Part shown: positions 1 through 40,401 of the stretch, in pieces
Layout of the letters: every line of letters begins with the position of its first letter
Numbering within the stretch: position 1 is the first letter of the stretch
DNA from: an uncultured Actinomycetes bacterium
Lineage (GTDB): Bacteria > Actinomycetota > Actinomycetes > Nanopelagicales > Nanopelagicaceae
DNA: 40,401 nucleotides
Reading direction: 5' to 3'
Assembly (NCBI GenBank): GCA_903827945.1
Contig: CAIKKN010000007.1
Span: 1-40,401 of the forward strand
The notes under the pieces: generated by a model
Database searches by the model: none
Seen by the model: the letters and a program-made list of their open reading frames with translations, nothing else
What the model was told of the DNA's origin: nothing
Made by a program: the position numbers and the translations under genes

Positions 1-168
1 GTAAATCCTGATAAAAGTAAAACTTTTTTCACAAACTTTGAATTAGGGACAAGCACGCACATTAATGACTTTTCAGTGCCTGCTGACGGGCAGTATCAGA
101 TTGTTTTTCGATTCTCTGATCCAAACTTCAAGGGAAGAATCCGGTTGGCATTCCTCGAAGTCCATTAA
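1..168 (+). CDS. C-terminal end of an unrecognised protein (partial)
   Basis: Frame 1 is open from the first base of the window to a TAA at 166-168 and encodes the last 55 residues of a protein whose start lies outside. The visible tail contains FTNFELGTSTHINDFSVP and ends RIRLAFLEVH. The alternation of hydrophobic and polar residues looks like the strands of a beta-sandwich, perhaps the end of a secreted or carbohydrate-binding domain, but I do not recognise a family. The next gene on the same strand starts about 100 bases downstream. That the frame is real is supported by it being open to the window edge and by normal codon use; the function is unknown. Confidence 0.5.
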   Translation, partial: VNPDKSKTFFTNFELGTSTHINDFSVPADGQYQIVFRFSDPNFKGRIRLAFLEVH

Positions 169-266
169 AGAACCTGCATAAGTGCATCCTCATACGGTGG
201 TGATAGTTGGAAGAATCGCAGGGTGCTTCATGCATAAATATCAGCAATTATGACGGTATTGAGAAT

Positions 267-2306
267 ATGAGAAAAAAACTGCTACTAGCCAGTCTCCTTG
301 GGCTTTGTCTAGCACAACTTTTAGCCATAAATGCCGCAGCTGCTGTTAAGGCTGGAACCACCTGCACCAAACTTAACCAAAAAACTAATTCGGCCGGCTT
401 CGCCTACACCTGTATCAAATCTGGAAAGAAGATTGTGTGGAGCAAGGGCGTGAAGGTGGTGCCTCCGACCCCAACCCCAGAGCAAACTTCCTCACCGTCT
501 ACATCCACATCGGGGCAGCCGGTGCTTGATTCAGATGGAATTGCAAAAATTGCGGATAATGATGTTCAACAGATCCTGAAAACTTCGCCGTCTCCAAAAT
601 CTTCCTACGTCGTTCACCAATCACCGAATGTAAGCCAAGCGCTCGTGGATATCGCCAATAAGGTACTTCCAACTGCTGTGAAATTCTGGCAACCTGTATA
701 TGCCCCAACAAAGCCAGCGGATGTGATCATGGGTTATTGGTCCGATGGCGATTGGTTGCAAACGACAGATCAACAAGCAGGAGACACTCCCGGTGGATAC
801 AGCAGTCTTGGAAGTTGGATTAGTGGTCACCCGACATCTGATTGGCCAAGTGTTTCGGGTTCGGGTTCGCATGCAGGGATAACAGTTAACGGCGTGGCTC
901 CAAAGATCATCATCATTGTCAGTGGACCTAATGTCATTTATCGGCCTGGGGCGTACACAACGCCTACGCACGAATACACCATGAATGTGATGCAAGAGCT
1001 TGATCTCAACGTATTTGGGCAATCGCCATGCTGGTTCAATGAGGGAATGGCGCAGTTTTATGGTGCCGCCCTCACATATTCGGATCCAACGACTTACTTG
1101 GCGAATCGACGCACCATGCTCCTTGATACTGAGTTTGGTAAATATCCGTTCTCCACTCAAAAGACCGACCCGCAATGGGTTGCGGATATGCAGAATAGTG
1201 AGACTGGAGACTGCGCCAATAACAGCAGTGCATGGTTCGGGCAACTTGCGATGGAGAAAATGGTAGCTGTCCATGGCACTGCTGGAGTCATTGCATTTCT
1301 TAAGGATCTCAATCTCAGTAAGAATTTTGCGACTTCCTTCCAGAATATCTACAACATGACACTGGTCGAGTTTTACGGCGCCCTCGCGCCACATATCTCA
1401 AGCACGGTGAATGATCTTCTTGGGCTTGGAAGTGGACAAGGCACGAACACACCAGCGCCGATAGCAGTCAGTCAAGGAAACGCTGCTGCAATGCAGGCCA
1501 CTATTCTCAAACAGGTGGGTGATGCGATCACTGCTTCTCAAAGTGTTCCGACCTCCCCTCTGATCTCTTTGAATGTTCAAGATGGAGCGTTAACTTCAAG
1601 TCAGCGTCAATGGATCAACAGTGCCTTGCAATTCATTAGTTATCTATCGCCACCTACAAAGAATGCAAAGTGGAACCTGGTATTTCCATCAACGATGGAT
1701 TGGTTCTTAAAAAATTGGGATATGAATCTCGAATCCCAGCACTATAAAGATATGTTCGCTAACAACACTGCCCAACAATTAATGGGAAGCGTTCATTCGC
1801 ACGGCACATCTGATGGGGGATGGGATGCTTCCTTCTTTGTATCTCCCACGAATAATTGGTTCAACACTGACTGGCAACTTCGATTCATTACTCAGCTCTT
1901 AAAGCCAATTGGTTATGCCGATGGTAGCCTTGGCGTGAAGGTTCCTGATTGGTTTGCCCGTTCCTTTGCATATCCAATTTCAGCGGCGTACACCCAGATT
2001 ACTTCGCAAGCTTCATATGCTCAAACCCATCAAATGTGGCTCAATAATCTTAAAGAGTTACCAAAGCCATTCGATATGACAATTTACGAAGACCCGAACA
2101 CTTACACAGCTGGATATGAGAGCTACAAGGCGCCGGGATCGCTTGCAGATGAAATCCTTCTGAGCCAAGCCGGGCTGTCGAAAGCATTGGGTTTCATTGG
2201 TGACATTGCCAAGGCAGGAACTGATTGGGCTACCCAGTTACCGAAGACCTTTGGAATCACTAAGAGCGACTTGTACGCCTTGATTACAACATTGGTCGGT
2301 GGTTAA
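267..2306 (+). CDS. Secreted protein with degenerate gluzincin-like (HExxM...WFNEG) motif
   Basis: A 679-residue protein probably exported by the Sec route. The start at ATG 267 is chosen over an upstream in-frame TTG at 207 because it gives a textbook signal peptide: MRKK, a leucine-rich core, then NAAAAVKA. A short cysteine-containing module follows (TTCTKL...FAYTCIKSGKKIVWSKGV, about residues 30-62), of a kind often seen at the N-terminus of actinobacterial secreted proteins, then a Pro/Thr/Ser linker at about 66-85. The middle contains THEYTMNV at about 234-241 and CWFNEGMAQF at about 255-264. The arrangement of HExx and a Glu about 20 residues after the fifth motif position resembles gluzincin metallopeptidases (HExxH...E), but the second histidine is methionine. 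The C-terminal 400 residues are unassigned and rich in Trp, Asn and Gln. It may be an inactive or altered peptidase, or a surface-binding protein. Gene reality is certain; the function is weakly supported. Confidence 0.85.
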   Translation: MRKKLLLASLLGLCLAQLLAINAAAAVKAGTTCTKLNQKTNSAGFAYTCIKSGKKIVWSKGVKVVPPTPTPEQTSSPSTSTSGQPVLDSDGIAKIADNDVQQILKTSPSPKSSYVVHQSPNVSQALVDIANKVLPTAVKFWQPVYAPTKPADVIMGYWSDGDWLQTTDQQAGDTPGGYSSLGSWISGHPTSDWPSVSGSGSHAGITVNGVAPKIIIIVSGPNVIYRPGAYTTPTHEYTMNVMQELDLNVFGQSPCWFNEGMAQFYGAALTYSDPTTYLANRRTMLLDTEFGKYPFSTQKTDPQWVADMQNSETGDCANNSSAWFGQLAMEKMVAVHGTAGVIAFLKDLNLSKNFATSFQNIYNMTLVEFYGALAPHISSTVNDLLGLGSGQGTNTPAPIAVSQGNAAAMQATILKQVGDAITASQSVPTSPLISLNVQDGALTSSQRQWINSALQFISYLSPPTKNAKWNLVFPSTMDWFLKNWDMNLESQHYKDMFANNTAQQLMGSVHSHGTSDGGWDASFFVSPTNNWFNTDWQLRFITQLLKPIGYADGSLGVKVPDWFARSFAYPISAAYTQITSQASYAQTHQMWLNNLKELPKPFDMTIYEDPNTYTAGYESYKAPGSLADEILLSQAGLSKALGFIGDIAKAGTDWATQLPKTFGITKSDLYALITTLVGG

Positions 2307-2372
2307 TTCCTCAAGTGATTTCGGGCAATAAATTCATCATTATCTAAAAATCGGGAATTTCCCAGGTGCGGA

Positions 2373-2412
2373 GGATGCCGTACGTCCGGCTATTCATGCC
2401 GGACAGTCATCC
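2373..2412. repeat. Inverted repeat in gap between convergent genes, possible bidirectional terminator
   Basis: The 168-base gap between the secreted protein and the truncated dehydrogenase gene (which point toward each other) contains a perfect 7-bp stem, GTCCGGC at 2384-2390 and GCCGGAC at 2398-2404, with a 7-base loop. It is flanked by an outer GGATG (2373-2377) and CATCC (2408-2412) that can pair across a small internal loop. There is no run of T after it on either strand, so it is not a canonical intrinsic terminator. The position between convergent ends still makes a transcription-ending or RNA-stabilising role plausible. Nothing else was recognised in the gap. Confidence 0.4.
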
Positions 2413-2474
2413 GAAGAGTGCTGATCAAGTTGCAATGGCGAAGGTTTAAACCCAACAGCCGCTCTTGGAAACAC

Positions 2475-3167
2475 TCACCTACGATCTACAAGTTTTGCCA
2501 TCTCTCCAGATTCATAGGTCTCGAATTGCAAAACCGGAGTGTCTTGGATTGACAACAACTTCGTGAAATATTCACGAGCTTTATCGTCATGGGTTGCAAT
2601 TGAAATAAGCCTTGGAGTCAACAAATCTTCGTCATTGGCATGAGCAGGCACATACTCTGGAATGTAAGCAAAATGCGTTCGGGCCGATTGCTCTGTATTT
2701 AGCCAAGAGCGAACTTGATTCTCAAAAAGCTCTGTTGTTCCAGGAAGTAGCGTTGAACGAACTCCTACAAATAAATCGGATGAAGTGTTTGCGATGCACT
2801 TTGCAAGTGGGCGACAAATATCTTCGTATGACTCAACGTTATAAGTTCCATTGCTGTCGATAAATGTTGGAAGGTAAATCAATACCGCATTAATGTCGCA
2901 ACACGAGGACATCTGATGAATCGCGCCAAGTCCTTCATGAGCGGCCCAATCAAAAGCATCACTATGAGAATCTGAAACACAGACGTTTTTGCCTCTTCGA
3001 TTAAAATGCAAAGCAGCAGTCTTGCCCCTTAATTCATCCGCTCCGACTACAAGGATTTTCTCGGTTGGGGTTCCAGTTAAAACGGATTCGATAGAAAAGA
3101 AAATTTCGTGAGGCGGATGGCATACTGGAAGATTATCTAGCCCAACTATTTCAGCCGTGTCATGCAT
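2475..3167 (-). pseudogene. Truncated UDP-glucose/GDP-mannose dehydrogenase-like protein, NAD-binding half only
   Basis: A 230-residue reading frame matches the N-terminal part of the UDP-sugar 6-dehydrogenase family. It has a Rossmann-like start (ILVVGADELRG, with an imperfect GxGxxG), RSTLLPGTTE where the family has STVPxGTT, YIPEYVPAHANDEDLLTPRLIS where it has NPEFLREG...DxxxPxRxVIG, and ESGEMAKLV where the central helix normally begins with (A)EMxK. The frame then stops (VDRR, TGA). Full-length members have about 400-450 residues, and neither other frame below 2475 resumes the family, so the catalytic-cysteine and C-terminal UDP-binding domains are missing. A good purine-rich ribosome site (GGGGGAAAG) directly precedes ATG 3167, and the gene lies 23 bases after the dehydrogenase upstream. 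It could be a decayed gene or a reused NAD-binding domain; I favour decay or a recombination breakpoint. Confidence 0.65.
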
Positions 3168-3190
3168 CTTTCCCCCAATTGGGTTAAGGC

Positions 3191-4615
3191 TTAAATCTCA
3201 ACCCCAATGTATTTCGTTTCCAAGAACTCATGAATGCCAGCAAAGCCACCTTCGCGGCCTAAACCTGACTGCTTTACTCCGCCAAACGGCGCAGCTGGAT
3301 CAGAAATAACGCCCTTATTTATCGCAACCATTCCGGCTTCAAGTGCCTCCGCGGCTCGAATCCCGCGCTTTAAGTCTTCTGTGAATACGTAACTGATCAA
3401 TCCAAAATCGGTGTCGTTAGCCAGCGCAATACCTTCTTCATCAGTATCAAATACGACAATTGGAGCCACTGGTCCAAAGACTTCGTTCTTCAAGATTTCG
3501 TTGTTTTTATCAACGGAAATAACTGTAGCTGGGTAGAAAGCACCATCGCCCTCTGGGGTCTTTCCGCCAGTAATAAGTTTGCCGCCAGATTTAACTGAAG
3601 CATCAACGAGTTCGGCAATCTTGTTACGCTCTTTCATCGAAACGCTGGCACCAAGTTGGGCACCATCATCAAGCCCTGGCGCCATCTTCAATGCGCTCAT
3701 AGCTGCAGCAAATTTGGTGGTGAATTCTTCTGCAACTTTTCGCGCGACAAAGAATCGGTTTGCTGCGGTACATGCAGCTCCACCATTTCGCATCTTTGCA
3801 AGCATTGCGCCAGCAACCGCTGCATCAATGTCGGCATCATCGAAAACTACAAAAGGCGCATTGCCACCAAGTTCCATTGATGTGCGCAATACAGTATCTG
3901 CAGCTTCCTTAATCAACACTCTGCCTACTTCAGTTGAACCAGTGAAAGAAAGGTTGCGAACTCGAGGATCGTGCAATACCTTTGAAAGCATTGGACCAGT
4001 CTTTGAAGGAAGAATGAAATTCAAGACACCCTTTGGCAATCCAGCACGTTCCATGATTCCCACGATGTACAAAGCGGTAAGTGGGGTTTCTCCGGCTGGC
4101 TTCAAAATCATTGTGCAACCAGCCGCAACGGCCGGACCAATCTTTCTTGTTGCCATAGCTGCAGGGAAATTCCACGGAGTAATAAGAAGTGAAACTCCAA
4201 TTGGCTGATGAGTTACAAGGATTCGCTTATCACCGCTCGGAGATTTACGAAAATCTCCTGGAGTGCGAACTGCCTCTTCTGAGAACCAGCGGAAGAATTC
4301 AGCAGCGTAAAGAACTTCGCCCTTTGCATCTGAAAAAACTTTTCCGTTTTCTCTTGAAACCAACCGAGCGATGTCATCTGCTTCGGCAATCATAATTTCA
4401 AAAGCCTTACGAAGAATCTCGGCGCGAACGCGAGGAGCCGTTGCCGCAAAAGATTTCTGAGCGGCAAAAGCAGCATCAACTGCGGCGGCGCACTCTTCTT
4501 CTCCGGCCGTTTGGACTTCTGCAATAACGCTCCCTGTTGCAGGATCATAAACAGGCAGGGTCCCATTTCCCTTTACCCAAGCGCCGTTTATGTAAAGGTC
4601 AGTCTTTAGATTCAT
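3191..4615 (-). CDS. gabD: NAD(P)-dependent succinate-semialdehyde dehydrogenase-type aldehyde dehydrogenase
   Basis: This 474-residue protein is an aldehyde dehydrogenase of the succinate-semialdehyde dehydrogenase group, oxidising an aldehyde to the carboxylate with NAD(P)+ in the cytoplasm. Visible landmarks are PWNFPAAMATRKIGPAVAAGC (cofactor-binding region), FTGSTEVGR, the general-base Glu248 in MELGGNAP, the nucleophile Cys282 in GGAACTAANR, FGPVAPI, and the C-terminal SGLGREGG. The ATG at 4615 begins MNLKTDLYINGAWV, which aligns with the usual family start; a TTG at 4657 would add 14 atypical residues. No strong ribosome site is visible, so the message may be leaderless. The gene is divergent from the APC permease across about 90 bases. 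The physiological substrate (succinate semialdehyde from GABA, or another short semialdehyde) cannot be fixed from sequence. Confidence 0.9.
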   Translation of the reverse strand: MNLKTDLYINGAWVKGNGTLPVYDPATGSVIAEVQTAGEEECAAAVDAAFAAQKSFAATAPRVRAEILRKAFEIMIAEADDIARLVSRENGKVFSDAKGEVLYAAEFFRWFSEEAVRTPGDFRKSPSGDKRILVTHQPIGVSLLITPWNFPAAMATRKIGPAVAAGCTMILKPAGETPLTALYIVGIMERAGLPKGVLNFILPSKTGPMLSKVLHDPRVRNLSFTGSTEVGRVLIKEAADTVLRTSMELGGNAPFVVFDDADIDAAVAGAMLAKMRNGGAACTAANRFFVARKVAEEFTTKFAAAMSALKMAPGLDDGAQLGASVSMKERNKIAELVDASVKSGGKLITGGKTPEGDGAFYPATVISVDKNNEILKNEVFGPVAPIVVFDTDEEGIALANDTDFGLISYVFTEDLKRGIRAAEALEAGMVAINKGVISDPAAPFGGVKQSGLGREGGFAGIHEFLETKYIGVEI

Positions 4616-4706
4616 GCCCAAATCATACGCTTGGTACGCGAATGCGCTATGAGCCAAGTAACATTTGCATGTGCCTAAAGCCTGGAGTGATGACGCCCCC
4701 GCCCCG

Positions 4707-7010
4707 ATGGTTCTGCAGGAGCACGCGCAATTAAAGGATCCTTTTACTTATCGTCTGAAAAAAGCCTTTCTTGGAAATCCTCTTAACCGCCATTCCCTTT
4801 CTCACCAACGCCTCAGCAAAACTTTCGCGCTGGGAATTCTCTCCTCAGATTGTATTTCTTCATCGGCGTACGGATCAGAACAGATTCTTTTGGCTCTTCT
4901 TCCTGCTTTTGGATTAGCCGCATTTAATATTTTGATGCCAATGACTGCCGTTGTTTTGGCCGTTCTGGTTATTGTCACTTTCTCCTACCGAGAAGTAGTC
5001 CAGGTCTACACAAAATCTGGCGGAGCCTACGTTGTATCTCGGGATAATTTAGGGCCGCTCTTTTCTCAAATTGCAGCTGTCGCGCTGATGCTCGATTACA
5101 TCGTGACGGTGGCTATTCAATCCTCGGCGGGCATCGATGCAATTATTTCGACTTTCACCGGACTCCAACCTTATAAAGTTTGGATGACCCTTGCCGTTAT
5201 TGCTCTCCTAACATTTGGCAATCTGCGCGGGGTTAAAGAAGCGGGCGCTGCATTCGCACTTCCCACATATCTATTTGTGTTGTCACTCGTAACTGTCTTT
5301 GGAATGGGCATCTACCGGATGTCAATGGGGACCTTGCCAAAATTTGATCCAAACGCACTTCACGGGGCAGTCGCAATCGGTCAGGCAAAAGGTCTGCTCA
5401 ATTTTGCGGCAATCTTTATTTTGCTTCGTGCATTTGCAAACGGTGGGTCATCACTGACAGGCCTTGAAGCCATATCTGATGGAGTTTCTTTATTCCGTGC
5501 ACCTGAAGGTGTGAACGCTCGCAAAACTCTTGTAATCATGTCCACAATTCTTGGTTCACTAGTCTTTGGTGTTTCATATTTTGCTCACCGCACATGGGCA
5601 ACGCCGTACGAAACCGGCACCCCAACTGTCATTTCACAGATTGCGAAAGCAACGCTGGGCTCTGGAACATTTGGATCTATCGGGTTTTATGTCGTCCAAG
5701 GAACCACGATGTTAATCCTTATAACGGGCGCGAATACTGCGTTCTCAGGCTTCCCATACCTCGTTAACTTCGTGGCAAATGACGGATTCCTTCCACGCCA
5801 ACTAACAAAACGCGGCCACCGCCTAGCATTTTCAAATGGAATTATTCTTCTTGCTGTGGGCGCTGTATCACTCGTCCTCATCACGGGCGGTTCTGTAAAT
5901 CACCTTGTTGCTTTCTACGCTCTCGGCGTATTCACTGGTTTTGCACTTGTCGGTTTTGGAATGGGAAAGCGCGCGCTGAAAAATAAGGGCAAGGGTTGGA
6001 TTTATAAAGTAGGAGTCAATTGGTTGTCCGGAGCGGTTTCAGCAATCATCATTGTTATTTTCGCTGTTGTGAAATTTACTGAAGGAGCATGGGTCATCTT
6101 GGCGATAACGCCGATACTTGTTTTTGCTCTGATTCGTTTAAACCGGCAATATCGAGACGAACAAGCTGCATTGCGAGTTGGTGCTTCAGAAAATCGTGCG
6201 ACTTCAATTACGCGACATGATGCAACTATCCTTGTAGACGCCGTAGACCTTGCAACACTCGGAACGGTTCGTTATGCACGTTCCTTGAAGCCAAGAAAGA
6301 TAAGCGCCGTTCACTTTGTTATTGATGATTTACACGCCGAAGAAATTAAAGAAGCGTGGGCGACAAATCCTGGACTTTCAGATGTAGCAATTGAATTCAT
6401 TGATTGCCCAGATCGCCGCCTACCAAATGCCGCAGTTGATTATGCAATCCGCACAACCCAATCACCCGATGTCGAATTAACCCTTCTGCTTCCACGTCGT
6501 GCTTATTCAGCAGTACTTGGACGCTTGCTTCATGATCAAACTGCCGATGAGATTGCTAAACCAATTTCTCAGTTGCCGCGCGTAGTTGCAACGATTGTGC
6601 CTTTTGACGTAACTCGAGTCCTTGCTCGAGATGATGCCCCTACAGCGGTGAGCGCGGCTATGACAAGCGCAGGAACATCGCCAGGGCTTCGTCGTGTAAG
6701 TGATGAAATCCCAACTGACGTTGAAATTTCACATTATTCTGAAAACCTCATTCCAATTAGTCGGGCAACGTGGCGCCATCGTGCCCATGTTCGCGGAAAA
6801 GTAACGGCCATACGCACTGCTCCATCGGGTTCAAACCCACGTGTTGAAATTGAAGTATGGGATGAAACCGGTGGCATAACACTTCAATTCATTGGTCGTC
6901 GTGAAGTTATTGGACTAGAGGTTGGTTCAACACTCTGTGCTGAAGGAATGGTCGCAGAGGACAACGGAGCACTCACTATTTTGAATCCATCGTATGAAAT
7001 CGTTATCTAA
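4707..7010 (+). CDS. APC-superfamily amino acid permease fused to a C-terminal OB-fold domain
   Basis: A 767-residue protein. Residues 1 to about 460 are an APC-type transporter: RLSKTFALGILSSDCISSSAYGSEQIL is the first re-entrant helix region typical of these permeases, followed by about 11-12 hydrophobic segments. A soluble region (about 490-670) follows, with ILVDAVDLATLGTVRYARSLKP, which resembles the universal-stress-like cytosolic domain of actinobacterial APC permeases. The last 94 residues (about 674-767) contain RATWRHRAHVRGKVTAIRT...VEIEVWDETGGITLQFIGRREVIGLEVGSTL, which reads as an OB fold. In many actinobacteria the permease and this OB-fold protein are separate neighbouring genes, so this looks like a fusion. 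ATG 4707 is preferred; an in-frame GTG at 4671 is possible. The stop overlaps the end of tadA by 8 bases. The transported solute is unknown. Confidence 0.88.
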   Translation: MVLQEHAQLKDPFTYRLKKAFLGNPLNRHSLSHQRLSKTFALGILSSDCISSSAYGSEQILLALLPAFGLAAFNILMPMTAVVLAVLVIVTFSYREVVQVYTKSGGAYVVSRDNLGPLFSQIAAVALMLDYIVTVAIQSSAGIDAIISTFTGLQPYKVWMTLAVIALLTFGNLRGVKEAGAAFALPTYLFVLSLVTVFGMGIYRMSMGTLPKFDPNALHGAVAIGQAKGLLNFAAIFILLRAFANGGSSLTGLEAISDGVSLFRAPEGVNARKTLVIMSTILGSLVFGVSYFAHRTWATPYETGTPTVISQIAKATLGSGTFGSIGFYVVQGTTMLILITGANTAFSGFPYLVNFVANDGFLPRQLTKRGHRLAFSNGIILLAVGAVSLVLITGGSVNHLVAFYALGVFTGFALVGFGMGKRALKNKGKGWIYKVGVNWLSGAVSAIIIVIFAVVKFTEGAWVILAITPILVFALIRLNRQYRDEQAALRVGASENRATSITRHDATILVDAVDLATLGTVRYARSLKPRKISAVHFVIDDLHAEEIKEAWATNPGLSDVAIEFIDCPDRRLPNAAVDYAIRTTQSPDVELTLLLPRRAYSAVLGRLLHDQTADEIAKPISQLPRVVATIVPFDVTRVLARDDAPTAVSAAMTSAGTSPGLRRVSDEIPTDVEISHYSENLIPISRATWRHRAHVRGKVTAIRTAPSGSNPRVEIEVWDETGGITLQFIGRREVIGLEVGSTLCAEGMVAEDNGALTILNPSYEIVI

Positions 7011-7458
7011 GTTTTTCAAAAAACTTTCTTAGAATTTCAGCGCATTCTTCTTCCATAACACCGGAAATAACCTCAACTTGATGTGGCGCCCTGGGATCTC
7101 GTAAAACATCCCATACAGAACCAACCGCGCCAGCTTTCTCATCCCATGCACCAAAGACCACTGTCTTAATTCTTGATTGTGCGATCGCTCCGGCGCACAT
7201 TGCGCACGGTTCCAAGGTGACGACTAAAGTCATTCCATCCAAACGCCAGTTGCCTTTTGCTTTAGCAGCCTGACGCAGAGCAACGATTTCTGCATGCGCA
7301 GATGGATCACTTTCTTCTTCGCGCTTATTGCGACCTTCACCGAATATTTCACCCATCGTGTCCATCACAACCGCGCCGACAGGAACATCTCCGCTATTGA
7401 GTGCGTCGGCAGCTATCAGCAGCGCACGTCGCATTGCAATTTCATTAAAGGTCGACAT
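7003..7458 (-). CDS. tadA: tRNA-specific adenosine deaminase
   Basis: A 151-residue zinc deaminase that converts adenosine 34 to inosine in the anticodon of tRNA-Arg. The two metal and catalytic motifs are intact: HAE (His55 and the proton-shuttling Glu57) in SAHAEIVALR, and PCAMC (Cys85, Cys88) in TLEPCAMCAGAI. Length and the C-terminal helix (CAEILRKFFEKLR) match bacterial TadA. It lies 3 bases downstream of the gene for its usual actinobacterial partner protein and is probably cotranscribed with it. Its 3' end overlaps the convergent permease gene by 8 bases. Confidence 0.96.
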   Translation of the reverse strand: MSTFNEIAMRRALLIAADALNSGDVPVGAVVMDTMGEIFGEGRNKREEESDPSAHAEIVALRQAAKAKGNWRLDGMTLVVTLEPCAMCAGAIAQSRIKTVVFGAWDEKAGAVGSVWDVLRDPRAPHQVEVISGVMEEECAEILRKFFEKLR

Positions 7459-7461
7459 TTA

Positions 7462-7917
7462 TTACGCCATCAACTCTGAGAATTGTTCTCCGAATCCTAA
7501 GCGCCAAGCAATTGCTTCAATCTGTTCATCTGGAAATAAATCTTCATCTGATGCGAGAGTCTCTAACTCCATCGCACTCATTCCATGATCTGCGAGGAGA
7601 TCGACATCTCCGCCCGGTTGAGAGTCATCATCTTCTTCTGGCATCGGTAAATCCAACATATCAATGAGGTCGCTGGCAATGTCGTATTCGGTTGCATACG
7701 TTACATCGCTAAACATCATCTGCATCTGTGCGCCGAGAGCGCGAGCGACTATGAAGAACTCATCATCAATTGCGATGAGGGCAAAAGTTCCACCATTGAC
7801 CCGCTTGGATTGAAGAGCATCAATAATTGAGGACATGTCGTTGGCATCGTCCAGCATTTGGATATTCCATCGGCCTTCTTCGTGCCAAGCTAGAACGCCG
7901 TAGTCTTCGTCTGCCAC
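7462..7917 (-). CDS. tRNA adenosine deaminase-associated protein
   Basis: A 151-residue acidic protein beginning MADEDYGVLAWHEEGRW, with a central segment GGTFALIAIDDEFFIVARALG and an acidic linker (MPEEDDDSQPGGDVDLL). It then has a C-terminal helical region ending RLGFGEQFSELMA. This pattern, and the position immediately upstream of tadA, identify the actinobacterial family named after that linkage. Its biochemical role is not established; the constant pairing suggests it assists or regulates TadA. The start ATG lies at the edge of the divergent gap with upp. Confidence 0.9.
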   Translation of the reverse strand: MADEDYGVLAWHEEGRWNIQMLDDANDMSSIIDALQSKRVNGGTFALIAIDDEFFIVARALGAQMQMMFSDVTYATEYDIASDLIDMLDLPMPEEDDDSQPGGDVDLLADHGMSAMELETLASDEDLFPDEQIEAIAWRLGFGEQFSELMA

Positions 7918-7936
7918 CTTGCGCTCCTTCGGCTAA

Positions 7937-7972
7937 GTTTTGCTGGTTTTGCTAGTTCTGCTAGTTCTGCGC
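7937..7972. repeat. Four tandem 9-bp repeats in the upp upstream region
   Basis: Units GTTTTGCTG (7937-7945), GTTTTGCTA (7946-7954), GTTCTGCTA (7955-7963) and GTTCTGCGC (7964-7972) follow each other without gaps. They lie in the 124-base gap between the divergent tadA-operon and upp genes. The period of 9 does not match a helical turn, so a short tandem duplication by slippage is the simplest reading, though an effect on either promoter is possible. Confidence 0.75.
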
Positions 7973-8041
7973 CATACCGTGTTAATACTGTCACTTCCCA
8001 TAGTAGGAGACAAGGGTGCTTTCCCTCGCTATCGTGGGACT

Positions 8042-8680
8042 GTGAAAATCCACGTCGCCAATCACCCCCTAATTACGCACAAATTAACTGTTTTGAGGGA
8101 TGAAAATACAAATTCGCCGACGTTTCGACAATTAGTGGAAGAACTTGTAATGCTTCTTGCCTACGAAGCAACAAGAGAAGTGAAGACGGTTCCACAAAAG
8201 ATTAAAACTCCTGTCGCCGAGACCACTGGTTTGGTCCTCGCAAAACCTCGCCCTGTCGTAGTGCCAATTTTGCGTGCCGGTTTAGGAATGCTCGAAGGAA
8301 TGACAAGGTTGATCCCAACAGCTGAAGTTGGTTTCCTTGGAATGGTTCGTGATGAAAAAACTTTACAGGCATCTACTTATGCAAACAGACTTCCTGAAGA
8401 CCTCACTGGTCGCCAATGTTACATTCTCGATCCAATGTTGGCCACGGGTGGAACACTCATAGCGGCAATGAACTACTTGATCGAGAAAGGGGCGCAAGAC
8501 ATTACTGCAATCACAATCCTTGCGGCGCCCGAAGGAATAAAAAATGTTGAAGATGCATTTGCAACTTCAAACTTCCCAATCACAATAGTTACTGGGGCAA
8601 TGGATGAAAAACTCAATGAACTTGGGTATATCGTTCCTGGTCTTGGTGACGCCGGCGATCGCTTATACGGAGTTGTATAA
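8042..8680 (+). CDS. upp: Uracil phosphoribosyltransferase
   Basis: A 212-residue enzyme of pyrimidine salvage that makes UMP from uracil and PRPP. GTG 8042 is chosen because it gives [20 protein letters not shown], the conserved family start; the reading frame is open further upstream but encodes a non-homologous, repeat-derived sequence. The PRPP-binding loop is DPMLATGGT (residues about 130-138), and the uracil-binding C-terminus is present ([16 protein letters not shown]). No ribosome site lies at normal distance, which fits a leaderless message. The stop codon directly abuts the start of the malic enzyme gene, suggesting cotranscription. Confidence 0.95.
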
Positions 8681-10060
8681 ATGGCATCAACTAGTCCTGG
8701 ATACGCAATAACAATTCGAGTAGATGGACATCCCTCTTCTCAACCTATTGCCCAAATCACCGCTGCTCTTGTAAAGACTGGCGCTTCGATTACCGCTCTC
8801 GATGTTGTCGAATCGACGATTGATCATGTCGTAATCGATGTTACATGCGACGCAATTAACGCTGAGCACGCCGAAGAAATCACCGCGGAGATAACGGCCA
8901 ATAAGGATCTCAATGTACGTAAAGTTTCAGACCGTACTTTTCTTCTCCACCTTGGTGGAAAAATTGAAGTTACTTCAAAAGTTCCACTTAAAACTCGCGA
9001 TGACCTTTCGCGCGCATACACCCCTGGTGTGGCCAGAATTTGCCAAGCAATTGCAGAGGACAAGTCAGACGCTCGTCGCCTAACAATTAAGCGAAACACC
9101 GTCGCGGTAGTAACTGATGGATCTGCCGTACTTGGTCTTGGAAATATTGGCCCGGAAGCCGCTCTCCCTGTCATGGAAGGAAAAGCAGCGCTTTTCAAGC
9201 GTTTTGCTGATGTGGATGCATGGCCTGTTTGTCTTGATACTCAAGATGTCGATGAGATCGTTCGAACCGTTCAAATTATTGCGCCCGTATATGGCGGCAT
9301 CAATCTTGAAGATATCTCCGCGCCGCGTTGCTTTGAAGTAGAACGCCGATTGAGGGACTTGTTGGATATTCCAGTTTTTCATGACGATCAACACGGAACC
9401 GCGATTGTTGTTCTTGCTGCTCTTACAAACGCACTTAAATTTGTTAAAAAAGATTTAGCAGATGCAAAGATTGTGATGATCGGGGTCGGAGCTGCTGGAA
9501 CTGCGATTGCTCGTTTGCTTGTTGCAAGTGGAGCCCAGCACATCATCGGTTACGACCGCCATGGTGTTGTGCATGAACATCGAGATGGTGATGACCCACT
9601 TCGTACGTGGTTTGTCGATAACTGTAATCCAGGTGAATTTCGTGGAACTGTTCACGAAGCTCTCAAAGGCGCCGATGTATTTATCGGTGTAAGTGGATCA
9701 AACTTAATCAAAGAAGAAGATGTGGCCTCGATGGCCGCAGGCTCAATTGTCTTTGCACTTGCAAACCCAGATCCTGAAATTGATCCGGTGCTTGCGCGCA
9801 AACATGCGGCAATTGTGGCAACGGGTCGAAGTGACCAACCAAATCAGATCAATAACGTCTTGGCATTCCCTGGAATCTTCCGTGGGCTTTTGGATGGAAA
9901 CATCACAAAGATCACTGACAAAATGTTGACTGCTGCGGCTATGGCGATTGCTGAATGTGTTTCTGAAGAGCAACTCAATGCCAACTTCATCATTCCAAGC
10001 GTCTTTGACCCTCGAATTGCTACTGTGGTTGCGAGTGCTGTTCGTAAAGCGAACTCGTAA
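8681..10060 (+). CDS. NAD(P)-dependent malic enzyme with N-terminal ACT domain
   Basis: A 459-residue protein that oxidatively decarboxylates malate to pyruvate. An ACT-type regulatory domain (YAITIRVDGHPSSQPIAQITAAL, residues about 6-80) precedes the catalytic part. That part has AYTPGVA (catalytic Tyr region), TDGSAVLGLGNIGPEAALPVMEGKAALF (catalytic Lys region), HDDQHGTAIV (metal site), the Rossmann motif GVGAAGTAIA, and ALANPDPEI. The ACT domain suggests allosteric control by an amino acid or other small ligand, as in other actinobacterial and firmicute malic enzymes; the ligand is not deducible. The ATG immediately follows the upp stop. The last 41 bases overlap the convergent ABC-F gene. 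Confidence 0.93.
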   Translation: MASTSPGYAITIRVDGHPSSQPIAQITAALVKTGASITALDVVESTIDHVVIDVTCDAINAEHAEEITAEITANKDLNVRKVSDRTFLLHLGGKIEVTSKVPLKTRDDLSRAYTPGVARICQAIAEDKSDARRLTIKRNTVAVVTDGSAVLGLGNIGPEAALPVMEGKAALFKRFADVDAWPVCLDTQDVDEIVRTVQIIAPVYGGINLEDISAPRCFEVERRLRDLLDIPVFHDDQHGTAIVVLAALTNALKFVKKDLADAKIVMIGVGAAGTAIARLLVASGAQHIIGYDRHGVVHEHRDGDDPLRTWFVDNCNPGEFRGTVHEALKGADVFIGVSGSNLIKEEDVASMAAGSIVFALANPDPEIDPVLARKHAAIVATGRSDQPNQINNVLAFPGIFRGLLDGNITKITDKMLTAAAMAIAECVSEEQLNANFIIPSVFDPRIATVVASAVRKANS

Positions 10061-11813
10061 GCATCCACTGCTCCTCTAGTTCTTCAATTCGCGCGGCAAC
10101 AATTGCGAGTTCTTTCATTACTTCTGCTAATTTCTCATGATCAGAAGCGAATTCCTGTTGCGCAAGATGTAGGTCTGTCTCTTGCGCGCGAACCTTTTCG
10201 ATCTGTTTTTCGATTTTCGCGATCTCTTTCTTGGCATCCCTAGCAAGCGCCGCGCTTGAGACAGTTGGGCGAATTTCTACAACTTCCTGATCAACCTCAT
10301 TTTGTGCTCGCAAACGCAGATATTCATCCACTCCCCCAGGAAGGTCTCGAAGAGTTCCATCACCCATGAGGCCCACAAAGCGATTGCACACGCGCTCAAG
10401 GAAGTATCGATCGTGAGAAATAACAAGAAGTGTTCCAGCGAATGTGTCGAGGACATCTTCCAGCGCAGTCAACGTTTCGACATCAAAGTCGTTTGTAGGC
10501 TCATCTAGAAGGAGCACGTTTGGCGATTCCATGAGCAATCTAGTTAATTGCAGCCGCCTTCTCTCACCACCAGATAGATCCCCCACAGGAGTCCATTGTG
10601 ATTCTCGGTCAAAACCAAGTCGTTCACAGAGTTGAGAAGCAGATAATTCCTTGCCACTTCCAATTTCAACATATTTAGCCACATGCTCTACTGCTTCAAG
10701 TACGCGCCACTCAGGATTTAATTCGGTTAAATGTTGAGATAAGAAGGCCGATTTAACCGTAATTCCAGTTACGAGTTTTCCTCCGCTGACTTTTGCTTCA
10801 CCCGCCAAAGTTCTCATGAGAGTTGTTTTTCCAGAACCGTTGACTCCGATTATTCCGATTCGATCTCCTGGGCCAATATTCCAATAAACATCATCGAGTA
10901 ATTGTTTTTCTCCCGCTGCCACCGAAATATGTTGGCACTCATAAACCGTCTTACCTAGCCGATTTGTTGCAAAATTCAAAAGCTCTGCATCGTTTCGAAT
11001 TGGGGGTTCATTTTCAATGAGGGTGTTTGCTGCTTCAATACGAAACTTTGGTTTAGCTGTTCTTGCAGGAGCGCCGCGGCGCAACCACGCTAATTCTTTG
11101 CGGACCAACATCTCGCGTTTATTATTTTCAACGCCGACTTGCCTTTGACGTTCTGCTTTAGAAAGAACATAAGCGGAATATCCACCTTCGTATTGCTTAA
11201 CTTCACCCGTCTCACCTTGAAGTTCCCAAATATTTTCACTCACTTCATCCAAGAACCAGCGATCGTGTGTAATCACGACAACAGAGAGAGTTGTTCGAGT
11301 CTTTAAGTGATTTGCAAGCCATGCGACACCTTCGACGTCAAGATGGTTTGTTGGCTCATCAAGCAAAAGTAGATCCAGCTCATCTATCAATAATTTTGCA
11401 AGATTCACTCTTCGTCGTTCGCCACCGGATAACGAATGAAAATTGCGATCTAAGATTTCATCGCCGAATCCGCCAAAGAGTCCATGAAGGACATCGCGGA
11501 CTTCAATATTGCTTGCCCACACATGAGTTTCTGCATCACCCAAAACAACGTCGCGAACACTCGATCCGGGAGCAGCGCTATCGGTTTGAGAGAGCATTCC
11601 TATTCGTACATTTGCGCCTCGAGATACTCTGCCTGAATCAACATCTTCGACACCAGCGAGGACTTTTAGAAGCGTAGATTTTCCGCCACCGTTTCGACCA
11701 ACTACCCCTATCCGTTCGCCCTCAGCGATGCCAAGAGAAACAGATAGGAGTAGCGGTTTGATATCAAAGGCCTTGGAAACTGATTCAAGATTGATCAGAT
11801 TCCGAATGGCCAT
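10020..11813 (-). CDS. ABC-F family ATPase, Uup-like
   Basis: A 597-residue soluble protein with two ATP-binding cassettes and no membrane segment, therefore an ABC-F ribosome-associated factor rather than a transporter. Cassette 1 has Walker A GRNGGGKST (Lys45), signature LSGGERRRVNLAKLL and Walker B LLLLDEPTNHLD. Cassette 2 has GVNGSGKTT, LSGGERRRLQLTRLL and VLLLDEPTNDFD. The linker ELAWLRRGAPARTAKPKFRIEAAN closely resembles the Uup subgroup. The C-terminal coiled coil (KKEIAKIEKQIEKVRAQE...ARIEELEEQW, about 525-588) also fits Uup, whose tail binds nucleic acid. Its role is probably in translation or ribosome quality control. It lies 9 bases downstream of the HtrA-type gene, and its 3' end overlaps malic enzyme. 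Confidence 0.93.
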   Translation of the reverse strand: MAIRNLINLESVSKAFDIKPLLLSVSLGIAEGERIGVVGRNGGGKSTLLKVLAGVEDVDSGRVSRGANVRIGMLSQTDSAAPGSSVRDVVLGDAETHVWASNIEVRDVLHGLFGGFGDEILDRNFHSLSGGERRRVNLAKLLIDELDLLLLDEPTNHLDVEGVAWLANHLKTRTTLSVVVITHDRWFLDEVSENIWELQGETGEVKQYEGGYSAYVLSKAERQRQVGVENNKREMLVRKELAWLRRGAPARTAKPKFRIEAANTLIENEPPIRNDAELLNFATNRLGKTVYECQHISVAAGEKQLLDDVYWNIGPGDRIGIIGVNGSGKTTLMRTLAGEAKVSGGKLVTGITVKSAFLSQHLTELNPEWRVLEAVEHVAKYVEIGSGKELSASQLCERLGFDRESQWTPVGDLSGGERRRLQLTRLLMESPNVLLLDEPTNDFDVETLTALEDVLDTFAGTLLVISHDRYFLERVCNRFVGLMGDGTLRDLPGGVDEYLRLRAQNEVDQEVVEIRPTVSSAALARDAKKEIAKIEKQIEKVRAQETDLHLAQQEFASDHEKLAEVMKELAIVAARIEELEEQWMLTSSLYEQHSQPQ

Positions 11814-11822
11814 GCGCCTATC

Positions 11823-12977
11823 TTAGTTTGTAGATGAGCCCAGTTTTACGCTGTAAGTCTTTGTTCCACCGGCAGGCAAGGTGACAGTGACTTGAACCGT
11901 CGCGCCTGGCGCATACGAGCGAATCTTCACAATTGCTGATAACTGGTCTGCAACGCGATTGCCATCAATCGATGTCACGATTGCTCCAACGGGAATTCCA
12001 GCCTTTTCTGCTGCTTCTCCGCTTACCAATTGCGAAATCTTTGCTCCAACTCCGGTGTACGCAGTATCAAAGTAAACACCGAGCAATGGACGGGTGCTTG
12101 TATGTGTTGGGGAAGTAATGATCTCGTTGTAAACACGCTTTGCCTCATTAAAAGGAATTGCGAATCCAAGACCGATATTTCCAGATTGCCCAGAAAGTGA
12201 GGAACCTGTCGATGCAATTGCGGAGTTAATCCCAATCTGGCGACCGAGTGAATCAGTGAGTGGCCCACCAGAGTTTCCTGGGTTAATAGCTGCATCAGTT
12301 TGAATGGCATCCACGTATGAATTTGTGCCTGATGATGTGCCACCTGTTGTAACTGGACGATTTAACGAAGAAACGATTCCAGATGTCACAGTTCCAGAAA
12401 GTCCCAATGGTGATCCGAAAGCGATAACGGAGTCTCCAATAGAAAGAGCCGATGAATCTCCAATCGCAATCACTGGAAGATTTCCCTTGTTAACTTTTAG
12501 AACCGCAAGATCGTAATTTGCATCTCGACCTACAATTGTTGCAGGGATTAAATCACCATTATTCATTTCAATCTGAATTGTTCCACTTGTCGCTGCTGCT
12601 TCAATAACGTGATTGTTTGTTACTACATATGAAGTCGTTGCATCTGATTGGATAATTGATCCGCTGCCCGTATCTCCACCAGTTCCAACGGTGACATTAA
12701 CGGTCACAACCGAAGGTGAAACTTTTTGTACCACAGATTTGATCGATGTCGTGGGAAGCGTTGATGCTGTTGTCTGGGAGAGTGAGAGTGCTGTTCTGCT
12801 TGTCACGCATGTGCCATTTGAGGGCGCTGCATAAAGAGCGTTTGTGCGATTGTCTGCACAAATTACCGAGGTTGATCCACTGAAAGTTCCAGCTGCTGTG
12901 GCAAAGCCGCCAACTGCTGTGGCGCCGATAATGGCTCCTGCAAGTACTTTTCCTGCGGTACTAGAAATCTTCAACAT
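11823..12977 (-). CDS. HtrA/DegP-type serine protease with PDZ domain
   Basis: A 384-residue trypsin-like protease with an N-terminal membrane anchor or signal segment (KVLAGAIIGATAVGGFATAA). The catalytic triad is visible as His in TNNHVI, Asp in NYDLAVLK and Ser in NPGNSGGPL (about residues 123, 156 and 236). A PDZ domain follows at about 295-380 (LLGVYFDTAYTG...EKAGIPVGAIVTSIDGNRV). HtrA proteins degrade or refold damaged extracytoplasmic proteins. Two consecutive ATGs occur at 12980 and 12977; the second is chosen because AGGAG then lies 5 bases upstream instead of 2. A short Ser/Thr-rich linker joins anchor and protease. Confidence 0.94.
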   Translation of the reverse strand: MLKISSTAGKVLAGAIIGATAVGGFATAAGTFSGSTSVICADNRTNALYAAPSNGTCVTSRTALSLSQTTASTLPTTSIKSVVQKVSPSVVTVNVTVGTGGDTGSGSIIQSDATTSYVVTNNHVIEAAATSGTIQIEMNNGDLIPATIVGRDANYDLAVLKVNKGNLPVIAIGDSSALSIGDSVIAFGSPLGLSGTVTSGIVSSLNRPVTTGGTSSGTNSYVDAIQTDAAINPGNSGGPLTDSLGRQIGINSAIASTGSSLSGQSGNIGLGFAIPFNEAKRVYNEIITSPTHTSTRPLLGVYFDTAYTGVGAKISQLVSGEAAEKAGIPVGAIVTSIDGNRVADQLSAIVKIRSYAPGATVQVTVTLPAGGTKTYSVKLGSSTN

Positions 12978-13055
12978 CATTTCTCCTATGTATATATCGG
13001 TGAAGGCAACGGGGACAATCTAATTGAGTAATCCTTTAAAGACTGTGGGTGGTAC

Positions 13056-14264
13056 CTAAGAGTTTTCTGAGAACTGCATCTTCCACACTTGAGGAACGGC
13101 AAGAGTGAGCAGGGTTACAACCCCCGAGAGAATCGCAAGAATTACAAGGGTATGGTCCAAGCCGAGCCAATTAGCCATGGGTGCGGCAATCGCCAATCCA
13201 AGGGGCCGAAGTGAGAGGGAACCCATTCCGTCAAAAGCAGAGACGCGAGAGAGAGAATCTCTTGGAACTTCTTTTTGGAGCGCTGTTGTCCAAATTGCTC
13301 CCCATAGATCAAGAGTAATTCCCCAGAAGAATGCGCACACTGCAATTACCCATAGAGGCTGTGGGCGCGCAAGTGAGAATATATAGACAGAAACAGAGAG
13401 CGTCATCAACATGAGAAATCTCATTGGATACTTTGGGCGAATTCGCATTCCAAGTAATGAACCAACTACATAACCGACTGCTTCAGCAGAAAGAACAATT
13501 GACCAAGATTTAGCTCCACTAAAATTCTTAAGCGAAATTAGCGGCCCTAAGATATTTTCTGCAGCAGCCCAACTCATCACAATTAATCCGAAGGCTGCAA
13601 CAATTGCAACAATCCATCGGAATGAGAGAAAAACTTTCCAACCATGCTTCAAATCATCCAACATGGAGGTTTCACCTTCACTTGCAACAGTTAAGCGGCG
13701 CAAGCTAAAAACTATAATTCCGCAAATAATAAATGAGATCGCATCAACGGTTAAGGCAAGAGTTGATCCGATTGTCGAGACCAAAATTCCACCAGTTGCG
13801 GTGCCGCTAATAATTGCAATGTTTGCAACAAATTGATTTGTTGAGTTTGCTTTTTGAAGTTCTTCTTCACCAACCAGCGCGGGCATCAACCCACCGAAGG
13901 CCGGCCAAAAGACCCCCCAGCACAATCCAAAGACAATATTGACTGCAAGAAATATTCCGAGCGGAACATGTCCTGTACTAAAGAAATATGCCTGAACAAG
14001 AAATGCCGAACCGCCAATAATGTCCATCATCCCCAGAACTCTTACACGGCCGTACTTGTCTGCGATGACTCCGCCCAGAGGAGACATGCAGAGCATGGCA
14101 ATTGTCTGAATTCCAAGAATCCAACCTAGAAGCGAGGCGCTGCCACCGCGCATGTGAAGGATGCCAAAAGCCAGCGCTATAGGCCCCATTCCATTGCCAA
14201 AATTGGATATAAATCTGGCGATAAGGAATCGGCGGTAATGAGGTAATTGTAAAATTTCACGCAT
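13056..14264 (-). CDS. MFS transporter
   Basis: A 402-residue integral membrane protein with about 12 hydrophobic segments. The hallmark MFS loop between segments 2 and 3 is GGVIADKYGRVRVLG, and the start is MREILQLPHYRRFLIARFISNFGNGM. It resembles the MFS group that includes macrolide-efflux-like and enterobactin-exporter-like carriers, so drug or metabolite export is a reasonable guess, but no substrate can be named. It starts 2 bases after the stop of the upstream small membrane-protein gene, implying cotranscription with that gene and the S51-family gene before it. Confidence 0.88.
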   Translation of the reverse strand: MREILQLPHYRRFLIARFISNFGNGMGPIALAFGILHMRGGSASLLGWILGIQTIAMLCMSPLGGVIADKYGRVRVLGMMDIIGGSAFLVQAYFFSTGHVPLGIFLAVNIVFGLCWGVFWPAFGGLMPALVGEEELQKANSTNQFVANIAIISGTATGGILVSTIGSTLALTVDAISFIICGIIVFSLRRLTVASEGETSMLDDLKHGWKVFLSFRWIVAIVAAFGLIVMSWAAAENILGPLISLKNFSGAKSWSIVLSAEAVGYVVGSLLGMRIRPKYPMRFLMLMTLSVSVYIFSLARPQPLWVIAVCAFFWGITLDLWGAIWTTALQKEVPRDSLSRVSAFDGMGSLSLRPLGLAIAAPMANWLGLDHTLVILAILSGVVTLLTLAVPQVWKMQFSENS

Positions 14265-14266
14265 TT

Positions 14267-14647
14267 TTATTTTTTACTTTCAAGATCTCTTATCACTCGG
14301 TGAATTTCACTTGCTATCTCTTTTAGTTCAGCTAATTCTTGTTGCGCAAATCCTCTCGCTTCTTTTGCCAATTCAAATTCACTTAAGGAGGCAGCATGAG
14401 TTTCATTAATCTTTTGCTCAACTGATTTTGCCCCAACATTCTGCCCGACCATGATTATCGATAGCAGAACTAATTGAAGAAATGTTTGTGCAATCCAGGC
14501 AACAATAACGATGACGCTTCCGCTTTTCAGAGCAGAAGGAAGGGAGACAAGAGCAATTAGTGCGAATGCATATGCGCACCACATCGTTGCGACGCCAGCA
14601 GTTATCTTGGCGGCAAGCCGTTCGTTGAAGTTAGCTACTTTGCTCAT
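14267..14647 (-). CDS. Small two-helix membrane protein of unknown function
   Basis: A 126-residue protein with an N-terminal amphipathic stretch (MSKVANFNERLAAKITAGVATMW), two membrane segments (CAYAFALIALVSLPSAL and VIVIVAWIAQTFLQLVLLSIIMVGQN) and a charged C-terminal helix likely to form a coiled coil (HAASLSEFELAKEARGFAQQELAELKEIASEI). It resembles a widespread actinobacterial family of small membrane proteins related to DUF1003; I cannot assign a function. ATG 14647 is chosen because the encoded start matches that family; a start at 14671 would add MVRHYHLL. The first bases overlap the end of the S51 gene by 17. Confidence 0.8.
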   Translation of the reverse strand: MSKVANFNERLAAKITAGVATMWCAYAFALIALVSLPSALKSGSVIVIVAWIAQTFLQLVLLSIIMVGQNVGAKSVEQKINETHAASLSEFELAKEARGFAQQELAELKEIASEIHRVIRDLESKK

Positions 14648-15290
14648 AAGTAAATGATAATGGCGGACCATCTAAGAGATGGACCTTTGCGCCACCCTGC
14701 ACAACCCAATTCACCAGGTCTTCACTCACAAGTGCGGTCTTTTCATCAATCCCTACGAGATTTCCCCCTTGGGGTGTGTGGCCCACAAGTTTTGCAGCTT
14801 TATCTGGCACAAATCTGAAGTAGCGGTCATAGTGCGGCAAGATTTTCATTAAAGGCAAAATTCCAAGTCCATGCATCGCCATCGCCCCTGCGCTACACCC
14901 GGCAAGTGAGCTCCCTTTTTTCCAGTTCTCATAAATTGAATTCCACACAGGTGAATTTTCAAGAGTTGAAACCAAATATCCAGGATCGCCGCCGGATAAG
15001 TAAATAAGTGCAGCGTCATCGATAAGTTCACCAAATTCGTGGCTTAAAGCATCTTCTCTCTTGAATACTGGAATAAAAACATGCTCTGCGCCCATGCGGG
15101 CAGCTTGATCAGCGCCGAGAGTTTTCCAATATTCGTGGCGTGATGCACTTTCTTTTCCGGCCGCTGTCGCAAGTTGTACATACTTTCGTTTCTTGCCCCT
15201 GGCTTCACCTTTCAGCATCCACTCAGATTCGTATTTCTGCATGACAGGTAAGTACTCGCCAGAGCCCACTAAAGCCAATAAACCATGCAT
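14631..15290 (-). CDS. Peptidase S51 / type 1 glutamine amidotransferase-like protein
   Basis: A 219-residue cytoplasmic protein of the S51 fold, related to peptidase E and cyanophycinase. It starts LLALVGSGEYLP, has YLSGGDPGYLVSTL in the middle and carries the nucleophile elbow AGCSAGAM (Ser133). The family cleaves small acidic peptides, but this member is shorter than cyanophycinase (about 270 or more), and its substrate is unknown. It is the first gene of a leftward group with the small membrane protein and the MFS carrier. It is divergent from the LCP gene across about 52 bases. Confidence 0.85.
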   Translation of the reverse strand: MHGLLALVGSGEYLPVMQKYESEWMLKGEARGKKRKYVQLATAAGKESASRHEYWKTLGADQAARMGAEHVFIPVFKREDALSHEFGELIDDAALIYLSGGDPGYLVSTLENSPVWNSIYENWKKGSSLAGCSAGAMAMHGLGILPLMKILPHYDRYFRFVPDKAAKLVGHTPQGGNLVGIDEKTALVSEDLVNWVVQGGAKVHLLDGPPLSFTYEQSS

Positions 15291-15342
15291 AGATTGAAGG
15301 ATAGGCGTCTTCCTCCAAAATGGCTTGTTACTATTGCCCCTT

Positions 15343-16485
15343 ATGCATACGCGAAATCACAAAATAGTTGCAGCGCTCTCGATTAGCGTGGTTTTCGCCT
15401 CTGCTCTTTTTGCCTTTTTCACAAATACTGCTGCGACTTCCATCCCGCGCTCAAAGGCTCTGAAGGGCGTCTCGGCTTCCAAGAATCAAGATACAAACAT
15501 TCTTCTCTTAGGCCTTGATTCACGGCGCGATGCAAATGGCGCCAACCTGCCTCGCAAACTTCTGGATTACATGCACGTTGGATCATCTTCTTCTGTCGGT
15601 GGATACAACACAAACACCATGATTGTTATTCATATCCCTGCAAAGGGTCCAGCTACTGCGATTTCTATTCCGCGCGATGATTACGTCGACGTTCCTGGGC
15701 TTGGAATGAAGAAGATCAAAGAAGCCTATGGTTATGCAAAGTACGCCGAGGATTCTCGTCTTTATAAACTTGGTGTCAAAGAACCAATGCGTGAACAACA
15801 ATCACGCGAAAAGGGTCGCATCGCAACCATTCAGGCAATCTCGCAATTCCTGCAAATTCCTATTGACCACTTTGCTGAAGTTAATTTGGTGGGATTTTAT
15901 GATTTAGCAACAGCGCTCGGCGGTATTCAAGTTTGCTTGAACCACGCCGTCAATGACAAACAATATTCAGGTGCGGTATTCCCAGCAGGTCTGCAAACTA
16001 TTTCAGGTGTTCAAGCGCTGATGTTTGTTCGTCAACGTCACGGACTTCCAAATGGTGACCTCGATAGAACCCACCGCCAACAAGCATTTATTACAGGCGT
16101 GATTACAAAGTTTCGCACGCAAGGAATCTTTGGCAATCTAAGTAAATTGCAGGGACTGCTCGATGTTGCAAAGAAAGATGTTGTTATTGACAGCGGTTGG
16201 GATGTTCTTGGATTCTTGCCACAAGCGAAATCATTGACGGGCGGAAAGATTGTTTTCCATACGCTTCCTATTGAGGGCTACGTCATGAGAAACAGCCAAT
16301 CTGTAAATCTTGTGGATCTCCCTACTGTTCGCAAATTCACTAAGGATTTGTTCTATCCAGCACCCGTTGTAAAATCGAGCCCGACCACCACAATTTCAGC
16401 GACACCAAAACCAACAAAGATTAATTACGCGCATCAAGCAAGTGGTAAAGGTGTTAATGGCGCAAGCATTCCTTGCGTAAATTAG
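15343..16485 (+). CDS. LytR-CpsA-Psr (LCP) family cell-wall glycopolymer ligase
   Basis: A 380-residue membrane-anchored protein with one N-terminal membrane segment (IVAALSISVVFASALFAFF) and an extracellular LCP domain. The hallmark segments are NILLLGLDSRRD, GYNTNTMIVIHIP, AISIPRDDYVDVPGLGMKKIKEAYGYAK, FYDLATALGGIQVCL and DLDRTHRQQAFI. LCP enzymes transfer undecaprenyl-linked glycopolymers onto peptidoglycan. ATG 15343 is chosen; a TTG at 15325 would add MLLLPL. The C-terminus has a Thr/Pro-rich tail and ends with a lone Cys. The stop lies 3 bases from the convergent nagA stop. Confidence 0.93.
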   Translation: MHTRNHKIVAALSISVVFASALFAFFTNTAATSIPRSKALKGVSASKNQDTNILLLGLDSRRDANGANLPRKLLDYMHVGSSSSVGGYNTNTMIVIHIPAKGPATAISIPRDDYVDVPGLGMKKIKEAYGYAKYAEDSRLYKLGVKEPMREQQSREKGRIATIQAISQFLQIPIDHFAEVNLVGFYDLATALGGIQVCLNHAVNDKQYSGAVFPAGLQTISGVQALMFVRQRHGLPNGDLDRTHRQQAFITGVITKFRTQGIFGNLSKLQGLLDVAKKDVVIDSGWDVLGFLPQAKSLTGGKIVFHTLPIEGYVMRNSQSVNLVDLPTVRKFTKDLFYPAPVVKSSPTTTISATPKPTKINYAHQASGKGVNGASIPCVN

Positions 16486-16488
16486 TAG

Positions 16489-17589
16489 TTAAAAACAATA
16501 AGTATTAACGACTTTTCCAGTTGCACTATCTAGCTCGACAAAATTGGCCGACTTTCCAACTGCAATTTCTCCGACATACTCAATCCCAAGTGTCCTTGCT
16601 GGCAAAGTAGATGCACAGTACGAGGCATACTCGATTGATGCCCCGAACTCTTCAATAAGTCTTTCAAATGTTCTCTTCATTGTGAGCGTGCTTCCGGCAA
16701 GCGTCCCATTCGACTTTAATCGGGCGACGCCACTCTCAACGACTACATCGAGGCTTCCTATTTTGTATGAGCCTGGTCCTTCTACACCTGCTGCGCACAT
16801 TGCATCAGTTATAAGAACGACTCGATCTGGAGCGTTCTTCAAGACCAATTCAACCGCGGCATTGGCCACATGGTGCCCATCATTAATTAATTCAAGAACA
16901 ACTGAATCGTTAAGTAAACCGACGAGTGTAATTCCAGGATGGTAGTGATCAATTCTTGGAATTGCATTGTAGAAATGTGTAATGACAGATGCTCCTGCAG
17001 CTAGCGCTTTATTTGCGACATCAGCATCGGCATCAGAATGCCCTATCGCAACAACAACGCCGTTGTCGGTAAGAAATTCGGTTGCTTCTATTCCGTGCGG
17101 TAGTTCTGGTGCAAGAGTAAACATTGAAATTGCGCCGTCGCCGACCTCTAAGAGTTCTTTCAATTCTGAAACAACAGGGTCGCGAAGGAGGGCGGGATCG
17201 TGCGCGCCGCATTGGCCAGGTGAAAGATATGGACCTTCCAGGTGAATGCCTGCAATTTTTCCGCTCTTCACAAAGGGAACAAGTCTTCTGATTTGTTCTT
17301 TCAATTGGTCTAAAGGCTCGCTCACCAAACTTGCAATGGTTGTGGTGGTGCCGTTTGCTCTATGTATATCAATGACTTTTTGGATTTCTTCATCACTCTT
17401 TGCTGAAAAATAACTTCCGCCACCGCCATGGCAATGCATGTCAACAAAGCCTGGGATAAGAGTTCCTAGAATCTCAAGATCAGCACTTCCTTGTGCATCA
17501 AGAGAAGTAATCACGCCATCTATGACTTCAAGCTTTATTCCGCTGCGAATTTCGCCCTCTACCAAAAGAGAATTAGCGCTAATAATCAT
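16489..17589 (-). CDS. nagA: N-acetylglucosamine-6-phosphate deacetylase
   Basis: A 366-residue amidohydrolase that removes acetate from N-acetyl-hexosamine 6-phosphate. Signature segments are VDMHCHGGGG (metal-binding HxH), HLEGPYLSPGQCGAHDP, IGHSDADADVANKALAAGASVITHFYNA, LINDGHHV and LITDAMCAAGVEGPG (catalytic Asp). Length is normal for NagA. It is the last gene of the leftward amino-sugar operon and overlaps the ROK kinase stop by 4 bases (ATGA). Deacetylation of a sugar phosphate made by the upstream kinase, and deamination by the SIS-domain protein at the head of the operon, form a coherent pathway. Related AgaA enzymes act on GalNAc-6-P and cannot be excluded. Confidence 0.92.
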   Translation of the reverse strand: MIISANSLLVEGEIRSGIKLEVIDGVITSLDAQGSADLEILGTLIPGFVDMHCHGGGGSYFSAKSDEEIQKVIDIHRANGTTTTIASLVSEPLDQLKEQIRRLVPFVKSGKIAGIHLEGPYLSPGQCGAHDPALLRDPVVSELKELLEVGDGAISMFTLAPELPHGIEATEFLTDNGVVVAIGHSDADADVANKALAAGASVITHFYNAIPRIDHYHPGITLVGLLNDSVVLELINDGHHVANAAVELVLKNAPDRVVLITDAMCAAGVEGPGSYKIGSLDVVVESGVARLKSNGTLAGSTLTMKRTFERLIEEFGASIEYASYCASTLPARTLGIEYVGEIAVGKSANFVELDSATGKVVNTYCF

Positions 17590-18488
17590 CCGCGTGCTCG
17601 CAATCCAAATATTCCGGAGCCAATCATCCCAGCATGGTCGCCTAGATGCGCAATAGCTAATTTAGGTCGTTTCTGAAAAGTTAGACGCCTATCTATATAA
17701 GCCTCAATGGGCTTAAGTAAATCATCGCCGGCTTTGGAAACTCCCCCGCCCAGAATAATTATTTCGGGGGCAAGAATGTTTATGTAGGCGGTCAAAGTGA
17801 ATGCAATCGCTTCGACTGAGGCCAGCCATACTTCGGCCGCGAGAAGATCACCGTTTTTAGCAGCTTTAACAACTTCGGATGAATCTGACAACTTTGTTGA
17901 ACTTTTCTCATTGTAAATTCTTACAATCGATGGACCCGTTGAAATACTTTCAAGGCAACCAACAATTCCACACGCGCACATATATCCGCTATTAACGTCT
18001 AGATGTCCTATTTCCCCACCATAAGGATTGTCATAAAGTTCGCCATCAATAACGAGCGCTCCGGCTATGCCTGTTCCGATTGGGATAAATAGCGAGTCTC
18101 TAAAGCCCTGGCCTGCTCCATAAAGGGACTCTGCGACACCGCCCGCTCGAACATCGTGACCGAACCCCACTGGTAAACCGGTAACTTCATTTACCAATTT
18201 TCCAAATGGAATATCTCTCCAGCCTATGTTTTCCGAATATTCAGCAATACCTGCTTTGGAATCAACAACACCTGGAACAACTACACCAACAGCAACGGCA
18301 TCTGGAAATTCTCGATGCATTTCCTTTGCTGCTAGCAATACCTGGTTTACGGAATGCTCTGGACCTTTTTCACGTTCTGTTGGCCAACGCCTTGCCGAGA
18401 GAATTTCTGCGCCACGCAACAAACCGGCCTTTATTTCTGTTCCACCGACGTCGAGACCAATTACAAGGTCTTGATCATTCATGGTCAC
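17586..18488 (-). CDS. ROK family sugar kinase, probable N-acetylhexosamine kinase
   Basis: A 300-residue ROK kinase. The phosphate-binding loop is IGLDVGGTEIKAGLL near the N-terminus. The ROK zinc site is intact with EIGHLDV and CACGIVGCLE. IPIGTGIAGALVIDGELY is the second nucleotide/sugar region, and ILGGGVSKAGDDL lies near the end. The absence of an N-terminal helix-turn-helix makes it an enzyme, not a NagC-type repressor. Its position between a GH4 glycosidase and NagA suggests it phosphorylates an internal N-acetylhexosamine, but glucose or mannosamine kinases share these motifs. GTG 18488 overlaps the GH4 stop by 4 bases (GTGA); an ATG at 18482 is also usable. Confidence 0.9.
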   Translation of the reverse strand: MTMNDQDLVIGLDVGGTEIKAGLLRGAEILSARRWPTEREKGPEHSVNQVLLAAKEMHREFPDAVAVGVVVPGVVDSKAGIAEYSENIGWRDIPFGKLVNEVTGLPVGFGHDVRAGGVAESLYGAGQGFRDSLFIPIGTGIAGALVIDGELYDNPYGGEIGHLDVNSGYMCACGIVGCLESISTGPSIVRIYNEKSSTKLSDSSEVVKAAKNGDLLAAEVWLASVEAIAFTLTAYINILAPEIIILGGGVSKAGDDLLKPIEAYIDRRLTFQKRPKLAIAHLGDHAGMIGSGIFGLRARG

Positions 18489-19819
18489 TTAGAAAATCCT
18501 CCAAGATGTGTCGGGTCAAATGCAATTGCATCATCAAGTATGCCAGTCGCCTTTTGATAACTTGCAACAAGTGGATCTAAATAGAGCGCCTGGAGCGCCA
18601 AACTTCTGCTGTTTTCGCGTGCCGCGTTCACGGTGATTTCTTGTTGCTGTGATCTCTGGGTTAAGACTGTTGATATTGCCTTTGGAAGGGCTCCTACCCG
18701 AAGAGGTGTCACACCGTTTGCTCCGATAACAGCTGGAACTTCTACGACTGCCTCAGGCGGCAAGTTGCTGATTGCTCCGTTGTTTGGGACATTCACTGCT
18801 AATTCCACATGATTTTTTCCAGTAATGAGTGCTTCAGCAATCGAAACCAAACGCTCTGCTTCCTGATTATCGCGCTTGTGAACGGGAATTGATCCATCAG
18901 CTTGTCCACGAAGCTCTTCCCACAAGTCGCCTTTTTCGCCGATGTACAACTCTGTCATATTGAGACCGCCTTGAAGCCCCCAATGAAGTTCACCTGAATC
19001 TTGCAATGAAAGATATCCGCTGAAGAATTCTGCAACGTGGCGATCACCTGGGGCTGGATAAAGTCCAAAAGTCTTGAACAGGTCATAAGAAACTGGAGAG
19101 TGAATACCCTCATCGTAATTAATCGGCGACTCTTTCTTTCCGCCATTCTTATTTACAGCTTCTCTTAGAAGTGGATATAAATCTTCTGATCCTTTTCTGA
19201 TATCAAGTAACCAACACAAGTGATTTATTCCAGCAAATATAGTCTCGATACCAACATCTGGAATGTTGAGGTCTGCAAGTAATTTCGATCGAGTGTGCAT
19301 CGTTCCATGGCAGAGTCCGACGACATTTACTCCCGTATATTTTGTGATACCTCGAACATTTGCTGTTAAAGGGTTGCTGTAATTGATATTCCAAGCCGTT
19401 GGTGAGACATCGGCAATGTCTTCAGCAATTGATACAAGTGCAGGTACATGCCTTAACGCCCTCAAGACGCCTCCGGGACCAACCGAGTCTCCAACCGTCT
19501 GATGAATTCCATATTTGCGAGGAATTTCTAAATCTGCTTTCCAACCACCTGCGGCTCCAACTGCAATTGTCGTCGTTACAAAATGAGAACCTTTGAGAGC
19601 TTCGCGCTGCGAATCAAAGGCTTTTACAACCATTTTTGAGTTATGTAGCTCAGAAATTCGATTGCCAACTCTTGCCATAATTTCAGCTGATTCGACGTTT
19701 ATGTCATACAAATGAACTTCAAAGTCATCAGAAAGTTTAGATTGGGCAAGGTCGTGCATTAGCCCAGGAGTAAAGACAGTGCTTCCGGCCCCGATTAAGG
19801 TGAAAATCTTCTTGCTCAT
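18485..19819 (-). CDS. Glycoside hydrolase family 4 (NAD+-dependent glycosidase)
   Basis: A 444-residue GH4 enzyme. It has the N-terminal NAD-binding motif (FTLIGAGSTVF), the family segment NYSNPLTANVRG, the metal-ligand cysteine in VGLCHGTMH, the metal-ligand histidine in AGINHLCWLLD and a substrate-region APGDRHVAEFF. GH4 enzymes use NAD+ and a divalent metal to cleave alpha or beta glycosides or 6-phosphoglycosides by oxidation at C3. Subgroup specificity is not readable here. With an ABC importer (which delivers unphosphorylated sugar) and a kinase after it in the operon, an unphosphorylated galactoside- or glucoside-like N-acetylhexosamine conjugate is the likeliest substrate. ATG 19819 gives the family start MSKKIFTLIGAG; ATG 19849 would add ten residues and overlap the permease gene. 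Confidence 0.9.
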   Translation of the reverse strand: MSKKIFTLIGAGSTVFTPGLMHDLAQSKLSDDFEVHLYDINVESAEIMARVGNRISELHNSKMVVKAFDSQREALKGSHFVTTTIAVGAAGGWKADLEIPRKYGIHQTVGDSVGPGGVLRALRHVPALVSIAEDIADVSPTAWNINYSNPLTANVRGITKYTGVNVVGLCHGTMHTRSKLLADLNIPDVGIETIFAGINHLCWLLDIRKGSEDLYPLLREAVNKNGGKKESPINYDEGIHSPVSYDLFKTFGLYPAPGDRHVAEFFSGYLSLQDSGELHWGLQGGLNMTELYIGEKGDLWEELRGQADGSIPVHKRDNQEAERLVSIAEALITGKNHVELAVNVPNNGAISNLPPEAVVEVPAVIGANGVTPLRVGALPKAISTVLTQRSQQQEITVNAARENSRSLALQALYLDPLVASYQKATGILDDAIAFDPTHLGGFSK

Positions 19820-19832
19820 ATTCCGACTCCGA

Positions 19833-20669
19833 TCACTTGACACTTCCATTTATAAGTCCACTTACGATGAAACGGTTTGTGAATAGAGCAATTACTGCTG
19901 GTACCGAAAGTGCGATAACACCTGCTGTGCTAAGTAAAGAATAAGGCACAACGTGGCGACCTTGGATCGCTGCCACAATCACAGTTAAAGGCTGTGTGGA
20001 TTGATCGCTCGCCAAAACAAGAGGAAATATGAATTGCGCCCACGCAAAGAGAAATGTGATCACTCCGGTAGATGCAATGGCCGGCATGATGAGAGGAAGA
20101 ACAATTAACCTAAATACTTGCATTCTGCTTGCACCGTCAACGGAGCCAGCCTCCTCAATAGCTGCTGGCAAACTCTGCATGTAACTTAAGAGAATCCAGG
20201 TTGCCAATGGTAAGAATCCAGAAACATAACAGAGGATGATTCCTAAGTATGTGTTTACTAGGTGGATTGATGCCATGATCCGGTACATTGGAATTAACGT
20301 TGTGTAAGTTGGGAAAGCCATAGTCATCACAACAATAAAGAGAAAGAATTTGCGTCCTTTAAATTCCATTCGAGCAAATGCATATGCTGCCAACGATGCA
20401 AGAACCACTGTGATAACCGTCGCCGAAATACATTCAATAAAAATGTTAATCGTGGAGCGCCTGACCATGCCCGCTAATTCACCATTTCCAATTAGCAGTG
20501 CTTTGTAATTAGCCCATCCCGGCGTTGGAGGGTATAGATGGCTCGGTGTATCTGATATCTGTGCATCGGTCTGAAAACTAGTATTAATAACCCAATAAAT
20601 AGGGATTAGAGACCACGACAGAATGAAACCTATACCAAATCGTCTAAATCCTAGATTGCTCGGCTTCAT
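19833..20669 (-). CDS. Carbohydrate ABC transporter permease (MalG-like, CUT1)
   Basis: A 278-residue inner-membrane permease with about six membrane segments, the second of the pair in this importer. The cytoplasmic coupling loop to the ATPase is IEEAGSVDGASRMQVFRLIVLPLIMPAI (EAA motif). The C-terminus VSGLINGSVK is typical of MalG-type proteins. The start ATG overlaps the partner permease stop by one base. Substrate class follows from the operon: probably an amino-sugar-containing glycoside. No ATP-binding subunit gene is adjacent. Confidence 0.92.
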   Translation of the reverse strand: MKPSNLGFRRFGIGFILSWSLIPIYWVINTSFQTDAQISDTPSHLYPPTPGWANYKALLIGNGELAGMVRRSTINIFIECISATVITVVLASLAAYAFARMEFKGRKFFLFIVVMTMAFPTYTTLIPMYRIMASIHLVNTYLGIILCYVSGFLPLATWILLSYMQSLPAAIEEAGSVDGASRMQVFRLIVLPLIMPAIASTGVITFLFAWAQFIFPLVLASDQSTQPLTVIVAAIQGRHVVPYSLLSTAGVIALSVPAVIALFTNRFIVSGLINGSVK

Positions 20670-21547
20670 CAGTATTCAACCTTTTTGTAGATGAATTTCG
20701 CCACCACAACAGAAATTAGAAGTGTGAAGATTGTGATTAACAGTGATAAAGCATAGCCCTGACCAAAATTTAGATTTTGAAAACTAACCGCGTAGGTCTC
20801 CATCGCCAGAGAATTAGCCGTAGTCGCTGCGCCATTTAAAATATATGGTTGGTCAAAGACATTCAGAGTTGCAATGATCGCCTGAACCACAGCAATTGCA
20901 ATTCCGGGCCTGATAAGTGGCAAAGTAATATGTAGAAAAGACTTTCGAGAATTGCTGCCATCAATCGTCGCTGCTTCATATAAATCATCAGGAATATTTT
21001 GCAAGACGGCCAATATGAGAATGGTCGATAAAGGGGTAATTTGCCAAACCTGAACGATTTCAATTGCAAGAATTGTTAGCAGACGATTTTGGCCCAGGAA
21101 GACTTGATAATGAGTAATGAGATGAAGTGATTTAAGAACGCTGTTTAGCACTCCGGTGTTGGCATCCCAAATACCTGTCCACAAAATGCCTTCAACTACA
21201 CCAGGCAAGGCCCATGGCAGAATCAAGATTGCAATCAGTATGGAGCGGCCTTTAAATCGGCGCTGAAGAATTACTGCAATATAGATTCCAAGTACCGTGG
21301 AGAGGGTGACTCCAATTACTATGTAAAGAAAGGTATTTCCAAGACTTGAAATGACCGCTGAGTTATGAATGATGTCTCGAAAGTTATCCAGCCCGGAAAA
21401 GTGAGTAGGTGGATTAAGTGGCTGAACTTTAAAGAATGCCGCGACTGATGTGTACACCGCAGGAGTGATTGCAAGGCAAATGATAAAAAGAATAAGTGGT
21501 GATATGAGGGCATACGGAAGCAGATCAACACTCTTCCGCTTATTCAA
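20669..21547 (-). CDS. Sugar ABC transporter permease (MalF-like, CUT1)
   Basis: A 292-residue membrane protein with about six hydrophobic segments starting LLPYALISPLILFIICLAITPAVYTSV. The EAA coupling motif is LYEAATIDGSNSRKSFLHITLPLIRPGI. It is the first permease gene after the binding-protein gene and is separated from it by 74 bases containing a strong hairpin (21572-21599). It forms a heterodimer with the downstream permease. The importer belongs with the glycosidase, kinase and deacetylase genes that follow. Confidence 0.92.
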   Translation of the reverse strand: MNKRKSVDLLPYALISPLILFIICLAITPAVYTSVAAFFKVQPLNPPTHFSGLDNFRDIIHNSAVISSLGNTFLYIVIGVTLSTVLGIYIAVILQRRFKGRSILIAILILPWALPGVVEGILWTGIWDANTGVLNSVLKSLHLITHYQVFLGQNRLLTILAIEIVQVWQITPLSTILILAVLQNIPDDLYEAATIDGSNSRKSFLHITLPLIRPGIAIAVVQAIIATLNVFDQPYILNGAATTANSLAMETYAVSFQNLNFGQGYALSLLITIFTLLISVVVAKFIYKKVEY

Positions 21548-21571
21548 AGTAAAACACCGCCCTTTTAAGAA

Positions 21572-21599
21572 ATGGCCACCAGCGCAAACTGGTGGCCAT
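21572..21599 (-). promoter_or_regulatory. Strong intercistronic hairpin between binding-protein and permease genes
   Basis: ATGGCCACCAG at 21572-21582 and CTGGTGGCCAT at 21589-21599 form a perfect 11-bp stem with a 6-base loop. It lies in the transcript (leftward) just after the binding-protein stop (21622) and before the permease start (21547). In the transcribed direction it is followed by TTCTTAAAAGGG, not a long U-run, so it is more likely a processing or stabilising hairpin or a leaky terminator than a full stop. Such hairpins in other ABC operons allow binding protein to be made in excess of permease. On the opposite strand it is followed by T-rich sequence. Confidence 0.7.
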
Positions 21600-21621
21600 A
21601 CTTATTTTTCTCTTTTGTGGA

Positions 21622-22941
21622 CTATTTACCGCTTGAGAGTTTTGTTGCGGTAGCAGCAATTGCCTTAATAGCTGCGTCAACAGTCATGGTTCCAGCGGCT
21701 GCTGCATGCAGGTTTGTATATACAGCACTTGAGAATTCTGGATACCAAGCTGGTGCACCTTCTGGGAATACAGCAGCTGAAGTCTTTAGCATCCCTGCCA
21801 AGACATCTCCGCCGATGATCGATCCCTTCTTATTAAGGATTGCAATTCCAGAAAGTCGTGATGGGAAGAAATATCCAACCCATGTGCGCGATGTTCCGCT
21901 TGCACCGGCAAAGTCAGCCATGTTCTTTCCGTCAGTAAACCAACTGATGAATTTGGCTGCTCCTGCTGGATTCTTTGCTTTTGCAGGAATTCCAATGCCA
22001 TCAGGATTACCCAAGTTACTTGCTGGACCTGTTGCACCAGGTGTCGCAAGATATTGAACTTGGTGAACAACTGATGATGAAGCTGCAACATCGTAAAGTG
22101 ATCCGACGTTTCCGGAGTAATCACTGAATGTCGATGCAACTTTGCCCTTAGCCATCAAAGTTTGTTGTCCTTGGCTATCAGCTACATTTATATTTCCAGG
22201 TGGAACGAGGCCAGTCTTGACCGCATTCACCATCCAAGCAGCAGCCTTATAACCTGCGCTGGTTGGTGAAGTGAACAATGGCTTACCTGTTGCATCAAGA
22301 ATGTGTCCGCCGAATGCTCCGGTTGTCTCATACCAATATGTTGATAGGCCTTCTGCAGCAGCGAACGGAATATTCAATGGGTATTGAACAACCTTCTTTG
22401 CCTTTACAGTTTTCAAATCTGCCGTGTACTCATCAATGGTTGTAGGCATCTTCGTGATTCCTGCTTTTGAAAATAGTGCCTTATTGACAGTGGTAACCAT
22501 GAATGATGCATCGTAAGGAATACCAACTACGTGTCCATTCTTTGTGAAGCTGCCAAGTTGTGGCATGTCAGCACTAAGAGCTTTAGTGTCGAGGTACTTT
22601 TCCATTGGCAAGAACCAATTGAGTTTTCCTAATTGTCCAACACGAGACCAGTCGACGTCTGTTGCATCAGCAAAGAATGTATTTGCGGTAGCTGCTGCGG
22701 CGATCTTTGTCTGAAGTGAATCCCAATCCAATTGAGTCCATTTAACAGTGATTCCTGTTGCTTTTGTGAACTCAGCAAGCATTGCAGGAGGAAGTGGAGG
22801 CGCTGCGAGCACCACAGAAATGGTTGAAGGGGTTGCTGCTTTAGCTGGCACAGCAAGTGATGAAAAACCAAGAGCGGATACAACCGCGACAACAATTGCA
22901 ACGCTCTTTGTTGACTTACTAACTTTTATAGCATCTAGCAT
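21622..22941 (-). CDS. Sugar ABC transporter substrate-binding protein (CUT1)
   Basis: A 439-residue extracellular solute-binding protein (family 1). The signal peptide is VAIVVAVVSALGFSSLAVPAKA followed by ATPSTISVVLAAPPLPPAMLAEFTKATGITVKW, the usual start of the mature binding fold. The middle contains GIPYDASFMVTTVNKALFSKAGITKMPTTIDEYTADLKTVKA, a common motif of this family. There is no lipobox cysteine after the signal segment, unusual for a single-membrane bacterium. It lies directly downstream of the SIS-domain gene and upstream of its two permeases. The ligand is inferred from the operon to be an oligosaccharide or glycoside of an amino sugar. Confidence 0.93.
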   Translation of the reverse strand: MLDAIKVSKSTKSVAIVVAVVSALGFSSLAVPAKAATPSTISVVLAAPPLPPAMLAEFTKATGITVKWTQLDWDSLQTKIAAAATANTFFADATDVDWSRVGQLGKLNWFLPMEKYLDTKALSADMPQLGSFTKNGHVVGIPYDASFMVTTVNKALFSKAGITKMPTTIDEYTADLKTVKAKKVVQYPLNIPFAAAEGLSTYWYETTGAFGGHILDATGKPLFTSPTSAGYKAAAWMVNAVKTGLVPPGNINVADSQGQQTLMAKGKVASTFSDYSGNVGSLYDVAASSSVVHQVQYLATPGATGPASNLGNPDGIGIPAKAKNPAGAAKFISWFTDGKNMADFAGASGTSRTWVGYFFPSRLSGIAILNKKGSIIGGDVLAGMLKTSAAVFPEGAPAWYPEFSSAVYTNLHAAAAGTMTVDAAIKAIAATATKLSSGK

Positions 22942-22999
22942 ATTGCGGTTAGCCTTTCTTCTCTTTTGGGTTTAACTTGCTTTTCTATTCTCTATTTCT

Positions 23000-23875
23000 T
23001 TAATTAAGAATAATTGATCGAGACAGTCCACGAGGATGATCTGGATCTAGCCCTTTCACTTTTGCGATTTCGATTGCTGTCCGTTGTGCACGGATGAGGT
23101 GCGCCATTGGATCTAGCGAACTCTTCTCTAAAAGTGCACCAGTTGCAATGATTTCTTTTTCCAACTTTGGATCAAGGTGTCCAAATACCCAGACTGCACG
23201 ACCTTCTTGGGCAATTGACATTGGTCCGTGACGATAATCAAATGCTGGGTAAGCCTCCGACCAGAATTGTGCTGCTTCTCGAGTTTTCAACCCAGCTTCT
23301 TGAGCGAGCGCAATCGTCCAGCCCGTTCCTAAAAATGAAATTTGTTCGACGTTGGGAAGCCCACCCAAGTCACTTGAAACCGCAATCTCAGCATCATTTG
23401 CAGCGCTTATTAAATCGTGACCATTATGCGCACGCAGTAGGCCAAGGGCGGCTGTTGCCCAACGAGTTTGAACGACAGATTCTTCATCTGCAAAATCCAT
23501 AATGATTGAATTGGTAGCAACTTCCGTCACAGGGGAGCCGGCAACAGCTGTAATAACTGTTGAGGGGATCTTGCTCTTCTTCAACACTTCGATTACTTCG
23601 GTTGTTGTTCCAGATCGAGTAATGACCACCATGTGGTCGTATGCGCGGCCGTAATTAAATTCTGAGCCTGCATAAAAATCGGTTTCGCCATTTCCTGCTG
23701 CTTCACGGACGCCGGCATACCCTTGGGACATAAACCAAGAGCTGCCACAGCCGACCGCGGCAACTTTTGCCCCATGCTTTGGCAGGAGGTGGGCTACGGA
23801 TGGAAGAAATTGAGCAGTTTGGCGCCAGATTGCAGGTTGGGTAGCTAATTCTGTTTCACAAATATATTGAGTCAT
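23000..23875 (-). CDS. SIS-domain sugar isomerase/deaminase (AgaS or GlmS C-domain-like)
   Basis: A 291-residue protein with two SIS (sugar isomerase) domains. Domain 1 carries AVGCGSSWFMSQGYAGVRE and MVVITRSGTTTEVIEVLKKS, the phosphosugar-binding Ser/Thr loops. Domain 2 carries FLGTGWTIALAQEAGLKTREAA and SEAYPAFDYRHGP. This is the layout of AgaS-type ketohexosamine-6-phosphate deaminase/isomerases and of the isomerase half of GlmS without its glutaminase domain. Next to nagA, a deaminase that turns GlcN-6-P or GalN-6-P into a ketose 6-phosphate is the best reading. ATG 23875 (MTQYICETELATQPAIWRQ) matches the usual start; GTG 23923 would add 16 residues and cannot be excluded. Confidence 0.85.
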   Translation of the reverse strand: MTQYICETELATQPAIWRQTAQFLPSVAHLLPKHGAKVAAVGCGSSWFMSQGYAGVREAAGNGETDFYAGSEFNYGRAYDHMVVITRSGTTTEVIEVLKKSKIPSTVITAVAGSPVTEVATNSIIMDFADEESVVQTRWATAALGLLRAHNGHDLISAANDAEIAVSSDLGGLPNVEQISFLGTGWTIALAQEAGLKTREAAQFWSEAYPAFDYRHGPMSIAQEGRAVWVFGHLDPKLEKEIIATGALLEKSSLDPMAHLIRAQRTAIEIAKVKGLDPDHPRGLSRSIILN

Positions 23876-23940
23876 GAGGGTAGTTAAACCCTGGCTACCT
23901 CCAAAGTCAACGATTTTTTGCACTATTTTGATTTATTTTA

Positions 23941-23962
23941 ATTGTAACGAAACATTTACAAT
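23941..23962. promoter_or_regulatory. Palindromic operator candidate in divergent control region
   Basis: ATTGTAA (23941-23947) and TTACAAT (23956-23962) are perfect 7-base inverted arms around an 8-base centre. They sit in the shared 185-base gap between the two divergently transcribed sugar-uptake arms. On the minus strand the centre reads TGTTTCGTTACA, which resembles the TTTCGTT-type sequence recognised by several DeoR-family repressors. A DeoR-type gene is encoded at 27079 in the rightward arm, so it is the obvious candidate ligand. The right arm TACAAT also resembles a -10 box for rightward transcription. The role is inferred from sequence and position only. Confidence 0.6.
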
Positions 23963-23981
23963 CAAATCCTTGCCTAAATGC

Positions 23982-24015
23982 CTCACTTGGCGTTGAATCA
24001 GTCCACCGAAGTGAG
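23982..24015 (+). promoter_or_regulatory. Possible leader hairpin upstream of the second binding-protein gene
   Basis: CTCACTTGG (23982-23990) can pair with CC-G-AAGTGAG (24006-24015) to give a 9-bp stem with one bulged G and a 15-base loop. It would lie in the 5' leader of the rightward transcript. AGGGAG, the ribosome site, is at about 24050-24055, just before ATG 24061. No riboswitch class is recognised. Confidence 0.3.
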
Positions 24016-24060
24016 CTCCCGCTCCCTTCACTCCACCCTCAAATCCTTAAGGGAGATTAA

Positions 24061-25320
24061 ATGAAGAAATCAATGCGCCGAACTGCATTTGCAGCTTCGC
24101 TCGTTTTGGCAGCCACCGGTGTAGTTGGCATTTCGCTACCTATCGCTCACGCTGCAGACGTAAGCCTCACAATGGTTGCCGCTGACTATCCAGGCGATGG
24201 AAAGACTCAGCAAGCACAATGGGATGCAGTTTCAAAGGCATTCGCTGCGGCAAACCCTGGCATCACCATGACAGTAAATGTTGTTTCATGGGATGTAATT
24301 GATGACAAGGTCAAGACACTTATCGCAACAGGTAAGACACCTGACATTGTTAACAAGGGTGACTACTCGGCACCAGCTGCTGCAGGTCTCCTATACAAGG
24401 CATCTGAAATGGTTTCTGCTTCAACACTTGCAGACATCATTCCAACATTCTTGAACAACTCTATGTACAACGGAACAGCTTATGCAGTTCCAGATCTTGC
24501 TTCAGCTCGTGCTTTGTTCTACAACAAGGCAATCTTGAAGAAGGCTGGCGTTACAAAGCTTCCAACAACTTGGAAGGAACTCCTAACAGTTCTTTCAAAG
24601 ATCAAGGCTAAGAACCCTGGCGTTTACGGTTACGCAGTTCCAATGGGTCCAGAAGAAGCACAAGCTGAATTCTCAATCTGGGCTGGCGGAAACGGTGGTC
24701 GTTTGTATGACTACACCGCAAAGAAGTGGACTGTTAACTCAGCTGCAAACGTTGAGGCAATGGCATTCTTGAAGAAGATGAATGACCTTAAGTACATCGA
24801 GCCAAACCCAGCTAAGTGCGACCGCACAGTTTGCGCACAAACATTGTTCGCAGCTGGCAAGGCAGCATTTATCAACGGTTCAGTATTCCTACCAGGTTGG
24901 TTGAAGGATAACGGCGGAGCAGGAATCGATCTTGGTTCAGGTTCATTCGTTCACAACGATGGTCAAGAAGCTGTAACACTTGGTGTGCAGGATTACTTCA
25001 CTGCATACAAGGCAAACGGTCACCAAGCTGAAATCCAGAAGTTCATGGACTTCTTGTACAAGCCAGCAAACTACGCTGCATTCCTTAAGGCTGCAGGCGG
25101 ATTCATTCCTGCAACAAAGTCAGCAGGCGTAGAAGCAGCTAAGGATCCAGCACTTGCTCCATTCATCGCATTGCTTCCACACGCGATCTTCTACCCAGGA
25201 GATATCGCAACATGGCCAGCAGTGAAGGGTGCTCTACAACAATCCGTAGGTCTTGCTGTTACAGGCAATCCTTCAAAGGTTCTTGGAGATATCCAGAAGA
25301 AAGCACTTGCTGCTAAGTAA
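24061..25320 (+). CDS. Sugar ABC transporter substrate-binding protein (CUT1), highly codon-biased
   Basis: A 419-residue extracellular solute-binding protein. The signal peptide MKKSMRRTAFAASLVLAATGVVGISLPIAHA precedes ADVSLTMVAADYPGDGKTQQAQWDAVSKAF. PDLASARALFYNKAILKKAGVTKLPTTWKELLTVLSKIK is the family 1 hinge-region motif. No lipobox cysteine is present. Lys is encoded almost only by AAG and Ala mostly by GCA or GCT, unlike the mixed use in neighbouring genes, which points to very high expression. A good ribosome site (AAGGGAG) precedes the ATG. It heads the rightward operon with two permeases, a DeoR-type repressor and an aldolase. Confidence 0.95.
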   Translation: MKKSMRRTAFAASLVLAATGVVGISLPIAHAADVSLTMVAADYPGDGKTQQAQWDAVSKAFAAANPGITMTVNVVSWDVIDDKVKTLIATGKTPDIVNKGDYSAPAAAGLLYKASEMVSASTLADIIPTFLNNSMYNGTAYAVPDLASARALFYNKAILKKAGVTKLPTTWKELLTVLSKIKAKNPGVYGYAVPMGPEEAQAEFSIWAGGNGGRLYDYTAKKWTVNSAANVEAMAFLKKMNDLKYIEPNPAKCDRTVCAQTLFAAGKAAFINGSVFLPGWLKDNGGAGIDLGSGSFVHNDGQEAVTLGVQDYFTAYKANGHQAEIQKFMDFLYKPANYAAFLKAAGGFIPATKSAGVEAAKDPALAPFIALLPHAIFYPGDIATWPAVKGALQQSVGLAVTGNPSKVLGDIQKKALAAK

Positions 25321-25346
25321 TTAGCAACAGATAGATATAGATAACT

Positions 25347-26237
25347 ATGGCAACGGGATCAATTCGCAGAGGACGCTTCGGCGCACTTCCGTGGATTGGT
25401 CCCGCTGTCGTTTTAATTTTGGTGATGGTTGTTTGGCCAGCCATCGAGATGATTCGTACTTCGTTCCACGAAATTGATCAGACAGGTATTGCAAAAGGTT
25501 GGAATGGAATAACCAACTACAAGAATCTGATTCACAACCCGGATCTACCTCAAACCGTAGTCCGCACTGTGATCTGGGTAAGCGTTGTGGTCGTTGTTAC
25601 TGTTCTTGTATCACTACCAGTTGCGCAAATCCTTCACGGAAAATTCCCTGGTCGCAAAGCCGTTCGATTCGCCATTATTGTTCCTTGGGCAGCATCAGTT
25701 GTTATGACCGCCATCATCTGGCGTTGGATGCTCGATGGTTTTTATGGAATTCTCAATCGCATCCTTCAAGATCTTGGAATACTAAAAGAGCCTGTTGACT
25801 GGCTTGGAAATCCAAATCAAGCATTTATTTTTCTTATGGTCGTCGCAATATTTGTTTCAGTGCCATTCACAACGTATGTAATCCTTGCCGGCCTCACAAC
25901 TATTCCAGATGACATTCTCGAAGCGAGCGCAATCGATGGGGCGAATGGTTGGAAGCGCTACAAAGAAATTATTTTTCCACTGCTTCGCCCAGCACTGCTC
26001 GTTTCAGCAGTCATTAACCTTATTAACGTCTTCAACTCATTCCCGATTATTTGGGCAATGACTGGTGGCGGACCTGGATATTCCACAGACACCACAACCA
26101 CACTTGCCTACAAGATAAGTTTCCGCGATCAAGATATTGGCCAATCCGCAGCGATGGCCACCGTTAACTTCATCGTCATTCTTATCTTTATTTCAATCTT
26201 TTTGAAAGTTTCAAAGTGGCGGGAGACCAGCTCATGA
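25347..26237 (+). CDS. Sugar ABC transporter permease (MalF-like, CUT1)
   Basis: A 296-residue membrane protein with about six hydrophobic segments beginning LPWIGPAVVLILVMVVWPAIEMI. The EAA motif is ILEASAIDGANGWKRYKEIIFPLLRPAL, for contact with the ATPase. WAMTGGGPGYSTDTTTTLAY is a conserved segment of MalF/UgpA-like permeases. It follows the binding-protein gene by 26 bases and overlaps the next permease by 4 bases (ATGA). Confidence 0.93.
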   Translation: MATGSIRRGRFGALPWIGPAVVLILVMVVWPAIEMIRTSFHEIDQTGIAKGWNGITNYKNLIHNPDLPQTVVRTVIWVSVVVVVTVLVSLPVAQILHGKFPGRKAVRFAIIVPWAASVVMTAIIWRWMLDGFYGILNRILQDLGILKEPVDWLGNPNQAFIFLMVVAIFVSVPFTTYVILAGLTTIPDDILEASAIDGANGWKRYKEIIFPLLRPALLVSAVINLINVFNSFPIIWAMTGGGPGYSTDTTTTLAYKISFRDQDIGQSAAMATVNFIVILIFISIFLKVSKWRETSS

Positions 26238-27082
26238 CCATGGCAGGTTCCTCGCGCAAGCGCTTCACGGGCCGAAAGGTTTCCCTCACCATTGCAGGAT
26301 GGGTTATTGGCGCCATTTTTATCGCGCCTTATCTGTATATGTTGCTCACAGCGCTCAAGCCACAGGCTGAAATTGCCGCAATTCCGATCGATTACCTGCC
26401 TTCAAAGTGGACGTGGAGCAACTTCACTGAGGTCTGGAAAATCATTCCTTTGGCCGGCTACATCAAGAGTTCATTCTTTATAGCCTTCTCAGCAACAATC
26501 ATCGTGCTTATTTTCGCAGTGCCCGCCGCGTATTACGTAGCGCGCAACAAGTTCCGCGGTCGTACCGCCTTTTTGCTCCTAGTTCTTATTACTCAGATGT
26601 TCTCACCGACCGCGCTAGTCATCGGTATTTTCCGCGAGATCATTAAGTTCCATCTCGTTGATACATATACATCTCTGATTTTGATTTACGGCGCATTTAA
26701 TATGGCTTTCTCTATTTGGATTCTTTCATCCTTCTTTGCTTCTATTCCTGTAGATATTGAGGAAGCGGCTTGGATTGATGGAGCTTCCAGGTTTGGAACT
26801 CTGCGACGAGTCATTTTGCCGTTAGCCCTCCCTGGCCTGGTCACAGCCTTTATCTTCACTTTTATTGCAGCGTGGAACGAATATGTCATCGCGCTAACAT
26901 TGATTTCAACACCGGCTCGTGAGCCTCTCACCGTCGGTCTCACCACTCTTATTGGCCAGTATCAAGTTCACTGGAATTTCCTCTTTGCAGGATCTCTCAT
27001 AGCAATTGTTCCTGTCGTGATCCTCTTCGCAGCTATTGAAAAATATCTCGTCGGAGGATTAACTGCAGGAAGTGTGAAGTGA
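26234..27082 (+). CDS. Carbohydrate ABC transporter permease (MalG-like, CUT1)
   Basis: A 282-residue membrane permease with about six hydrophobic segments. The EAA motif is DIEEAAWIDGASRFGTLRRVILPLALPGL, and the typical C-terminus is EKYLVGGLTAGSVK. ATG 26234 is chosen because it overlaps the preceding stop as ATGA; a second ATG lies two codons later. Its own stop overlaps the DeoR-type gene start (GTGA), so the four genes are translationally linked. No ATP-binding subunit gene follows, so a shared MsiK/UgpC-type ATPase encoded elsewhere is likely needed. Confidence 0.93.
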   Translation: MTMAGSSRKRFTGRKVSLTIAGWVIGAIFIAPYLYMLLTALKPQAEIAAIPIDYLPSKWTWSNFTEVWKIIPLAGYIKSSFFIAFSATIIVLIFAVPAAYYVARNKFRGRTAFLLLVLITQMFSPTALVIGIFREIIKFHLVDTYTSLILIYGAFNMAFSIWILSSFFASIPVDIEEAAWIDGASRFGTLRRVILPLALPGLVTAFIFTFIAAWNEYVIALTLISTPAREPLTVGLTTLIGQYQVHWNFLFAGSLIAIVPVVILFAAIEKYLVGGLTAGSVK

Positions 27083-27870
27083 GCAAGCAAGACCGCCTCA
27101 ATAGCATTTTAGAGTTAGTCGTAGAACGTGGTTCTGTTGAAGTTGAGGAAGCAGCACAAATCCTAGGTGTCTCGCCTGCAACCATCCGTCGCGACTTTGA
27201 TGCGTTATCTGCAAGACAACTTCTCAATCGCACACATGGTGGTGCATCAGCGACAGGCGGCTCCTTTAATTTACCGCTGACATACAAGGTTGCTAAAGAT
27301 GATGAAATAAAGAAGCGGATTGCACTTGTAGCGGCAGGCATGGTCAAGAGGCATCAGGTTGTTGGAATAAATGGAGGAACAACAGCGACAGAAGTTGCTC
27401 GCGCCCTTGCCGCATCACCTGAATTTGCACCTGGGGACGATACTGAACGCCCACCGCTCACCGTTGTAACAAATGCATTAAATATCGCAACTGAGCTAAC
27501 TGTTCGCCATCAAATACGAATTGTTGTCACAGGAGGCGTTGCTCGAGCTCAATCGTATGAATTGACAGGGCCTTACGCAGAAGCTGTTCTTGAAGAAGTA
27601 ATTATCGATGTTGCATTTCTCGGCGTGGAAGGTTTGCATCCTGATACAGGTGCAGCCGCAGCGTATGAAGACGAAGCGCGGATAAATCGAATGCTTGCAT
27701 CTCGTGCAAATAGAGTCGTGATTGTCGCCCATTCTTCAAAGTTTGAGAATCGCTCATTTGCCACAATCGCGCCTTTTAGCGAAATTGATGTCATTATTAC
27801 TGATGCAGGCATAGACCCACGCGTAAAGAAGTCACTCGAAGAGCAAGGTGTAGAGATTGTTATCGCATAA
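27079..27870 (+). CDS. DeoR/GlpR-family transcriptional repressor
   Basis: A 263-residue regulator. The N-terminal winged helix is DRLNSILELVVERGSVEVEEAAQILGVSPATIRRDFDALSARQLLNRTHGGA (about residues 5-56). A DeoR C-terminal sugar-phosphate sensing domain follows, with VVGINGGTTATEVARAL (phosphate-binding), VTGGVARAQSYELTGPYAE and AFLGVEGLHPDTGAAAAYEDEARINR. Members of this family sense phosphorylated sugars and repress the operon in which they lie. The GTG start overlaps the permease stop by 4 bases. The palindrome at 23941-23962 is its most likely operator, which would couple both divergent arms to one sugar-phosphate signal. Confidence 0.93.
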   Translation: MSKQDRLNSILELVVERGSVEVEEAAQILGVSPATIRRDFDALSARQLLNRTHGGASATGGSFNLPLTYKVAKDDEIKKRIALVAAGMVKRHQVVGINGGTTATEVARALAASPEFAPGDDTERPPLTVVTNALNIATELTVRHQIRIVVTGGVARAQSYELTGPYAEAVLEEVIIDVAFLGVEGLHPDTGAAAAYEDEARINRMLASRANRVVIVAHSSKFENRSFATIAPFSEIDVIITDAGIDPRVKKSLEEQGVEIVIA

Positions 27871-28711
27871 AGAGGAAGGCGAGCATAAGTTCACTGGAGC
27901 GTCGTTGGTACATGCCGCGGCAAAACGTGGCGGTGCGATTGGTGCCTTTAATGTCATCTTGATTGAGCATGCGGAGGCATATGCCATTGGAGCAAATGCG
28001 TCAAAGCTCCCAACCATCTTTCAAATTTCACAAAATGCTGTTGAATATCATGGTTTCTTAAAACCTATTGCTCGTGCTTGCCAAGCCATTGCCGAGCATT
28101 CCGAGGTAGATATCTCAGTACACCTTGATCATGCTGAAGATGAAAACCTCATCAGGCAAGCCCTTGACCTTGGTTTTGATTCGATTATGTTCGATGGTTC
28201 CAAATTAGATTTTGCTACAAATGTTGCAAAGAGTGCCGAACTTGCAAAACTCTGCCAACAATATGGTGCATCTCTTGAGGTAGAGCTTGGCGAAGTTGGT
28301 GGGAAAGATGGAGTGCACGCACCTGGAGTGCGAACAAACCCGGCAGAAGCAAAGAAGTTCGTAGAAGCAACGGGAGTGGATTTACTTGCAGTTGCTGTGG
28401 GTTCATCACACGCCATGACAACTCGAGATGCCACTTTGGATTTTGAATTGATTAAGGAACTTGCCGCAGTTGTTCCTGTTCCACTCGTCCTTCATGGATC
28501 TTCTGGAGTTTCAGATACCGATCTTCAAAAAGCCGTTGCATCAGGGATGCGGAAAATAAATATCGCCACGCATCTCAATCATGTTTTTAGCAATGAGGTC
28601 CGAGCTGCTCTCAGCGGTGATCCAAAGCTCGTTGATCCACGCAAATACATAAAGCCCGCTCGCACTGCAGTTGCTGCAGAGATTGCTCGATTACTTACTT
28701 TGCTTGGTTAG
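27857..28711 (+). CDS. Class II ketose-bisphosphate aldolase (tagatose/fructose-1,6-bisphosphate type)
   Basis: A 284-residue zinc-dependent aldolase. Key segments are HLDHAEDENLIRQALDLGFDSIMFDGSKLDF (catalytic Asp and zinc His), LEVELGEVGGKDG, VGSSHAM (phosphate/zinc His region), VLHGSSGVSDTDLQKA and RKINIATH (phosphate-binding). It splits a ketose 1,6-bisphosphate into glyceraldehyde 3-phosphate and dihydroxyacetone phosphate. The KbaY/GatY and FbaA groups share these motifs. With an AgaS-like protein nearby, tagatose bisphosphate is plausible, but no hexose-phosphate kinase gene lies in the window. The only workable start is TTG 27857, which overlaps the repressor gene by 14 bases; no ATG or GTG is in frame before conserved sequence begins. 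Confidence 0.9.
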   Translation: MLSHKEEGEHKFTGASLVHAAAKRGGAIGAFNVILIEHAEAYAIGANASKLPTIFQISQNAVEYHGFLKPIARACQAIAEHSEVDISVHLDHAEDENLIRQALDLGFDSIMFDGSKLDFATNVAKSAELAKLCQQYGASLEVELGEVGGKDGVHAPGVRTNPAEAKKFVEATGVDLLAVAVGSSHAMTTRDATLDFELIKELAAVVPVPLVLHGSSGVSDTDLQKAVASGMRKINIATHLNHVFSNEVRAALSGDPKLVDPRKYIKPARTAVAAEIARLLTLLG

Positions 28712-28721
28712 TTGCAACTAG

Positions 28722-29930
28722 CTAGACAATCATCCACATTGGATTTTCAAATCGCTTAGAGAAGGCTGCTAACCACTCAGCGGCAAGGGCTCCATCAATA
28801 CTTCGGTGGTCTACTGAAAGTGTGAAGTTAATAACCGTTGCTGGGACTATTTGCTCGCCCTTAACAACTGGCTTCTTCTTCGCAGCTCCAACAGCCAAGA
28901 TCATTGATTGTGGCGGGTTGATAATCGCGTAGAACTCATCAGTTCCATACATCCCAAGATTTGTTACAGAAATTGTTCCGCCTTGGATTTCATCTTGTTT
29001 CAATTTTCCATCACGCGCGCGCCCGAAGAGGTCTCCGGTGACCTTTGCAAGATCATCAAGTCGATGCTTCTCTACTCCTCGCACAACCGGGGTAATCAAG
29101 CCGTTATCAGTTGCAACCGCTACTGCAATATCGACTGTGTTAAAGAACTGCATTGCCTCATCGCCCCAAATGCAATTTGCCTTTGGAACATCGGAATATG
29201 CCGCTGCTACGGTTTTCAAGATCAGGTCAGTGACTGAAACTTTTGTCGTTGTCCACTCGTTTAATTTCTTTCGAAGTTCCAAGAAGTCATCAGCAATGAG
29301 CGCTGCAGACAAATAAAAATGTGGAACCGTAGTTTTGCTTTCCGTTAGACGGCGAGCAATTGCTTTTCGCATACGAGAGTGAGGAACTAAATCATTTGGA
29401 TTACCGGCAACAACAGGCGCTGGCGCTCCCTGTGCTGCATAAATATCTGCCTTCACAATGCGGCCATCCGGCCCAGTTCCTGCTACTAAAGTGATATCTA
29501 CATTTAATTCACGTGCGAGTTTGCGCGCAATTGGACTAAGAAAAATGCGACCGTTGTTTGCTGGTACTGGAGCAACTGGCTCTGGAGCAACTGGGGCGGC
29601 AACAACAGGCGCTGCAACCTCCTGCGCAACTGGGGTTGGCGTTAAAGATGGAGTTCCAGCCAAGATTTTGTCGATCTCAGCGGCGTCTTCACCTTCGGCT
29701 AGCAAGACAGCGATAGGGAGTCCTACCTGTGCATTCTTGCCTTCGGCAACTAAATACTTTCCAAGAATTCCCGCGGTTTCTGCGGGGACTTCGACGAGTG
29801 CTTTTTCCGTCTCTACTTCCGCAAGGGGCTGCCCGACTACGAAGGCTTCCCCCTCTTTCACTAACCATTTAGAGAGAATTGCTTCGGTTGCATCTGCCAA
29901 CAAAGCTGGCATTCTCATCATTGAAGCCAT
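28722..29930 (-). CDS. 2-oxoacid dehydrogenase complex E2 (dihydrolipoamide acyltransferase)
   Basis: A 402-residue E2 subunit. One lipoyl domain (residues 1 to about 80) carries the lipoyl-lysine Lys43 in VETEKALVEV (EKA instead of the usual DKA). An Ala/Pro/Val-rich linker (about 92-126) follows, then a peripheral-subunit-binding domain (RIFLSPIARKLARELNVDITLVAGTGPDGRIVKADI, about 128-163). The C-terminal acyltransferase domain ends with the catalytic HRSIDG (His375, Asp379). The gene overlaps the stop of the fused E1 gene directly upstream. No E3 (dihydrolipoamide dehydrogenase) gene is nearby, so a shared E3 must be used. Which 2-oxoacid (pyruvate, branched-chain or acetoin) is oxidised cannot be decided from sequence alone. 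Confidence 0.93.
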   Translation of the reverse strand: MASMMRMPALLADATEAILSKWLVKEGEAFVVGQPLAEVETEKALVEVPAETAGILGKYLVAEGKNAQVGLPIAVLLAEGEDAAEIDKILAGTPSLTPTPVAQEVAAPVVAAPVAPEPVAPVPANNGRIFLSPIARKLARELNVDITLVAGTGPDGRIVKADIYAAQGAPAPVVAGNPNDLVPHSRMRKAIARRLTESKTTVPHFYLSAALIADDFLELRKKLNEWTTTKVSVTDLILKTVAAAYSDVPKANCIWGDEAMQFFNTVDIAVAVATDNGLITPVVRGVEKHRLDDLAKVTGDLFGRARDGKLKQDEIQGGTISVTNLGMYGTDEFYAIINPPQSMILAVGAAKKKPVVKGEQIVPATVINFTLSVDHRSIDGALAAEWLAAFSKRFENPMWMIV

Positions 29931-32110
29931 TATTTGCCGCCCTTATTTGCCTTCAGAGCGAGCAAGCCTTCAACAACCTCTTCGACGCCTGCAATTGCTG
30001 CACGTTCAAGAACCTTAGAGATACTTGGTGACGCGTTCTTTCCTGTAACACGTTGTACAGGCTGATCCAAGTAATCAAAGAAGCGGCGTTGAATTTCATC
30101 CGATAGCCAAGCTCCATAACCAGTTCCACGTGCACCTTGCTCAACGATAATTACATTGTTTGTCTTCTGAATACTGGCGCCAATTGTTTCCCAATCGATA
30201 CTAGCGCGGTCAAGCCATCGAAGATCGATGAGGTCAGCGCTCATGCCAATTTGAGTGAGCGCCGTTTCGGTTTTACGGACCATCGACAAATAGGAAATGA
30301 TTGTTGCTTCATCGCCAGTTTTTGCAAGACGAGCCTTACCAAGTGGAAGATAATAATCAAAGTTTTCAGGAACTTCTTCTTGCTCTTGATAAAGGTCGAC
30401 GTGCTCGAGAACCAATACTGGATCATTGAGCGCAAGAGCTGTATTCATCAAACCGATATATTCGGCCGCCGATGATGGTGCAACAATTCTCCAACCTGGT
30501 TGCATTGACACAACTCCGGCTGGATCCATCAAGTGTTGAGATCCATAGCCACTTCCCATTGCAACCTTTGTACGAAGCACTACTGGAATATCGTGGGTGC
30601 CACCAAACATGTGGCGAGCTTTACCAATCTGATTGAAAATTTGATCTGCTGCTACCCACATAAAGTCGGCATACATGAATTCAATAACAGGACGGAATCG
30701 TCCATCCATCGCCATTCCGCCACCAAGACCAGCGAATGCGTTTTCACTAATAGGTGTGCCAAGAATACGACCAGGGTATTTAGCCGCAAGCCCTTTTGTT
30801 GCACCATTTGTTCCACCATTAAGGCGGTGGATATCTTCGCCCAAAATAATAATGCGAGGATCAGTTTCCATGCGACGATCCAGAACGGATGCAACCGCAT
30901 CTGCATATTTCATTGTTGATTTTGCAGTAATGGTTGATGGTTCAGCAAAAGCAAGTCCGTTTAGTTCTGATCCGTCCCCGCGAATTCCTACATCAACAAA
31001 TGACTTATCTGGCCATAAAGCAGGCTTAATACGGCGCTTTCCTGGCTTTTCTGGATCTTCTTCAAATATTTGCGCAGCAGCTAAAGCGCATGAATCAACT
31101 GCTTGCTTGCGAACAGAAGCTATACCTTCATCATCAATCAAGCCCAAGTTCTTCATTTCATTTGCAAGTCGAAGGAGTGGATCGCGAGCTTTCCATTCAG
31201 CTTCTTCTTCCTTTGTTCGATATCCGAATGCGCTTCCAGGGAATGGTCCACTCTGGTGGAAGTATCGATATACATCTGCTTCGATAATTGTTGGTCCGCC
31301 ACCATTTCGCATAATTTCATTTGCTTCTGTCATTGCTAAATGAACTGCAAGTGGGTCCATGCCATCGACAAACCATGATGGAATTCCGAATCCAGAACCA
31401 CGCGCTGAAAGTCGAGGTTCTCCTGTTACTTCATCGATATGAGTAGAAACTGCGTAACGGTTATTTTCAATAAAGAAGCAGAGCGGAAGTTTCCAAGCAC
31501 TTGCTAAGTTCATAGACTCGAGAACCGAACCGATGTTGACGGCTCCGTCTCCAAAATATGTTACTGAAACATTGTTAGTTCCAGAACGAGATTGTGCAAA
31601 TGCATTACCCGCAGCAAGTGGTGCTCCTCCGCCAACAATCGCATTTGTTCCGAGAGCTCCCGCATCCAACCATTGAAGGTGCATAGAACCACCACGGCCT
31701 CCGCAATAACCTTGAGCTAATCCCAAAATTTCAGCCATGGTGCGTTGTACTACTTCTTGAATTGCAGGTGTAATCAAATTATTTACATCTAAGCGATTCC
31801 CCGAAACGTGGTTCAAAACCTTTGCCAAAAATTGGTGATGGCCCCGGTGTGATCCATTTACTCCATCGCCGGTGTTCAAACTATAGGCAGATCCAATTGC
31901 GCCACCCTCCTGGCCAATTGAGCTGTGGACTGGTCCATGTACAAGACCCTCTGTTGCAAGCGTTAGTAAGATTTCTTCAAAGGCGCGAATAATGTGACCT
32001 TGTCCCAAAAGTGTTTCAAGCAATTGTGGATCTGCTGCTGCCCAATCCTCGGGGGTAGACCGAAGTTCAACCCAAGGTTTGCTGGGTGAAAGCGGAATGC
32101 GAACGGCCAT
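29930..32110 (-). CDS. 2-oxoacid dehydrogenase E1, alpha and beta subunits fused
   Basis: A 726-residue protein joining E1 alpha (about 1-380) and E1 beta (about 395-726) in one chain. The alpha half has GPVHSSIGQEGGAIG, SHRGHHQFLAK, and the thiamine diphosphate motif YFGDGAVNIGSVLESMNLASAWKLPLCFFIENNRYA. The beta half has ILGEDIHRLNGGTNGATKGL, GTPISENAFAGLGGGMAMDGRFRPVIEFMYADF and DLIDLRWLDRASIDWETI, typical of transketolase-type beta subunits. ATG 32110 is chosen because AGGAG lies about 8 bases upstream; in-frame codons further upstream overlap the putative operators. Fused E1 proteins are known in several phyla. Together with E2 it decarboxylates a 2-oxoacid to the acyl-CoA. Confidence 0.93.
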   Translation of the reverse strand: MAVRIPLSPSKPWVELRSTPEDWAAADPQLLETLLGQGHIIRAFEEILLTLATEGLVHGPVHSSIGQEGGAIGSAYSLNTGDGVNGSHRGHHQFLAKVLNHVSGNRLDVNNLITPAIQEVVQRTMAEILGLAQGYCGGRGGSMHLQWLDAGALGTNAIVGGGAPLAAGNAFAQSRSGTNNVSVTYFGDGAVNIGSVLESMNLASAWKLPLCFFIENNRYAVSTHIDEVTGEPRLSARGSGFGIPSWFVDGMDPLAVHLAMTEANEIMRNGGGPTIIEADVYRYFHQSGPFPGSAFGYRTKEEEAEWKARDPLLRLANEMKNLGLIDDEGIASVRKQAVDSCALAAAQIFEEDPEKPGKRRIKPALWPDKSFVDVGIRGDGSELNGLAFAEPSTITAKSTMKYADAVASVLDRRMETDPRIIILGEDIHRLNGGTNGATKGLAAKYPGRILGTPISENAFAGLGGGMAMDGRFRPVIEFMYADFMWVAADQIFNQIGKARHMFGGTHDIPVVLRTKVAMGSGYGSQHLMDPAGVVSMQPGWRIVAPSSAAEYIGLMNTALALNDPVLVLEHVDLYQEQEEVPENFDYYLPLGKARLAKTGDEATIISYLSMVRKTETALTQIGMSADLIDLRWLDRASIDWETIGASIQKTNNVIIVEQGARGTGYGAWLSDEIQRRFFDYLDQPVQRVTGKNASPSISKVLERAAIAGVEEVVEGLLALKANKGGK

Positions 32111-32128
32111 AGCGGGACTCCTTGACGT

Positions 32129-32140
32129 TTGGGATACCAA
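32129..32140. promoter_or_regulatory. Weaker third operator-like palindrome near the E1 start
   Basis: TTGG-GATA-CCAA is a 4-base-arm palindrome 19 bases before the E1 ATG in its direction of transcription. It shares the GGATAC core with the two stronger sites read on the minus strand (ATTGGATACAATC at the second). It may be an auxiliary binding site for the GntR-type regulator; the match is only partial. Confidence 0.3.
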
Positions 32141-32150
32141 CTTTAGGTTC

Positions 32151-32166
32151 GATTGCATCCAATCAC
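32151..32166. promoter_or_regulatory. Putative GntR/FCD operator, copy 1
   Basis: GATTGCATCCAATCAC contains perfect 5-base inverted arms GATTG and CAATC around CATC. It matches copy 2 (32213-32228) in 15 of 16 bases. It lies in the gap between the divergent E1 and VOC genes, nearer E1. Dyads with TTG...CAA spacing like this are typical of FadR/FCD-subfamily GntR regulators, one of which is encoded at 32782. Confidence 0.65.
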
Positions 32167-32212
32167 AACAAAATTTTGATAACAACCTAGTAATAATCGA
32201 AAAATTACCCTA

Positions 32213-32228
32213 GATTGTATCCAATCAC
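32213..32228. promoter_or_regulatory. Putative GntR/FCD operator, copy 2
   Basis: GATTGTATCCAATCAC, with arms GATTG and CAATC around TATC, ends 15 bases before the VOC ATG at 32244. It is 62 bases (about six helical turns) from copy 1, so both dyads face the same side of the DNA and could be bridged by a dimer of dimers. The position suggests autoregulation of the VOC-gntR operon. Confidence 0.65.
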
Positions 32229-32243
32229 TTGAAAGGAAGATCC

Positions 32244-32771
32244 ATGGCACTCCCTGGCTTACGCGGCACTGAGCACATTGGCTTCACTGTCCCTGATCTT
32301 GATGAAGCCGAGCGCTTCTTCGTTGACATCATTGGCTGCGAAAAAGTTTATGCGTTAGGGCCCTTCAGGAATGATGATAACGATTGGATGCTAGAACATC
32401 TCAATGTTCATCCCCGAACCGTCATGAAGGAGCTGCGATTCTTTCGATGCAAGTTCGGACCAAATTTTGAAATCTTTCAATACACATCTGCAGATGGACA
32501 ACTGCCTCAACCACGAAATAGCGACATCGGCGGCCATCATCTAGCTTTCTATGTTGATGACTTTGACCTTGCTTATCAATATTTACTCGACAACAACGTG
32601 CGCGTATTAGGGGAACCTACTTACAGCAAGAGTCACAGCGAAGGACAGCGCTGGTTATATTTCTTTACTCCTTGGGGAATGCAGTGTGAATTAGTGAGCT
32701 ATCCAAATGGAAAGGCATACGAAAAAGAAACTTCGCTTCGCCTTTGGCACCCGGCCACACCAGAGAAGTAG
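32244..32771 (+). CDS. VOC (glyoxalase/dioxygenase-fold) metalloenzyme
   Basis: A 175-residue vicinal-oxygen-chelate protein with two beta-alpha-beta-beta-beta modules. Probable metal ligands are visible: His in GTEHIGFTVPDLDEAERFF, Glu in PNFEIFQY, His in IGGHHLAFYVDDFD and Glu in QCELVSYPNG. This ligand set fits glyoxalase I, methylmalonyl-CoA epimerase or extradiol dioxygenase relatives; the exact reaction is unknown. AAAGGAAG upstream of ATG 32244 is a good ribosome site. It is 10 bases upstream of the GntR-type gene and is probably controlled by it. Divergence from the E1-E2 genes suggests it acts on an intermediate leading to their 2-oxoacid substrate. Confidence 0.88.
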   Translation: MALPGLRGTEHIGFTVPDLDEAERFFVDIIGCEKVYALGPFRNDDNDWMLEHLNVHPRTVMKELRFFRCKFGPNFEIFQYTSADGQLPQPRNSDIGGHHLAFYVDDFDLAYQYLLDNNVRVLGEPTYSKSHSEGQRWLYFFTPWGMQCELVSYPNGKAYEKETSLRLWHPATPEK

Positions 32772-32781
32772 CCAATAAAAT

Positions 32782-33432
32782 ATGGTTCTTATTTCCGAAG
32801 ATAATATCGCCACTAGTCAGGCCATCGCCGCAGAACTAAAAGAGAACATTCTCGCTGGCAAGTACCAGCCTGGAGCGCGGTTGGTTCAAGATGAACTTGC
32901 CGAAGAATTCCGCGCGAGTAGATCTCCCATCCGCGAAGCGCTGCGAATGCTTGAAGCAGATGGACTTGTCACTATTAAGAGCCACTCTGGTGCATGGATT
33001 ACCGAGTTAGATTTTGCCGAATTTGAAGAGCTCTACCAAATACGCGAACGAGTCGAACCCCTTATGTTGCGGTTGAGCATCCCACATCTCACAACAAAAT
33101 TGATTAAGGAACTTGAAGCCACATTAGAGAAACTAAACGAAGCCACAACCGTCCAGCAATTTTTAAAGCTTGATCGCGAGTTTCATTTACTTACCTATGA
33201 AGGTGCTGCCACGTCTTATCTTGGTGACATTGTGCAGCGCATGTGGAATACAACCCAGCCATACCGACGTCGTTACAGCCAGATTTTAGAGCGTGAACAC
33301 TTCACTTCAGCGCACCTTGAACATACGCTGCTGATGAACGCGATTAAGAGAGCAGACCTGGATGACGCCGAAAGAATTCTCTTCGGTCACATTCGCCGTA
33401 CCCGCTTAGAACTTAAAGATATTAAGGAATAA
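32782..33432 (+). CDS. GntR-family transcriptional regulator, FCD (FadR-type) subfamily
   Basis: A 216-residue regulator. The N-terminal winged helix includes LKENILAGKYQPGARLVQDELAEEFRASRSPIREALRMLEADGLVTIKSHSGAWI (about 18-72). The all-helical FCD ligand-binding domain follows, with EFEELYQIRERVEPLMLRL, LDREFHLLTYEGA and EHTLLMNAIKRADLDDAERILFGHI. The Asp and His residues could bind a metal and a carboxylate ligand, as in many FCD proteins. It is cotranscribed with the VOC gene. The repeated dyads at 32151 and 32213 are likely its operators. Its end overlaps the convergent PRISE-type gene by 11 bases. Confidence 0.92.
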   Translation: MVLISEDNIATSQAIAAELKENILAGKYQPGARLVQDELAEEFRASRSPIREALRMLEADGLVTIKSHSGAWITELDFAEFEELYQIRERVEPLMLRLSIPHLTTKLIKELEATLEKLNEATTVQQFLKLDREFHLLTYEGAATSYLGDIVQRMWNTTQPYRRRYSQILEREHFTSAHLEHTLLMNAIKRADLDDAERILFGHIRRTRLELKDIKE

Positions 33433-34483
33433 TCTTTTCATTGCGTAGGCGATCAAAGAGATTTGTGAACGAGTCAAAAGTTACATTAACTTCTCTGAAC
33501 CCAGCGCGGCGTGATTTACCCATATCCGCAAAAGTTTCAACTTGGCGACCTAGGTCAGCATCTGTATGCCACCACGACGCAAGGTGAGTTGCTTTAAAAT
33601 CTTGTAAGCCATGTTTTGCAACAATTTTTGCCCAAACTTCATCAGCGTCACCCATCTTCGGATCAAGCGGAGTGATTTGAGCTGGATAGCCTGGATCTTC
33701 TAGGCCAAAGTAATCAGCAATGTGCTTCCACAATTGGCGCCAGCGGAATACATCACCGTTAACAGTATTGAATGCTTGATTCTTTGCAGTTTCAGCAGTT
33801 GCCGACCAAACAGCATGGCGAGCAAGAATGCTCGCATCTGTTACATCCGTGACACCATTAAATTGCTCAGTCGAACCTGGGAAGACAAAAGGACGACCTG
33901 TTTCCTTGCAAATGCTTGCGTAGATTGCGAGTGTGACGCCCATATTCATGACGTTTCCTAGCGCGTACCCAATCATTGTGTGAGGACGGTGCACTGACCA
34001 CGTGAAATTACGTTCTGCAGCATGCTTGAAAAGAATATCCTCTTGAACGTAGTAGAAATTCTCAATTGGAAGGCGTTCTTGAGATTCGCGGAATGGCGTA
34101 TCCATTGGTGTGGATGCATAAGCTTCGAAGGGTCCGAGGTAATGCTTAAGACCTGTGATCAAAACTGCATGTTCAAGTGACTTGGTCTGACGCATCGCTG
34201 AAAGAGTGTTCTCGAGCATTGCGCCATTTACAGCACAGTTTTCCGCCTCCGTATTTTGGCGAGACCATGTGCAGAAGAAAAGATGTGAAATGGCTAGGCC
34301 ATCAATTGCCTTCTCTACGCTTGCCTGATCAAGTACATCGGCATAAACGTGATTCACTCCTGGGATTGTGATTCCAGGTTTGCGAGATAGACCGTGAACT
34401 TTCCAGCCATCTGCCAACAAAACCTGTGCGATGTTGTTACCTGCAATGCCGGTAACTCCGACAATAAGCGCCTCTTTTGCCAT
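33422..34483 (-). CDS. PRISE-like SDR oxidoreductase (progesterone 5-beta-reductase/iridoid synthase family)
   Basis: A 353-residue atypical extended SDR. The N-terminal cofactor motif is ALIVGVTGIAGNNIAQVL (GxxGxxG). The family-typical segments TWSRQNTEAENCAVNGAMLENTL, ITGLKHYLGPFEAY, FYYVQEDILFKHAAERNFTWSVHRPHTMIGYALGNVMNMG (with the YxxxD catalytic variation) and NTVNGDVFRWRQLWKHIADYFG match bacterial PRISE proteins. These reduce activated C=C bonds of enones with NADPH, though the bacterial substrates are mostly unknown. It is divergent from the oxidoreductase operon that starts at 34644, separated by 160 bases. Confidence 0.85.
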   Translation of the reverse strand: MAKEALIVGVTGIAGNNIAQVLLADGWKVHGLSRKPGITIPGVNHVYADVLDQASVEKAIDGLAISHLFFCTWSRQNTEAENCAVNGAMLENTLSAMRQTKSLEHAVLITGLKHYLGPFEAYASTPMDTPFRESQERLPIENFYYVQEDILFKHAAERNFTWSVHRPHTMIGYALGNVMNMGVTLAIYASICKETGRPFVFPGSTEQFNGVTDVTDASILARHAVWSATAETAKNQAFNTVNGDVFRWRQLWKHIADYFGLEDPGYPAQITPLDPKMGDADEVWAKIVAKHGLQDFKATHLASWWHTDADLGRQVETFADMGKSRRAGFREVNVTFDSFTNLFDRLRNEKIIP

Positions 34484-34556
34484 TGTAAATCCCTTCCGTT
34501 GGAGCGAATGTTAGGTGAGACTGTACGAAATGACAATACAGTGCCAATAACGAGGA

Positions 34557-34574
34557 AAGTGTTCGTTCACACTT
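34557..34574. promoter_or_regulatory. Inverted-repeat operator candidate upstream of oxidoreductase operon
   Basis: AAGTGT (34557-34562) and ACACTT (34569-34574) are perfect 6-base arms around TCGTTC. The right arm overlaps TTGACA (34573-34578), a consensus -35 hexamer pointing right, although no good -10 box is seen 16-18 bases later. A nearly identical element (ATGTGT-N6-ACACTT) precedes the transporter genes at 38422. A repressor bound here would cover the -35 region. Confidence 0.5.
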
Positions 34575-34643
34575 GACACTCATACGACGCGGTGTTTCAC
34601 TTAACTCGCTTTATTTCTACTCCTACGTCTCAAGGAAGCGGCC

Positions 34644-35426
34644 ATGGGAAGACTTGCAGGTAAGTCAGTAATCATTTCTGGTGCAGGAAGTGGCATTGGA
34701 CGCGCATTCGCGCTCGCTCTTGCTGCCGAAGGCGCCAAAGTCGGCGTTCTCGATTTAAATGAGGCCGCAGCACAAAATGTTGTTGATTCGATAAATGGAT
34801 CTGGCGGTGGCGCCATTGCACTTACGGCAAACGTTTCAAACCGAGCCGAAGTTCGTACAGCTTTCGAAAAGTTTGTTGGTTGGGCAGGAAAACTGGATGT
34901 CCTATTCAATAACGCTGGTTTTAACAAGCCAATGCCGTTCTTGGAAGTAACAGAAGAGAATTGGCACGCAATCATGGATGTAAATGGTCTTGGTGTTCTT
35001 ATCGGAATCCAAGAGGGCGCAAAGTTGATGATTCCTAATAAGTCAGGAAAGATCATCAATACAGCCTCAATTGCCGGTCGTCAGGGTTATCCATCATTTG
35101 CTCCGTATTGCGCCAGTAAATTCGCAGTAAATGCGCTTACTCAAGCGGGTGCACGAGGACTTGCCGAGCACAACATCACAGTTAATTCATTCTCTCCAGG
35201 AGTTGTTTCAACACCACTCTGGGACGGGCTCAATAAAGATTTGTACGCAATGGGGGAAGCAAAGACTCCAGACTCAGCAATTGATGAATTCGGTGCGGGA
35301 ATTCTTAGAGGTCATGCTGCGGCTCCAGAAGAATTGGCGGGGACAGCGGTCTTTCTCGCTAGCAAGGATTCAGACTATATGACCGGCCAAACAATAATGA
35401 TCGACGGTGGGATGGTGCTCCTCTAA
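34644..35426 (+). CDS. Short-chain dehydrogenase/reductase (SDR)
   Basis: A 260-residue classical SDR. The cofactor motif is ISGAGSGIGRAFALALAAEG with LDLNE after strand 2 (favours NAD+), then NNAGFNKPMPF and the catalytic Ser...Tyr-x3-Lys in NTASIAGRQGYPSFAPYCASK. The C-terminus FLASKDSDYMTGQTIMIDGGMVLL is typical of members acting on polyols, hydroxy acids or 2,3-butanediol. It is the first of four oxidoreductase genes, with its stop overlapping the next start by one base (TAATG). The substrate is unknown. Confidence 0.92.
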   Translation: MGRLAGKSVIISGAGSGIGRAFALALAAEGAKVGVLDLNEAAAQNVVDSINGSGGGAIALTANVSNRAEVRTAFEKFVGWAGKLDVLFNNAGFNKPMPFLEVTEENWHAIMDVNGLGVLIGIQEGAKLMIPNKSGKIINTASIAGRQGYPSFAPYCASKFAVNALTQAGARGLAEHNITVNSFSPGVVSTPLWDGLNKDLYAMGEAKTPDSAIDEFGAGILRGHAAAPEELAGTAVFLASKDSDYMTGQTIMIDGGMVLL

Positions 35427-36403
35427 TGAAAGCTCTTCAATTTATGTCTCCAAATGTTATGTCAGTCAATAACATTGACATTCCCAAGATTGCAGAAGAT
35501 GAAGTTCTTCTAGCGAGCCGCGCAGTCGGTATCTGCCATTCAGATATTGAACTTCTAGAAGGTCGCTACATCATTCCCTTTAAGTATCCAGTGATTCCTG
35601 GCCATGAGTGGACCGGGGAAGTGATGGAAGTCGGCAAAAAAGTTACGACACTCAAAGCTGGAGATCGAGTCGTTGGTGAGTGCGTTATTGGTCAAGAGCA
35701 TTTTGGTTTCAGCATCAGCGGTGCGATGGCTGACTACTTTGTTGCAAAAGCCGATTGGCTCCACAAAATTCCGGAAAATCTTTCGTATACACAAGGCGCG
35801 CTTGTAGAACCATTTAGTTGTGGTTATTACGCGACTGTCCGCGCTGACAATCTAGATGGCAGCGACACTGTTGTTGTGTTCGGTGCAGGACCTATCGGAC
35901 TTGGCGTTATCGCAGCAAGTGCTGCAAAGCGTGCTCGCGTTATTGTTGTCGAACCATCTGCTGCTCGTGCACAAGTTGCGCTCAGTCTTGGAGCTGAAGA
36001 TATTGTCGATCCAACAAAGGGATCTGTTGCAGATCAGGTTATGGCGCTCACCCAGGGACAGGGTGCATCTGTCGTTATTGATGCAAGCGGGCGACCAGAT
36101 GCCATGTCAGCAACCCTTGAAGTTGCTGGTTTTCGTGCTCGAATCGTGATTATTGGTATCAGTGTTGGTGGAAGTGCACCAACGCAAATGGGCCTTATCC
36201 AGTCCAAAGAACTCCAAGTCCGCGGAATCATCGGTTCACCAGGTGTATGGCCACAAACCATTAAATTCCTTGCCCGAACAAATATTGATCTGTCGAAGCT
36301 TGTTACTTCTACATTTGATATCAGTGAGGCAAATCTTGCCTATGACAAAGTCTTGACCGACAAGAGCCAAATTAAGGTTCACGTCACAAATAGCAAGTCA
36401 TGA
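35426..36403 (+). CDS. Medium-chain alcohol dehydrogenase lacking the structural-zinc loop
   Basis: A 325-residue MDR-family protein. The catalytic-zinc side has Cys in GICHSDIELLEGRY and His-Glu in IPGHEWTGEVMEVG. The usual CGxCxxCxxGxxxxC structural-zinc cluster is absent and replaced by GECVIGQEHFGFSISGAMADYF. The cofactor fold is VVFGAGPIGLGVIAASAAKRARVIVVEPS. It probably oxidises a polyol or secondary alcohol. It overlaps the SDR stop by one base and the next dehydrogenase start by four. Confidence 0.9.
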   Translation: MKALQFMSPNVMSVNNIDIPKIAEDEVLLASRAVGICHSDIELLEGRYIIPFKYPVIPGHEWTGEVMEVGKKVTTLKAGDRVVGECVIGQEHFGFSISGAMADYFVAKADWLHKIPENLSYTQGALVEPFSCGYYATVRADNLDGSDTVVVFGAGPIGLGVIAASAAKRARVIVVEPSAARAQVALSLGAEDIVDPTKGSVADQVMALTQGQGASVVIDASGRPDAMSATLEVAGFRARIVIIGISVGGSAPTQMGLIQSKELQVRGIIGSPGVWPQTIKFLARTNIDLSKLVTSTFDISEANLAYDKVLTDKSQIKVHVTNSKS

Positions 36404-37461
36404 GCACTTCAAAAACTATGAAAGCCGCTGTTCTTCATGCTTTGGATGATTTGCGTATCGAGGATGTTTCCATTCCAACTATTGGCGATAACGACTTGTT
36501 GATCAAGGTCGCTTATAACGGTTTATGTGGATCAGATGCATCTGAATATCATAAAGCGACTTTGTTTGTTCCTTACGATAAGCCTCATCCAAACAGCAAG
36601 CATGTGGGCCCAACAATTTTGGGACATGAGTTTGTTGGAACAGTTGTTGAAGCTGGAAAAAATGTCTCCTCATTCAACGGTAAAAAAGTTGCCTGCGGTG
36701 CCGGTGTTTCTTGCGGAAATTGCAAACGTTGCAAAGAAGGACGTACGAATCTCTGTGCGCATTACTACACACTTGGTTTGAGCACACATGGTGGAATGGC
36801 GGAATTTGTATCTGCGCCAGCTAGTACATGTCTTGAAATTCCAGAAGAAATGTCCTTTGAACGTGCTGCTCTGGCTCAACCCCTTGCGGTTGGAATTCAT
36901 GGAGTAAACCGCGCAGGAGTAAAAGCTGGAGACACTGTCTTTCTTCTAGGCGCCGGAGCCATCGGTGCTTTTGTTTGCGTGGCTCTTCGCAACAGAAATG
37001 TGCATGTTGTCGCCGCGGATATCTCGCAAGAGAGACTGAACCTTGTGAAAGATCTCGGCGTTGATAAAACTATATTGATTAGCAAAGATGCATCAATCCA
37101 GGAGCTCAAAGAACAATTCGGGGTGCAAGCTGATGTTGTATTTGAAACATCTGGCGCACCTGGAGGGGTGGCAAAAGCAGTAGCACTCACTCTTTCGGGA
37201 GGTACCGCAATGCTTTTAGGGCTCAATAAGACTCCTCAAGAACTTGTGTTTTCTGATCCTGTTTTACGCGAAGTCACTCTTCAGACAACAGTTGCACACG
37301 TGTGCATGGATGATATTCCCGAAGCACTTGAACTTCTTGCCGACGGAACTGTTGCAAATCTTCTGAGCGGTGAAACTTTCAAATTAGAAGATTCCCAAGC
37401 TGCATTTGATTTACTCCTAAGTGGCACATCTCAGGGAAAAATTTTGATTGGAAACGGATGA
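36400..37461 (+). CDS. Zinc-dependent medium-chain dehydrogenase (threonine/butanediol dehydrogenase-like)
   Basis: A 353-residue MDR enzyme with both zinc sites. The catalytic site has Cys in GLCGSDASEYHK and GHEFVGTVVEAG. The structural site has the four cysteines in SCGNCKRCKEGRTNLC. The Rossmann motif is VFLLGAGAIGAFVCVALRN. Resemblance is to L-threonine, 2,3-butanediol and sorbitol dehydrogenases, which cannot be separated by eye. The start overlaps the preceding stop (ATGA), and the stop overlaps the next start in the same way. Confidence 0.9.
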   Translation: MSTSKTMKAAVLHALDDLRIEDVSIPTIGDNDLLIKVAYNGLCGSDASEYHKATLFVPYDKPHPNSKHVGPTILGHEFVGTVVEAGKNVSSFNGKKVACGAGVSCGNCKRCKEGRTNLCAHYYTLGLSTHGGMAEFVSAPASTCLEIPEEMSFERAALAQPLAVGIHGVNRAGVKAGDTVFLLGAGAIGAFVCVALRNRNVHVVAADISQERLNLVKDLGVDKTILISKDASIQELKEQFGVQADVVFETSGAPGGVAKAVALTLSGGTAMLLGLNKTPQELVFSDPVLREVTLQTTVAHVCMDDIPEALELLADGTVANLLSGETFKLEDSQAAFDLLLSGTSQGKILIGNG

Positions 37462-38330
37462 CGAACGTACTTATTGTTGGCGCAGGCAAGATGGGTTCAG
37501 CTATTGCCAAGGAACTTGCTGCAGATGGTGTTTCAGTCACGATGTGGAACCGCACAGCTGAAAAGCTTGAAGCGTTAAAAGTAGAAATCACAGCACCCTC
37601 ATTTAATACCTCAACAGATCTTAAGACTGCAGTACCTTCGGCCGATATCATCATCACATTTTTAACATCCGGCACAATCGTTGAAGAAGTTTTGCTTGCT
37701 CCGGGATTGCTTGAGGCGTGCAAGAAATCAGCAATCATCGTAGATATGAGTACAAGTGGCGTTGACACTCCGCACATTCTTAAGAAAGCTATCGCGGCTG
37801 TAGGACTCCGCTATGTTGACGCTCCAGTTTCCGGAAGCATGGCAACTATCGCTTCGCATCAATTGTTAGTAATGGCAAGTGGAGACGCGAGCGCAATCGA
37901 GGAAGTAACTCCAACTTTGATGAAGTTCTCAAAGAAAGTGGCAAACCTTGGCGCCGCCGGAAACGGCCAAGTGATGAAATTGGCAGTAAACCTAATTGTT
38001 CATACCTTGAATGCTGCAATCGCTGAGTCACTCGCGATCGCGACGGCAGGGGGCATTTCTATCGATGCTGCATACGACATTCTTGAAGAGAGCGTGGTCG
38101 CCGCGCCATTCCTTAAGTACAAGCGGGGGGCCTTCACCAATCCTGACGTGCCAGTAGCGATGCGGATTGACACTGTCCTCAAGGACATGAATCTCATCTC
38201 AGCCCTCGGTGATCGACTCGGGCTTCCACTGGTTTCTACGCCTGCCGTGCAAGAGGCTTATGCGCAAGCGGTTGCCCAGGGGCTATCGGCCAAAGATATG
38301 GCCAGGTTACTTGAGACCTTCCAGAAGTAA
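37458..38330 (+). CDS. Beta-hydroxyacid dehydrogenase (3-hydroxyisobutyrate dehydrogenase family)
   Basis: A 290-residue NAD(P)-dependent 6-phosphogluconate-dehydrogenase-fold enzyme. It has the N-terminal GAGKMGSAIAKELAADG cofactor motif with WNRTAEK (favours NADP+), the substrate loop VDAPVSGSMA, and the catalytic Lys in GNGQVMKLAVNLIVHTLNAAIAES. Family members oxidise 3-hydroxyisobutyrate, tartronate, threonate or related 2/3-hydroxyacids. As the last of four translationally coupled oxidoreductases, it probably acts on a hydroxyacid made by the earlier enzymes. The region downstream (38331-38464) holds tandem repeats and an operator-like dyad. Confidence 0.92.
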   Translation: MTNVLIVGAGKMGSAIAKELAADGVSVTMWNRTAEKLEALKVEITAPSFNTSTDLKTAVPSADIIITFLTSGTIVEEVLLAPGLLEACKKSAIIVDMSTSGVDTPHILKKAIAAVGLRYVDAPVSGSMATIASHQLLVMASGDASAIEEVTPTLMKFSKKVANLGAAGNGQVMKLAVNLIVHTLNAAIAESLAIATAGGISIDAAYDILEESVVAAPFLKYKRGAFTNPDVPVAMRIDTVLKDMNLISALGDRLGLPLVSTPAVQEAYAQAVAQGLSAKDMARLLETFQK

Positions 38331-38366
38331 CTTAAGCGTCACTTCAATCCCCCGCTTCTGAAAACT

Positions 38367-38399
38367 GTTATCTAAGCGTTATCTAAGCGTTATCTAAAT
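38367..38399. repeat. Three tandem 11-bp repeats upstream of ribose-type transporter
   Basis: GTTATCTAAGC occurs at 38367-38377 and 38378-38388 and, with two changes, at 38389-38399 (GTTATCTAAAT). The period is about one helical turn, so identical faces are presented three times. The repeats lie in the 134-base gap before the transporter genes. Iterated activator or repressor contacts are possible, as is simple slippage. Confidence 0.75.
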
Positions 38400-38421
38400 C
38401 CCTTGTGGGTTCTGGGGAGCC

Positions 38422-38439
38422 ATGTGTACAGTCACACTT
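38422..38439. promoter_or_regulatory. Second copy of the GTGT-N6-ACACTT operator candidate
   Basis: ATGTGT (38422-38427) and ACACTT (38434-38439) flank ACAGTC. Spacing and right arm are the same as in the element at 34557-34574, and both continue with (C/G)ACA. It ends 25 bases before the permease ATG at 38465. Shared sites suggest one regulator, encoded outside this window, controls both the oxidoreductase operon and the transporter. Confidence 0.5.
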
Positions 38440-38464
38440 CACAGCAAGACCTGGAAAGGTGAAC

Positions 38465-39475
38465 ATGAGTTCCTCAGAAGTTCGTGATGTGAAGCGCTCT
38501 GCACGTTTGCAGGTTTCGCGCGGGATGAAGACTGTCTTAGCGGGCGTCGTCATTCTTTATATCGCGAGTGCGATTCTTGCCCCAACAAGTGTCAGCAAAG
38601 TTGCTCAAATGGGAATGCTTCCATTTGCTGCATGTCTTGCAATTGTTGGTCTTGGCCAGACACTTGTCATTCAACAAGGTGGAATTGATCTTTCTGTTGC
38701 AGGCGCTGTTTCACTTACCGTTGTTATTGTTACATGGGGCCCTGATCGACATGACAACCGCTTAATTCCAGCGGTCATAGCTGCATTTGCTGCGGCAATT
38801 ATTACAGGATTCATTAACGGAGCGCTTGTTACAAAGACAAAGCTCAACTCTATCGTTGCAACACTTGGCGTTAACTCACTCCTGTATGGCGTGATGATGG
38901 CGCTTTCTGGTGGAAGCCCTCGCCGTACAACAGAGCGACTATCTCATTTCACCAACAACAAGACTTTTGGTCTACAACATTCAGTTTATATTGGAATTAT
39001 TGCCGCGATTATCGTCACAATTTTAATTAAGCGCACAGTCATTGGTCGTCGCTTTGAAGCGGTCGGTGCTAATCCGCGTGCAGCGTTAGCGACTGGTCTT
39101 AAAGTTGGTCGCTACCAAATCGGTGCTTATGTCTCTGCGCAAATCTTGTACTGTCTTGCTGGCATAGTGCTTGGTGGAGTTATTTCGCAACCAACTGCCT
39201 ACCAAGGCGATGACTACGTACTTCCTTCTGTGGCAATTGTAGTTCTCGGTGGCACCTCACTTCTTGGAGGCCGTGGATTCCCTGCAGCTTCAGCTCTTGC
39301 TGCGTTATTTTTAAAACAACTTGACATGTTTGTGCTTTCACTTGGAGTGCCGTACGGCGTTCGCACAATCGTCATCTCGATTTCTTTAATGCTCGGTATC
39401 GCGCTGTATGCAGTGAATTGGAGATCAATTCGCTCGAAATTCAGCGTAAAAGGCAGAGAACTTCAGGCTGCCTAA
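38465..39475 (+). CDS. Ribose-type (CUT2) ABC transporter permease
   Basis: A 336-residue membrane protein with about 8-10 hydrophobic segments, of the RbsC/XylH type. Typical segments are LAIVGLGQTLVIQQGGIDLSVAGAVSLTVVIV, GFINGALVTKTKLNSIVATLGVNSLLYGVMMALSGG, EAVGANPRAALATGLKV and VVLGGTSLLGGRGFPAASALAALFLKQL. ATG 38465 is chosen because GGAAAGGTG lies just upstream. No EAA loop is expected in this class. The gene precedes a binding protein; the ATPase gene is not in the window and may follow it. The substrate is likely the polyol or sugar handled by the upstream oxidoreductases. Confidence 0.92.
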   Translation: MSSSEVRDVKRSARLQVSRGMKTVLAGVVILYIASAILAPTSVSKVAQMGMLPFAACLAIVGLGQTLVIQQGGIDLSVAGAVSLTVVIVTWGPDRHDNRLIPAVIAAFAAAIITGFINGALVTKTKLNSIVATLGVNSLLYGVMMALSGGSPRRTTERLSHFTNNKTFGLQHSVYIGIIAAIIVTILIKRTVIGRRFEAVGANPRAALATGLKVGRYQIGAYVSAQILYCLAGIVLGGVISQPTAYQGDDYVLPSVAIVVLGGTSLLGGRGFPAASALAALFLKQLDMFVLSLGVPYGVRTIVISISLMLGIALYAVNWRSIRSKFSVKGRELQAA

Positions 39476-39481
39476 AACAGG

Positions 39482-39506
39482 TTTCGGGATCGCAAGATCG
39501 CCGAAA
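39482..39506 (+). promoter_or_regulatory. Intercistronic hairpin with GCAA tetraloop before the binding-protein gene
   Basis: TTTCGG-GATC (39482-39491), loop GCAA (39492-39495) and GATC-G-CCGAAA (39496-39506) form a 10-bp stem with one bulged G and a GNRA-type loop. It sits between the permease stop (39475) and the binding-protein start (39547). No T-run follows, so processing or stabilisation of the downstream message is more likely than termination. Confidence 0.55.
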
Positions 39507-39546
39507 GTGCGTCAATATTTGCCGCACAACTAGGAAAGGAAATAAC

Positions 39547-40401
39547 TTGATACGCTTCAAATCTCGAGCCGCTGTAGTCGCGAGTGTCATCAGTGTTGCG
39601 GCATTAACAATCGCAACCAGCGTGGTCGCTACTTCTGCAAGTAGCGCTGCTGGTGTCCCTTCATGGTGCGGCCCTAAGAAAATTACTATGGGATTCACTG
39701 ATGGTTTCGGTGGAAACTCATGGCGTCTAGTAACAACTGCTGCAGTACGTGAAGAAGTTAAGCTTTGCCCAAGCGTTACAAAGCTTTACTACGCAGATGG
39801 CCAAGGAAAGACAGATAAAGCAATTTCAGACATTAAAGGAATGGTTGCTAAGGGCGTAAAGGCTCTTGTTGTATTCCCTGATGCTGGACAAGCAATGCTT
39901 CCTGCACTTCGTTCAGCTTACAAAGCTGGCGTTGTAACAGTCCCTTACCGCGTATGGGCTGGCGGAACTGCTGGTAAGGATTACAACCTATTCATAGGTT
40001 CTGATTTCGTGCTTGCTGGAAAGCTATGGGGCGAATGGATTAAGAAGAATCTTCCAAACGGTGGAAATATTCTTTCTCTCTCAGGTCCTGCAGGTAACAG
40101 CCAAGGCGCAGACGAGGCTAAGGGCCTACAAAGCGTTCTAGGCGGCGATCCTAAGTACAAGTTCATTGGCGCTCAGCCATTTGAAGTTACAAACTGGGAT
40201 CCAGGCAAGGCACAAGAAGTTTTGACTGCTGCTATTGCTAAGTATCCACAAATCGATGCAATCACAACTGACTTCGGTCCTTCGATTGTTTCAGCTCTAC
40301 AAGCTGCAGTTGATTCAGGTTGGAAAGTTCCTGCAATCGCAGGTTCAGACGGAAACGTCTTTGGTTGCTTCTACCAAGATAACCATGCAACACAACCTAA
40401 C
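39547..40401 (+). CDS. Ribose-type ABC transporter substrate-binding protein (partial)
   Basis: The first 285 residues of a periplasmic-binding-protein-like (RbsB type) solute-binding protein; the frame is still open at the last base. TTG 39547 is the start: it follows AGGAAAGGAAATAAC and gives a signal peptide (IRFKSRAAVVASVISVAALTIATSVVATSASSAAG) with no lipobox cysteine. The mature part has KKITMGFTDGFGGNSWRLVTTAAVREE, AISDIKGMVAKGVKALVVFPDAGQAMLPALRSAYKAGVVTVPY, FIGSDFVLAGKLWGEW, ILSLSGPAGNSQGADEAKGLQSVL and IDAITTDFGPSIVSALQAAVDSG, all characteristic of the family. Strong preference for AAG, GCA and GCT codons suggests high expression. Confidence 0.9.
   Translation, partial: MIRFKSRAAVVASVISVAALTIATSVVATSASSAAGVPSWCGPKKITMGFTDGFGGNSWRLVTTAAVREEVKLCPSVTKLYYADGQGKTDKAISDIKGMVAKGVKALVVFPDAGQAMLPALRSAYKAGVVTVPYRVWAGGTAGKDYNLFIGSDFVLAGKLWGEWIKKNLPNGGNILSLSGPAGNSQGADEAKGLQSVLGGDPKYKFIGAQPFEVTNWDPGKAQEVLTAAIAKYPQIDAITTDFGPSIVSALQAAVDSGWKVPAIAGSDGNVFGCFYQDNHATQPN

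Follow-up and report, generated by a model that had tools for sequence, protein, structure and literature searches.

A divergent actinobacterial gene cluster, very likely for amino-sugar use, in which a second importer and a family GH4 glycosidase accompany a conserved core

The GalNAc/galactosamine pathway of Escherichia coli (aga/kba) relies on a SIS-fold deaminase (AgaS, which has been used as a signature of GalNAc/galactosamine utilisation; PMC5583593), a deacetylase (AgaA), a GatY/KbaY-like aldolase (KbaY) and a DeoR-type repressor (AgaR). Glycosidases of family GH4 can also be found in the service of a hexosamine route, as in the E. coli chb operon, where the GH4 enzyme ChbF, a PTS-fed 6-phospho-beta type with a CN motif, stands beside the deacetylase ChbG; ChbF requires a free amine at C2 (PMC13197890). 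Related NAD+-dependent C3-oxidation chemistry is applied to GalNAc glycosides by the alpha-N-acetylgalactosaminidases of family GH109 (PMC10755693), which, unlike GH4 enzymes, are GFO/IDH/MocA-like and metal-independent.

The locus described here brings together an Aga-type set, namely a kinase, a deacetylase, a SIS deaminase, a GatY/KbaY-like aldolase and a DeoR-type, AgaR-like repressor, each assigned by enzyme class and not by subfamily model. It differs from aga/kba in that ABC importers together with a ROK kinase replace the PTS, the SIS protein falls outside the AgaS subfamily, an intracellular GH4 glycosidase is present and no dedicated tagatose-6-P kinase was found in the genome. It occupies positions 16489-28711 of the window (the whole stretch of 40,401 nucleotides that was analysed, from a small-genome actinobacterium that is probably a freshwater one). 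Its 12 genes, confirmed by an open reading frame check and by Pfam and NCBIfam family matches, lie in two divergent arms as the sequence-only reading had described:

16489..17589, minus strand: NagA/AgaA-type N-acetylhexosamine-6-phosphate deacetylase (TIGR00221); core module, kept in GH4-less congeners
17586..18488, minus strand: ROK-family putative hexosamine kinase (PF00480, 184.8 bits); its history goes with the GH4 block, not with the flanks
18485..19849, minus strand: GH4 glycosidase of the CHGT clade, predicted to be NAD+/metal-dependent (PF02056 and PF11975)
19833..20669, minus strand: CUT1 permease MalG1, cassette (PF00528); 58-66% identical relatives beside GH4/SIS/AgaS in other actinobacteria
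20669..21547, minus strand: CUT1 permease MalF1, cassette (PF00528); 64-69% identical relatives
21622..22941, minus strand: solute-binding protein SBP1, cassette (PF01547); 63-73% identical relatives
23000..23923, minus strand: SIS-domain protein, putative hexosamine-6-phosphate deaminase/isomerase (PF01380; best NCBIfam match GlmD)
23924..24060, no strand: divergent control region, 137 bp (alignment of 11 genomes)
24061..25320, plus strand: solute-binding protein SBP2 of the core importer (PF01547, 112 bits); kept in GH4-less congeners
25347..26237, plus strand: CUT1 permease MalF2, core (profile match); kept in GH4-less congeners
26216..27082, plus strand: CUT1 permease MalG2, core (profile match); kept in GH4-less congeners
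27079..27870, plus strand: DeoR-family putative repressor, AgaR-like (DeoRC and HTH_DeoR)
27857..28711, plus strand: class II ketose-bisphosphate aldolase of GatY/KbaY affinity, distinct from the housekeeping FbaA (TIGR00167)

From the control region the leftward arm reads SIS–SBP1–MalF1–MalG1–GH4–ROK–NagA and the rightward arm SBP2–MalF2–MalG2–DeoR–aldolase, most genes within each arm overlapping by 1-22 bp. Profile searches of the interval yielded two members of SBP_bac_1 and four binding-protein-dependent permeases, and no ATPase is encoded within 16489-28711, so that the initial description of two sugar importers minus ATPase stands. An ATPase of the UgpC/MsmK type is found elsewhere in the genome (G000:C1:38288; 456.6 bits versus a cut-off of 432), flanked by an unannotated ORF and isocitrate dehydrogenase and with no related permease or solute-binding protein in its neighbourhood, which corresponds to the CUT1 pattern of a binding protein and two permeases served by a shared MsmK/UgpC ATPase encoded at a distance.

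Comparison with congeners reveals that the two importers differ in standing. The gene order is repeated in four congeners, with the SIS, SBP1, MalF1, MalG1 and GH4 proteins at 84-95% identity, and therefore the arrangement is not due to chance. In all five GH4-bearing genomes SBP1–MalF1–MalG1–GH4 is placed between the SIS and ROK genes, whereas in seven congeners without GH4 the SIS–ROK–NagA genes are contiguous and opposite importer 2–DeoR–aldolase; the latter genes, being kept where GH4 is missing, thus form a core module. In the genus sample, all 12 genomes with a SIS gene also have the aldolase, and 5 of them have GH4. Furthermore, the ROK tree groups the five GH4-positive genomes (100/99) and places G022 with the GH4-negative ones (98/95), and both the ROK and SIS trees unite the GH4-positive genomes in conflict with the trees of the flanking SBP2 and aldolase. 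Persistence of the core without GH4 and these discordant histories lead to the conclusion that the two importers are a core plus an inserted cassette; the second importer and the glycosidase, predicted to be NAD-dependent, have the look of a plug-in module that recombination has brought in or exchanged. Two importers around one control region had been pointed out earlier as unusual, and both are indeed present and divergent, but they do not represent a single designed unit. Base composition was also considered as a sign of recent foreign origin and gave no signal, the GC and GC3 of the cassette being like those of the rest.

With respect to the core enzymes, NagA passes the curated TIGR00221 cut-off (235.8 versus 225.65 bits), a model that matches GlcNAc6P deacetylases but does not separate GlcNAc6P from GalNAc6P. 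The ROK protein (185 bits), the aldolase (276 bits) and the DeoRC domain (145 bits) match their families, and the SIS domain has a low Pfam score (31 bits, against a cut-off of 25). The best subfamily match of the SIS protein is the glucosamine-6-P deaminase GlmD (NF041128, 91.5 bits, far under the cut-off of 580), its score with the AgaS model TIGR02815 is 19.3 bits (cut-off 529.2), and its best PDB match is 2cb0 (E=9e-20). The DeoR protein is 31% identical to E. coli AgaR and scores 180.3 bits with the AgaR model NF040755, below the cut-off of 260. The aldolase meets the general ketose-bisphosphate model TIGR00167 (221.7 versus 215.6) and misses the tagatose-bisphosphate (GatY/KbaY) model TIGR01858 (198 versus 443.55 bits), with identities of 35% to GatY, 33% to KbaY and 24% to FbaA; judged by sequence, it is an accessory, GatY-like enzyme alongside an FbaA-type one encoded at G000:C28:11145. 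The genome, searched by named families, encodes one phosphofructokinase and four PfkB proteins, none of them LacC-like, which is a counterpoint to a galacto-type sugar; no galactokinase was matched, and the sole NagB-fold candidate above cut-off resembles 6-phosphogluconolactonase.

The GH4 protein carries both family domains above cut-off (PF02056, 145.3 bits; PF11975, 159.8 bits), and its metal ligands Cys180 and His210 and the NAD-binding GAGS at 20-23 are invariant among 46 sequences. The structure model (pLDDT 89) finds LplD, an alpha-galacturonidase (3fef), as the best PDB match, at 30% identity; CHG motifs may be a mark of alpha-glucuronidases, and the solved enzymes of that type, TM0752 and 3u95, are farther away than LplD. 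When the subfamily phylogeny proposed in the sequence-only reading was built, the protein did not group with the MelA-type alpha-galactosidases but fell in a CHGT clade of its own (support 100). The CHG motif alone was rejected as a mark of amino-sugar GH4s, since an actinobacterial CHSV clade is also SIS/AgaS-linked and some CHG members (Azospirillum and Roseobacter types) have no such link.

GH4, SIS or AgaS, and DeoR genes are near the importer-1 relatives in 7 of 7 non-congeneric loci, 3 of which were recovered by an SBP1 search alone, without using GH4; since the loci counted are related, these figures are only partly independent of one another. In sister clusters an AgaS-family protein takes the place of SIS and a NagK-like BadF kinase that of ROK; these AgaS neighbours score 481-492 bits with TIGR02815 (cut-off 529.2), and those of three clusters are 44-47% identical to E. 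coli AgaS. Some of these loci also have a kinase of the LacC/1-PFK group and an aldolase resembling GatY, a combination that follows a galactosamine rather than a glucosamine logic. In L226, GH4, DeoR, SBP1–MalF1–MalG1–AgaS–BadF, PfkB and aldolase occur together, and SIS–PfkB–aldolase units elsewhere carry kinases of the 1-PFK/LacC group.

Taken together, the two-armed cluster very likely serves to import and burn amino-sugar compounds, most likely of the galactosamine type, and we regard as probable its organisation as a two-layer hexosamine utilisation cluster, with a core and an acquired layer, acting on a galacto-type sugar (galactosamine or GalNAc). Starting from gene content, order, homology, the core-and-cassette structure and recurrent linkage, we infer from sequence and context every substrate, the bond cleaved, repression by DeoR and the role of phosphofructokinase. 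Importer 2 would take in the hexosamine or its N-acetyl form, the ROK kinase would produce the 6-phosphate, NagA would strip the acetyl group where present, and the SIS protein would deaminate and isomerise the hexosamine-6-phosphate to the ketose-6-phosphate; a phosphofructokinase encoded elsewhere would add the second phosphate before the GatY-like aldolase cuts the bisphosphate, the DeoR protein repressing both arms from the central region. In the acquired layer, a small glycoside would enter via importer 1 and be cleaved inside the cell by GH4 with the chemistry of known members (NAD+ oxidation at C3, metal-aided loss of the C2 proton, elimination, water addition and re-reduction), the amino sugar so freed joining the core route at the ROK kinase. 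If this product were free galactosamine, NagA would be bypassed, which is conceivable because N-acetylated substrate is left uncut by ChbF and no NagA-like gene is near the cassette's AgaS+BadF relatives. The originally proposed amino-sugar route is supported by the SIS/AgaS neighbours of the GH4 clade, the accessory aldolase and the position of GH4 outside MelA, but it is doubtful that cleavage is followed by phosphorylation and then by deacetylation.

The sugar freed by GH4 would be, as first choice, galactosamine or its N-acetyl form, then a uronate or galactose. A search of the literature, in which subscription papers were mostly outside coverage, found no GH4 enzyme active on alpha-GalNAc or alpha-galactosamine. 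It is tentatively suggested that the CHGT clade might have an undescribed specificity, as an NAD+/metal-dependent alpha-galactosaminidase or alpha-N-acetylgalactosaminidase for actinobacterial galactosamine scavenging, spread with its own importer and, in this genus, its own ROK kinase; a new substrate type for GH4 is plausible here. A GH4 enzyme in an N-acetylhexosamine pathway, however, is not unusual in kind as had been claimed, given ChbF (PMC13197890), from which the present protein differs in being a CHGT, non-phospho, ABC-fed type. The suggested scavenging of GalNAc or GlcNAc conjugates by a system not yet described in detail survives as an amino-sugar reading with galactosamine favoured; the cluster itself puts known parts together in a new way.

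Among the alternatives, a glucosamine version is rather unlikely: with GlcNAc or chitin/peptidoglycan-derived compounds as the sugars used, GH4 would cut a GlcN(Ac) glycoside, SIS would give fructose-6-P and the aldolase would supplement glycolysis. The proximity of SIS to GlmD, the NagA match, the GlcNAc uptake reported for acI-type freshwater actinobacteria (PMC5574706) and the ChbF precedent in chitobiose use (PMC13197890) are in its favour, but fructose-6-P needs neither a dedicated second aldolase nor the LacC-group kinases of homologous clusters, and sister clusters have AgaS instead of SIS. Similarly unlikely is that the amino-sugar pathway is fed by an alpha-uronidase (galacturonidase or glucuronidase type), which would free uronic acid from a uronosyl-amino-sugar disaccharide and leave the amino sugar to ROK, NagA, SIS and the aldolase. 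LplD is the best match of GH4 in both sequence and structure, Asp269-Arg270-His271 recur in LplD and in almost every CHG-type GH4 of the comparison, the sister CHGM clade adjoins sugar-acid genes (IlvD/Edd dehydratase, FAH hydrolase, 2-hydroxyacid dehydrogenase), and altronate use has been predicted from acI genomes (PMC5574706); on the other hand, the CHGT clade clusters contain none of those genes, importers of type 1 are also paired with MelA-type GH4s, and the CHE active-site motif of LplD is replaced by CHGT. That GH4 strips galactose from an alpha-galactosyl-hexosamine is improbable: alpha-galactosidase NF011657 is its best NCBIfam match, and importer-1 relatives in L211, L225 and L226 adjoin MelA-type GH4s (that of L211 above the alpha-galactosidase cut-off), but the score of 335.2 bits is below the cut-off of 486, the CHSV and Ser-Glu-His signatures of the separate MelA clade are missing, and the named-family search of the genome gave no galactokinase. 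Very improbable is the lack of any amino-sugar pathway, in which case SIS would be an isomerase/deglycase for neutral sugars or of the Amadori type, and another amide would be the substrate of the NagA-like protein. In favour of this, SIS passes no specific model and many sister clusters lack NagA, but NagA is above its own cut-off and AgaS-family and NagK-like BadF proteins stand in for SIS and ROK in sister clusters. A sulfoquinovose pathway was ruled out, NAD+-dependent sulfoquinovosidases being GFO/IDH/MocA-like and not GH4 (PMC10755693).

If the galactosamine reading is true, an amino-sugar specificity would be added to a family whose chemistry hinges on the C2 group, allowing a direct test of NH2 versus NHAc handling, and galactosamine, which is reported to belong chiefly to extracellular polymers (PMC11014887), would gain a genome-level marker of its use by aquatic actinobacteria with small genomes and by those of soil. 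The core-plus-cassette structure illustrates how a streamlined genome broadens its diet when an importer and a glycosidase are inserted together into an operon that it already has. Scans of the window for Rfam families and tRNAs gave no match, and the 137-bp control region, presumed to be the DeoR operator, is AT-rich and contains, in the alignment of 11 genomes, repeated TTTTG words common to GH4-positive and GH4-negative congeners.

The cluster at 16489-28711 consists of 12 closely spaced genes that form two arms running in opposite directions, and the family assignments of the sequence-only reading were upheld:

Minus strand, in gene order: SIS, a putative hexosamine-6-phosphate deaminase/isomerase (23000-23923); SBP1, MalF1 and MalG1 (importer 1, CUT1 type); GH4 (18485-19849); the sugar kinase ROK; NagA
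Plus strand, in gene order: SBP2, MalF2 and MalG2 (importer 2, CUT1 type); DeoR; class II aldolase

No ATPase gene is found inside the cluster. CUT1 importers usually share one ATPase, and a UgpC/MsmK-type ATPase, flanked by an unannotated short ORF and isocitrate dehydrogenase, is encoded outside the cluster at G000:C1:38288 in the genome of the window (1.50 Mb, 34 contigs), consistent with this arrangement. The GC content of the window is 46%. The organism probably belongs to, or close to, the acI/Nanopelagicales actinobacteria of fresh water.

Among 32 genomes of the genus, including that of the window, SIS is present in 12, the aldolase in all of these and GH4 in five. In the congeners without GH4, SIS–ROK–NagA are contiguous and, where the contig covers the region, face SBP2–MalF2–MalG2–DeoR–aldolase, with the exception of G021, in which neither importer nor DeoR lies between SIS and aldolase; in the GH4-bearing genomes, the SBP1–MalF1–MalG1–GH4 cassette is placed between SIS and ROK. 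Identity to the window is 90% (LytR flank), 91% (SBP2) and 82% (aldolase) for congener G022, and 73%, 80% and 67%, respectively, for the GH4-bearing G003; for ROK it is 46% in G022 versus 74% in G003, and for SIS 68% versus 84%. The ROK tree unites the five GH4-bearing genomes in a single clade (100/99) and puts G022 with genomes lacking GH4 (98/95), whereas in the SBP2 (99/99) and aldolase (97/97) trees G022 joins the window and G003 falls outside. It follows that SIS–cassette–ROK was transferred, or lost and replaced, as one unit, either direction being compatible; this block-wise history, superimposed on the core, explains the presence of two importers.

The SBP1/MalF1 gap (21548-21621, minus strand) contains a strong hairpin with an 11-bp GC-rich stem, GCCACCAG...CTGGTGGC, kept in all five GH4-bearing genomes with both stem and loop varying; it looks like a 3' stabiliser or attenuator lifting binding-protein above permease expression.

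Scanning the genomes of 84,980 species with the GH4 alignment gave, below the congeners, at least four relatives at 58-63% identity, in Kribbella (two), Actinopolymorpha and Microlunatus. All four loci keep SBP1–MalF1–MalG1–GH4 in this order, have DeoR transcribed divergently, and carry a deaminase gene (AgaS-family in three, acI-like SIS in one), the Kribbella loci adding a BadF/NagK-like kinase. Searching 394 actinobacterial genomes with SBP1 only gave three more importer-1 clusters, each adjoined by a GH4 of the MelA type (CHSV signature) and accompanied by AgaS and BadF (two) or SIS (one), by an aldolase 51-54% like that of the window and, in two, by a nearby PfkB. In 7/7 non-congeneric loci, then, importer 1 goes together with both GH4 and a hexosamine-6-phosphate deaminase; three of these loci came from a search that did not use GH4.

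In the GH4 tree, the enzyme of the window belongs to a seven-row clade with the CHGT signature (support 100). The sister group is a CHGV/CHGM clade (89), MelA-type CHSV enzymes standing apart. SIS or AgaS lies nearby in 17/28 loci of these CHG types versus 5/45 others (Fisher p 1.3e-5, descriptive only since the loci are akin; the count covers loci in which 8 kb or more of sequence flanks GH4 on each side). No fewer than nine state changes are needed to map the linkage onto the GH4 tree, which speaks for repeated association; the linkage extends to one actinobacterial CHSV clade, so that the GH4–hexosamine association arose more than once. This second, MelA-like clade (L193, L208-L211, L216, L217, L225, L226) is found with SIS/AgaS and the same aldolase. 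GH4 also lies near AgaS in gut-type Lachnospiraceae/Erysipelotrichaceae and a Treponema (L086, L089, L106, L100), mostly with BadF kinase and/or aldolase, the Treponema locus having a tandem pair of GH4 genes.

GH4 enzymes oxidize C3 with NAD+, eliminate the aglycone in a Mn2+-dependent step to an unsaturated ketone, add water and re-reduce the product (PMC10755693). ChbF, the GH4 of the chitobiose pathway, leaves the N-acetylated disaccharide uncleaved until ChbG frees the amine (PMC13197890), and NagA is absent near the sister clusters that have AgaS together with BadF; on these grounds, the CHGT enzyme may cleave a free-amine galactosaminide. The product would in that case bypass NagA and pass through ROK and SIS, and the ROK inherited along with the block would be the kinase matched to it. 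As to the bond cleaved, the main rival is a uronidase: Asp269-Arg270-His271 is shared with the alpha-galacturonidase LplD, the closest match of the confident structure model (pLDDT 89.4), and the sister CHGM clade is set among sugar-acid genes. A galactosidase is less likely, because galactokinase was not found in the 95%-complete genome.

The CHGM-clade enzymes of soil actinobacteria (L078, L079, L082, L085, L090, L200, L204, L205, L038) lie in another conserved cluster, with a CUT1 importer, DeoR, 2-hydroxyacid dehydrogenase, a gene that carries the annotation polysaccharide deacetylase (without Pfam match), usually an IlvD/Edd dehydratase, often an FAH hydrolase, aldolase and SIS; amino sugars and sugar acids seem to be handled here in one pathway, for which no name was found.

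As to the sugar, AgaS counts as the signature of GalNAc/GalN use, and of GalN when AgaA is missing (PMC5583593); in three GH4-linked clusters, AgaS shares 44-47% identity with the E. coli protein. Sister actinobacterial clusters combine SIS with a LacC/1-PFK-group PfkB and aldolase, which would be superfluous if fructose-6-phosphate were the product, and the aldolase of the window is a relative of GatY/KbaY, with a separate FbaA-type enzyme elsewhere in the genome. All this points toward galactosamine. Toward glucosamine point the SIS of the window, nearer GlmD than AgaS, its NagA, which satisfies the GlcNAc6P model, and the GlcNAc uptake reported for acI (PMC5574706). Galactosamine is the preferred reading, though not a certain one.

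The single parts and the pathway logic are already known; in the literature searched, no description was found of a non-phospho GH4 of its own clade combined with an ABC importer, SIS/AgaS deaminase and accessory aldolase, nor of the modular insertion of this combination.

Elsewhere in the window, 207-2306 is an ORF of 699 aa without match in a Pfam search, and 14631-15290 encodes a short peptidase-S51 protein, weakly cyanophycinase-like (59.8 versus a cut-off of 126.6 bits), in a freshwater-type actinobacterium. A second sugar-like locus (32782-39475) comprises a GntR/FCD regulator, an SDR, a hydroxyacid dehydrogenase, a CUT2-type permease and two zinc dehydrogenases like inosose/threonine dehydrogenases. 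At 29930-32185, a single 751-aa ORF fuses the alpha and beta parts of a pyruvate/2-oxoacid dehydrogenase E1, with an E2 gene adjoining.
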